Shown here: positions 1 to 42,225 of the stretch, piece by piece
Position numbering within the stretch: the first letter of the stretch is position 1
Layout of the letters: each line of letters starts with the position of its first letter
Source of the DNA: Candidatus Nitrotoga sp. 1052
GTDB lineage: Bacteria > Pseudomonadota > Gammaproteobacteria > Burkholderiales > Gallionellaceae
Length of the DNA stretch: 42,225 nt
NCBI RefSeq assembly: GCF_927312905.1
Contig: NZ_CAKMHQ010000089.1
Span: 1 to 42,225, forward strand
Direction of reading: 5' to 3'
Notes under the pieces: generated by a model
Told to the model about the DNA's origin: nothing
What the model saw: only the letters and a program-made list of their open reading frames with translations
Databases searched by the model: none
Program-made: the position numbers and the translations under genes

Positions 1-2
1 TG

Positions 3-140
3 GAGCCGGTGTTTGGCATCATCAAGGCGATACTGGGATTCCGTCAATTCTCACTACGTGGATTGGAAAACGCCAAAGGCGAGTTTAATCTGGTCGCGAT
101 GGCATGGAATTTGAAGCGAATGTTTGTGTTGGCAGGATAG
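3..140 (+). CDS. IS1182-type transposase, C-terminal end (cut by window edge)
   Basis: The frame starting at base 3 is open and ends in TAG at 138-140. It encodes 45 residues that match the C-terminal tail of IS1182-type (IS5-superfamily) DDE transposases: FGIIKAILGFRQF, then LRGLENAKGEFNLVAMAWNL, then KRMFVLAG. The conserved F(G)xIK...GFRQF...RGLExxxxE motif carries the last catalytic region of this group. The rest of the gene lies left of the window, so intactness cannot be judged. The roughly 170 bases that follow, up to the IS630 gene, have no gene and probably include the right end of this element; I could not delimit its inverted repeat. Confidence 0.8.
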   Translation, partial: EPVFGIIKAILGFRQFSLRGLENAKGEFNLVAMAWNLKRMFVLAG

Positions 141-316
141 TGTAGAAAGGGAAAGGAGTGATTTACGACGGCAATGACCGTTCTTGAGAGCCTGAAAAAC
201 GATTTGATGAAAAACTGAAAATACAATTTATGAAATCACGATCAAATCCGCTCGACAAGTCCGAGTTGTTGGCAGCTTTAACGGCAAGACCGACAGGCTG
301 CTAGGAGGTCAGTGCC

Positions 317-1405
317 ATGCGTGTTGCCAAGCCAATCCAGTTCGGTTCCGACGATGATCGCCGCCTGCGAGTTATTTCCAAGTGCAAACGTGTTGAAGCG
401 CGCGTTCAAATTCGCAGTCGCATCGTGCTCTTGGCTGCGGCCGGGATGACGGACAAGGACATCGCGCAGAAGCTTGACATTGGTCGCCGAGTTGCAGCGC
501 GCTGGCGGGCGCGCTTTCTCGCCGCTGGCGTCGATGGACTGTTTCAAGATGCGATGCGCCCTGGTCGTCCGCGCACGGCGCGCAATGTGGCCAACGTGGA
601 ACAGGTGGTGCGGATCACGCTTGAAAAGACTCCTGCAGGCGCGACGCACTGGAGCACGCGCACCTTGGCTGCGCACTTGGGCACCAGCGCATCTGCCGTT
701 GCCCGCATCTGGCGCGCACATGGACTCAAGCCGCATCGGGTCGAGTCTTTCAAACTTTCCAACGATACACATTTCATTGAAAAACTTGAGGACATCGTTG
801 GCATGTACCTCGATCCGCCCGAGCACGCGTTGGTGCTGTGTTGCGATGAGAAAACGCAGATTCAGGCACTTGACCGTACGCAGCCTGGCCTACCCCTCAA
901 GCGCGGACGAGGCAGAACAATGACACACGACTATAAACGCAATGGTGAAACGACACTGTTTGCTGCATTGAATATGCTGGATGGCAAGGTGCTGTCAATG
1001 ACCGACCCACTCCATCGGCATCAGGAGTGGCTGAGGTTTCTCAAGATGATTGATCGCAAGACGCCGAAGACCAAGGAACTGCACCTGGTCATGGATAACT
1101 ACGCAACCCACAAGCACCCAGAGATCAAGTATTGGCTGGCCAAGCACCCGCGCGTTCATATCCATTTCACACTCGCCAGTTCTTCCTGGCTCAACATGGT
1201 CGAGCGGTTCTTTCGCGACATCACAGACAAACGCATTCGTCGTGGCGCCTTTGCCAGCGTGGCCGAACTGGAGGCCGCCATCAACAAATATATCGCTGTG
1301 CATAACGCCAAACCAAAGCCGTTTATCTGGACAGCAAAGGCCAGCGACATCCTCGCCAAGGTCACCCGCGTTCGTGCCACTTTGAATAAGTGCACTTCTA
1401 ATTGA
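317..1405 (+). CDS. IS630-family transposase
   Basis: This is a 362-aa transposase of the IS630/Tc1-mariner superfamily, which moves its element by cut-and-paste into TA targets. The N-terminal part (about 25-150) is a paired helix-turn-helix DNA-binding region (AAAGMTDKDIAQKLDIGRR). The catalytic DDE triad is visible: D177 in CCDEKTQIQ, D260 in LVMDNYATHKHP and E296 in WLNMVERFFRD. The length is full for the family and the frame has no interruption, so the gene looks functional. The start at 317 follows an AGGAGG-type ribosome site. It sits directly behind the IS1182 remnant, which suggests nested insertions. I could not identify both terminal inverted repeats. Confidence 0.9.
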   Translation: MRVAKPIQFGSDDDRRLRVISKCKRVEARVQIRSRIVLLAAAGMTDKDIAQKLDIGRRVAARWRARFLAAGVDGLFQDAMRPGRPRTARNVANVEQVVRITLEKTPAGATHWSTRTLAAHLGTSASAVARIWRAHGLKPHRVESFKLSNDTHFIEKLEDIVGMYLDPPEHALVLCCDEKTQIQALDRTQPGLPLKRGRGRTMTHDYKRNGETTLFAALNMLDGKVLSMTDPLHRHQEWLRFLKMIDRKTPKTKELHLVMDNYATHKHPEIKYWLAKHPRVHIHFTLASSSWLNMVERFFRDITDKRIRRGAFASVAELEAAINKYIAVHNAKPKPFIWTAKASDILAKVTRVRATLNKCTSN

Positions 1406-2097
1406 CGCATCACACTAGCAGGACATGTTGATGCTGCCACCAATCTTACGGGCACGCAACGCAACTAGCCAAACAGGTTAAGCAGCGTGCGTGGTACGCC
1501 TGCGTCAGTCCGATTCTCTAAAACTTGAATGGATTTGTATTGGGATACTTACATACCGTCGGTCGAGAGAGTCCAATGTCGTAAATTATGTTCATATAAA
1601 ACACTCCAGTTTCACTCCGGCTAAACACTGAGGTGGAACAATTGGGCACTGTATCCACACCTAATCTGGAAAATATTGTCCACTTTTTGACAGCCAAATG
1701 TGAGGATGTCTCAACCATGGGCAGTGATTGTCCGCTGCGTGAGATGGTCAAAATTGCCTATTTAACCTTATCTTCGTGATATCCCGCTCCTCCTTCAGTT
1801 TGTTTGTCGTCGTTGACTTGACTCTAGTTATATGTGTGATACCGCACTGACTATAGATAGATTTGCTATCAGAGTGACCTCAAAGTTTTAACGTTGCCAA
1901 AGTTTGGCCGTAAGGATTGGTGCTTATTGAAATGACTTCTTCATCTTCGTTCGCGATGGTGCCAAAGGCTAATAAGAACGGCCAAGGATTCCGTTCTGAG
2001 AGTGTTTGCACTGTAAATGTTAAGTATTTGATATGCGGCTCGCGTTGCCTTGGAATTTTACGTCTCGATAAATTATTCTGAAAAGGGCTTAAGTTAT
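1406..2097. other. 692-bp AT-rich stretch without a convincing gene
   Basis: It follows the IS630 gene and probably begins with the right end of that element. A short plus-strand frame (about 1600-1782, 60 codons without a start codon) is open but matches nothing I recognise. No tRNA or strong terminator was seen. The last 150 bases presumably hold the promoter of the DUF4389 gene. Confidence 0.5.
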
Positions 2098-2379
2098 ATG
2101 AGTCAGGATTCTATTATTACTACTGAAAGCAAGCGCAACATATGGGTACGTGGCTTGTATATGTTGTTAATGGTCCTTGCATACCAACTATCTGGGACAT
2201 TGATGTTTATCGTTGCTATCTTTCAATTTTTGGTGACTTTAATAAACGATACTCCCAATACCCGATTACTTTCATTTGGCCGTAACTTGGGGCGCTACTT
2301 TCAGCAAATTGTATATTTCCTTACCTTTGCTTCTGAAGAGGTGCCTTTCCCGTTTAACGATTGGCCATCAGGCGACTGA
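2098..2379 (+). CDS. DUF4389 family inner-membrane protein
   Basis: A 93-aa protein of unknown function. It has a short charged N-terminus, then KRNIWVRGLYMLLMVLAYQ, a long hydrophobic segment running through LMFIVAIFQFLVTLI, and a C-terminal segment with FGRNLGRYFQQIVYFLTF and a FPFNDWP tail. This layout, especially RGLYMLLMxxAY and the EEVPFPFxxWP ending, is typical of DUF4389 proteins. I chose the ATG at 2098 over an in-frame ATG at 2050 because the family usually begins shortly before the RxxWxRGLYM motif and an AAAAGGG-like ribosome site lies just upstream. No partner gene is evident. Confidence 0.75.
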   Translation: MSQDSIITTESKRNIWVRGLYMLLMVLAYQLSGTLMFIVAIFQFLVTLINDTPNTRLLSFGRNLGRYFQQIVYFLTFASEEVPFPFNDWPSGD

Positions 2380-2543
2380 AGAGAAATTGGAAGACGTCCG
2401 ACAGAAGTTAACTCAGACGATTTGCTTTAACTTTACGCCTGTTGAGACTCAGTCCGGCGAGACCTATCATGCGCAGAACTAGCAACTTCTCTTGTCAGTT
2501 TTGGATAGGATAATCTTCATTAAAAACTCTGCATAATGCAACC

Positions 2544-3260
2544 ATGAGCAGCAACGTCCGCCTTTGGTATCATTGGGTTCTGGCTAATGCGTTCGCCGAA
2601 GTTGTCGGTCTCGGTCTCGTAGGAACCATCGGATGGCTCATGTCCGGCGCAATCGGCGAGCGCTCGACAGTAACCGTGGTGTTGGCATTCGCTACGTTTA
2701 CAGTAGCGCTCGGGGCGCTAGAGGGCGCCGTGGTTGGTTGGGCTCAATCGCTTGTCATTCGTGAGCGGCTTTCGGGGTTTGAAGGCTGGGTTCAGGCTAC
2801 TATCTTGGGAGCTCTGGTCGCGTGGTTTGTTGGCATGATTCCCAGCACCGTCATAAATTTGATGCCTCATAACCAAGCTGAACTTTCGCCCTCTATCTCA
2901 CAGAGCATACGCATGTTGCTAGCGGTTGGTTTAGGTTTTGTCGCAGGGCCTTTGCTTGCCGTTTTTCAGTATCGCATCTTGTGTCGATATGTCGGCCGTG
3001 CCGGATGGTGGCTCCTTGCCAATGCGCTCGCTTGGGCAGTGGGTATGCCGGTGGTATTCGCAGGGCTTCATGTAGCATATATGGCTGTCGAACCTTGGGT
3101 AGTAGGTAGCGTTATTGTCGGCACCCTGGCGCTTGCAGGCGCAGCTGTCGGTAGCATTCATGGCATCTTCTTGGTTCACTTGCTGCGGCCCGAGAATCAG
3201 TTGCGTTTTCCCCTTCGTTGCACCGGGCAGCCATCTGCGACCGATGAATTCAAACCTTGA
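2544..3260 (+). CDS. Six-helix membrane protein of unknown function
   Basis: A 238-aa very hydrophobic protein with about six predicted membrane segments, near residues 8-35, 44-70, 82-107, 120-146, 152-180 and 184-214. Glycine and alanine are frequent within the helices, and charged residues are confined to short loops. The C-terminus is a soluble tail. I do not recognise a family and see no catalytic motif. The gene stands alone with 160 bases in front and almost 300 behind, and its codon use is more GC-rich than the AT-rich DNA around it. It could be an uncharacterised transport or regulatory membrane protein. Confidence 0.7.
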   Translation: MSSNVRLWYHWVLANAFAEVVGLGLVGTIGWLMSGAIGERSTVTVVLAFATFTVALGALEGAVVGWAQSLVIRERLSGFEGWVQATILGALVAWFVGMIPSTVINLMPHNQAELSPSISQSIRMLLAVGLGFVAGPLLAVFQYRILCRYVGRAGWWLLANALAWAVGMPVVFAGLHVAYMAVEPWVVGSVIVGTLALAGAAVGSIHGIFLVHLLRPENQLRFPLRCTGQPSATDEFKP

Positions 3261-3555
3261 TGCTGTTTAAAAATCATCCTTTCCAGTAATTATCAGGGGG
3301 AATTTTCCTTGCCTTAAACGTTTCCGTTTCAGCATCAGTAAGCCGGTTGTGATTTTTGCTGCAGAAGGCCGGTATTCCGTTTGGGGTGAACTGTTGACCT
3401 GTGTGCGTTATCGAACAGACTAAAGGCTGTATTAAAAATATTCTACGATTTTATTTGGCTTACTGTGCACATTGGGGATTGATCGCAGTTGAGAATGCCC
3501 GACAAGACATTGTAAGCAAGGCCAATTTCAACCAAATTGCAGAAATGGAGTCAAT

Positions 3556-3753
3556 ATGTATACTCTTGGAGCAAACAGCAATGCCGCCGAAAATCCGACT
3601 GACATTTCCCCGTCTGACCTGGATCTTCAACCAAGCGATGAAGAGCGGTTATCGCATATTGCTGAATCTGCCTATTGCAAGGCAGTAGCACGTGGATTTT
3701 CCTCTGGCTATGAATTAGACGACTGGGTGGCTACCGAAGCCAGCGGAAAATGA
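3556..3753 (+). CDS. DUF2934 domain-containing protein
   Basis: A 65-aa protein whose C-terminal two thirds carry the DUF2934 signature: IAESAYCKAVARGFSSGYEL followed by DDWVATEASGK. The usual family pattern is IAxxAYxxAExRGFxPGxExxDWLxAE. These short proteins are common and often multicopy in Betaproteobacteria, and their function is unknown. The ATG at 3556 is preceded by GGAG. The stop codon overlaps the start of the following PAS gene (ATGATG at 3750-3755), so the two are probably translated together. About 295 bases upstream have no gene. Confidence 0.8.
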   Translation: MYTLGANSNAAENPTDISPSDLDLQPSDEERLSHIAESAYCKAVARGFSSGYELDDWVATEASGK

Positions 3754-4160
3754 TGGAACCCGAACTCATGACACCCAATTTCCCCAAGCAATTAATTGCA
3801 CCTCTAAGCGCTTTTGACAACAAGATAGAATTGACACTTAGCGAGCAGGGCATGATCTGCGACTGTAATATTCCCACCGGCGATCTGTTCGGCTATCGTC
3901 GTGGTGCATCAGCCTGGGGGCATATTTCAGAACTGATGCCAGAACTTGCTGCAATCAAACTGATGCGTGACGGCCAGATTAATCCCCGCTTACGTTTTCT
4001 TTCCCATATTGGCCACCGGTTTCAACTGATAAGTTTGGGCGGCAAGCTTTTCGACGTTAAGTTTTTCATCCGCGCTATAGAGAACCAAGGCCAACGTTAC
4101 TTGCGTGCCATGATTTTTCCATTCGAAGTGGGGTTTAATGCTGTCGGTAGCAATGGGTAA
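3750..4160 (+). CDS. Stand-alone PAS-fold protein
   Basis: A 136-aa protein that looks like a single PAS sensory domain: a beta strand pair (IELTLSEQGMICDCN), a helical segment around LFGYRRGASAWGHISELMPEL, and C-terminal strands ending in LFDVKFFIRAI and YLRAMIFPFE. No output domain (kinase, GGDEF, HTH) is attached and no membrane segment is present, so it probably acts as a soluble sensor or adaptor for another protein. It overlaps the stop of the DUF2934 gene by four bases, which suggests translational coupling. ATG at 3750 or 3753 would both work. PAS assignment rests on pattern rather than a strict signature. Confidence 0.65.
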   Translation: MMEPELMTPNFPKQLIAPLSAFDNKIELTLSEQGMICDCNIPTGDLFGYRRGASAWGHISELMPELAAIKLMRDGQINPRLRFLSHIGHRFQLISLGGKLFDVKFFIRAIENQGQRYLRAMIFPFEVGFNAVGSNG

Positions 4161-4301
4161 TAAACTGGTGAATGATAGGAAACCGCCCTTGCCCAAGAGG
4201 ACATAAACTTTTTTTGTTTTTGTGACGCGCCTGATTAATGTTGGACATCGTGATGTTGCCCGCTTCACTGTTGGTTGGTTCTCCCTGAAAGGAAAGCGAA
4301 G

Positions 4302-4640
4302 ATGAAAACAGTTCTGAACTTTATTGGTTTTTCCTTAGTTGTGATGTGTGCTTCAGCTCATGCTGCCAACGAAGGATGCATGTACGACACACAATGCAAA
4401 ATTGACCGAATTTGTGACCAGGGCCGCTGTGTGTCTCCTTCTTCGCAAGGTCTTGAATCGGACGATTTCCCGGAGCCCAAGCACACGCAGTGGTTACCAA
4501 AGTTTTGTTGCACCCCCGCTGGCAAGTTGGGGCCATACATGAATCCAGATGCAAGAACCGGTAAGCCTGTCTATGAAGGCGAATCGTGCATCGGTATTAC
4601 ACCCATGTGGGGAATCGTGCCCGGTAGCGCTTGTTACTGA
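4302..4640 (+). CDS. Small secreted cysteine-rich protein
   Basis: A 112-aa protein with a clear signal peptide (MKTVLNFIGFSLVVMCASAHA, cleavage after AHA). The mature part starts with a Cys module, CMYDTQCKIDRICDQGRCV, resembling the C-x5-C-x5-C-x4-C patterns of small disulfide-rich domains. It then has a linker and a second Cys region with FCCTPAGKLGPY, ESCIGITP and a terminal CY. I chose the ATG at 4302, not an upstream in-frame start, because it begins the signal peptide and follows AAAGGAAAG. The protein should be periplasmic or secreted and disulfide-bonded. Its function is unknown. It stands alone, and the DNA behind it is a decayed IS110. Confidence 0.7.
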   Translation: MKTVLNFIGFSLVVMCASAHAANEGCMYDTQCKIDRICDQGRCVSPSSQGLESDDFPEPKHTQWLPKFCCTPAGKLGPYMNPDARTGKPVYEGESCIGITPMWGIVPGSACY

Positions 4641-4641
4641 T

Positions 4642-4786
4642 TCAGTTCACGACAGTGGATTCTATCGCGACCATGTCGATATTGAAGGCCTTGAGCCAGT
4701 CGGCCAAGGCGTTGGGATGGGTGATTATCAGGGCCTGTCTGGATTCCCCCCAGTTTAAGGCTGACATTGCGATTGTATCGGGCCAT
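4642..4786 (-). pseudogene. IS110-family transposase relic, copy A
   Basis: Reading the minus strand from ATG at 4786 gives MARYNRNVSLK. After a one-base shift at a run of six C (plus strand 4746-4751) it gives ESRQALIITHPNA joined directly to LADWLKAFNIDMVAIEST. In intact IS110 transposases (IS1111-like) these two blocks are separated by the GIDIGS...HFVAV catalytic segment, so an internal deletion of about 40 codons is present. Homology stops after IEST and the frame ends at 4642. The relic is therefore shifted, internally deleted and truncated. The DNA upstream of its start resembles that of a second relic near 15.6 kb. Confidence 0.75.
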
Positions 4787-5021
4787 AGTGTGCTTCGACA
4801 TTCTGTTTGGAACGTGGCTCCGAATCGTTACGCCATCTTGCTCTCTCATTCAAACGGGATATCGGCGCACCGGTTGCGAACCGCCAAGCCGGTTCAAAGA
4901 TGTCAATGGCATCACCCATGACTAAGCTAATCCGCAGGCAATATGTACCATTACTATACCGATCTTCTCAAGCACCGCACTTCACTTTGCCACAATACAG
5001 CCGCCTCATATTCCTTCGGCG
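4787..5021 (-). repeat. Conserved 5' flank of IS110 relic, copy A
   Basis: This non-coding segment upstream of the IS110 start aligns with 15594-15829 along its length. The best part, 4900-4992 against 15708-15800, is gap-free with 77 of 93 bases identical by hand count. Alignment fades after CTTCGGCG. In the IS110 group the bridge (seeker) RNA is encoded in the left end upstream of the transposase, so this could be a decayed bridge-RNA region; that part is inference. Confidence 0.65.
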
Positions 5022-5148
5022 TTATTTGCAGCTGCGAGCCGAAAGCAGACAGCCTCGCCGAGCGCATTGGCGTTTGGCTCCAGCACATCGCTGCTCGTCG
5101 GGTACGAGGAAAGCGGGGTTGACGCCGCGTTTAGCTTTTCACACTGTC

Positions 5149-5208
5149 GCCAAACGATGCGCTCAAGCCGGCGCTGCAAGGCGACGCGGCTAAGCCTGTT
5201 CGTTGGGC
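5149..5208 (+). other. Possible integron attC recombination site
   Basis: A 60-bp imperfect palindrome has the layout of an attC site. The right end GTTGGGC fits the core GTTRRRY. The left end GCCAAAC differs at one base from its complement. The inner boxes CTCAAGCCG and CGGCTAAG pair as L'' and L' do in classical sites such as that of aadA. No integron integrase is in the window, so this could be a stray or decayed cassette site. Confidence 0.4.
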
Positions 5209-5659
5209 AGGTCGACATTCCGCGGAAGTAGTGGAGGTAGTCATGCAACCCCAGGCTTCCCGAATCTGCTTGACCAACCCAGCGGTGGTTCCGCCTCCGG
5301 GCGGTGGTCGATCAGGATTGCGGGAGTACTCATCACGGGCGGTTCATACAGCGCGTCTCACGATGGTGACCGCGTCGCCGTCGAACTTGACATAACCGAG
5401 CACTGGAAGCCGTCCGGCCTGCCCCTGAGCATGGTGAAATTCACTCGCGTGGTACGCATGTTTCGCATTTGGCCAGCTACTTACCGATGGAGAGGTGTCA
5501 TCGAACTCAGCAAAGCGCCAACTTTGTGCGGGGGATATGGGAGCGCGTACGCAGACGATGACTGAAGGGCTCACGGTGCCAGGCACAAGTCCTTTGTTCA
5601 CAAAGTGAGCAGTCAGGCACACGGGTAGCTAATTCCGATGGACCATAGGAGGAAGCACA
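5209..5659. other. Decayed stretch without a clear gene
   Basis: Open frames here are short and overlapping and match nothing I know. It contains the 44-bp repeat described separately (5538-5581). The end carries an AGGAGG ribosome site for the small frame at 5660. Confidence 0.4.
5538..5581 (+). repeat. 44-bp dispersed repeat, copy 1
   Basis: It matches 14251-14294 at 36 of 44 positions with no gaps. In one frame both copies read GA-x-x-QTM-x-E-x-LTVP followed by a stop within about 10 codons, so they may be the C-terminal ends of two decayed related genes. I do not recognise the protein. Confidence 0.45.
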
Positions 5660-5779
5660 ATGGCATCAACCGATAAGTACGACAAAATGGCAAGTGACAT
5701 TCATCATAAATCTACTGCGCGACCCCGATGCCGGTTTGCTCGCTATATTTCTTTTTCTAGTAAGTCCTTTACGACATAA
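5660..5779 (+). CDS. Possible small protein, 39 aa
   Basis: A 39-codon frame starts at ATG 5660, seven bases behind a perfect AGGAGG site, and ends at TAA 5777-5779. The product begins MASTDKYDKMASDIHHKS and ends in a basic, Ser-rich tail (RPRCRFARYISFSSKSF). No signal peptide or membrane segment is evident. It stops 20 bases before the beta-solenoid protein gene and could be its leader or the surviving N-terminus of a larger lost gene. Only the ribosome site supports it. Confidence 0.35.
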   Translation: MASTDKYDKMASDIHHKSTARPRCRFARYISFSSKSFTT

Positions 5780-5799
5780 CCCTAAGAAATGAGATTAAC

Positions 5800-6948
5800 A
5801 TGAAATCCCTATCCCATTGCGTGCCCCTGTTGATTTCGGCGTTCCTCTTGACGGTGATTGCTGCGCCGCTGTCGGCACAGAATACGACTACAGCGCGCGA
5901 ACCGGTAGAACGCGATCTTGGCCCGGACCACTTTATTGCCGGCGGCACGGTCTCGGTTTCCAAATCCGTCGCGGGTGACTTGGCCGCAGCCGGCGGTAAC
6001 GTCGATGTCGCCGCAGAGGTCGGCGGCGACGCGCTGGTGGCAGGCGGCAATGTGCGCCTTGGAGCCTCAATCAAGCAGGGCCTGTATGCTGCGGGCGGGC
6101 GTGTCTCGGTCAATGGGCCGGTGCAACGGAATGCCCGCATCGCCGGCGGCACGGTCGAGATCGGCCCGCAAGCAAGGATTGCCGGTAACGTCATCGTGGG
6201 CGGCGGCGAAGTCCGCATCACGGGAGCGATCGACGGTTACCTCCAGGCGAGCGGCGGGCATGTCGTTATCGACGGCCCGGTTGGCGGCGATGTCGAGGTT
6301 GCCAGCGGCTCGATCGAGCTTGGCCCGAACGCGCGTATCAATGGCCGGTTGCGCTACGCGAGCCGCGACGAATTGCGGCGCGATCCGGCCGCAGAGGTTA
6401 AGGGCGGGATCGAGCGTTTCTCACCGCGCGCCGCCTGGCCAGTTCCATCCGACGTGCAGGAGCGCGCCGGGCGTGGCGCTGGCTGGGTCTGGACCGTCGG
6501 CCTGATGGTCATCGCCGCCATCCTGGTAGCCGCTCTGCCGGGTGTGTACACGGGCATAGGCTCGATCGTGCGGGGGCGCTGGCCGCTATCGCTGCTAGTC
6601 GGTTTCATCGCGCTGGTGTGCATTCCGGTCGCGGCCCTGATCGCGATGTTCACCGTGATTGGGGTGCCGCTCGCGCTTGTGATGATCGCGCTGTATCTGG
6701 CGCTGCTTCTGGTCGGTTACGTGTCCGCAGGCGTCTCCGCCGGCGAAGCGGCGGTGCAGCGATGGCAAGCGGCGCGCGCCTCGCAAACAAGCTGGCGTAT
6801 TGCCGCAGCTGTACTCGGCATGCTGGCGGTGAGTCTGCTCGGCCGCCTGCCGTGGATTGGAGGGCTGGTTGTGTTCGCCGCGATGCTGCTCGGCATCGGC
6901 GCATTGCTGATGCAGCTGGCGCCAACACGCGCGACGAAGACGGGATGA
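5800..6948 (+). CDS. Bactofilin-like beta-solenoid protein with membrane domain
   Basis: A 382-aa envelope protein. Residues 1-26 are a signal peptide (FLLTVIAAPLSAQ). Residues about 45-190 form a glycine-rich short-period repeat (VAGDLAAAGGNVDVAAEVGG, DALVAGGNVRLG, NVIVGGGEVRITGAI and similar) expected to fold as a right-handed beta-solenoid, as in bactofilins and polymer-forming proteins. After a linker, residues 228-375 contain at least four hydrophobic segments (VWTVGLMVIAAILVAALPG, LSLLVGFIALVCIPVAALIA, LVMIALYLALLLVGY and a C-terminal pair). The solenoid should therefore be periplasmic and tethered to the inner membrane. Function is unknown. The gene precedes the RbbA operon by 300 bases and is GC-rich like it. 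Confidence 0.75.
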   Translation: MKSLSHCVPLLISAFLLTVIAAPLSAQNTTTAREPVERDLGPDHFIAGGTVSVSKSVAGDLAAAGGNVDVAAEVGGDALVAGGNVRLGASIKQGLYAAGGRVSVNGPVQRNARIAGGTVEIGPQARIAGNVIVGGGEVRITGAIDGYLQASGGHVVIDGPVGGDVEVASGSIELGPNARINGRLRYASRDELRRDPAAEVKGGIERFSPRAAWPVPSDVQERAGRGAGWVWTVGLMVIAAILVAALPGVYTGIGSIVRGRWPLSLLVGFIALVCIPVAALIAMFTVIGVPLALVMIALYLALLLVGYVSAGVSAGEAAVQRWQAARASQTSWRIAAAVLGMLAVSLLGRLPWIGGLVVFAAMLLGIGALLMQLAPTRATKTG

Positions 6949-7140
6949 TCGTGGAATAATTGACGTGGTAAATCAGGGAAAATTTGGCTCGACTATGTTT
7001 CGAACGGATTCATTCTTGCAGATTGGCGCGGTAATGCAATGCGCGCTTTTCACCGGCGGCTGTCAGTCCCCTCATGTGCAGCGCCTGCCGCGCGCCGATG
7101 CACCGGAGCAATGTGTGCTACCCGCGCCGGAGCGATACAC

Positions 7141-7233
7141 GCCGCCTTGGCCAAGACCGTCATCCCGGGCGTGGCATATATTCGCCTTGATGCAAACGCG
7201 GCATTGCCGCAAGCAGTGGAACGTCCACAATGA
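7141..7233 (+). pseudogene. Possible C-terminal remnant of HlyD-type adaptor
   Basis: In front of rbbA the usual gene is a periplasmic HlyD/YhiI-type adaptor. Here the 316 bases between 6949 and 7264 are too short for it. The frame ending at TGA 7231-7233 reads VIPGVAYIRLDANAALP, which resembles the PGxxxYxRL end of such adaptors, so this may be its 3' scar. An overlapping frame (6965-7261) starts with a lipoprotein-like stretch ending GGCQSP but has no recognisable continuation. The assignment is weak and based mainly on position. Confidence 0.3.
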
Positions 7234-7264
7234 GCGGTTTGTTGAAACCATGAGGGCATGAGCT

Positions 7265-10003
7265 GTGAATGCGATAGCTAGGCTCAGTGATCTTTCTCAT
7301 CGCTACAAGAAAATTGTCGCGCTGGACGGTATCACGCTCGACCTGCCGGCTGGCCGTATGGTCGGCCTGATTGGCCCCGATGGTGTGGGTAAGTCCAGCC
7401 TGCTGGCGCTGATGGCCGGGGTGCGCAAGATACAGGCCGGCTCAGTGCAGGTGCTCGGTCGCGACATGCGCCGCATGCGTTCCCGTCGCGCCATTTGCCC
7501 ACGGATCGCCTACATGCCCCAAGGCCTCGGGCAGAACCTCTACATGACCTTGACGGTATTCGAGAACATCGATTTCTTTGGCCGGCTGTTCGGTCAGCCC
7601 CGTGAGGAGCGGCTAAGGCGCATCAAGGAACTGCTCGAAAGCACCGGCCTGGCACCCTTTGCCGGCCGTGCTGCGGGAAAACTCTCCGGCGGCATGAAAC
7701 AGAAACTGGGCTTGTGCTGTGCGCTGATCCACGATCCGCAGCTGCTGATTCTTGACGAACCCACCACCGGCGTCGATCCCTTGTCGCGTCGGCAATTCTG
7801 GGAGCTCATCGAGCGGATACGCAGCCGCCGGCAAGACATGAGTGTCATTGTGGCGACGGCCTATATGGACGAGGCTGAGCGCTTCGACTGGCTGGTGGCG
7901 ATGGATGCAGGCCAGGTGCTCGCCAGCGGCAGCCCGGCAGAGCTGAAGGCCCGCACTGGCACCGCAAACCTGGATGCGGCATTCATCCAGCTGCTGCCCG
8001 AGCACAAACGCCGCGACCACCTGGCACTGATCATCCCGCCGCACCAGGTCAAGCATGGCTCGCCGGTCATCGAGGCCAGTGCGCTGACGCGGCGTTTTGG
8101 CGACTTCATTGCAGTCGACCAGGTCAGCTTCACCATCGAAGGGGGTGAAATCTTCGGCTTTCTGGGCTCCAACGGCTGCGGCAAGACCACGACCATGAAG
8201 ATGCTCACCGGCTTGCTGCCCAGTTCAGGCGGAGAAGCGCGATTGTTTGGCCATCCCGCAGATGCACGTGACATCGATCTGAGAAAGCGGGTCGGATACA
8301 TGTCACAGTCCTTCTCGCTCTACAGTGAACTGACGGTACGCCAGAATCTGCTGCTGCATGCACGCATCTTCCAGTTGCCCCGGGCGGAGATCGAGGCACG
8401 GGTGAAAGAGATGACCGAGCGCTTCGGCTTGGACGACGTGACCGATGAACTGGCGGACAAGCTGCCCTTGGGTGTGCGCCAAAGGCTCTCTCTGGCCGTG
8501 GCTGTGATTCACGGCCCGGAGATTCTGATCCTGGACGAGCCGACATCGGGGGTGGATCCCGTTGCCCGCGATCAATTCTGGGCGTTGCTGATACAGCTGT
8601 CGCGCGACGACGGCGTCACCATTTTCATCTCCACCCATTTCATGAACGAGGCCGAACGCTGTGACCGCGTCTCCCTCATGCACGCCGGACGGGTGCTGGC
8701 TCAGGGCTCTCCCGTTGCGTTGATAAGCGCACGCTCTGCCAAAAACCTGAAAGAGACCTTTATTGCCTACCTGGAAGAGGCCGCCGGAACTGAGCCTGCG
8801 GCAGCCCAGCTCGGCACGGCGCTTGATCGCAATAATCAGGTCGCAGCGCCGCAGCTCAGATCGAAACGCCTGCCCATCGATCCTGCCCGCCGCGCCTGGG
8901 CATACGCCCGCCGTGAGAGTCTCGAAATCATGCGCGACCCGATCCGCATCGCCTTCGCCCTGCTGGGCCCTATTATCTTGATGATTGCCTTCGGCTATGG
9001 CATCACCTTTGATCTGGAAGATATCTCCTACGCAGTGCTCGACCACGACCAAACTCCGGAAAGCCGCAACTATCTGGAAAACTTTGCCGGTTCGCGCTAC
9101 TTCAACCAACGTTCACCGCTGCAGAATTACGCCGAGATGGAAAGCCGGTTGTCCAAGGGCCGGCTTACCTTTGCCATTGAAATACCGCCGGGATTCGGCA
9201 ATGACCTAAAGCGTGACCGCCAGCCGGAAGTGGGCATCTGGCTCGACGGCGCTATCCCGTTTCGCGCCGAAACCGCGCTCGGTTACATCCTCGGCGTGCA
9301 CCAGTATTACCTGGAGCAGCGGATACGCAGCGAGTCCAGCAGTGACCAGCGACCGACGCCGCTCACCATCGAAACACACTTTCGTTACAACCAGGACTTC
9401 AAGAGCGTCTATGCCATCGTGCCCGGCACCATCATGATGCTGCTGGTCTGGATACCCGCCATGATGACCGCCGCGGGTGTGGTGCGGGAAAAAGAGATGG
9501 GTTCCATCACCAACTTCTACGCGACTCCGGTAAGGGGGCTGGAATTTCTGCTGGGTAAGCAGGCGCCCTATGTGGTGATCGCCTTGCTCAACTTCGCCAG
9601 CCTGATGCTGTTGGCGGTATTCCTGTTTCAGGTCCCGGTGAAAGGTAGTTTAGCCGCTCTGCTGGTGGGGGGGCTGCTCTATGTCATCGCCACCACCGGC
9701 CTGGGACTGCTGATGTCCTCGTTTATGAAGACCCAGATTGCGGCGATCTTCGGCACGGCCATTATCACCACCATGCCCGCAGTCAATTTTTCGGGCTTCT
9801 TTGCCCCGGTAGCTTCTCTTACACCCGGCGCCCAGGTATTCGCCCGGATCTTCCCCAGCAGTTACTTCCAGCAGATCAGCTTGGGCACCTTTACCAAGGC
9901 ATTGGGTTTCGAAGCGCTGATGGTCAACTTCTGGATGTTGGCGCTGTTGATCCTGGCCTACCTGTTATCGGCGCTGAGCCTGTTGCAGACACAGGAGCGA
10001 TGA
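7265..10003 (+). CDS. rbbA: RbbA-type ABC transporter: two ATPase domains fused to ABC-2 permease
   Basis: A 912-aa protein with the RbbA/YhiH architecture: two ABC ATPase domains followed by an ABC-2 membrane domain. ATPase 1 has Walker [10 protein letters not shown] (37-45), signature KLSGGMKQK and Walker [14 protein letters not shown]. ATPase 2 has Walker [10 protein letters not shown] (301-309), a degenerate signature [10 protein letters not shown] and Walker [14 protein letters not shown]. The membrane part (about 560-912) begins [20 protein letters not shown], has a large periplasmic loop and five C-terminal helices. The start is GTG at 7265, just behind a TGA, with GAGG upstream. It overlaps the next permease gene by four bases. 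In E. coli RbbA is ribosome-associated; in this operon type it probably drives efflux with YhhJ. Confidence 0.9.
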
Positions 10004-11130
10004 CCATGAGACGATCCCTCGCCAATATCTTCCAACTGGGCATCAAGGAGCTATATAGCCTGCGTTTTGACCCGGTGATGCTGTTGCTGATCGTGTATAT
10101 GTTTACCTTCGCCGTGTTCGAGGAGGCCCAGAACGCTAACGTCGACGTGGTCAATGCTGCAGTGGGCATAGTCGATGAGGATCGCTCCCAACTCTCTAGG
10201 CGCATCGGCGACGCCTTGCTGCCGCCCCGCTTTCAGCCACCCGATGCTTTGGCGATCGACGAGATCGATGCCGCCATGGAAGCGGCCCGTTACACCTTTG
10301 TCATCGATATTCCGCCGGGGTTTCAGGCGGACATCCTGGCCGGCCGTCCAGCAGTGGTACAGCTCAATGTCGACGCCACCGCCATGGGCCTGGCGGGAAC
10401 CGGCGCCGGTTACATCCAGCGCATTATTGCCCAAGAGCTAAACGCGTTTTTGCAATCGGATGGCGCAACACCCGCTGTGAACATCGTTACCCGTGCCCGC
10501 TTCAACCCCAATCTGGAGACGACCTGGTTTCAAGGCGCGATGTCGCTCACCAACAACATCACTCTGATGGCCATGCTGCTTACCGGTGCAGCGCTGATTC
10601 GCGAGCGCGAGCACGGCACCATTGAACATTTACTGGTGATGCCGCTGCGGCCGGTTGAAATCATGCTTGCCAAGGTTTGGGCCAACGGCCTGGTGGTGGT
10701 CATCGCTGCCAGCCTCTCGCTTTTTATTGTCGTGCAGGGTGCCCTGGCGGTTCCCATCAGCGGCTCAATTCCGCTGTATTTGAGCGGGACGGTGATCTAC
10801 CTGTTCTCGGTGACCTCACTGGGAATTTATCTGGCGACGCTGGCCCGCTCCATGCCGCAGTTCGGGCTGCTCACCATGATCGTGTATGTGATCATGCTGT
10901 TATTGTCCGGTGGCAACACTCCATTGGAGAGTATGCCAGCGCAGTTGCAGACCATCATGCAGCTGGTGCCGTCCACCCATTTTGTCAGGCTGGCGCAGGC
11001 CATTCTGTTCCGTGATGCCGGTTTGGCGGTGGTGTGGCCGCAGTTCGTCGCCACCGCAGCCATCGGTGCGCTGTTTTTCCTTGCGGCACTGCTGCGTTTC
11101 CGCAAGACCGTTACCCTGATGCAGGGTTGA
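10000..11130 (+). CDS. yhhJ: ABC-2 type permease, YhhJ-like
   Basis: A 376-aa inner-membrane permease of the ABC-2 family. It has one N-terminal helix ([19 protein letters not shown]), a large periplasmic domain (about 50-180), and five C-terminal helices beginning [20 protein letters not shown]. The cytoplasmic [20 protein letters not shown] segment is the typical coupling motif (EREhGTxExLLvtPl) that contacts the ATPase. The ATG at 10000 overlaps the rbbA stop (ATGACCATG), so translation is coupled; the second ATG at 10006 is an alternative start. It probably forms the export complex with RbbA. A complete system would also need an HlyD adaptor and an outer-membrane TolC protein, neither of which is intact here. 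Confidence 0.88.
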
Positions 11131-11158
11131 AGCCATGGGTTCAACAAAGGAGATGGCA

Positions 11159-11737
11159 ATGAGACGAGTTAGGCTGCTCACCATATTGGCCACACTGCTT
11201 GTATTACTAATGCCCACGGCACAGGCCGCAAAGGTCGTAACCATCGGCATCGTCACCGATGGCCCTATCGAGCACATCAGCTGGTCACCCGAGTTGTTTA
11301 AAAAAGAACTCCGGGTGCTGACCCAGGCCGACTTCGACGTGCGTTCCCCTGCGGCAAAACAGCTCGGTGGCGCCTGGTCGGCCGGCCATATCGCCGCAGC
11401 GTTGAAACAATTGCAGAAGGATCCCGAGGTGGACATGGTGTTGGCGCTGGGCTATGTCTCCAGCGCCGTCGCTGCCCTGAGTGGGTCGTTGCGGAAGCTG
11501 ACCTTTGCGCCGTTTGTGATGGATGCAGGCTTGCAGGGCCTGCCCAGAAAAAACAACACCAGCGGCGTGCGCAACCTGAACTACTTGAGCGGCGAAGCCG
11601 ACTTTATCCGCGACCTGATGGTCTTTAAAAGCGTGGCCGACTTCAAGAAAGCCGCAGTATTTATTGACGTGCACAGAAATGGGGTTACACAGAAATGCAC
11701 ACAGAAATGGGGTCAGGTCTCAATGCTGTTCGGATAG
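11159..11737 (+). pseudogene. Truncated ABC substrate-binding-type protein gene
   Basis: The third gene of the efflux operon starts at ATG 11159 behind AAGGAG, with a signal peptide (LLTILATLLVLLMPTAQA) and a mature part opening VVTIGIVTDGPIEHIS, as in uncharacterised ABC-type periplasmic proteins encoded beside RbbA/YhhJ pairs. Such proteins are usually above 400 aa. Here homology ends after KKAAVFIDV near 11670 and the frame finishes in 22 unrelated codons derived from a palindromic element. Even without the insertion the frame would stop at once (VFIDVL-stop), so the 3' half was lost separately. The TolC gene expected next is absent. The remaining 170 residues are unlikely to work. Confidence 0.7.
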
Positions 11738-11824
11738 CGCGCTTGACGGAGTGTTTTTGCTGTTCAGTACGTTGATTTTATTTAACTTATTTTTATTAAC
11801 CGAACAGTATTGAGACCTGACCCC
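11709..11824. repeat. 116-bp palindromic element (REP/MITE-like) with 25-bp inverted ends
   Basis: The left end 11709-11733 (GGGGTCAGGTCTCAATG...) and right end 11800-11824 (...GAGACCTGACCCC) are inverted copies, 24 of 25 bases matching, around a 66-bp AT-rich core. The GGGGTCAGGTCT ends are of the type found in proteobacterial REP-like palindromes. An 8-bp direct repeat ATTGACGT occurs at 11663-11670 and 11829-11836, as expected for a target duplication. Between the first copy and the palindrome lie three copies of CACAGAAATG (11672, 11688, 11700). It encodes nothing. Confidence 0.7.
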
Positions 11825-11852
11825 AGTGATTGACGTCCTCTGAGGCAGGGCT

Positions 11853-11876
11853 GTCGGCTGAAACCGTTTGTTGGGC
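11853..11876 (-). other. Possible half attC site behind the hemoglobin gene
   Basis: Read on the minus strand this is GCCCAAC, six bases, then TCAGCCGAC. That is the R''-L'' half of an attC site, 26 bases behind the stop of the minus-strand hemoglobin gene and in the right orientation for its cassette. The second half is missing; the truncated ABC gene and the palindromic element take its place. Confidence 0.3.
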
Positions 11877-11902
11877 CGCTGACCGCTTCTATGTCCACAT
11901 AG

Positions 11903-12403
11903 TCACTTCGTCTTGTAGCCAGCCGTTACCTCGTTCTTATGCGCTGCGAAGGCGGCGAGGACTTCTCTCTTCTCACGCGCAGGCACTTTGGCAAAGTCAA
12001 GGCTGCGCCCCAACTCGGCCGCAACCTCGTCGAATTCTTCTGGCGATATTTTAAGGTCACGATGCGCCTCCTCAAGGCCCAAATGAGTTTTACCCGGCTT
12101 TGTTGGCGAGAATTTGAACGGCCCGCCTGTGACTTCGCAGAACCACAGGGTTCGCATGAACTTGAGGCCCGGCAATCTGCCTAGGTTCTTCGTGTGCCAT
12201 TCCCTGAGGGCTGGGTTCTGTGAAGTCTTTCCCACAATCGGGTTCTGCACCACCGCGTCGCTAAAATGATCAACAACCGCGGCGATGGCGAAGACGCCGC
12301 CAAGCCGTTCATACAGACTCTTCTCAGTTTTTGGAGCGGCTTGCAGCGGCAGTGTCAGTGCCACCATAAATAGAGACAGTATTGCGATTAAGAACTTTTT
12401 CAT
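11903..12403 (-). CDS. Periplasmic group 1 truncated hemoglobin
   Basis: A 166-aa protein with an N-terminal signal peptide (MKKFLIAILSLFMVALTLPL, cleavage near QAA) followed by a truncated-globin domain. It opens with SLYERLGGVFAIAAVVDHF, the B/C/E helix start typical of trHb1, and contains CEVTGGPFKF, the KTHLGLEEAHRDLKIS segment (proximal His in EEAH) and a final helix EVLAAFAAHKNEV. It should bind heme and act in the periplasm on O2, NO or peroxide, which is inferred. The ATG at 12403 was chosen over upstream starts because AAGGAG lies eight bases before it. Possible attC-like motifs lie on both sides, so it may be an old integron cassette. Confidence 0.85.
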   Translation of the reverse strand: MKKFLIAILSLFMVALTLPLQAAPKTEKSLYERLGGVFAIAAVVDHFSDAVVQNPIVGKTSQNPALREWHTKNLGRLPGLKFMRTLWFCEVTGGPFKFSPTKPGKTHLGLEEAHRDLKISPEEFDEVAAELGRSLDFAKVPAREKREVLAAFAAHKNEVTAGYKTK

Positions 12404-13057
12404 AAAAAACTCCTTGATGTGAGTTATCGCGCCGAAAGTTCGACGTGCGAAGAAGATTGCATGTAAGGCGAGGGTATGTCTGTTCGCCAGCGTACACAGG
12501 GTGAGAGACATGTTGGGCAACGAATAGCATTTATCTGCCGCACTCCCCAAACTTGTTAACCCGCGACCTTATTGGCGGCGGATAAACCTCGTTGGACTGA
12601 ACCATAGGAGAACGGAAACTATGGGGATTGTAAGGTTTTGAAGTGGGGCGTCAACCCAATGTCGTGAGGGGGCGGCAATGGGTGAAGAAGAAGCGGGTAT
12701 GCTGGAGAGTATTTGTGGCTTGCACCGACACCAAAACGCCGCACAAACTGTCCGGTCAAAGCGCTATTCATCATGTTGCATGGACGAGCAAACCCCCGAC
12801 TATTGAAACCACACAGCCGCCGGTTGAAACGAGCATAAATAAAAAAAATATTCATGATGGTTTCTGAGGGGGAGCACGCGGTAGCCGAAAAACCTCCTTC
12901 TTGAAACCCGAAGCCAAAATTCCCTGCAGCACCCGGAATCGCCCTTCACGGCAGCATGGACAGTTCAGCCACTCGATGCCCGCCATCCGCAGCATGAACG
13001 CCTCCACCGACTCCATCACGACCGGATCGGGGGCAGGCGGAGGTTATATTACTGAAC
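12404..13057. other. 654-bp stretch without a clear gene
   Basis: The first part holds the upstream region of the hemoglobin gene. Frames of 74-78 codons on both strands at 12619-12867 look like chance. The stretch includes one possible attC site (12546-12597), listed separately. Confidence 0.45.
12546..12597 (+). other. Second possible attC-like site
   Basis: A 52-bp stretch ends in GTTGGAC (fits GTTRRRY) and begins CCCAAAC. Its inner boxes GTTAACCCGC and GCGGATAAAC can pair at eight of ten positions. It is weaker than the site at 5149. Confidence 0.25.
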
Positions 13058-13423
13058 ATGGGAAATTCTTCTGGAACTAACTCGTAACTATGGACCAAAA
13101 AACCTGTGGGGATTTCTACTGTGGGTTGCTCGGCTGGAAGCGTCGCGAAGTAGATGCCGACCCCTTCGGCCCCTACACAATTTTCAGTTGCGGAGGCACT
13201 GATGCGGGGAATGACGAATCCCACAACCGACTATTCGCGGTCTCGTTTATCTTGGTGGCAAGCGTTCATTGCTGTCGCTGATGTTGATGCTTGCGCCGCT
13301 CACGTCAGCGAACTCGGTGGCGCCATCATTGAATCACCGCATTATGTTCCAGGCGTTGGCCGGGTGTGTATGATCGCTGACCCAACGGGTGCTGTAATTC
13401 AGCTTATTACTCCGGCATCTTAA
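13058..13423 (+). pseudogene. Broken VOC (glyoxalase-fold) gene
   Basis: Three frames are needed to follow one VOC-superfamily protein. ATG 13058 gives MGNSSGTNS and then a stop. A second frame gives DFYCGLLGWKRREVDADPFG and PYTIFSCGG up to about 13200. A third continues WWQAFIAVADVDACAAHVSE, then GRVCMIADPTGAVIQLITPA to the stop at 13423. Together they cover the usual two beta-alpha-beta-beta-beta units of an approximately 120-aa VOC protein, so at least two frameshifts have inactivated it. An intact, different VOC gene follows 55 bases later. Confidence 0.75.
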
Positions 13424-13478
13424 AATTTGTTGTTGCAGGAAATGCTGGTCTTGTAGTGAAACTATGGAGGGCGCAAAT

Positions 13479-13859
13479 ATGAAACCTGCTTACTTTGATT
13501 TTACGGTCCACGATGTCGCTCAAGCACGAAAGTTTTTCGAAGAGATTTTCGGCTGGCAGTTCGAGCGATTCCCGATGCCCTACGAGTATTACCGGATACA
13601 GGCGGGCCCTGCGGGCGAACCGGGAATTGATGGGGGAATCGGAGCGTTGAAAGACGCGCCAATCGCGGGCGGAACGCCTGTGACTCAGCTCACCGTGCCG
13701 GTCGCCAATCTCGATGAGGTCATCGCGAAGGTCCAGGCCAGTGGCGGGCGTGTGATCGAGCCTAAAATGCCGATTCCCGGCATCGGCTGGTATGCCACCT
13801 GTGCGGAGCCAGGCGGTCTTCGTTTCGGGATAATCCAGGCTGATCCTACGGCCATGTGA
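13479..13859 (+). CDS. VOC family protein (glyoxalase/dioxygenase fold)
   Basis: A 126-aa single-domain VOC protein with two beta-alpha-beta-beta-beta modules. Module 1 opens YFDFTVHDVAQARKFFEEIF and contains GWQFERFPMPYEYYRI. Module 2 opens VTQLTVPVANLDEVIAKVQA, with GGRVIEPKMPIPGIGW and EPGGLRFGIIQAD. Family members bind a metal and act as isomerases, dioxygenases or drug-binding proteins, and the substrate cannot be told from sequence. I chose ATG 13479 over 13464 because GGAGGG lies eight bases before it. It follows a broken VOC gene, so the two may have come in as a pair. An inverted GCCCAGC/GTTGGGC pair lies just behind the stop (13872-13902). Confidence 0.82.
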   Translation: MKPAYFDFTVHDVAQARKFFEEIFGWQFERFPMPYEYYRIQAGPAGEPGIDGGIGALKDAPIAGGTPVTQLTVPVANLDEVIAKVQASGGRVIEPKMPIPGIGWYATCAEPGGLRFGIIQADPTAM

Positions 13860-13951
13860 ATGAGGCTTGATGCCCAGCAATTTATTCCAGCGGATGTTGG
13901 GCGGCAGGATCCGCTTCTTGCTACTGCGTCACATATACGGAGGCATAACCT

Positions 13952-14110
13952 ATGCATCAGCCAAATCTTGAGGGAACGCACTATGAAATGGGCCAATACT
14001 ATGGTGCCCAACTATACGAGCGGGGTTTTCGTATTACGCAGCTGCCCCGCATAAAAACCGATGCAAAGGTAATTGCTGAATCCCAGCGCGCAGTCACGGC
14101 AAGGGCATGA
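13952..14110 (+). pseudogene. N-terminal fragment of C45-type peptidase/acyltransferase
   Basis: A 52-codon frame with an upstream GGAGG reads MHQPNLEGTHYEMGQYYGAQ. The LEGTHYEMGxxYG block is the characteristic N-terminus of C45 (acyl-CoA:6-aminopenicillanate acyltransferase-like) proteins, which normally run to about 350 aa and become active by self-cleavage before a Cys. The frame ends after TARA and the rest of the domain is absent, so only the first fifth survives. Confidence 0.5.
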
Positions 14111-14715
14111 GCATGAGGGTGTTGCGCTACAGAAATGACGGTAGGGTCGAAGTCTATTGGCAACTTTGTGTCCGAGTCGATAAGAGCACCTTCGTCGTGG
14201 GTGCCGGAATCGGCGACTTTCTCGGCGCGGCGCCAACGATGTCCAAGGGGTGGGAGCGCATATGCAGACAATGATTGAAGAACTTACGGTTCCAGATTCG
14301 GCTTCTCAGTTCACTTAAAAAAACACTTAACCATGACTGGAATGGACGGCACTTCACCGCAGCTAAAAACCTGGCGTTGGACACAAAGGAGGCTATACGG
14401 GATAGCAAGCTCAAGAAGTTGGCACTTGGCAACTTAGCCCGGTTGACTTCCTCGATATGGGAGCCGCCCATAAGCAACTTGCATGTCGCTTGAATATCAG
14501 GTTGCCACGGTGTATTTTGAACGTCGGCCACTTACCGCAATCAACAACGGCATGAGCCAAAGTACTCCTTTCAGTTATATTGATGTGAAACACTGCACGC
14601 ATCCTCTACCTTGCCCCACCACAAAGCATTGTACCAACTGGCAAGTTTATTCAAAATCATAAACAAGGCGCGTCCACCCAGCCAGCGGGATGTGCTAATA
14701 ACATCGGAGGCCAAA
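14111..14715. other. 605-bp stretch without a gene
   Basis: It contains the second copy of the 44-bp dispersed repeat (14251-14294) and otherwise only short frames. No terminator or RNA gene was recognised. The last 100 bases are AT-rich and probably hold the promoter for the GyrI-like gene. Confidence 0.4.
14251..14294 (+). repeat. 44-bp dispersed repeat, copy 2
   Basis: It matches 5538-5581 at 36 of 44 positions. Here the shared frame reads GAHMQTMIEELTVPDSASQF and then stops. Copies lie about 8.7 kb apart in the same orientation. Confidence 0.45.
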
Positions 14716-15219
14716 ATGAAAATTTTCAATGTAACTGTAATTGTTATTGCAGTCATTTTCATAATATTGTTATTGGCTCTTTCTCGATATGGTTTATTTG
14801 CTTCGGTGAGCGTGTCGGAGAAAGTTGTCGGGCCATATTTACTGATCTACAAGAAGCATATCGGGGACTACAAGAATGTCGGTTTGGTCATGGATGAAAT
14901 GTATAGCGACCTGAAGAACAACTATTCGATGGAAACAACAAAAGGTTTCGGCCTTTATTATGACGATCCGCGACAAGTGGACAAGGCTCAATTAAGGAGC
15001 ATTGTAGGTTGCATAGTAGAAGGCAAAACGCGCGAGGATTTGAGCAAGGTCAGCAGCAAGTATGACGTCAGGGAATACCCGTCATCGAAAAGCGTGGTGG
15101 CTGAATTTCCTTACAAAGGGAAAATATCGATATTCATTGGAATAATGAAAGTTTATCCGGCTCTGGGTACCTATATCAAAGAACACCAATACAATCGGTC
15201 GCCAATAATGGAACTCTAA
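14716..15219 (+). CDS. GyrI-like small-molecule-binding protein, membrane-anchored, prematurely stopped
   Basis: A 167-aa product. Residues 4-24 form an N-terminal membrane anchor (VTVIVIAVIFIILLLALSRY). The rest looks like a GyrI/AraC-effector-type ligand-binding domain: LLIYKKHIGDYKNVGLVMDE, GLYYDDPRQVDKAQLRSIVG and ALGTYIKEHQYNRSPIMEL. GyrI-like proteins normally end in a strand of the type MEIYDxPNxxIxY. Here a TAA stop (15217-15219) stands exactly at the Tyr position, and the same frame continues DMPNERIEYISSMNLP. ATG 14716 is preceded by GGAGG and opens the anchor; an upstream in-frame ATG at 14611 is less likely. The stop removes the last strand, so folding may be affected. Confidence 0.65.
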   Translation: MKIFNVTVIVIAVIFIILLLALSRYGLFASVSVSEKVVGPYLLIYKKHIGDYKNVGLVMDEMYSDLKNNYSMETTKGFGLYYDDPRQVDKAQLRSIVGCIVEGKTREDLSKVSSKYDVREYPSSKSVVAEFPYKGKISIFIGIMKVYPALGTYIKEHQYNRSPIMEL

Positions 15220-15312
15220 GATATGCCGAATGAAAGAATCGAATATATTTCTTCGATGAATCTGCCTAAAGAAATATTTGACGATTTTTTAAAATCGAAA
15301 GAAAAAAACTAA
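15220..15312 (+). pseudogene. Severed C-terminal tail of the GyrI-like protein
   Basis: Directly behind the TAA at 15217-15219 the same frame encodes DMPNERIEYISSMNLPKEIF and a further 10 residues, ending at TAA 15310-15312. This is the expected C-terminal end of the upstream gene. A single base change in one codon (TAT or TAC to TAA) explains the break. The tail has its own ATG at 15223 but no obvious ribosome site. Confidence 0.6.
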
Positions 15313-15362
15313 GGTAACAAGTGTGCTGCACTCGATAGCGGCAAGTTTACTGGCTAACTATT

Positions 15363-15593
15363 TTACTGGTTAACTATGGCGGCCTCTGATCCCAGATGCG
15401 GGACTACCACCCAACAAACAGGAGGTTGGAATAAACGTGCAAAAATTAATCGATACTTATCACCACGCTGACACACGGCTACAAAGTAGGAGGCACTGCC
15501 GATTTCGATACCGGCAGTGTTTGGGTGAGTGATTGTCAGTGCGGTTCTGGACTTGGTAGGTCTGAGGTTAAGGCTGCGATTGCGTTGTGCCAT
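15363..15593 (-). pseudogene. IS110-family transposase relic, copy B (N-terminus)
   Basis: The minus-strand frame from ATG 15593 reads MAQRNRSLNLRPTKSRTALT then ITHPNTAGIEIGSASYFVAV. The THPNxAGIxIGSxSxFVAV block is the first catalytic segment (RuvC-like DEDD domain) of IS110/IS1111 transposases. After about residue 50 the frame continues without homology and stops at 15363, so some 300 codons are missing. It is related to, but clearly diverged from, the relic at 4.7 kb. Confidence 0.75.
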
Positions 15594-15829
15594 AATTTAC
15601 TCCATCATTCAAGCTGGAATGTGGCGCTGCATCGGGTACATCGACTTGCTCACTTTCTTAAACTGGATATCGTGCCAGCGGCAATATACCACCAGTGCGA
15701 TTCATCAATGTCGATGACGTCACCCAGTACCAAGCTAACCCGCGGGCAATATGTACCATTGCTATATCGGTCTTCCGCAGCGCCGCCTTCCACTTTGCCA
15801 TAACACAGCCATTATGTGTTTCTTCGGCG
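15594..15829 (-). repeat. Conserved 5' flank of IS110 relic, copy B
   Basis: It aligns with 4787-5021 (see there), most strongly at 15708-15800. As in copy A it directly precedes the transposase start. A stretch conserved between two elements whose genes have decayed independently was probably functional in the parent element. Confidence 0.65.
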
Positions 15830-15834
15830 CGTTT

Positions 15835-15877
15835 AGCTTGATGCGGTTAGACGACTTTAGTTGTCTGCATCCAAGCT
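15835..15877. other. Long imperfect hairpin
   Basis: AGCTTG-ATGC-AGACGAC on the left pairs with GTTGTCT-GCAT-CAAGCT on the right around a TTTA loop: three stems of 6, 4 and 7 bp with small bulges. It lies just past the conserved IS110 flank and may mark the element's end or be an RNA structure. Confidence 0.45.
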
Positions 15878-15885
15878 TTGCTAAC

Positions 15886-15906
15886 CCACCTATTTTTAGT
15901 AGGTGG
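15886..15906. terminator. Possible transcription terminator hairpin
   Basis: CCACCTA and TAGGTGG form a perfect 7-bp stem around a TTTTTAG loop. The following TAGTTTATT is only weakly T-rich, so rho-independent function is uncertain. Confidence 0.3.
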
Positions 15907-16041
15907 TAGTTTATTCATCGAACCGCCGTGTATGTGATCCATAAGCACAATTGCGTGAAAAGGAGGGGCCGTGACGCTTCTTCCTATCCCGATTGGGCGG
16001 CATCACCGCTCAGGCAAATGAGAAGGACTTAAGGAGAGCCA

Positions 16042-16986
16042 ATGGCAACCAGCATTCAAAAAGAACTACATGTCATTTTCGGCACAGGACCGCTTGGAAT
16101 GGCTGTCATGCGCGAGCTTGCTAGCCGCGGGAAGCGTGTACGCATGGTCAACACCCGTGGACAGGCTGATGTCCCATCAGGTGTAGAGGTCATAAAAGGC
16201 GACGCTTGTTCAATCGATTCCACAACCGAACTGACATGCGGTGCAGCGGTTGTATATCAATGCGCCATGCCGCCGTACACTGAATGGCTACAGAAATTTC
16301 CTCCTATGCAGGCTGCCATTCTCGAAGGCGCGGCCAGGAACAAGGCCAAACTGGTCATCGGTGATAACCTGTATATGTATGGTGAAGTGAACGGCAGAAT
16401 TCACGAAGGACTGCCCTACGCCGCCCAGACTCGCAAAGGGCGGCTGCGCGCGCAGATGGCGGAAAATGCTCTGGCTGCCCATCAGGCCGGCAAGGTGCGC
16501 GTAGCGCTTGGTCGAGGCTCAGATTTCTTTGGTCCTGGCGTACTTGCATCATCCATCGGTAAGCAAGCCATACGTAATGCACTGCAGGGCAAACAAGCGC
16601 AATTACTTGGCAAACTGGATGTACCGCACACGTTCACATACATTGATGATTTCGGCAAGGCTTTGGTCATTCTTGGCGAGCGCGAAGAGGCCTTGGGGCA
16701 GGCTTGGCACGTTCCCAACGATAGCCCAGTCACCCAGCGCGAATTGATGACGTTTTTTTTTGAAGAAATCGGCAAACCCCCGAAGATGGTTGTCATGCGC
16801 GGGATGTTGATGTCGATGGTGGGCATGTTCTCACCGGTTGTACGCGAAATGAAAGAGATGATGTATGCGTTGGATAAGCCATACATAGTGGATAGCAGCA
16901 AGTTCGAGCAAGCCTTTCAAATGAAGGCTACGCCACTTCGCGAAGCAGTGCGCCGGACGGTAGAATGGTATCGCGCCCATCCGTGA
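16042..16986 (+). CDS. NAD(P)-dependent epimerase/dehydratase family protein
   Basis: A 314-aa atypical short-chain dehydrogenase. The N-terminal Rossmann fold carries VIFGTGPLGMAVMREL (glycine-rich dinucleotide loop), followed by a beta strand ending in RMVNTRG. A central YMYGEVNG and an AQMAENAL helix take the place of the usual YxxxK region. The C-terminal half has HTFTYIDDFGKALVILG and WHVPNDSPVTQRELM, typical of substrate-domain ends in this family. It starts at ATG 16042 behind AAGGAGAG. It lies 150 bases before frmA, in the same direction, so it might be co-expressed with formaldehyde oxidation, but a substrate cannot be assigned. Confidence 0.82.
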   Translation: MATSIQKELHVIFGTGPLGMAVMRELASRGKRVRMVNTRGQADVPSGVEVIKGDACSIDSTTELTCGAAVVYQCAMPPYTEWLQKFPPMQAAILEGAARNKAKLVIGDNLYMYGEVNGRIHEGLPYAAQTRKGRLRAQMAENALAAHQAGKVRVALGRGSDFFGPGVLASSIGKQAIRNALQGKQAQLLGKLDVPHTFTYIDDFGKALVILGEREEALGQAWHVPNDSPVTQRELMTFFFEEIGKPPKMVVMRGMLMSMVGMFSPVVREMKEMMYALDKPYIVDSSKFEQAFQMKATPLREAVRRTVEWYRAHP

Positions 16987-17134
16987 AAATGGAAGCGAAA
17001 GAGAATTGCTGACCAACTTTACATCCGCGAGTTCGGTGGGTAAAGTCGAAGACTGGCTAAAAGTCAGCGAATTGTAAGAGCGCAGCTGATACCTCGCTGC
17101 TTGCGGCGGGGTGATTTATTTATGGAGCTCACTG

Positions 17135-18241
17135 ATGAAAACAAAAGCTGCAGTCGCATGGAAGTCCGGTGCGCCGCTGACGATTGAAGAAGTTGACTTG
17201 GCAGGGCCAAGGGAGGGTGAAGTGCTGGTCGAGATCAAAGCGACCGGAATCTGCCACACCGATTATTACACCCTGTCGGGTTCCGATCCGGAAGGTATTT
17301 TTCCATCGATCCTTGGGCACGAAGGAGCGGGCATCGTAGTAGATGTCGGTCCGGGTGTTTCCTCTCTTAAAAAATACGATCATGTCATTCCCCTATATAC
17401 CCCGGAGTGCCGCCAATGCAAGTACTGTCTGTCGCGCAAGACCAATCTTTGTCAAGCCATCCGCTCGACCCAGGGTCGCGGCTTGATGCCGGATGCCACA
17501 TCACGCTTCTCGATTGACGGCAAGCCCATCTATCACTATATGGGAACTTCAACTTTTTCTAACTACATCGTAGTTCCTGAAATTGCATTGGCCAAAATCC
17601 GCGAGGATGCGCCATTCGACAAGGCGTGCTACATCGGTTGTGGTGTAACGACCGGTGTCGGTGCCGTGGTTTTTTCAGCCAAAGTCGAAGCCGGGGCGAA
17701 TGTGGTTGTGTTTGGACTGGGCGGCATTGGCCTGAACGTAATTCAAGGCGCAAAGATGGTGGGTGCCAACAAGATTGTCGGAGTTGATATCAATCCCGGA
17801 CGAATCGAGATAGCGCGTAAATTCGGTATGACGGATTTCGTGAATCCGAAAGAAGTTGGAGATATCGTCAATCACATAATCCAGCTAACCGACGGTGGCG
17901 CTGATTACTCCTTCGAATGTATTGGCAATGTCATCACCATGCGGCAGGCGCTTGAGTGTTGCCATAAAGGCTGGGGCCAATCGTTCATCATTGGTGTTGC
18001 CGCTGCCGGGCAAGAAATCAGCACTCGCCCATTTCAACTGGTAACCGGTCGCGAATGGAAAGGATCCGCTTTTGGCGGTGCACGCGGTCGCACCGATGTT
18101 CCGAAAATTGTTGACTGGTACATGGAAGGTAAATTGAATATCGATGATTTGATTACTCATACATTGCCGCTGGAGCGCATCAACGAGGGCTTTGATTTGA
18201 TGAAAAGCGGCGAATCGATTCGTTCTGTCGTGCTGTATTAA
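17135..18241 (+). CDS. frmA: S-(hydroxymethyl)glutathione dehydrogenase (class III alcohol dehydrogenase)
   Basis: A 368-aa zinc-dependent medium-chain dehydrogenase that oxidises S-hydroxymethylglutathione, the spontaneous adduct of formaldehyde and glutathione, to S-formylglutathione with NAD. Catalytic zinc ligands are in GICHTDYYT and GHEGAG. The structural zinc site is CRQCKYCLSRKTNLC. The Rossmann motif is VFGLGGIGLNVIQGAK and the class III-typical GWGQSFIIGVAAAG and GSAFGGARGRTDVP are present. I chose ATG 17135 (MKTKAAVAWKSG) over an in-frame GTG at 17111, because it matches the family start and follows GGAG. fghA follows after 11 bases, forming a two-gene formaldehyde-detoxification operon. 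Confidence 0.95.
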   Translation: MKTKAAVAWKSGAPLTIEEVDLAGPREGEVLVEIKATGICHTDYYTLSGSDPEGIFPSILGHEGAGIVVDVGPGVSSLKKYDHVIPLYTPECRQCKYCLSRKTNLCQAIRSTQGRGLMPDATSRFSIDGKPIYHYMGTSTFSNYIVVPEIALAKIREDAPFDKACYIGCGVTTGVGAVVFSAKVEAGANVVVFGLGGIGLNVIQGAKMVGANKIVGVDINPGRIEIARKFGMTDFVNPKEVGDIVNHIIQLTDGGADYSFECIGNVITMRQALECCHKGWGQSFIIGVAAAGQEISTRPFQLVTGREWKGSAFGGARGRTDVPKIVDWYMEGKLNIDDLITHTLPLERINEGFDLMKSGESIRSVVLY

Positions 18242-18252
18242 AGGGCTGCGCC

Positions 18253-19104
18253 ATGCTTGAAATGATCAGCGAACACGCATGCTTTGGAGGAGTGCAGCGG
18301 TTCTATAGCCACCAATCCGAAGAAATCGGCTTGCCAATGCGGTTTTCGGTATACCTGCCGCCGCAGGCTCGGGAAGGCAAGGTTCCCGCCCTGTTTTGTC
18401 TGGCCGGCCTGACCTGCACGGAAGAAACTTTCATGATCAAGGCGGGTGCCCAACGTATTGCTGCGGAGCAGGGGCTGATGCTGATTGCGCCCGATACCAG
18501 CCCACGCGGCGCCAATCTTCCAGGCGAAGCAGACAGCTGGGATTTAGGGGTAGGTGCGAGTTTCTATCTAGATGCGACAGAAGCGCCATGGAACAAGCAT
18601 TACCGTATGTACAGCTACGTGCTGGAGCTATATGAATTGATTGTGCGGAAATTCCCAGTGTACCCTTCAAGTATTGGCATTACCGGGCACTCAATGGGCG
18701 GGCATGGGGCGCTTGTCCTGGCGCTGCGCAATCCGGCTCTTTTTAAATCAGTATCGGCATTTGCCCCGATCTGCGCACCGAGTAAATGCCCCTGGGGTGT
18801 AAAGGCATTTGCTGCGTATCTTGGCAGCAAGCAAGCAAGCTGGCATCAATACGATGCCAGCGCACTTATGGAACAAAGGCATGCGCCATTTACAAGCGGG
18901 ATACTGATTGATCAGGGTTTGAGCGATAAGTTTCTTCCGAATCAATTGTTTCCGCAAGCGTTCGAAGCGGCCTGCCAAAAAGCGCAGCAGCCATTGAAGC
19001 TGCGCAGGCATGCTGACTACGATCATGGGTATTACTTTATTTCAACATTCGTCGAAGAACATATTCGATTTCATTATCGAAAATTAGGTGGGACACTTCG
19101 ATAA
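18253..19104 (+). CDS. fghA: S-formylglutathione hydrolase
   Basis: A 283-aa esterase-D-type alpha/beta hydrolase that splits S-formylglutathione into formate and glutathione, the second step after FrmA. The nucleophile is S147 in GITGHSMGGHGAL. The acid is in ILIDQGLSDKFLP and the His in HADYDHGYYFISTF. The family-specific LAGLTCTEETFMIKAG and SPRGANLPGEADSWDLG loops are present, and length is normal. It is 11 bases behind frmA on the same strand. The downstream 200 bases hold only a very small frame before sorA. Confidence 0.95.
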   Translation: MLEMISEHACFGGVQRFYSHQSEEIGLPMRFSVYLPPQAREGKVPALFCLAGLTCTEETFMIKAGAQRIAAEQGLMLIAPDTSPRGANLPGEADSWDLGVGASFYLDATEAPWNKHYRMYSYVLELYELIVRKFPVYPSSIGITGHSMGGHGALVLALRNPALFKSVSAFAPICAPSKCPWGVKAFAAYLGSKQASWHQYDASALMEQRHAPFTSGILIDQGLSDKFLPNQLFPQAFEAACQKAQQPLKLRRHADYDHGYYFISTFVEEHIRFHYRKLGGTLR

Positions 19105-19176
19105 CGGCATCGATAAATATACGTCCAAATTATTTAGAAGCCATTTGAAAAGTGAAGTCCCTAAGGAGGAATGATC

Positions 19177-19245
19177 ATGAATTGTGGTCGGTTGGTACTA
19201 ATGGAGTCCACCATGTTAAATGGTAACGCTTATTCAATAACGTAA
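19177..19245 (+). CDS. Possible 22-aa peptide upstream of sorA
   Basis: A 22-codon frame (MNCGRLVLMESTMLNGNAYS plus two residues) starts five bases behind a strong AAGGAGGA ribosome site and ends 64 bases before sorA. It may be a leader peptide or the remains of a lost gene. An in-frame ATG at 19171 is too close to the ribosome site. Support is the ribosome site only. Confidence 0.25.
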   Translation: MNCGRLVLMESTMLNGNAYSIT

Positions 19246-19309
19246 TTTTCGCTATACTTGGCAATGGCAGTGTGCGTTGACCGATTGAATAACAATAACG
19301 GAGATCAGC

Positions 19310-20572
19310 ATGGTTAAGCCCACTTTGGTGTTGACAGCGGCCGCATTACAACGGCGTGCCTTTCTCAGGCTGCTCAGGCAGGCGGGCACCTTGGGTGCTG
19401 CAAGCGCATTCGGCAGCACGGTATCGACGGCACTTGCTGGAGAGTCCGGTCATGTCACGCTGCCGTTCGAAAATGGTGAGCGTGATCTCGTCGCATACCC
19501 GCAAAAGCGTCCGCTGATCTTGCTTACTGCCCGCCCGCCAAAGCTGGAAACCCCATTCAGCGTATTCAATGAAGGGGTGATCACGCCCAACGACGCATTC
19601 TTCGTACTTTATCATTGGAGCGGCATTCCTACCTCGATCGATGCGTTGAGCTATCGGTTGCGCGTCGGCGGCAACGTCAACACACCGCTCAACTTGTCGC
19701 TCGCCGACCTCAAGCAAATGGCCGATGCGGTCGACCTGGTCGCCGTCACCCAGTGTTCCGGTAACAGCCGGGGCCACTTTACGCCGCGCGTCAACGGCGG
19801 CCAGTTTTCGAACGGTGCCATGGGTAACGCGCGCTGGACCGGCATCCCGCTGCGCAAGGTGCTGGAAAAATCGGGTGTCAAAGCAGGCTCGGTGCAGGTC
19901 GCATTCAATGGCCTCGACACGCCGCCCGTAGGAAATGCGCCCGATTTCATAAAGGCACTTAATATCGATCACGCGCTCGACGGTGAAGTCATGCTGGCGT
20001 GGCAAATGAACGGCGCCGACCTTCCTCTGCTGAATGGCTATCCAGTGCGGCTGGTCGTCCCCGGCTACTACGGCACTTATTGGGTGAAACACCTGTCTGA
20101 CATTACGGTAACCGGCAAGGTATTCGATGGATTCTGGATGAGCAAGGCCTATCGCATTCCGGACAACCAGTGCGCCTGCATCGAGCCGGAAAAAGCGTCC
20201 GTCAAGACCATACCGATCAATCGCATGAACGTACGCTCGTTCGTGACCAGCCTGACCGATGGTATGCATGTCAAGAGCGGACGCCAGACCATCGTGCGCG
20301 GGATCGCTTTTGATGGCGGGTACGGCGTGACCGAGGTTGCGTTTTCGCCCGATGGCGGCAAAAACTGGCAGGCCGCCCAGCTGGGCAAGGATATGGGTAG
20401 GTACTCCTTTCGCGAATGGAGCGTTGCGTTCACGCCAAAACACAAAGGGAAACACGAATTGCTGGTGCGTGCGGTCAACCGGATCGGTCAGGGCCAGCCG
20501 CTCAGCCCGTTGGTAAACCCTGGCGGCTATATGCGCAATGTGGTCGAGTCAACCCACGTCGTTGCTGTTTAA
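19310..20572 (+). CDS. sorA: Sulfite dehydrogenase, molybdopterin subunit (SorA-like)
   Basis: A 420-aa sulfite oxidase-family molybdoenzyme. The N-terminus has a Tat-like signal (RRAFLRLLRQAGTLGAASAFG), so it is exported folded. The molybdenum-cofactor domain contains DLVAVTQCSGNSRGHF, where C149 is the expected Mo ligand, and RLVVPGYYGTYWVKHL. The C-terminal dimerisation domain (about 300-415) contains GIAFDGGYGVTEVAFSPDGG and YSFREWSVAF. It oxidises sulfite to sulfate in the periplasm and passes electrons to the cytochrome encoded 10 bases downstream. SorA and SoxC are related; the paired cytochrome and the absence of other sox genes favour a SorA-type role. Confidence 0.88.
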   Translation: MVKPTLVLTAAALQRRAFLRLLRQAGTLGAASAFGSTVSTALAGESGHVTLPFENGERDLVAYPQKRPLILLTARPPKLETPFSVFNEGVITPNDAFFVLYHWSGIPTSIDALSYRLRVGGNVNTPLNLSLADLKQMADAVDLVAVTQCSGNSRGHFTPRVNGGQFSNGAMGNARWTGIPLRKVLEKSGVKAGSVQVAFNGLDTPPVGNAPDFIKALNIDHALDGEVMLAWQMNGADLPLLNGYPVRLVVPGYYGTYWVKHLSDITVTGKVFDGFWMSKAYRIPDNQCACIEPEKASVKTIPINRMNVRSFVTSLTDGMHVKSGRQTIVRGIAFDGGYGVTEVAFSPDGGKNWQAAQLGKDMGRYSFREWSVAFTPKHKGKHELLVRAVNRIGQGQPLSPLVNPGGYMRNVVESTHVVAV

Positions 20573-20582
20573 GGAGAAACGC

Positions 20583-21218
20583 ATGAGGCACACCCTGATT
20601 CGCATCCTGCTGGCGGCGAGCGCCCTTGCACCTTACTCTGCAATCGCCCTCGATATCCAGCTGCCGCCTGAAACCGCCGTGTTCAAACCAAGCGAGCTGC
20701 CCGGCTACATGCTGGCCCAACGCAATTGCATGACTTGCCACTCAGTTCATTACATCCAGTCGCAGCCGCCCTCTTCGTCGCGCGACTACTGGGAGGCCAC
20801 CGTCAAGAAAATGAGGGTGCCATTTGGCGCGAAGCTTGCAGATGAAGATATCCCTGCTATCGTCGACTATCTGGTCAAAACCTATGGCGCCGAACGCAAC
20901 AGCGGGACGATGGCACTAAACACAGCGGACAAACCGGCGACCGTTGCGCTCACGGCGACGCCTGACCCTGCCGACGCAAAAGCACTGCTCGGTGCCAACA
21001 ACTGCATGGCATGCCATGCGATCGACAAGAAGATCGTGGGTCCAGCCTTCCGGGACGTAGCGGCGAAATATGCTTCGAAGGCCAACGCAGCTGCGCTGGT
21101 AGCGCGCAATATCCGCGATGGCGGCTCCAATAAATGGGGACCGGTGTCAATGCCGGCGTACGGGCAACTTAGCGATGTTGAGGCCGGTGTCCTCGCACAT
21201 TACGTTCTATCTCAATAG
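20583..21218 (+). CDS. sorB: Diheme c-type cytochrome, SorB-like
   Basis: A 211-aa periplasmic cytochrome with a signal peptide (LIRILLAASALAPYSAIA) and two heme sites. CMTCH lies in YMLAQRNCMTCHSVHYIQSQ, resembling the single-heme SorB of known sulfite dehydrogenases. CMACH lies in a C-terminal class I domain with a likely Met ligand in PVSMPAYGQLSD, resembling c-551/c-552. It therefore reads as SorB extended by a second cytochrome domain, which could hand electrons on without a separate carrier. It starts 10 bases behind sorA with AAGGAG. Confidence 0.85.
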   Translation: MRHTLIRILLAASALAPYSAIALDIQLPPETAVFKPSELPGYMLAQRNCMTCHSVHYIQSQPPSSSRDYWEATVKKMRVPFGAKLADEDIPAIVDYLVKTYGAERNSGTMALNTADKPATVALTATPDPADAKALLGANNCMACHAIDKKIVGPAFRDVAAKYASKANAAALVARNIRDGGSNKWGPVSMPAYGQLSDVEAGVLAHYVLSQ

Positions 21219-21365
21219 TTTTTCAGTGTATTGTTCGGGCTAATATTTCGCAACGGCCAGCCAAGCCAGCGCCGCCTTTCTACGGCGTACGCCAGAAGCA
21301 GAACATTTGAGGTTTAAAAAACGCTATTTTGAACTGGGAGATTCAAGTTAAACGAGGAACATAGA

Positions 21366-23258
21366 ATGGCAATTACCGCAATCCCAGTGGACCAACGGGT
21401 AATCGATATCGATTCACGCCGCTTTGCTTCTGTCGAAAAAGCCCTGGTCGAATTGATTACCAACAGTGATGACAGCTATGCCCGACTGGAAAAGTTAGGC
21501 ACGAAGGTGACTGGCCGGATTCGCATCCAGTATGAGCGGCATCAGGCAGGCGCGTTGCTGGTGGTCGCCGACCAGGCGGAGGGAATGTCCTTCAAGCAGG
21601 CCTGTTATATTTTAGCCTATGGTGGGGCTCATAGCCCTTTGGCGCGAGGTGAGAGCGGCGGGCGCGGTTATTTCGGTCGTGGCTTGAAGCAGGCAATTTA
21701 TGGCCTTGGTCACGGCTGGATCGAGACCATTCATGGCGGACGATATTCCCGTATCGAGTTATTCCGGAGTGAAAATGGCGGCTATCTCTATGATAATGGG
21801 GGCGGTGATAGGCCAACGGACGCTAGAGATTACGAGCGCCTGGGCATTGCTGACAGCGGCACCCAGGTGACCATCATCATTGAAAACATGCAGGTGAACA
21901 TATCCCACTATCAAACCGTTGTGCAGGCGGTGGCTAATAACATCTATCTGCGCGAGGTGTTGACGCGGCGGAATGTTGAGCTGCTGAACGTGCACCATGG
22001 CACGGAGGTGGAGCGCAGCGGACAGGTGCGTTATGAAGAGCCTCCTGCCATTCTGCTGCTGGGTCCCGATCAGGCCGGGTACTTCGAATATGAGAAAAAG
22101 CCGTATCCGTTCACGCTCACCCTAAAGCGCGCCCTTGATGTGGAATTAACGCCAAGGGGCGATGAGCGGACGAATGGACTGGTTATCCTGTCCGGCATGG
22201 CTATACTTGACTGTCAGCTATTTGAATATGAAAACCAAGTGGGGACGGAGTACCTTTTCGGCACGGTGCGTTGCCCGGCCTTGATCGAAAAACTCGGCCA
22301 GGGCGTGGCCATTATCAGCGACGAAAGAGAGGGCTTGAATCGTAAGGACGCTTTTGTGGCGGCGTTTTCCCAGGCCGTCAGCAGAATGATCGCGCCCTGT
22401 GTGTTGGCAGAGCAAGAAAAACTGAAACATCTGGAGCTTGCCACAACCTCCGGCCGAACCAGTCATATGATCGAGCACCTGCTTCAACGCATGAATCGGG
22501 CGGCAATTCAGGACCTTGGCATCATACTGCCGCCGCCTGACATGGAAACTGCTGCCGTTGATGAGGCAGAACATCCGGCTGCGCTGCGTTTTACCACGCC
22601 TTTTTATTATCGCAAGCTCAATCATCCTTTCCACGTCACCTTGCTGATTGATCCCGGTCAGTTTGCCGGTGATGAGGTATTAAACTTTAATTATGCGTTA
22701 CCCGACTCCATGCACATCGAACCCGCGCCAACGGAGATACCTGTCCGCGAGTTAAATGATAGGCAGCGGATAGAATGGACGATTGTGGGCGACACAGCAG
22801 GAGATCGTGGAGAGATCACGGTGCGGGCGGGAACCTATTGGGCCTGGTGTGAAATGGTTGTGGCGGAACATGCTTCCGGGCATAGCTACGGCACAACCGG
22901 CCATGTCGTGAAAAAAAGGCTGTCACGGGATCATGGAGAGGCCATGTTCGTTGGGTATGAATTACGCAATCTGAATAACGAACTAGAGCGAGCAGTATAT
23001 AGCCCCAAGGAGCGAAAAATCATCATCAATACGGGTGCGCCGACCGTGCAGCTGTATGTGGATGGCCGGGGACGTTTTCGAGATTCTGCAAGGCTGCTAC
23101 TGGCCGAACTTTTTATGGATGTGATTTCAGATGAGCTAGCTCGACGCTCGGTAGATAAATCAGGCCTTAAAGGAAATGTCGAGGCTTATCACGCCGCCAA
23201 GCTGGATATCATTCGTCGATACGGCAGTGAGATCCATCTTTCTTTCCTGAAAACATGA
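21366..23258 (+). CDS. Orphan GHKL-fold ATPase (HSP90/MutL/MORC-like), unknown role
   Basis: A 630-aa soluble protein. Residues 20-200 carry the GHKL ATP-binding signatures: N box ALVELITNSDDSY (E29, N33, D36), G1 box VVADQAEGMS (D69, G73; Ala at 71 where DxGxG expects Gly), and G2/lid GGRGYFGRGLKQAIYGLGHG. The G1 change is mild and ATP binding still looks likely. The remaining 430 residues have no domain I recognise and no kinase His box, topoisomerase or MutL C-terminal motif; near the end are VYSPKERKIIINTGAP and LAELFMDVISDELARR. There is no membrane segment. It stands alone behind sorAB. Similar stand-alone GHKL ATPases occur in DNA repair and in phage-defence contexts, but nothing here proves either. 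Confidence 0.75.
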   Translation: MAITAIPVDQRVIDIDSRRFASVEKALVELITNSDDSYARLEKLGTKVTGRIRIQYERHQAGALLVVADQAEGMSFKQACYILAYGGAHSPLARGESGGRGYFGRGLKQAIYGLGHGWIETIHGGRYSRIELFRSENGGYLYDNGGGDRPTDARDYERLGIADSGTQVTIIIENMQVNISHYQTVVQAVANNIYLREVLTRRNVELLNVHHGTEVERSGQVRYEEPPAILLLGPDQAGYFEYEKKPYPFTLTLKRALDVELTPRGDERTNGLVILSGMAILDCQLFEYENQVGTEYLFGTVRCPALIEKLGQGVAIISDEREGLNRKDAFVAAFSQAVSRMIAPCVLAEQEKLKHLELATTSGRTSHMIEHLLQRMNRAAIQDLGIILPPPDMETAAVDEAEHPAALRFTTPFYYRKLNHPFHVTLLIDPGQFAGDEVLNFNYALPDSMHIEPAPTEIPVRELNDRQRIEWTIVGDTAGDRGEITVRAGTYWAWCEMVVAEHASGHSYGTTGHVVKKRLSRDHGEAMFVGYELRNLNNELERAVYSPKERKIIINTGAPTVQLYVDGRGRFRDSARLLLAELFMDVISDELARRSVDKSGLKGNVEAYHAAKLDIIRRYGSEIHLSFLKT

Positions 23259-23444
23259 GTCGATAGCAATGGGGAGCGAGCACTCGAAACCAAGTGCTTA
23301 AATGTCATCTGGCTAAAAGAAACTTTCAAGTTAAAAAAGACAAATCAACTTGAAATTCAAGTTGTTATCCATTTCTAATGTGATAGAACCTGAATCCATC
23401 ACACTACCTGAATTCAACGAAATACCAAGCGCTACCAAACAAGG

Positions 23445-23609
23445 TCACTTGCGACGCATTAGTCCCATGATAAGCGAGATGACAAACAAGATAATGAAGA
23501 TGAAGAACAGTATTTTGGCGATCTCGGCGGCACCGGCCGCAATACCGGTAAAGCCGAGTAAAGCAGCGACAAGCGCGATGACTAGAAATACAACGGTGTA
23601 ATGTAGCAT
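23445..23609 (-). CDS. DUF1328 small membrane protein
   Basis: A 54-aa protein with two hydrophobic helices: [20 protein letters not shown] then [20 protein letters not shown] and [10 protein letters not shown]. This is the standard YtjA/DUF1328 pattern (LGFxGIAxxAAxIAKILFxIF). Family members sit in the inner membrane, and their role is unknown. ATG 23609 was chosen over an upstream ATG because the family starts with ML(H/Y)Y and GGAAAT lies before it. It is the last of three small minus-strand envelope or stress genes with the BON lipoprotein and DUF3309. Confidence 0.85.
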
Positions 23610-23675
23610 TTTATTTCCCTTTTTTTGACGGTCGGTCAACTAGACATTGTCATGCTTGAAGACCGACCGCTATTT

Positions 23676-23987
23676 TTATTTGAGCCGCATATCATTCTTG
23701 ACCGATTTCACTCCTTTGACGCCACGCGCAACCTCGGCCGCCTTATTGATATCAGCTTGGGAACTGACAAAACCGCTCAGTTGTACCTCACCCTTGAAGG
23801 TTTCGACGTTAATTTCGGCGGACTTCAGGGAGGGCTCATTCAAAACAGCCGCCTTGACCTTCGTGGTCAGAACGGTGTCGTCAATATATTCTCCTGTCCC
23901 TTCCTGCTTCGACGTAGATGCGCAACCCACAAAAAAAGCCAACAGGGCAGTCAGGAAAAAAGTGGAAAAACGTTTAAATTGTGTCAT
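23676..23987 (-). CDS. BON-domain lipoprotein (OsmY-like)
   Basis: A 103-aa protein with a lipoprotein signal ending FFLTALLAFFVGC, so Cys21 should be lipidated. The mature part is one BON domain: IDDTVLTTKVKAAVLNEPSL, INVETFKGEVQLSGFVSS and AAEVARGVKGVKSVKNDMRL. BON domains bind phospholipid surfaces, and OsmY/DolP-type proteins protect the outer membrane under osmotic or envelope stress. It lies between DUF3309 and DUF1328 genes on the same strand, with gaps of 166 and 66 bases. GGAGGGC precedes the start. Confidence 0.88.
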   Translation of the reverse strand: MTQFKRFSTFFLTALLAFFVGCASTSKQEGTGEYIDDTVLTTKVKAAVLNEPSLKSAEINVETFKGEVQLSGFVSSQADINKAAEVARGVKGVKSVKNDMRLK

Positions 23988-24153
23988 GGTAATGCCCTCC
24001 AGATAAATGATGAAGCTAAATTGCCTCTCGATGCTTGAACTAAAACAGAATCAAGAGTCTCGTGTCTGCAACCTTTCGTTGCGTGGTAAAACAAAAACTT
24101 GGATTTCGCTGCCCGCTGAGTAATCGCCAGAAGACGAAATTAGAGCAAATGCG

Positions 24154-24312
24154 CTATATTTTGCCCATTAGCAACAGAATGATCAGGATCAGCAATACCA
24201 GTCCAAGACCACCGCTGGGACCGTAACCCCAACCACGGCTGTGAGGCCAGCTTGGGATCGCACCGATCAGCAGCAGGATAACAATAATAAGCAAGATTGT
24301 TCCTAATGACAT
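24154..24312 (-). CDS. DUF3309 small membrane protein
   Basis: A 52-aa hydrophobic protein: MSLGTILLIIVILLLIGAIP, then SWPHSRGWGYGPSGGLGLVL, ending LLLMGKI. The P-x-WPxSxxWGYxPSGGLGLxL core is diagnostic for DUF3309. Two helices flank a short aromatic Gly-rich loop. ATG 24312 has AGGAGA in front; longer in-frame starts lack family homology. Genes of this type are often found beside stress-inducible envelope proteins, as here. Function unknown. Confidence 0.85.
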   Translation of the reverse strand: MSLGTILLIIVILLLIGAIPSWPHSRGWGYGPSGGLGLVLLILIILLLMGKI

Positions 24313-24852
24313 TTTATATCTCCTAATAATAAATCGTAGCAGCGTAACACCTGAGAAATCTAATCGCAGCACGACAATGTCGCTTTCATCGGCACGTTGG
24401 AACCAGCCTTCCAGCTGTTTCAAAAGCTGCCCCTTCGAGACAAGTCATTTACTAGACTACGCAGCAACCCCCGTTGATCTTGGCAGTCATAGTCATGCCC
24501 TTATTTGAAAGTATCGCTCAAACGAGGGCGGTCGTCTGTGCTCCACCGCACACAGAAAATCAATGCAAAGTAATATTTCAGAGCGGTTTATTCAACATTC
24601 TGGCTAGATATTCTGATCAATCTATTCGATGATTTACTATGTAAGTTCGCCTCAATCTTTGACTTGGTAGACCGATAAAAGGAATACGATAAGCCACACG
24701 GGCATAAAGTATGATTATAGATAGACAGCGTAATGGTAGGCTTTATCCAAGGTTGATGAGGAGATAAGTCTTCTACTGAAAACGATGCACAGACTAAACC
24801 ACCATTGAGTGTTGCACTGCGAAATTGAATCCACAGCGTGAAATCCGTAAAC
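24313..24852. other. 540-bp intergenic region upstream of dgkA-bcs operon
   Basis: It lies between divergent genes and must hold the promoters of the minus-strand DUF3309 gene and of the plus-strand dgkA-bcs operon. A TTGACT at about 24659 could be a -35 box but no well-spaced -10 follows. I found no clear operator palindrome or riboswitch. A minus-strand frame of 106 codons (24588-24908) looks like chance. Confidence 0.45.
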
Positions 24853-25230
24853 ATGTCAAATGAGAACCCCCACAAAGCTACCGGGCTACGCCGGTTGGTG
24901 AATGCCATGAGCTATTCCCTTTCTGGACTACTGCTTGCTTGGCAAGATGAGGCCGCCTTTCGCCAGGAAGTTATTCTCGCCATCGTTCTTGTGCCGGTGG
25001 CCTTCATGGTGCCAGTGGGTGTGACCCAGCGGGTGCTGCTGGTAGCTAGCGTCATGCTGGTGCTGGTGGTGGAAATGATCAACTCGGCCATTGAAGCCAC
25101 CGTGGATCGGGTATCCCTGGATATTCATCCATTGGCCAAGAAAGCAAAAGACATGGGCAGCGCTGCTGTTTTGTTGGCACTGACGAATGCCGTTCTGACT
25201 TGGACCATGATTCTCTGGTCCTTGGGGTAA
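24853..25230 (+). CDS. dgkA: Diacylglycerol kinase
   Basis: A 125-aa inner-membrane enzyme that phosphorylates diacylglycerol with ATP to phosphatidic acid. It has the usual three helices and the family signature VVEMINSAIEATVDRV followed by HPLAKKAKDMGSAAVLLAL, which contains the active-site Glu and Asn. The N-terminal amphipathic part has the conserved A(W)xxExAFRQE pattern (AWQDEAAFRQEV). ATG 24853 is preferred over GTG 24838. It ends eight bases before bcsE and so appears to be the first gene of the cellulose operon. DgkA recycles diacylglycerol left when head groups are taken from phospholipids, which fits the phosphoethanolamine transferase BcsG in the same operon. Confidence 0.93.
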   Translation: MSNENPHKATGLRRLVNAMSYSLSGLLLAWQDEAAFRQEVILAIVLVPVAFMVPVGVTQRVLLVASVMLVLVVEMINSAIEATVDRVSLDIHPLAKKAKDMGSAAVLLALTNAVLTWTMILWSLG

Positions 25231-25238
25231 AGATAAAT

Positions 25239-27044
25239 ATGCTCGGGCGATTCGTGTCTTTGATCATGCGCTCATTGCGCAGAGGCAATGTTCTGGTGGA
25301 TGCCACGATCAATCAGACTCGTCTGGGAGTGCTTGGTTTACCTGCTGATGTTGGCCTGTGCAGCGCCGGCTTGGCAAGTGTTCTGCTAGTGCGGGACGAG
25401 GCGCTAGGGCAGTGTTGCGCACTATCGTCAGCACGGAATTTTAGAAAGGCAGGGCCGCTGGCCATACTGGCATCGGGAGGGTCCGGCCAGAAATTTATGG
25501 ACCAGTTCGCCCGCAGTCTTGATAGCCCCGATGAATGCAGCCGCGGTGCACTTGTTTTTTTCCGTATTACCGATGATTGTGCCGAAACCATGGGGCGACT
25601 TGGCGCTAATCGTTTCTTTGATGAGATTGATGCTTGTGGTGTGACAGCACAACACGCTGTGCTGGTTCAGGAGGGTCAGGCGATCTTCGATTGGCAAAAC
25701 CATGATCTACTTATCAAACAGTGGCAGGCCTGGAAGACTTGGGCTACTAATCATCATGCTCCCATTCTCCTGATAATCGAGGATATTAACGGAGCTCATG
25801 GTTTTTTGTCATTACTGCGAATGTTGCCGGAACTTGTGCCCAACCTCGCAGTGCTGGACGCGGATTGCGGCGGTGGCTTGTTAACGGTTGAACGGTGGGC
25901 GGGGCAGGATAAGAGTGTAAATCGGCAATTCGGCCTGAAATTGTCCGCACAGGATAAATCTCTGCATTCAGATGGCTCTGAAATGAATGCTAGAGGGCAG
26001 GTGGTTCTTTATGCGCCTGACCAAGGGCGGGTCATAGCGACAGCCGCTATCGTGGCTGGGGTAAAGGGTGTGCCCGCAGAATGGACAGTGGTAAATAATC
26101 TGTCTGATATGGAAGCGGTCTGTAATAATGCGGTGGCCGCTACCATCCTGTTGCATGCGGATGGTGACCAAGAGTTTGAAACGCTATCGCGATTCGTCCA
26201 TCGCATGCGCCTGTCCCATCCACGTTCCCTAAAAATTATCGTGCGAGAGGTTGGCAATAAACTCCGTTACAACAATGAGTTGGTGCTCCTGCGTTTGGGG
26301 GTAAACTTGATGGTGCACAAGGAAACTCCATTCTCTCGCTTATTGCAGGTAATAAATGACATAGCTGCCCAGACCTTCAGTCGTCCGGTTGAGAATGAAT
26401 ATCTTCTTGCTGTGCAGGCCGCTGAGCCGAACCGGGTTGCCGGTTACCTATCGCCGTCCACCTTTTGTCGCGAAGTGGCAGCAATGCTCAAACGTTCCGA
26501 GCGTATCAATCTGGGCCATAGCCTGGTGCATCTTCCAATTCTTTCACGGGTAGCACAACTGGATGCTCTCCAGGCCTGCCAGGCACGAAGATTTGGCGAT
26601 ATCTTTACCGCCGATCAGAATAGTGTTTATCTGTTTTTGTTTGCTTGCCGGGAGTCTGATGTGGATTCGACGCTCGATCGGCTTTTTTCCGTGCCTGTGA
26701 CGGAACTGTTTTCTTCCCATATCATTGAGCCGACACCAGAGCTGATCTTGGAAACCGTAGGTCAGCTGCGGCGAGACAACGAAAGCTCGCCTATGTCCGA
26801 TTACTCGGCGATGCTGCAAGTCGGCCTGCCGATTCTGGAAGACAAAGTCGAGCGCCCGATTGCAACAACTGGCCTCCAGGAGGAGGTGGTGCAAATTTTC
26901 CCGCCTTCATCGACTGAAATCACTGAGCCCAAATTGACATGCCCCGTGGTCAAGCACCGGGCCATGCGGCCTTTCCCCCTACCTCGGCATGTAACGACTG
27001 ACATGCTTTCTACTTTTTCTGAACAAGCCCTCAATAATGCTTGA
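25239..27044 (+). CDS. bcsE: Cellulose biosynthesis protein BcsE (c-di-GMP-binding)
   Basis: A 601-aa cytoplasmic protein. The C-terminal GIL (GGDEF I-site-like) domain contains ARRFGDIFTADQNSVYLFLF, in which R451-F-G-D454 is the RxxD c-di-GMP-binding motif. E. coli BcsE has RxxD at the equivalent place. The middle part (LKIIVREVGNKLRYNNELVL, LLRLGVNLMVHKE) resembles the degenerate receiver-like domain, and the N-terminal half carries the scaffold region. A Pro-rich tail of about 60 residues follows. BcsE raises cellulose output by gathering c-di-GMP and the Bcs complex at the membrane. ATG 25239 starts eight bases behind dgkA. The end overlaps bcsF by eight bases. Confidence 0.88.
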   Translation: MLGRFVSLIMRSLRRGNVLVDATINQTRLGVLGLPADVGLCSAGLASVLLVRDEALGQCCALSSARNFRKAGPLAILASGGSGQKFMDQFARSLDSPDECSRGALVFFRITDDCAETMGRLGANRFFDEIDACGVTAQHAVLVQEGQAIFDWQNHDLLIKQWQAWKTWATNHHAPILLIIEDINGAHGFLSLLRMLPELVPNLAVLDADCGGGLLTVERWAGQDKSVNRQFGLKLSAQDKSLHSDGSEMNARGQVVLYAPDQGRVIATAAIVAGVKGVPAEWTVVNNLSDMEAVCNNAVAATILLHADGDQEFETLSRFVHRMRLSHPRSLKIIVREVGNKLRYNNELVLLRLGVNLMVHKETPFSRLLQVINDIAAQTFSRPVENEYLLAVQAAEPNRVAGYLSPSTFCREVAAMLKRSERINLGHSLVHLPILSRVAQLDALQACQARRFGDIFTADQNSVYLFLFACRESDVDSTLDRLFSVPVTELFSSHIIEPTPELILETVGQLRRDNESSPMSDYSAMLQVGLPILEDKVERPIATTGLQEEVVQIFPPSSTEITEPKLTCPVVKHRAMRPFPLPRHVTTDMLSTFSEQALNNA

Positions 27045-27207
27045 AAATTTCCTGTTATCCTTCCTTTCAGGCGCAGTGCTAGCTGTAATTGCCTATTATG
27101 TTCTGAAGTACCGGTTGCTACGACGCCTGTTCTTGCGTCGGCATTTGCGTTGCATAGTGCCCTATAAGCCTAGTCACACCGAACGGGTGCCTGGCTCAAG
27201 GGACTGA
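27037..27207 (+). CDS. bcsF: BcsF-like small membrane protein
   Basis: A 56-aa protein overlapping the end of bcsE by eight bases. One N-terminal membrane helix (FLLSFLSGAVLAVIAYYVLK) is followed by a strongly basic stretch (RLLRRLFLRRHLR) and a tail VPYKPSHTERV. E. coli BcsF is 63 aa, has one helix, and recruits BcsE to the membrane in class-II cellulose systems. Identity rests on position between bcsE and bcsQ, size and topology more than on sequence. Confidence 0.75.
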   Translation: MLENFLLSFLSGAVLAVIAYYVLKYRLLRRLFLRRHLRCIVPYKPSHTERVPGSRD

Positions 27208-27210
27208 CTC

Positions 27211-27984
27211 ATGTTCAAAATTGCCATTGTTTCAGCCGCAGGCGGTGTCGGTCGATCCACTCTGACGGCCAGCCTGGCCACTTTGCTTGCCCAGCGCGAA
27301 ATTGCGGTTCTGGCCCTGGACTTCGATCCCCAAAACCTATTATCCACTCTGCTCGGTAGTGATGAAGTTAGCTTAGGTGGACTGCTACCGGACTACCTGA
27401 CAAGGAAAGAATTTGGCAAGAGTGCGCTTGTCAATTCAAACGAAGTGGCTTGTTTGCCGTTTGGTCGGGCTAATGAAGCCAGCCTGGTTACTTTTGAGCA
27501 ACACCTGCGTACAGAACCCGAGTGGCTCAAGAAATGTATCGCTCAGATTGATTATCCGCCAGGGGCTTTTCTACTAATGGATACACCCCGTTTGCCTTCT
27601 CCCTATGCACGCCAGGCCATGGTTGCAGCAGACTTGGTGCTTGCTGTGCTGGCGCCAGATGTTCGCTCCTTGGCTCTGTTACCAGCGGTGGAAGCTGCGC
27701 TGTCCCGGTGCGCTCCAGGGCGTCAGTCCATCTATGTGATGAACGGTCTGGATAGTACCCGAGCACTTCAAAGCGATTTATTGGCACGATTCCGGTCGTC
27801 TCTGCAGATGCGGCTATCACCTTATCCCATTCATCGGGATGAGGCGATTCCACGTGCAGTCGCAAATCGGGCGAACTTACAGAGCTTAAGCCCGGACTCC
27901 CTAGTCGCCCATGATTTGAACGGCTTGCTCAACTGGCTGCTTGCTGGACCTGCAAGCAGCCTCGACGGAAGGGTGCAAGTTTGA
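27211..27984 (+). CDS. bcsQ: BcsQ, ParA/MinD-family ATPase
   Basis: A 257-aa SIMIBI-class ATPase that helps assemble and position the cellulose synthase at the membrane. The deviant P-loop is VSAAGGVGRSTLTASLA. It lacks both lysines of the standard KGGxGKT motif, and E. coli BcsQ is also deviant there. Switch regions are LALDFDPQNLL and FLLMDTPRLPSPYARQAM. The YhjQ-type C-terminus with YPIHRDEAIPRAVANRANL is present. It starts three bases behind bcsF and its stop shares one base with the bcsA ATG (TGATG), so translation of BcsQ and BcsA is coupled. BcsR, the usual small partner in E. coli, was not found. Confidence 0.92.
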   Translation: MFKIAIVSAAGGVGRSTLTASLATLLAQREIAVLALDFDPQNLLSTLLGSDEVSLGGLLPDYLTRKEFGKSALVNSNEVACLPFGRANEASLVTFEQHLRTEPEWLKKCIAQIDYPPGAFLLMDTPRLPSPYARQAMVAADLVLAVLAPDVRSLALLPAVEAALSRCAPGRQSIYVMNGLDSTRALQSDLLARFRSSLQMRLSPYPIHRDEAIPRAVANRANLQSLSPDSLVAHDLNGLLNWLLAGPASSLDGRVQV

Positions 27985-30548
27985 TGCGCTATTTTCTGCT
28001 CTGGGCCGCTCGTCATTTTGGTGTGTTTCGGCCGGACCAATCAAGTCTATGGCTGAAGCGACTGTTCTGGTTGCCGAAGGCTGATGAGTTGGCTGCATCG
28101 GCCCGACTGGAGGTTAGATCGCGCCCTGATCCGATGGGCTGGCTGGCTAAGGAACTGGGAGTGGTTGACAAGCGTAGCGTCTGGCAGTGGGTGCTGCATT
28201 TATTTATTTATCCTCCGGATCGAGCCGCACGCACTGAAACCTCTTTCTGGAGCACTTTTCTTGCCTTGTCGGTTCACACTATTGGCCTGCTGTTTTCCGC
28301 TGTGGTGTGGATTGTACTGGCAGGAGTTCGAGTCCTGCGCTGGCTTTGGCAGCGGCTGCTCTCATTCCTGCCGACAGTGGACCACGAGGCGGTTGGTCGC
28401 CGCTTGGAGGGCTGGCTGGAGGCGCCTTCTTTTCGCAAGCCTTTGCTACTCTGGTTGCTGGTTCTATCTTCAACATTCTTTTTCTGGCTGGTGGTCACCA
28501 CTCCCTTTACCTGGTTTGGGCAGTTTTTATTCCTTGTCTGCTTGTGGGGAACCGCGCTGTTCGTGCGGCGCATTCCCGGTAATCTGCCCGCTCTGATATT
28601 GATCGCCCTTTCAGTGCTGGCATCATGCCGCTACGGCTGGTGGCGATTGACCCAGACCATCCCGCTGGATTCCGGCTGGGAGACCTTTCTTGCCATCGGT
28701 TTGCTCCTTGCGGAGATATATACTTGGCTGGTTCTTCTGCTTGGCTACGTCCAGAATGCCTGGCCCCTCAAGCGGCACACCTTGAGCCTGCCAGCGGACA
28801 CCACCCTGTGGCCCAGTGTCGATGTATTCATTCCCACCTACAACGAGCCTCTCAAGGTGGTGGAGCCGACGGTTCTTGCTGCCAAGGGGATAGACTGGCC
28901 CAGAGATAAGCTCAATATTTATATCCTAGACGATGGGCGACGGGATGAATTCCGTCGCTTTGCCAAGGAAGCCGGGGTGGGTTACATCATTCGGCCCGAC
29001 AACGCCCATGCCAAGGCGGGCAATCTGAACCATGCACTAAAATTGACTAGCGGCGAGTACGTGGCCATTTTTGACTGCGATCACCTGCCCACTAACTCCT
29101 TTCTGCAGTCGACAATGGGCTGGTTTCTCAAGGACAAGCGTTGCGCCATGCTGCAGACGCCCCATCACTTTTTTTCCCCTGACACCTTCGAGCGCAACCT
29201 CGGCACTTTCCGCAAGGTTCCCAACGAGGGCGCCTTGTTCTATGGCTTGATCCAGGACGGCAACGATTTCTGGAATGCCACCTTTTTCTGTGGCTCTTGT
29301 GCGGTAATGCGTCGGGGGCCACTCGAAGAGGTAGGAGGGGTTGCCGTTGAAACGGTGACCGAAGATGCCCACACCGCCCTGAAACTCCACCGGCTCGGCT
29401 ACACTACTGCCTACATCAATATTCCTTTAGCAGCAGGGCTGGCTACCGAAAGCCTCTCAAGCCACATCGGCCAGCGTATCCGCTGGGCACGAGGCATGGC
29501 GCAGATTTTTAGAATCGACAATCCATTCTTGGGTAAGGGTTTGAGCTTCTTTCAGCGCATCTGTTACAGCAACGCGATGCTGCATTTCTTCTATGGAATT
29601 CCGCGCCTTATTTTTCTGACGGCCCCTTTGACCTATCTTTATTTCGAAGTCCACATCATCAGCGCGGCAGCCGCCATGCTCGCCCTCTACGTGCTGCCCC
29701 ACATGCTGCAGGCCAATCTGGCCAATGCACACATCCAGGGGCCGCATCGGCACTCGTTCTGGGCCGAGGTATATGAGTCGGTTTTGGCTTGGTACATCAT
29801 CCTGCCCACTGCCGTCGCCGTCTTTAATCCTGGGGCCGGAAAATTCAATGTCACGGCCAAAGGAGGCCTGATCGAGAACTCTTTCTTCGATTGGACCATT
29901 TCCAAACCGTATATCGTACTAGCTGTACTTAATATTGCCGGGTTGTCCATCGGCCTGGGGCGGCTTTTCTTCTGGAACACTTTTGAAATGGGAACAGTGT
30001 TGCTCAACCTGAGCTGGACAATCTACAACCTCCTGATATTAGGTGCAGCAATTGGCGTCGCCACTGAAGCCAGGCAAGTGCGAGTATCCCACCGGGTATC
30101 TGCTAACCTGTTGGTAGCATTGCATTTTATGGATGGGAGTACCAAGATGTGTCGCACCGAAGACTATTCCATGACTGGCCTTGGCCTGATGCTCGACCGG
30201 GAATTAGAGTTGCCGGTGAAAGAACGGGTTTGGGTTTCGCTTTGGAATGACGAGGTGGAATTCGCCTTTCCTGCAAGAGTAATTGCGAGTCATGGCAACA
30301 AGCTTGGAGTTCAGTTCGACAATCTGAGCATAGAGCAGGAAGCAAATCTGGTTCAGTGTACTTTTGCCCGGCCCGATGCCTGGAGCAATTGGTCGGACGA
30401 GCAGGGCGTGGATCGCCCGCTGCAAAGCCTGAAAGAAATAGCCACCTTTGGGTTCAAGGGTTACCGCAGTCTGTGGCGTAACCTGGGCAAGGGTTTGGCG
30501 AGGCAGCGTCAGTTGGTGCGGGGTTGGCTTGGGAGACAAATGATTTGA
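27984..30548 (+). CDS. bcsA: Cellulose synthase catalytic subunit BcsA
   Basis: An 854-aa inner-membrane glycosyltransferase (GT2) that polymerises UDP-glucose into cellulose and moves the chain through its own channel. Glycosyltransferase residues are visible: DDG (316-318), DCD (364-366), TED (459-461) and QRIRW (497-501). The active-site loops lie between four N-terminal helices (about 90-270) and four C-terminal helices (about 525-690). The PilZ domain carries RQVRVSHR (697-704) and DYSMTG (727-732), the two c-di-GMP contacts that relieve autoinhibition. The long N-terminus before the first helix is typical of the E. coli-type enzyme. Start ATG 27984 overlaps bcsQ. BcsB, its obligate partner, is encoded 7 kb away on the other strand. 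Confidence 0.96.
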   Translation: MRYFLLWAARHFGVFRPDQSSLWLKRLFWLPKADELAASARLEVRSRPDPMGWLAKELGVVDKRSVWQWVLHLFIYPPDRAARTETSFWSTFLALSVHTIGLLFSAVVWIVLAGVRVLRWLWQRLLSFLPTVDHEAVGRRLEGWLEAPSFRKPLLLWLLVLSSTFFFWLVVTTPFTWFGQFLFLVCLWGTALFVRRIPGNLPALILIALSVLASCRYGWWRLTQTIPLDSGWETFLAIGLLLAEIYTWLVLLLGYVQNAWPLKRHTLSLPADTTLWPSVDVFIPTYNEPLKVVEPTVLAAKGIDWPRDKLNIYILDDGRRDEFRRFAKEAGVGYIIRPDNAHAKAGNLNHALKLTSGEYVAIFDCDHLPTNSFLQSTMGWFLKDKRCAMLQTPHHFFSPDTFERNLGTFRKVPNEGALFYGLIQDGNDFWNATFFCGSCAVMRRGPLEEVGGVAVETVTEDAHTALKLHRLGYTTAYINIPLAAGLATESLSSHIGQRIRWARGMAQIFRIDNPFLGKGLSFFQRICYSNAMLHFFYGIPRLIFLTAPLTYLYFEVHIISAAAAMLALYVLPHMLQANLANAHIQGPHRHSFWAEVYESVLAWYIILPTAVAVFNPGAGKFNVTAKGGLIENSFFDWTISKPYIVLAVLNIAGLSIGLGRLFFWNTFEMGTVLLNLSWTIYNLLILGAAIGVATEARQVRVSHRVSANLLVALHFMDGSTKMCRTEDYSMTGLGLMLDRELELPVKERVWVSLWNDEVEFAFPARVIASHGNKLGVQFDNLSIEQEANLVQCTFARPDAWSNWSDEQGVDRPLQSLKEIATFGFKGYRSLWRNLGKGLARQRQLVRGWLGRQMI

Positions 30549-30588
30549 TGATTTCAGGCTGTATAAATTTCGGGAGTCGATAACAAAT

Positions 30589-32157
30589 ATGGGTTACTGG
30601 AGTATTTATTTTATTGCCAAACTGGGCCTGTTTTACAGCGGGTTTATTGGTTTTCACTGGCTACCAAACCTGATCTTCGCCGTTACGCTTGTACTGCCTC
30701 TGGCGTCTAACCGCCATCGCCTGATACGCACGGTTCTGGCGATGCCAGTAGGTCTAGCCCTGCTTTATCATGATTCCTGGCTGCCGCCGATTTCGCGCGT
30801 CCTTTCCCAGAAGGAAGCTCTGACAGGGTTCGGCAATGATTACCTGCTGGAGCTCCTGGGCCGCTTTGTGAATCTCTGGATACTTGCTGCTCTGGGACTT
30901 CTGTTGGTGGTTTATCTGCTGCTGCGTCGCCGTCTGCGTTTTGCCACACTGGCTTTTCTTGGCATCCTGAGCGCGCCTATTGTTAGCCTACAGGGTGGCA
31001 ATATCGTCCAGATTGTTTCTCCCCGTCCGGCGCTAGCGGGTGTAAGCGCCACTGTTTCGCCGGATAAGCAGGAGCCGACGGCCCAGCTAGAAGCCTTTTA
31101 CGCCGCCGAACAGGGCAAGCGGGTGAGCTTTCCATCTATTGCAGACTCTGCCGTGCCCTTTGATGTGGTGTTCCTGCATGTCTGTTCTCTTTCATGGGAC
31201 GACATGGACTACGTGGGCGAAAGCAACGTCACCCTGTTAAATCATTTTGATGTAGTGTTTCGTCGTTTTAATTCGGCCGCCAGTTACAGCGGTCCCGGTG
31301 CCTTACGCCTGTTTCGCAGTAATTGCGGCCAACTTTCGCACAGCAAGATGTATGAAGGGGATGCATCCCAGTGCAACCTGTTCCGCAATTTTGAGGCTGC
31401 TGGCTTCGAAGTGCGTGGCCTGCTCAATCATGACGGACACTTCGACCAGTTCGCAAGTCTGGTACAAGGATTATCTGGTATCGGGGTAAAGCTGGACGAC
31501 AATCGCTTCGCGCCCGTATCTATGCGAAGTTTTGACGACACCCCTATTTACGAGGATTTCCCGCTACTCTCGGAGTGGTGGAAGCACCAGCAGCCATCTG
31601 GCCGGCCACGAGCCTTGTACTACAACACCACTACCTTGCATGACGGAAACCGTATTCCTGGGGTAAAGTCGCGTTCTAGTCTGGAAACTTTCAAGCCGCG
31701 TCTGGATAAATTGATGTCGGATTTTGATCGCTTCATCACCTTTCTTGAGGACAGGGGGAGGCCGGTGGTAGTGATTCTGGTGCCAGAACATGGCGCTGCC
31801 TTGCGGGGAGACAAGGTGCAGATATCCGGTATGCGTGAAATTCCCAATCCCAAAATCACCCTGGTACCTGCCGCCATCAAGCTGATAGGCTTCAAAGGTA
31901 AGTCAGGGGATGCTCCACGCCAACCCTTGCAGGTGGTCAAGCCGGTTAGTTACTTTGCGATTAGCACGCTTCTTGCCGACTTTATCGCGGATAGCCCCTT
32001 TACCGGGACTGGCGGCAAACCTCTGGCGGAGCGGGTACAAAATCTGCTGGATACACCTTTCGTGAGCGAAAATGAGGATATCGTTGTAATGGGACGTGAG
32101 AACGGTTATCTGATGCGCTCGGAGGGCACCTGGGTCGATTATCAGCCTGGGTTGTGA
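30589..32157 (+). CDS. bcsG: Cellulose phosphoethanolamine transferase BcsG
   Basis: A 522-aa inner-membrane enzyme that transfers phosphoethanolamine from phospholipid to glucose units of the nascent cellulose. The N-terminal part has about four to five helices (LGLFYSGFIGFHWLPNLIFA; LLELLGRFVNLWILAALGLL). The periplasmic alkaline-phosphatase-fold domain contains FNSAASYSGPGALRLFRSNC, in which S234 of SYSGP is the likely nucleophile, and VVVILVPEHGAALRGDKVQI with metal-binding EHG. It starts 40 bases behind bcsA with GGGAG and is the last gene of the plus-strand operon. Its stop at 32155-32157 directly abuts the stop of bcsC on the other strand. Taking the head group from phosphatidylethanolamine would yield diacylglycerol, the DgkA substrate. 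Confidence 0.92.
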   Translation: MGYWSIYFIAKLGLFYSGFIGFHWLPNLIFAVTLVLPLASNRHRLIRTVLAMPVGLALLYHDSWLPPISRVLSQKEALTGFGNDYLLELLGRFVNLWILAALGLLLVVYLLLRRRLRFATLAFLGILSAPIVSLQGGNIVQIVSPRPALAGVSATVSPDKQEPTAQLEAFYAAEQGKRVSFPSIADSAVPFDVVFLHVCSLSWDDMDYVGESNVTLLNHFDVVFRRFNSAASYSGPGALRLFRSNCGQLSHSKMYEGDASQCNLFRNFEAAGFEVRGLLNHDGHFDQFASLVQGLSGIGVKLDDNRFAPVSMRSFDDTPIYEDFPLLSEWWKHQQPSGRPRALYYNTTTLHDGNRIPGVKSRSSLETFKPRLDKLMSDFDRFITFLEDRGRPVVVILVPEHGAALRGDKVQISGMREIPNPKITLVPAAIKLIGFKGKSGDAPRQPLQVVKPVSYFAISTLLADFIADSPFTGTGGKPLAERVQNLLDTPFVSENEDIVVMGRENGYLMRSEGTWVDYQPGL

Positions 32158-35100
32158 TCAGAAGCGGGAGTAGGGCCTAGCCGTTATCGGCGGGAAGCGC
32201 GCTGGTTCTGAATGAGCCTTAAACAAGTAGCGCAGGTATATAAAAGTTAAGTTTGGAGTATAGAAGGCTGTGCGATCCATGTTGTGATATCCACCAATGG
32301 CCAGGTTAGGCGTAACCTGGTATTCGGTTGCCAACCGCAGGGAATAGCCTTTTCCACCACCGTCCCCCCCGGGGTAAAATCCAGGGTCGATGCTATTGCC
32401 ACTATTGACAGCATCACTTTGCAAAGCGCTGTTTGTTGGGTAATAAGGCATACGTTTCTCATCGGTCCAGGCGAAGGAGGTTGAACCCCTCAGCAAATAG
32501 GAAAGCTTCCCGCTACGGCCTGCCCACTCTATCGGCAGGTTCACTGAAGTGTAGCTTTGCGGGCTGTAGTAACCGCCATGACCAAAAGTGTAGAAGGACT
32601 CGTTTTCCTTGTAGCGCCAGTGGGTCAGGGTTAGTCCCAGATTGACCCACATGTCTTCCCGGCGCAGCACGTCCTTGTCTATGCCGATGCGCAGGGCGAG
32701 ACGATTGTTATCGAGTACATTCTTGCCCCGCAATAGGCCATATTCGGCGCTGGCGAAGGTATTAAACTGACCAAAAGTGTGGGCAAGCCGACCGCCAACC
32801 CCGGTATAGGCTATCCCCCCCCAGATTTCACCTGTAGCGGGGTCGCGCGCGCCGGAATAGGAAAGCAGGCTGTTAGTTTGGGGGCGTCGGAAAATTTCAA
32901 GGGCGTAGTCCACTTTGTTTGCTTCCCAGCCTTTGCGAATGCCCCCGACCATATTCTGGACCGGAAAACCGATACCGATCATGCCCAAATCCCAGCGTAA
33001 TTCATCACCCTCATAGCCCATACCGACCGAGGTACCATCTACCTTTTGCGCAAATGGAGGAGGGAGAGAGGATGGCCTCACTCCCAACTTGCCAAAGAGA
33101 GGAGCATCGCCTGCGGCGAGCTCGCCAGCATCGACACTGACCCGGTCCATATGGATGAAGCCATGCCCGTCATAGCCTACCGGCCACCACCCGACCATTG
33201 GAGTCTCCGTTCCGTGATAGGTGGATGTGCCGTTTGAAGAGTTCCTGCTGAGCTTTTCGAACCCTATTTCAATGCGGGGATCTCGCCTGGCCTCAATACG
33301 GGTAATTTCCTCCTCTGCTCTGGTGGGGCGGCGAATTAAAGCTGTTTTCCCCAGCTCTGGTATGGACGGGACGAGGGGGATGTCGGTGCCCAGGTTTGTG
33401 ATGTCTTCGGTCATGAGCAGGCCATGCAAGTTGGATTCCGCTACAGATTTTGGTTTGTCAGCGGCACCTGCATTCTTACCTGCATCGGGCAACCCCAGGG
33501 AGTTGCCAAGTTGTAGTGCTAGGCCGATCAGCGGGCGCTCATGTTCTAGATTGAGGAGAGGCACTGAGTCAGCGGTCGTTGCAATGGTCGTTGCCACGCC
33601 CGGAGCACGCCTCTCCAGGGCCAGTGCTTGGCGGAAATAGGCCAGGGCAGCATGATACTGTCGGTCACTGTGTTCGATACGGCCTGCCTGGATTAGAATA
33701 TCCGGATTGCCGGGGTTGCTGGCGAGCAGATTTGCAATCATCTTTCTAGCTTGGGCTATATTTCCAAGGCGAACTTCCAGCCGGATAACGGATAGCCTGG
33801 TATCCACATCATTCTCACGCAAATGCGGTAGCAGCTGATCGATCGTCTCCTGAGCAGCCTGCTTTTCCCCTGCCTGGGCGTATGCCTGTGCGAGGTTTAA
33901 ACGTGACTCCAGGTCGTCCGGATGTTTATCCAGTATCGCCTTCAAGATCAGCAGGGCGGCTTTCGAGTCGTTAGCCTCCAGCAGCAGGCGAGCCTGGGCT
34001 TTCAGGGTCGAAATCTCGCCTGCTCGACCTGACACAGACGCCCGGGCGGCAAGGGTGCGAGCCTGAGCTTCTTCGCCTCGCTGCAGCAGATGCTCGATTT
34101 GCCGGGCAGTAAGGTCAGTTTCGATTGCCAGAATGGTCTCCCGTTGCTCGTCATTCCAGTCGGAGCGTTGCTGTAGTTCGGGCAGGAAAATGCTTAGTGT
34201 GTCATCCTGTTTGGCCCGATTGAGCAGCGATGCGTAATAGAGCTGGCTGCCGGCCGTTGCAGTTTTCGCGTCAATCAGGTGTCGCTTCATCAGGGCGAGG
34301 CCGCGAGCTGGTTGATCGATGGTAAACCAGCCTTCCGATACTTGTTCGATCGCACTCGGCTTGTCCGCGGCATGTCGTTCAGCAAGAAGCAGCATCTGGA
34401 CTGCTGTGTCCCTCTTGCCGCCAGCTTGGAACTTCTTGGCCTGACGGATGCGCAACTTGATCCAGGTGCGCGTTTCCAGTTCGTTCATGGCGCTGGAACG
34501 TGCCGACAGGGGGATGCGGGCCAAGCGCTGGAGCGCTTCTTCTTCTCGCTCTTGGGCAGTCAGCACCAAAGCATAGGCATAGTTCATGCCGGAGTCGTCC
34601 GGGGCCAGCGCAGCACCCTCTGCCATTACACGGCGACTGAGGGTCTGCAAGCCCAGGCTCTCATACAGATTTGCCAGATCATGGCGAATCCAGGCATCAC
34701 GAGGGGCGAGGAGTAAAGCGGTTTCCAATGCCAGCAGGGCATGGCTGGTGCGGTGAGCGCTGATGAATGCCTCGGCTTCATCCCGTAGCAGGCTGGCTTG
34801 GGTTTCGTTGAACCGGTTAGCTTCCTTGGGGTTTCTTTGGCGAAATTCGGCGATCAATGCTTGGGCTTCATCGCGTCGTTCGCTGCGGGAGAGAAGCGCA
34901 AGTAGGCCGCGCATAGCCGAAGCATTGCCCGCATCCCGTTTGAGAGCATCACGGTAGAGTGATTCGGCACCGGCCAGGTTCTGGCCACGGGCGAGAATAT
35001 TGCCCAGCAGGGCGAGCCCATCGGCATTGTTCGGTTCGATACTCAGTGCTTGCCGTGCAAACTGTTGCGCTTCAGCCAGCTTTCCGGCTTCGAGTAACGC

Positions 35101-36183
35101 ATCGGCCCGTTTCATTTGCCCCCAGAAATTTGCAGTGCGGATCAGGCCACGCCATTGGTTGCTGCCCGGTTCAACCCTGGCCGCACGCTGAAACCAGCTC
35201 TTAGCCTCTTCGTGACGCCCTTGGCGCAAGCGAAGCAAGCCGATGCTACCCAGCACTTTGGGATCCTTGGGGCGTTTTGATAGCGAGTTTTGCAGTTCAC
35301 GCTGGGCATCTTCCAGCTGTTCGTGTTCCAGAAAAGCGATCCCAGTTTGACGGGCACGTACCGCAGGGTCATTGGCGATGCGCAACGCTTTCTCATGCAA
35401 TTGTTGTAGTTCCGCCAGATATTCGATGGCATTCTGGTCATTAGGAAATTCTTTCAGATAGCGCAGGACCCAGGGCAAGGTTGCCGGTGCTGCCGCGAGA
35501 CGCTTTATGGCAGCCCACCAGTTTTCGCGTATTTTTTGTCGGTTAACGTCGGGCGCAGCGGCCAAGGATTCATAACCTTGCAGGATTTCCTGTTTGCTGC
35601 CCTGATTGCTCTGCAGCTTGAGCCAGGCAAGGCGGTAGCGTGCTTCCCCTGTTTCCCGGTAGAGCTTGTCGAGAGCGGATTTTGCCGTTTGCTGATCTGC
35701 GGCAGTGCTACTCACGAGTTGGTAATATTCGAGTCCGAGTTCACCTGGGGGGGGACCTTCCGGAAACAACCGGCGCATGATTCTGGCAGCTTCCTTGGCG
35801 TTGCCGGCTCTGGCCATCAGACGTGCGTTTGCCAGAGCCAGCTTCTCAGTGGTGTTAACCCGATACAGGCTGCGCAGACCCAGAGTCTTGGAGTGTTGAG
35901 GATAACGCTGTTCCAGGCGACGCAAATATTCACCGGCAAGTTTTATATTCCCCGTACGCAGTTCAATGCTTCCCAGCATAAACAGCACTTCCGGATTGGA
36001 TTCGATCGCCAGTAATTTTTCCAGCATGACACGTGCCAGATCCGGACGATCCTTGGCTTCCCACATGCGGGCGCTGCGCAGCAGGTCGGCACTAGCGCTA
36101 TTTTCTGGACTGGCAAGGGCTGGAGCACTCAACAACCCGGCCAGAGTCAGTGCGAAGGCAAGCGGGATGAGGCGGAGCTGCAT
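32158..36183 (-). CDS. bcsC: Cellulose export outer-membrane protein BcsC
   Basis: A 1341-aa export protein. The signal peptide (LIPLAFALTLAGLLSAPALA) is followed by a periplasmic superhelix of many TPR repeats (about 30-900; for example AEQFA-type units such as GSIGLLRLRQGRHEEAKSWF and NLAQAYAQAGEKQAAQETID). A C-terminal 16-strand-type barrel (about 1000-1341) has motifs such as DLGMIGIGFPVQNMVGGI and ends YLRYLFKAHS...YSRF with a terminal Phe. It is longer than E. coli BcsC (about 1157). ATG 36183 is used; the frame also has TTG at 36195. The start overlaps bcsZ by 37 bases. Together with BcsB it guides cellulose out of the periplasm and across the outer membrane. Confidence 0.93.
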   Translation of the reverse strand: MQLRLIPLAFALTLAGLLSAPALASPENSASADLLRSARMWEAKDRPDLARVMLEKLLAIESNPEVLFMLGSIELRTGNIKLAGEYLRRLEQRYPQHSKTLGLRSLYRVNTTEKLALANARLMARAGNAKEAARIMRRLFPEGPPPGELGLEYYQLVSSTAADQQTAKSALDKLYRETGEARYRLAWLKLQSNQGSKQEILQGYESLAAAPDVNRQKIRENWWAAIKRLAAAPATLPWVLRYLKEFPNDQNAIEYLAELQQLHEKALRIANDPAVRARQTGIAFLEHEQLEDAQRELQNSLSKRPKDPKVLGSIGLLRLRQGRHEEAKSWFQRAARVEPGSNQWRGLIRTANFWGQMKRADALLEAGKLAEAQQFARQALSIEPNNADGLALLGNILARGQNLAGAESLYRDALKRDAGNASAMRGLLALLSRSERRDEAQALIAEFRQRNPKEANRFNETQASLLRDEAEAFISAHRTSHALLALETALLLAPRDAWIRHDLANLYESLGLQTLSRRVMAEGAALAPDDSGMNYAYALVLTAQEREEEALQRLARIPLSARSSAMNELETRTWIKLRIRQAKKFQAGGKRDTAVQMLLLAERHAADKPSAIEQVSEGWFTIDQPARGLALMKRHLIDAKTATAGSQLYYASLLNRAKQDDTLSIFLPELQQRSDWNDEQRETILAIETDLTARQIEHLLQRGEEAQARTLAARASVSGRAGEISTLKAQARLLLEANDSKAALLILKAILDKHPDDLESRLNLAQAYAQAGEKQAAQETIDQLLPHLRENDVDTRLSVIRLEVRLGNIAQARKMIANLLASNPGNPDILIQAGRIEHSDRQYHAALAYFRQALALERRAPGVATTIATTADSVPLLNLEHERPLIGLALQLGNSLGLPDAGKNAGAADKPKSVAESNLHGLLMTEDITNLGTDIPLVPSIPELGKTALIRRPTRAEEEITRIEARRDPRIEIGFEKLSRNSSNGTSTYHGTETPMVGWWPVGYDGHGFIHMDRVSVDAGELAAGDAPLFGKLGVRPSSLPPPFAQKVDGTSVGMGYEGDELRWDLGMIGIGFPVQNMVGGIRKGWEANKVDYALEIFRRPQTNSLLSYSGARDPATGEIWGGIAYTGVGGRLAHTFGQFNTFASAEYGLLRGKNVLDNNRLALRIGIDKDVLRREDMWVNLGLTLTHWRYKENESFYTFGHGGYYSPQSYTSVNLPIEWAGRSGKLSYLLRGSTSFAWTDEKRMPYYPTNSALQSDAVNSGNSIDPGFYPGGDGGGKGYSLRLATEYQVTPNLAIGGYHNMDRTAFYTPNLTFIYLRYLFKAHSEPARFPPITARPYSRF

Positions 36184-37358
36184 GGTTTTTGCCAAGAGGG
36201 CAGCAGGCTGCCATTTTTCGTGAAATGGTAGCGCCCTTCCATCCAGCCATGGGCAAAGAGGGAAAGCGCCTGTTCATAGTAGGCGTCCGGCCGCGGTGGG
36301 CGAGCCGTCAGACGATCGAGTTGTCCCTGCAGGGCGGCGCTATCTTCCCGGGCGGCCAGGAAGGGTAGCAGTGCGGCGGAAAATCCTGATGGCCCTGGGC
36401 CATTGGCTTCACCCGTGATTATATTGACATACTCTGGCGGGTAGCCGTGGCGCGCGATAAAGCCAGCCATGGGAGCAAAAGCAGCAAGAAGTCTTGGTTG
36501 GGCAGGAGCTTCGGGCGCAAGCATGCCGGTCCACAGATAAACCCGGATGGCGTTATAGCCACCTGTGCCTTTTTCTTCTCCCGCACTATCCATTCGGAAT
36601 CCCCTGCTGTCCTGATAGATCGTCCAGTCAGGCGAGAATCCCCGTGGGGCGGATTCCAAGATGATTCGCAGGGAGGATTCCGAGATCCGCTGCCAAGTGG
36701 GATCTGGACTCCGGCTGCTTAGCCAGTCCATTAGCTGCATGGGCAGGTAGCTGGGATTGAGGCGCCAAGCCTTCTCTCCCACCTTGAAGCCGCGCGGTGC
36801 AGGTAGCAGGGTGGGACCTAGACCCGGCAGGTCTGCGGTTTCTTCGCGCAAAATACGGTTGGCCAGCAGCGATGAAAGCGCAACGAAGCGGCGGTCGCCC
36901 CAGAGCCGGCCCGCTTCTCCCAACGCATAGACCATCCACAGATCGGCATCCGATGCCGGATTTTTGTCCAGCACACCCCAGTTGCCATCATCTCTGCGAC
37001 CCCATAGCCAAGCTGGCAGATGGCTGGTCAGGTCACCATTTGCCAGATTGTTTTCGGTCCATTGCAGGATTTTGTCGAAGGTTTTGCGATCGTTGGCCAC
37101 CAAGGAGAAAAACAGCGCATAGGCCTGTCCTTCTGATACGGTCTGTTTGCGGGGGGTATTGCCATCCACTACTCGTCCGCCCTCACTAATGAATCCTGAC
37201 TTGAAGCTTTGCCAAGCAGGCCAGTCTTCCTGGCAAGTGGGTTCTGCTGTTATTGCTTGAGCAGCCCCCAAGCAGAAGCAGAGCGCAGCGAGAATTTGGC
37301 ATCCCCGGCACAGCAAAACGCCTGCCTTACGTATGGTACCCACGAATAAATATTTCAT
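36147..37358 (-). CDS. bcsZ: Periplasmic endo-glucanase BcsZ (GH8), catalytic Asp replaced by Asn
   Basis: A 403-aa GH8 cellulase of the cellulose-secretion complex. A signal peptide (ILAALCFCLGAAQA) precedes the (alpha/alpha)6 barrel. The proton donor is E76 in VSEGQAYALFFSL (E55 in E. coli). Substrate-cleft motifs LPAWLWGRRDDGNWGVLD, ASDADLWMVYALGEAGRLW, NPSYLP and APRGFSPDW are all present. The position of E. coli D243 (YDAIRVY) is N269 here (GGYNAIRVYLW, codon AAC at 36552-36554). This may alter or abolish hydrolysis, unless another residue serves as base, as proposed for some GH8 subgroups. The start at 37358 is 10 bases behind bcsB. The 3' end overlaps bcsC. Confidence 0.92.
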   Translation of the reverse strand: MKYLFVGTIRKAGVLLCRGCQILAALCFCLGAAQAITAEPTCQEDWPAWQSFKSGFISEGGRVVDGNTPRKQTVSEGQAYALFFSLVANDRKTFDKILQWTENNLANGDLTSHLPAWLWGRRDDGNWGVLDKNPASDADLWMVYALGEAGRLWGDRRFVALSSLLANRILREETADLPGLGPTLLPAPRGFKVGEKAWRLNPSYLPMQLMDWLSSRSPDPTWQRISESSLRIILESAPRGFSPDWTIYQDSRGFRMDSAGEEKGTGGYNAIRVYLWTGMLAPEAPAQPRLLAAFAPMAGFIARHGYPPEYVNIITGEANGPGPSGFSAALLPFLAAREDSAALQGQLDRLTARPPRPDAYYEQALSLFAHGWMEGRYHFTKNGSLLPSWQKPCSSASSRLPSH

Positions 37359-37368
37359 TTCCAGGTGC

Positions 37369-39651
37369 TTATTCCTTATGTTGGCCGAGTCGTCTGGCAG
37401 CCAGGCTACGTAGGGCACCAAAGGCAAGCAGCGCAACAAAAAGGCCGATTGCGATGCCGATAGCAGTCAGGAACAGAGGGTGGTGATACAGGTGGAACCA
37501 TATCCAGCGCCACCAGGGCAATTCGCCAACGTAATACACATTATTAACGCGGAAACTCTCGACACTTTCCCCACGCATCAAAGCGATGTCACCGCGGATG
37601 TATTGAACCTTCCCGCCATCACTCAGGGCGTCAAGAGCTGAGGTCAAAGCTGCGGGGGTATTGGCAGTAAGGGCCACGACACTTCGTGACGGGCTCAGCG
37701 GTGATTCAAAGCCGATGATGGCGGCCAAGGGTCCGGAGCCAAGAAATATGGTGCCTGCTCCGGATTTGACTGTTTTATTCTCACTCAGTCCGAACCATTC
37801 ATAAGCCATATCCATGGCTTTGCCTAAAGGCGTAAAGGTGCGGCTTCCTTCTTCCAGCAGGGCTGGAAGGGATTTACCCCAACTGGCGAGAAGATCCTTG
37901 TTGGCACCACTGGCAATCACCAGCAGATCTGAATCTTTTGCCTCCTGCACTGATTTTGTCAGTATGAGCTTGAAGCGCAGGGCGGGAACGCCGGTGGAAC
38001 GGCCCATGTGGCCCAGCAAAGCGAACATGGCTTCCATGTCAAAGGTATTGGGCCGATCGGGGATGACGATCGCGGTCTCGGCGAGGTCGGCGTACTTGGT
38101 GAACGGGAATCCGCTGTTAGCGAAAAATGCCAGGTTTGGCATCGCTGCGTAGTGGTAAAAGTGGCTCAGATCCAAGGTTGAATCCGGGTCGATTGCAGCG
38201 CGCATGTTTCCTTGTGGTGAAGATTTGCAGCGACCGTTGTCACTGGACGGAATGGAAAATGAAAACTGTAGCTGATTATTGCTGCCCAAGTGGAAAGCGG
38301 GGATTACCACTCCGCTTTGCTCGCGCAGGGAACCATCATCCAGAATAGGCAGTATCAAGCGGTTCTTTTCTCGGGTTCCCGTGCTGGACAGCAGGGGTAT
38401 GGCCTCGATAAATTGGTTGTTTATTTCGATTTTCAGGCTGGCATCACCTTGTTCCGCCGGTGGCGTGTAACGGTATTTGAGGTCAATCGGCACTCCCTTC
38501 ACTTCCCAGGTAAACAGATCGGCTGGCAAGCGGGCGTTGATAAGGATTGATTCGAGGGGCTGACCCTGGCGCTGTAGGTCGGCGGGGCTATTGATGAGTT
38601 GGCCCAATGGGATGGGGCGGCCTGACTGCAGCCAGTTGGGCGCATCGTAAGCGACACGGCGCGGTGGATATTCCAGTGTCTTGACGGCAATTGAAGTACC
38701 AGTCATGGCAGCCTTACCAAGAGCCAAGGCATCGGCGGCTAGCTGCAGGTCGGCAGCATTACGGCCAAGAATGAGAAGTAACTTGCCTGTTGGATTCTCC
38801 GGGTGTTGAACCAGAGAGATAGTCGGTGCGTCCACTTTGGGATATTTAGCAAGAAATTCAGGCCGTTCGTCATTGGTTGCGAAAACCACTCCATAGCGTT
38901 CAGGCAGACGATTCAAATAGGCCGGAAAGCGAGCACCGCGATAGCTTGCCAAAGCACCAAACCAGGAGGCGATACCGCCCGCCGCCCGCAGGGAATTCAG
39001 TGATGGCTTGGCGGAAAATATGAAAGGCAGATTAAGCAAGCGATTGTCTCGTTGATCGAAGAAGGGCGCTGGCAGCAGAGCAAGATCGTTGCGTAGAGCT
39101 ATTGATTGCAGATTTATTTCAAGCGTGCTCATGTTGCTAATGTTGGCCCACAAGCTGGAGTGGAGAGGAAATTCGCAATCATTGGTGTAATGGCCGATCA
39201 ACTGCAGGTGCAGTTTGTTAAAATCAGTGAAGAAACGTGGATCAAGATCAAGATCAAGTTTCTGTGGGCCAGCCAGACTTTCCTTGGTCACCGGCAGCGT
39301 GGCCAACACTTCATCGTTCAGGTAAACCTTGAGATGAGAGAGATTTGGTAACAGTGCGGGGGACAGCGTGTAGTTTAGGCGCAGCCTGGCCTTGGTGACG
39401 ACCTCGTCCAGCCGCACGCCCAAAGAAAGATAGGCGTTACCATCCACGCCCTTCAACTCGATTGGGCGGGAGGCGCCAATGTCCTTCATGGTTAGTACTG
39501 ACTGGCGGCTGGGAATTGGTGCGGCTTCTGCCTTTGGCAAGAGAAGTGGTGCATTTATTTGAGCGGCCCATGAAAGAGATGAAAAGCTTAAACAAAGAGC
39601 TGCGAACAGTACGAAATATTTGTTGAGGTTGGTAATCACAGAAACTTTCAT
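37369..39651 (-). CDS. bcsB: Cellulose synthase periplasmic subunit BcsB
   Basis: A 760-aa protein. A signal peptide (YFVLFAALCLSFSSLSWA) is followed by two tandem carbohydrate-binding plus flavodoxin-like modules, with ELKGVDGNAYLSLGVRLDEV, NDCEFPLHSSLWANISNMS and NGRCKSSPQGNMRAAIDPDS. The C-terminal anchor is LFLTAIGIAIGLFVALLAFG, preceded by PWWRWIWFHLYHHP. The anchor packs against BcsA and is needed for polymerisation; the periplasmic part guides the chain. ATG 39651 begins the signal peptide; an in-frame TTG at 39681 is possible. It heads a minus-strand operon bcsB-bcsZ-bcsC, separate from and convergent with bcsA, which is unusual. Confidence 0.94.
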   Translation of the reverse strand: MKVSVITNLNKYFVLFAALCLSFSSLSWAAQINAPLLLPKAEAAPIPSRQSVLTMKDIGASRPIELKGVDGNAYLSLGVRLDEVVTKARLRLNYTLSPALLPNLSHLKVYLNDEVLATLPVTKESLAGPQKLDLDLDPRFFTDFNKLHLQLIGHYTNDCEFPLHSSLWANISNMSTLEINLQSIALRNDLALLPAPFFDQRDNRLLNLPFIFSAKPSLNSLRAAGGIASWFGALASYRGARFPAYLNRLPERYGVVFATNDERPEFLAKYPKVDAPTISLVQHPENPTGKLLLILGRNAADLQLAADALALGKAAMTGTSIAVKTLEYPPRRVAYDAPNWLQSGRPIPLGQLINSPADLQRQGQPLESILINARLPADLFTWEVKGVPIDLKYRYTPPAEQGDASLKIEINNQFIEAIPLLSSTGTREKNRLILPILDDGSLREQSGVVIPAFHLGSNNQLQFSFSIPSSDNGRCKSSPQGNMRAAIDPDSTLDLSHFYHYAAMPNLAFFANSGFPFTKYADLAETAIVIPDRPNTFDMEAMFALLGHMGRSTGVPALRFKLILTKSVQEAKDSDLLVIASGANKDLLASWGKSLPALLEEGSRTFTPLGKAMDMAYEWFGLSENKTVKSGAGTIFLGSGPLAAIIGFESPLSPSRSVVALTANTPAALTSALDALSDGGKVQYIRGDIALMRGESVESFRVNNVYYVGELPWWRWIWFHLYHHPLFLTAIGIAIGLFVALLAFGALRSLAARRLGQHKE

Positions 39652-39904
39652 TTTTGATTTTTTGGTTTTATCTGATTTCAATTAATTGGCAGGGGATTCT
39701 ATTATCTTTTTTATCATTGGTTTTACCATTGCAATTCATTATTTCTAGTTTGAATTATCAGAGAAATGTAATCGGCACGATAAATGGATTAAGGCGGAGA
39801 ATTTCCTCCTGCTTGTCATTTAGTAATGCACAAGTTTGGTAGTTCAGTTCTCTTTTGCATTGAGATGAGAAGACAAAGCCGTGGCTATTTTCTAACTTCC
39901 TAAA
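39652..39904. promoter_or_regulatory. Presumed promoter region of bcsBZC
   Basis: A 253-bp AT-rich gap between the bcsB start and the IS3 relic. It must drive the minus-strand bcsB operon unless the relic altered it. A TTGCAA and a GATAAT are present on the minus strand but spaced too widely (22 bases) for a standard promoter. No operator was recognised. Confidence 0.35.
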
Positions 39905-40824
39905 ATGTGGACCCGAATAGTTGCCGTACTTATTGCGTTGCCCATCAGACAAATGTATCCGCATGATCCATCATCGCTCAGTGTGCGGGAGCGTAAACAC
40001 GTATTGGCGGTTGCCAATTCGGACGAATTCGGTAGCCTGCCACCCAGTCAGATCGTGCCGATATTGGCGGATCGAGGAGAGTACATCGCTTCTGAATCAA
40101 CGTTCTATCGCATCCTGAGAGCCGAGAACTTGCTCCGGCATCGGGGTGCCGAACGACCCGCGCAACGCCGTCACAAACCGCGTGCGCTCGGCGGAACCGC
40201 GCCCAATCAGCTGTTCAGTTGTGACATCACTTACCTGCCGACGCCGGTGAAGGGCATCTATTTTTACCTGTATCTGTTCATGGATATTTTTAGCCGGAAA
40301 GTTGTCGGCTGGCAGATTTATGATGCGGAAAGCAGTGAGCTGGCGAGCGATGTTATGCGTTATATTTGCGCACGAGAAGCCATCAAACCGGATGAGGTGG
40401 TACTGCATCGGACAACGGCAATCCGATGAAAGGCGCCACGATGCTGGCTACCTTGCAAGCACTGGGCGTCGCGCCGTGGTTTAGTCGTCCGGCGGTTAGC
40501 AACGATAATCCCTATTCAGAATCGCTGTTCAAGACCTTAAAATACCGACCTGCTTATCCGCGCCGGGCGTTTGAAAGTATGCTCGCTGCAAGGCAATGGG
40601 TTGGCTTATTTGTGCAATGGTACAACGAAGAACACCGACACAGCGCCATCAACTTTGTGACCCCGGCAGAGCGCCATGCTGGCCTCGACACGGCATTATT
40701 GGAGAAGCGTGCCATCGTCTACGAGGCGGCAAAGAACAGATGCCCTGAACGTTGGAGCGGGGCCACACGAAATTGGCAGCCGGTTCTCGTTGTGCACCTA
40801 AATCCGGATCAACACAAAGACTAA
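39905..40824 (+). pseudogene. IS3-family transposase (OrfB), frameshifted
   Basis: Two frames make one IS3-type integrase. The first covers the helix-turn-helix part (SLSVRERKHVLAVANSDEFG, STFYRILRAENLLRHRG) and the start of the DDE domain (FSCDITYLPTPVKGIYFYLY). It fails at about 40406, where CATCGGAC lacks one base of the expected HSDNG codons. The second continues MKGATMLATLQALGVAPW, SRPAVSNDNPYSESLFKTLK and WYNEEHRHSAINFVTP to the stop. The deletion hits the second catalytic Asp, and the N-terminal OrfA is missing. The stretch behind the stop (to about 40900) probably belongs to the element's right end. Confidence 0.85.
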
Positions 40825-41303
40825 CATAAGAAAGGAGATTTAGCGCACAAAATAGCAGTATGAACAAAAACATTCAGGCGACTTAGCTTGACGATCACCG
40901 ACCCCGAGTTCGCTAAACTCGGAATGATCGCAAATGCTCAGCCTAAAATTCAAATCGTGGACACCCATGAGCTACCTGGAACTTTATCAATATTGACGTT
41001 GCCGTCGGTGTATCTCAATTTAACCGGACACGAGTGATAGTATCCGCAAAATCATGGCTGTTATATAGGAGTCATAAACAATATGCGTGGATATATAATA
41101 TTCCATCAATCAAGACGAGTTCGCACTTTTACGAAATAACCCTCATTCCCCGGCTTTCCACCAATACTCAACTTTCACTGTCCCAATTCAGCGAAATAAG
41201 AGTGGGGCATCCATGCGCCATTGCCCCGACATGTGAGCCCACTTTTGCTAAGCTTTCAATCGATGATTTTGAAAAGGTAAAAATTGCAGGCATACATCCG
41301 GAC
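40825..41303. other. 479-bp stretch without a gene; includes a short hairpin
   Basis: The first 75 bases look like the right end of the IS3 element. A 7-bp perfect stem (CCGAGTT/AACTCGG around CGCTA) lies at 40903-40921 without a following T-run. The remainder is AT-rich with no supported gene. Confidence 0.4.
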
Positions 41304-41645
41304 TTAAACTTTCCTCAGGTAACATGCCTTGAGCATAAAGCTGCCAGAGTCCATTTTGCAGTCCACCTCATGGTCCCCTGCAACCAAGCGGATGCTCTTG
41401 ACCTTGGTGCCCATTTTAAGAGTAATAGACGACCCCTTGACTTTCAGATCTTTGATCAGCGCCACCGAGTCGCCATTATCCAGCACGTTGCCATTGGCAT
41501 CTTTCACCTCCGGTTCTGCGTTGTCGTCTGCCCGTGCGGTCTTCACTATCGGCCACTCATGGCCGCAGTCGGCACAAATATAGTTGTCGCCATCCTGGTA
41601 AATGTTCTCCATAACACATTGGGGGCAAGCTGGGATGGTAGGCAT
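41304..41645 (-). CDS. yjdM: YjdM (PhnA-type) zinc-ribbon protein
   Basis: A 113-aa protein with an N-terminal zinc ribbon (PACPQCVMENIYQDGDNYIC and CADCGHEWP, four Cys) and the conserved C-terminal PhnA domain: DANGNVLDNGDSVALIKDLK, VKGSSITLKMGTKVKSIRLV and a terminal HEVDCKMDSGSFMLKACYLR. This is the full YjdM pattern (formerly PhnA, not a phosphonate hydrolase). Its role is unclear. ATG 41645 (MPTIPACPQC) is the family start. It lies 37 bases behind the ArsC-like gene on the same strand. Confidence 0.92.
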   Translation of the reverse strand: MPTIPACPQCVMENIYQDGDNYICADCGHEWPIVKTARADDNAEPEVKDANGNVLDNGDSVALIKDLKVKGSSITLKMGTKVKSIRLVAGDHEVDCKMDSGSFMLKACYLRKV

Positions 41646-41682
41646 AATTTTTTTAAACTTTAGGTGGCTCAGATACACCCGG

Positions 41683-42042
41683 CTAAGGCTGCGGCAGGAT
41701 ATCCAGTACAGATTCAGATGGTCGACACAAGCGAGTCCCCAAAGGCGTTACGACAATCGGGCGATTGATCAGAATCGGGTTCGCGATCATGAAGTCAATC
41801 AGTTCATCATCGCTCCATTTCGGATTATCCAGGTCAAGCTCTTCAAACAGCGAATCTTTTTGGCGTAGCACATCACGCACCGGCTTACCAATGGCTGCAA
41901 TCAAAGCCACCAGTTCGGCGCGGCTTGGCGGCGTTTTTAGATACTCGATAACACGTGGTTCAGTGCCACTATTGCGGATCATCGCCAGAGTGTTGCGCGA
42001 AGTGCCACAATTGGGGTTGTGATAGATGGTTATGTCAGTCAT
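41683..42042 (-). CDS. arsC: ArsC-family arsenate reductase (glutaredoxin-type)
   Basis: A 119-aa thioredoxin-fold protein. The active site is IYHNPNCGTSRNTLAMIRNS with the redox Cys12. RVIEYLKTPPSRAELVALI and ILINRPIVVTPLGTRLCRPS carry the conserved arginines of the ArsC fold. Glutaredoxin-linked arsenate reductases run up to about 140 aa. This length also fits the related YfgD-type proteins, so arsenate reduction is likely but not certain. No arsR, arsB or arsH gene is beside it, which weakens an ars-operon role. It is transcribed with yjdM downstream. Confidence 0.85.
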   Translation of the reverse strand: MTDITIYHNPNCGTSRNTLAMIRNSGTEPRVIEYLKTPPSRAELVALIAAIGKPVRDVLRQKDSLFEELDLDNPKWSDDELIDFMIANPILINRPIVVTPLGTRLCRPSESVLDILPQP

Positions 42043-42135
42043 AGGCTGCTTTACTTAAATATTCAGCCCCGATCATACCAAGACCTGGAGTTGTTGACGA
42101 CACGAACCACCAAAAGCATGACGGGCACCATCTTA

Positions 42136-42225
42136 AGGGCGCCTCTAAAAATTCAATTTTCTAAGCAAGGCAAGGCACGAGTAAAAAATTTGAGCGCGGC
42201 ATATAGTTGATATGTAAGCGATAAT
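42136..42225. mobile_element. Possible insertion-sequence end at window edge
   Basis: The last 90 bases start GGGCGCCTCTAAAAATT and continue AT-rich without a gene. GGGCGCCTCTAAAAA-type starts occur at the ends of some betaproteobacterial insertion sequences. This is from memory of pattern only; the element would extend past the window. Confidence 0.25.

Follow-up and report, generated by a model that had tools for sequence, protein, structure and literature searches.

Why should a gene for a lipid kinase open a cellulose operon? The window, a DNA stretch of 42,225 nucleotides from a Candidatus Nitrotoga-like, nitrite-oxidising bacterium, raises this question, as its dgkA directly precedes bcsE. 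An earlier note on this DNA had proposed that dgkA heads a bcsEFQAG operon and recycles the diacylglycerol left by BcsG, the cellulose phosphoethanolamine transferase. Having followed up this proposal computationally, we consider it likely to be right.

Gene order and conservation of the bcs locus

The following features were annotated in the window:

24725..24852, plus strand: upstream conserved stretch (blastn similarity and alignment among Nitrotoga loci)
24853..25230, plus strand: dgkA, diacylglycerol kinase, 125 aa (PF01219, E=9.1e-35)
25239..27044, plus strand: bcsE, c-di-GMP-binding cellulose accessory protein (PF10995, E=6.8e-96; TIGR03369 above cut-off)
27037..27207, plus strand: probable bcsF, 56-aa peptide (position, size, conservation)
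27211..27984, plus strand: bcsQ, MinD/ParA-like ATPase (PF06564; TIGR03371 above cut-off)
27984..30548, plus strand: bcsA, cellulose synthase catalytic subunit with PilZ domain (TIGR03030, 894 bits; NF008558; PilZ)
30589..32157, plus strand: bcsG, cellulose phosphoethanolamine transferase (PF11658, E=3.7e-173; TIGR03368, 569.5 bits, cut-off 410.2)
32158..39681, minus strand: bcsB, bcsZ and bcsC, in this order from the far end (PF03170; Glyco_hydro_8/NF008305; BCSC_C)

With bcsA, B, Z, C, Q, E and G found together, the window holds an E. coli-like bcs cluster. The genes dgkA-bcsE-bcsF-bcsQ-bcsA-bcsG all lie on the plus strand with intergenic gaps of at most 40 nt, which bears out the tight one-strand run described earlier, and dgkA and bcsG are the first and last of these six genes, placing kinase and phosphoethanolamine transferase in the same run. 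The note had dgkA end eight bases ahead of bcsE, and these coordinates are right: an 8-nt gap separates the dgkA stop from the bcsE start (dgkA 24853-25230, bcsE from 25239). Further downstream, the ORF at the bcsF position overlaps bcsE by 8 nt, and the bcsA ATG overlaps the bcsQ stop at 27984. This small ORF is without a Pfam match, so the name bcsF is based on its place between bcsE and bcsQ, its size and its retention in 9 Nitrotoga-type loci. The bcsB/bcsZ/bcsC block is convergent with bcsG, and an Rfam search gave no match above gathering scores. As in the bcsEFG and bcsRQABZC operons of E. coli, bcsE, F and G occur together with bcsQ, A, B, Z and C. In E. coli K-12, however, these operons are divergent, bcsQA lies outside the bcsG operon, and no dgkA is found near bcs, the K-12 gene being located between plsB and lexA.

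All nine close loci share the gene order, dgkA being intact in eight and decayed in one. Across the genus, dgkA lies 5.3-5.5 kb upstream of bcsG on the same strand in 11 of the 13 genomes with a bcsG match; the two exceptions carry a decayed dgkA at the site (G001) or only a 40-residue bcsG fragment (G016). The one decayed copy at this site, that of Nitrotoga sp. BS, lies beside an intact bcsE while another dgkA of the genome is intact, which counts against the recycling proposal. Selection on dgkA is purifying, the median dN/dS being 0.14 (45 pairs from 10 dgkA genes).

A promoter or terminator between dgkA and bcsE had been named as evidence against a shared transcription unit, and we see no sign of such a break. 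The junction measures 7-8 nt in every Nitrotoga-type sequence whose dgkA is intact (10 of 10). Similarity on the 5' side begins just before this gene: when 400 nt and 2 kb of 5' sequence were searched by blastn, Nitrotoga loci matched almost solely in the last ~50-130 nt (7 of 10 loci). Judged from sequence, the stretch 24725..24852 is the probable promoter region of the operon; no promoter motif was identified in it. A promoter and terminator scan returned no candidate site at the dgkA-bcsE junction, a result that carries little weight because the scan yields no more sites than shuffled sequence. We infer that the genes from dgkA to bcsG are co-transcribed.

An intact kinase and an intact BcsG

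The DgkA protein scores 119 bits against PF01219 (cut-off 22.3) over profile positions 2-102 of 102, marking it as a full-length family member. Residues 6-123 of 125 (118 residues) align to solved DgkA chains, with the motifs VVE..NSAIEA..DR and AKD.GSAAVL retained; the former and AKD have a catalytic role in DgkA, presumably also in this enzyme. Some DgkA relatives of Gram-positive bacteria are undecaprenol kinases, and the kinase might likewise act on another lipid such as undecaprenol, serving an unrelated envelope pathway. The near-complete alignment with solved DgkA argues against this, as does the fact that undecaprenol is not known to take part in cellulose synthesis, and we give the idea scarcely any credence. 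BcsG exceeds the equivalog cut-off and retains the nucleophile Ser and the metal-site motifs: its alignment with solved BcsG shows SYSGP with this Ser, CSLSW with its Cys, LHDGN and PEHG all preserved.

In the recycling scheme that we favour, BcsG would act on the periplasmic side of the inner membrane, moving phosphoethanolamine from phosphatidylethanolamine to nascent cellulose, and each transfer would leave one diacylglycerol. The latter would cross the membrane and be converted by DgkA and ATP to phosphatidic acid, from which the normal pathway would rebuild phosphatidylethanolamine. With dgkA as the putative first gene of the dgkA-bcsE-bcsF-bcsQ-bcsA-bcsG operon, kinase supply would be matched to the decoration rate, preventing diacylglycerol build-up. 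The scheme builds on the observed and conserved gene order, the intact families with their active-site motifs, purifying selection on dgkA, and an enrichment beside bcsG-type clusters only; a diacylglycerol flux, and a benefit of holding dgkA in the operon, are what these observations suggest. The BcsG step has been stated independently: phosphatidylethanolamine is the presumed substrate, with diacylglycerol as the product set free (PMC11379886, in excerpt). Together with the enrichment, the single dgkA and the lack of any sign of a break, this supports the central claim that BcsG leaves diacylglycerol and DgkA recycles it.

dgkA is enriched beside bcsG-type cellulose clusters

A second, housekeeping dgkA would have spoken against the recycling proposal, and a genome-wide search of the host returned one PF01219 match and no second gene. 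Because the operon dgkA is the sole copy found, its product probably serves more than cellulose and must also handle any other diacylglycerol source in the cell. This single copy would also fit a housekeeping dgkA that landed before bcsE and is read from that promoter, having no special role in cellulose synthesis. The same can be said of the 22 of 29 sampled bcsG+ genera in which no linkage was found, and of the Nitrotoga genomes that lack a bcsG match: four of these six still carry one dgkA, and none was found in the remaining pair, whose completeness is 72% and 83%.

The wider survey points the other way. We scored dgkA as linked when it was at most 20 kb away from bcsG or bcsB (bcsG+ genomes) or from bcsB (the bcsB+ bcsG- controls). 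By this measure, 36 of 143 bcsG+ genomes and none of the 54 controls showed linkage, in line with the enrichment that the recycling proposal predicted. Counted by genus, as read from the genome tables, seven of the 29 bcsG+ genera and none of the 20 control genera showed linkage, a difference of modest significance (p=0.032, two-sided). Overall, dgkA was present in 142 of 143 bcsG+ genomes (G039 has no PF01219 gene) and in 49 of 54 controls. Among genomes with at least two dgkA genes, one copy was at bcs in 25 of 27 bcsG+ versus 0 of 14 bcsG- genomes (Fisher 3e-9, no phylogeny correction), and within genus g91 the figures were 6 of 7 versus 0 of 18. Eighteen genomes combine a bcsG-linked bcsB with a further listed bcsB elsewhere; here, dgkA accompanied the bcsG type in 9, the other type in none and neither in 9. 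Checking 108 further listed bcsB places in bcsG+ genomes added no genome to the 36. One of the place tables listed matches down to 649 bits, and a second, weaker bcsB of some genomes falls outside it. The recurrence of linkage in seven genera, its absence from the controls and the placement of one of several copies at bcs all speak against a gene that merely landed there, an explanation that we regard as unlikely.

The 143 genomes include several with an incomplete or broken bcsG (G016, 40 residues; G072, G155, G344, G861, G933, G952), and split contigs can mask linkage, for example in G016 and G072. Three genomes whose bcsG match fell under the family cut-off (G238, G328, G1028) were left out, as were, from the controls, those with a weak partial BcsB (G369, G133, G171, G172, G204, G869, G894, G915, G918, G996, G1017) and G1023, whose bcsB place is not listed. 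No dgkA was seen near bcs in the stretches examined of Pseudoalteromonas and Catenovulum plasmids, or within 10 kb in three gammaproteobacterial loci of the close-locus comparison. A class-wide survey found BcsG in 5 of 369 genomes, the host of the window included.

Two other accounts of the linkage were rejected. Uniform chance placement, with genome sizes rounded, expects ~2.2 genomes versus 36 observed, and 0.62 genera versus 7. A tie of dgkA to cellulose clusters in general fails on its absence from every bcsG-less genome.

Layouts and origins of bcs-located dgkA

The arrangements vary and comprise dgkA-bcsQABZC, dgkA-bcsG, HD/GGDEF-dgkA-x-bcsA-bcsC and dgkA divergent from bcsB. The last of these, found in g133, g455 and g91 (16 of 16 by strand), places dgkA outside the operon. 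On three Caballeronia plasmids (5 of 39 plasmid records examined), dgkA adjoins bcsB of a bcsBZCE-x-Q-A-G block. In G349 and g45, dgkA is nearer to bcsQ or bcsA than to bcsG, as might be expected if phosphatidic acid were what counts, a local anionic lipid aiding cellulose synthase assembly or work. Against such a role, none of the 54 sampled bcsB+ bcsG- genomes has dgkA near a listed bcsB; we consider it very improbable.

A DgkA tree of 67 sequences, 21 of them bcs-located, required 10 label changes at fewest, at least 4 of which are forced by well-supported branches, in a tree of 118 columns whose deep forks are weak and whose long branches meet. These forced changes, with the differing layouts, again disfavour a gene that arrived by accident. 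One ancestral bcs-dgkA was rejected, as the bcs-located DgkAs are not monophyletic and a single origin appeared in 0 of 200 bootstrap trees. Weighing against the recycling scheme, this dgkA paralogue is also present, at unrelated sites, in g91 genomes that are bcsG-, and in the bcsG+ genome G934 of this genus it sits away from bcs. That these solitary paralogues are leftovers at a former bcs site was rejected, their flanks sharing nothing beyond dgkA (blastn, E 1e-10).

Beyond these clusters, YjbH-type exopolysaccharide loci (L022, L071, L087, L089) carry their own distinct dgkA, and a CesA-like cluster of g45 has dgkA between diguanylate-cyclase and synthase genes.

Comparison with known dgkA pairings

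According to excerpts of PMC12064563, dgkA and eptA form an operon in the Vibrio Harveyi clade, and E. coli showed the phenotype only when the two were co-expressed. As here, dgkA is encoded with a diacylglycerol-leaving phosphoethanolamine transferase; unlike here, the acceptor is lipid A, the transferase is EptA and not BcsG (PF11658), and control is by RstAB. The transferase of the window matches PF11658 only, and not the EptA family (PF08019), so that its module, which would work like the eptA pair, is not a member of that group. Similarly, mcr-3 and mcr-8 adjoin dgkA, and mcr-7 adjoins pap2 and dgkA, an accessory dgkA next to a phosphoethanolamine transferase gene that has been read as diacylglycerol recycling; these are mobile lipid A genes, with which the excerpted texts describe no cellulose genes (PMC10285318, PMC7559476). 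DgkA also salvages the diacylglycerol that remains in membrane-derived oligosaccharide synthesis when a head group, in this case glycerol phosphate from phosphatidylglycerol, is likewise passed to a periplasmic glucan (PMC8027125, in excerpt). In that system, K-12 dgkA and opgB are far apart. The novelty suggested in the earlier note therefore holds in part: we found no description of dgkA as part of a cellulose cluster, whereas the principle is known from the dgkA-eptA and mcr-dgkA pairs.

Implications

The BcsG scheme in the excerpted PMC11379886 stops at released diacylglycerol. That several lineages have recruited a kinase to their bcsG-type clusters suggests that making this matrix polymer carries a real cost in the form of its lipid by-product, one that becomes directly testable in E. 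coli, and dgkA beside bcsG would serve as a marker in the search for further glycan decorations derived from lipids. A broader generalisation, possible but doubtful, is that diacylglycerol recycling has been repeatedly recruited to head-group-decorated surface glycans, with dgkA in a polysaccharide cluster as genomic marker of such decoration. If true, it would predict head-group-derived decoration for the four YjbH-type loci and for the CesA-like cluster of g45. For Nitrotoga itself, the locus places phosphoethanolamine-cellulose pathway genes in a nitrite-oxidising bacterium.

dgkA opens the bcsG run of Nitrotoga

The window comes from a 3.23 Mb genome (completeness 100, contamination 0.07), and its BcsG is 82–88% identical to the nearest named loci, which belong to Candidatus Nitrotoga and to two MAGs titled Nitrosomonadales and Betaproteobacteria. 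The earlier note had described dgkA-bcsE-bcsF-bcsQ-bcsA-bcsG as a run on a single strand, and our annotation confirmed this arrangement, with every gene on the plus strand:

24853-25230, plus strand: dgkA, first gene of the run; bcsE starts after an 8-nt gap
between bcsE and bcsQ, plus strand: bcsF-like ORF of 56 aa, named by its place
30589-32157, plus strand: bcsG, last gene of the run

The bcsF-like ORF overlaps bcsE by 8 nt and is followed by bcsQ after 3 nt; bcsQ overlaps bcsA, and 40 nt separate bcsA from bcsG. Immediately beyond bcsG, bcsC, bcsZ and bcsB lie on the minus strand, convergent with the run. Small envelope-type genes (DUF1328, BON domain and DUF3309; 23445-24423, minus strand) are found left of dgkA, and transposase/integrase-core pieces (rve, rve_3; 39905-40821) just beyond the bcsB end of the cassette. 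The encoded DgkA can be aligned to the solved DgkA across 118 residues, with motifs that we take to be catalytic. Aligned to the solved BcsG, the window protein retains the nucleophile serine region (SYSGP, from residue 232) along with the CSLSW, LHDGN and PEHG motifs, which presumably contribute to the metal site. The nucleophile of E. coli BcsG is Ser278, according to the accessible text of PMC11379886.

In all nine close loci, dgkA is located immediately 5' of bcsE, being intact in eight and decayed in one. Among the ten sequences with intact dgkA (window counted), its length is invariably 125 aa, and bcsE follows after 8 nt in all but one, where the gap is 7 nt. The 45 dgkA pairs from these ten sequences, several of them near-identical, have a median dN/dS of 0.14. 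Within the 2 kb upstream of dgkA, similarity to other Nitrotoga loci is confined almost wholly to the last ~50–130 nt, with one extra 26-nt match, and therefore the left edge of the cassette lies just before dgkA. Such an edge is as expected if the predicted operon promoter is situated there. A scan for promoter and terminator consensus sites yielded no more hits than shuffled sequence. A 400-nt upstream query matched seven of ten Nitrotoga loci and gave no match in three, and on the opposite flank similarity extends up to ~290 nt beyond bcsB in five of ten.

dgkA is enriched beside bcsG

We searched for the BcsG family (PF11658) among relatives, across the order and the class, and in one family; 143 genomes exceeded the family cut-off, and all of these were searched for DgkA (PF01219). 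As controls, we used 54 genomes in which BcsB passed the cut-off and BcsG was lacking. The enrichment that the earlier note had led us to look for was found: of the 143 bcsG genomes, 36 carry a dgkA no more than 20 kb from bcsG or bcsB, whereas none of the 54 controls has one near bcsB, though 49 of them possess dgkA. Ignoring kinship throughout, the difference gave p=4.7e-6 by genome (Fisher), p=0.032 by genus (7/29 versus 0/20) and p=4e-5 inside genus g91, where linkage was seen in 6/7 genomes with bcsG and 0/18 without.

Linkage of dgkA to bcs in the sampled bcsG genera (linked genomes/genomes)
g1 (Nitrotoga): 11/13
g5: 1/1
g45: 7/7
g133: 3/12
g152: 1/1
g455: 7/7
g91: 6/7
No linkage: g106 (n=17), g121 (n=23), g142 (n=28), g11 (n=1), g15 (n=1), and 25 further genomes from 17 genera

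When genomes with at least two dgkA genes were considered, one copy was at bcs in 25 of 27 bcsG genomes (exceptions G072 and G934); among the 14 such controls, this was seen in none. Eighteen genomes carry a bcsG-linked bcsB and another listed bcsB away from bcsG; here, dgkA was at the bcsG-linked bcsB in nine, at the other in none and at neither in nine. Five of 39 bcsG plasmid records were examined: in three Caballeronia plasmids, an annotated 'diacylglycerol kinase' adjoins bcsB of a bcsBZC-bcsE-x-bcsQ-bcsA-bcsG block (x, an intervening gene), and no diacylglycerol kinase was present in the stretch viewed of the Pseudoalteromonas and Catenovulum plasmids.

Layouts and origins of dgkA at bcs loci

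Genome G349 has the order dgkA-bcsQ-A-B-Z-C with bcsG-bcsE on the opposite strand, and G022 carries bcsQ-like-A-B-Z-C-x-GMC oxidoreductase-dgkA-bcsG on a single strand, dgkA being ~0.5 kb from bcsG. In the cellulose cluster of locus L021, bcsC is separated from dgkA-bcsG by a GMC oxidoreductase gene together with a small partner (13527-15679); oxidative modification of the polymer is a possible function. The three g45 genomes inspected show HD/GAF-GGDEF-dgkA-x-bcsA(PilZ)-bcsC with bcsZ-bcsG opposite (Pfam on L064 only). At L064 (12754-18631), as at L065 and L066, dgkA is divergent within the run and x is an unknown 230-aa protein.

In a tree of 67 DgkAs, the bcs-located ones are scattered, with at least 4 forced label changes and 10 at the fewest. 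A single origin was seen in 0 of 200 bootstrap trees. The bcs-located copy of G349 clusters with the genome's own second copy (support 99/94) and is the product of local duplication. Each of the 16 dgkA genes at bcs in g133, g455 and g91 is transcribed divergently from bcsB, and the bcs copy of these genera falls in a paralogue clade (support 99/92). The g91 genomes without bcsG retain that paralogue on its own, at unrelated sites (seven loci compared, L078–L084, plus L085 of the bcsG genome G934), and therefore the paralogue also serves other uses. A separate dgkA clade adjoins a large gene (L071 1643-6698, also L022, L087 and L089), which in L071 is YjbH-like with a PAP2 domain fused at the C-terminus (Pfam, L071 only).

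Placement at bcs is perhaps helpful rather than essential

dgkA was not found near bcs in 22 of the 29 bcsG genera sampled, and it is absent from the bcs locus of E. coli K-12. Six Nitrotoga-genus genomes have no bcsG match; G004, G005, G011 and G012 still have one dgkA each, and none was found in G002 and G010, both incomplete. In G016, which holds only a bcsG fragment, dgkA is on a different contig. Nitrotoga sp. BS carries a decayed dgkA in front of bcsE, with pieces in more than one reading frame (L004 4352-4638), while bcsE through bcsG gave full-length matches; a second, intact dgkA, 78% identical to that of the window, is present elsewhere (L015 144-548). The unlinked genera, the Nitrotoga exceptions and the decayed copy thus suggest that placement at bcs is perhaps helpful rather than essential, given some DgkA in the cell. 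dgkA occurs somewhere in 142 of the 143 bcsG genomes; the exception, G039 (bcsG at contig C6 310379-312025), has no PF01219 match in its genome and either uses another diacylglycerol kinase or has none.

A probable recycling module with BcsG

As set out in the accessible part of PMC11379886, the assumed first step of BcsG is an attack on phosphatidylethanolamine that sets diacylglycerol free, with phosphoethanolamine then passing to glucose O6; the main text of that paper does not mention dgkA. The portion available of PMC8027125 states that diacylglycerol is ~20-fold up in E. coli dgkA mutants and that a third of it is unaccounted for by membrane-derived oligosaccharides. For EptA/MCR, DgkA is described as the recycling enzyme, and an E. 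coli phenotype needed a co-expressed dgkA-eptA operon (available sections of PMC12064563, PMC10285318 and PMC7559476, cited jointly). A same-strand run of an EptA-family phosphoethanolamine transferase, a PAP2 phosphatase and dgkA in G005 (L017 3610-6408) has the same logic as the predicted dgkA-bcsG operon, but the transferase differs.

In the openly available literature searched, we found no description of dgkA or diacylglycerol kinase as a partner of bcsG, phosphoethanolamine cellulose or a bcs operon, and among the matches listed for dgkA and cellulose none was on the subject by title; the annotation adjoining bcsB already stands in the public Caballeronia plasmid records. So the module of dgkA with a phosphoethanolamine transferase is known, and what is new here is BcsG replacing the usual transferase. 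By analogy with that module, together with the survey, it would follow that DgkA recycles BcsG-derived diacylglycerol during cellulose decoration.
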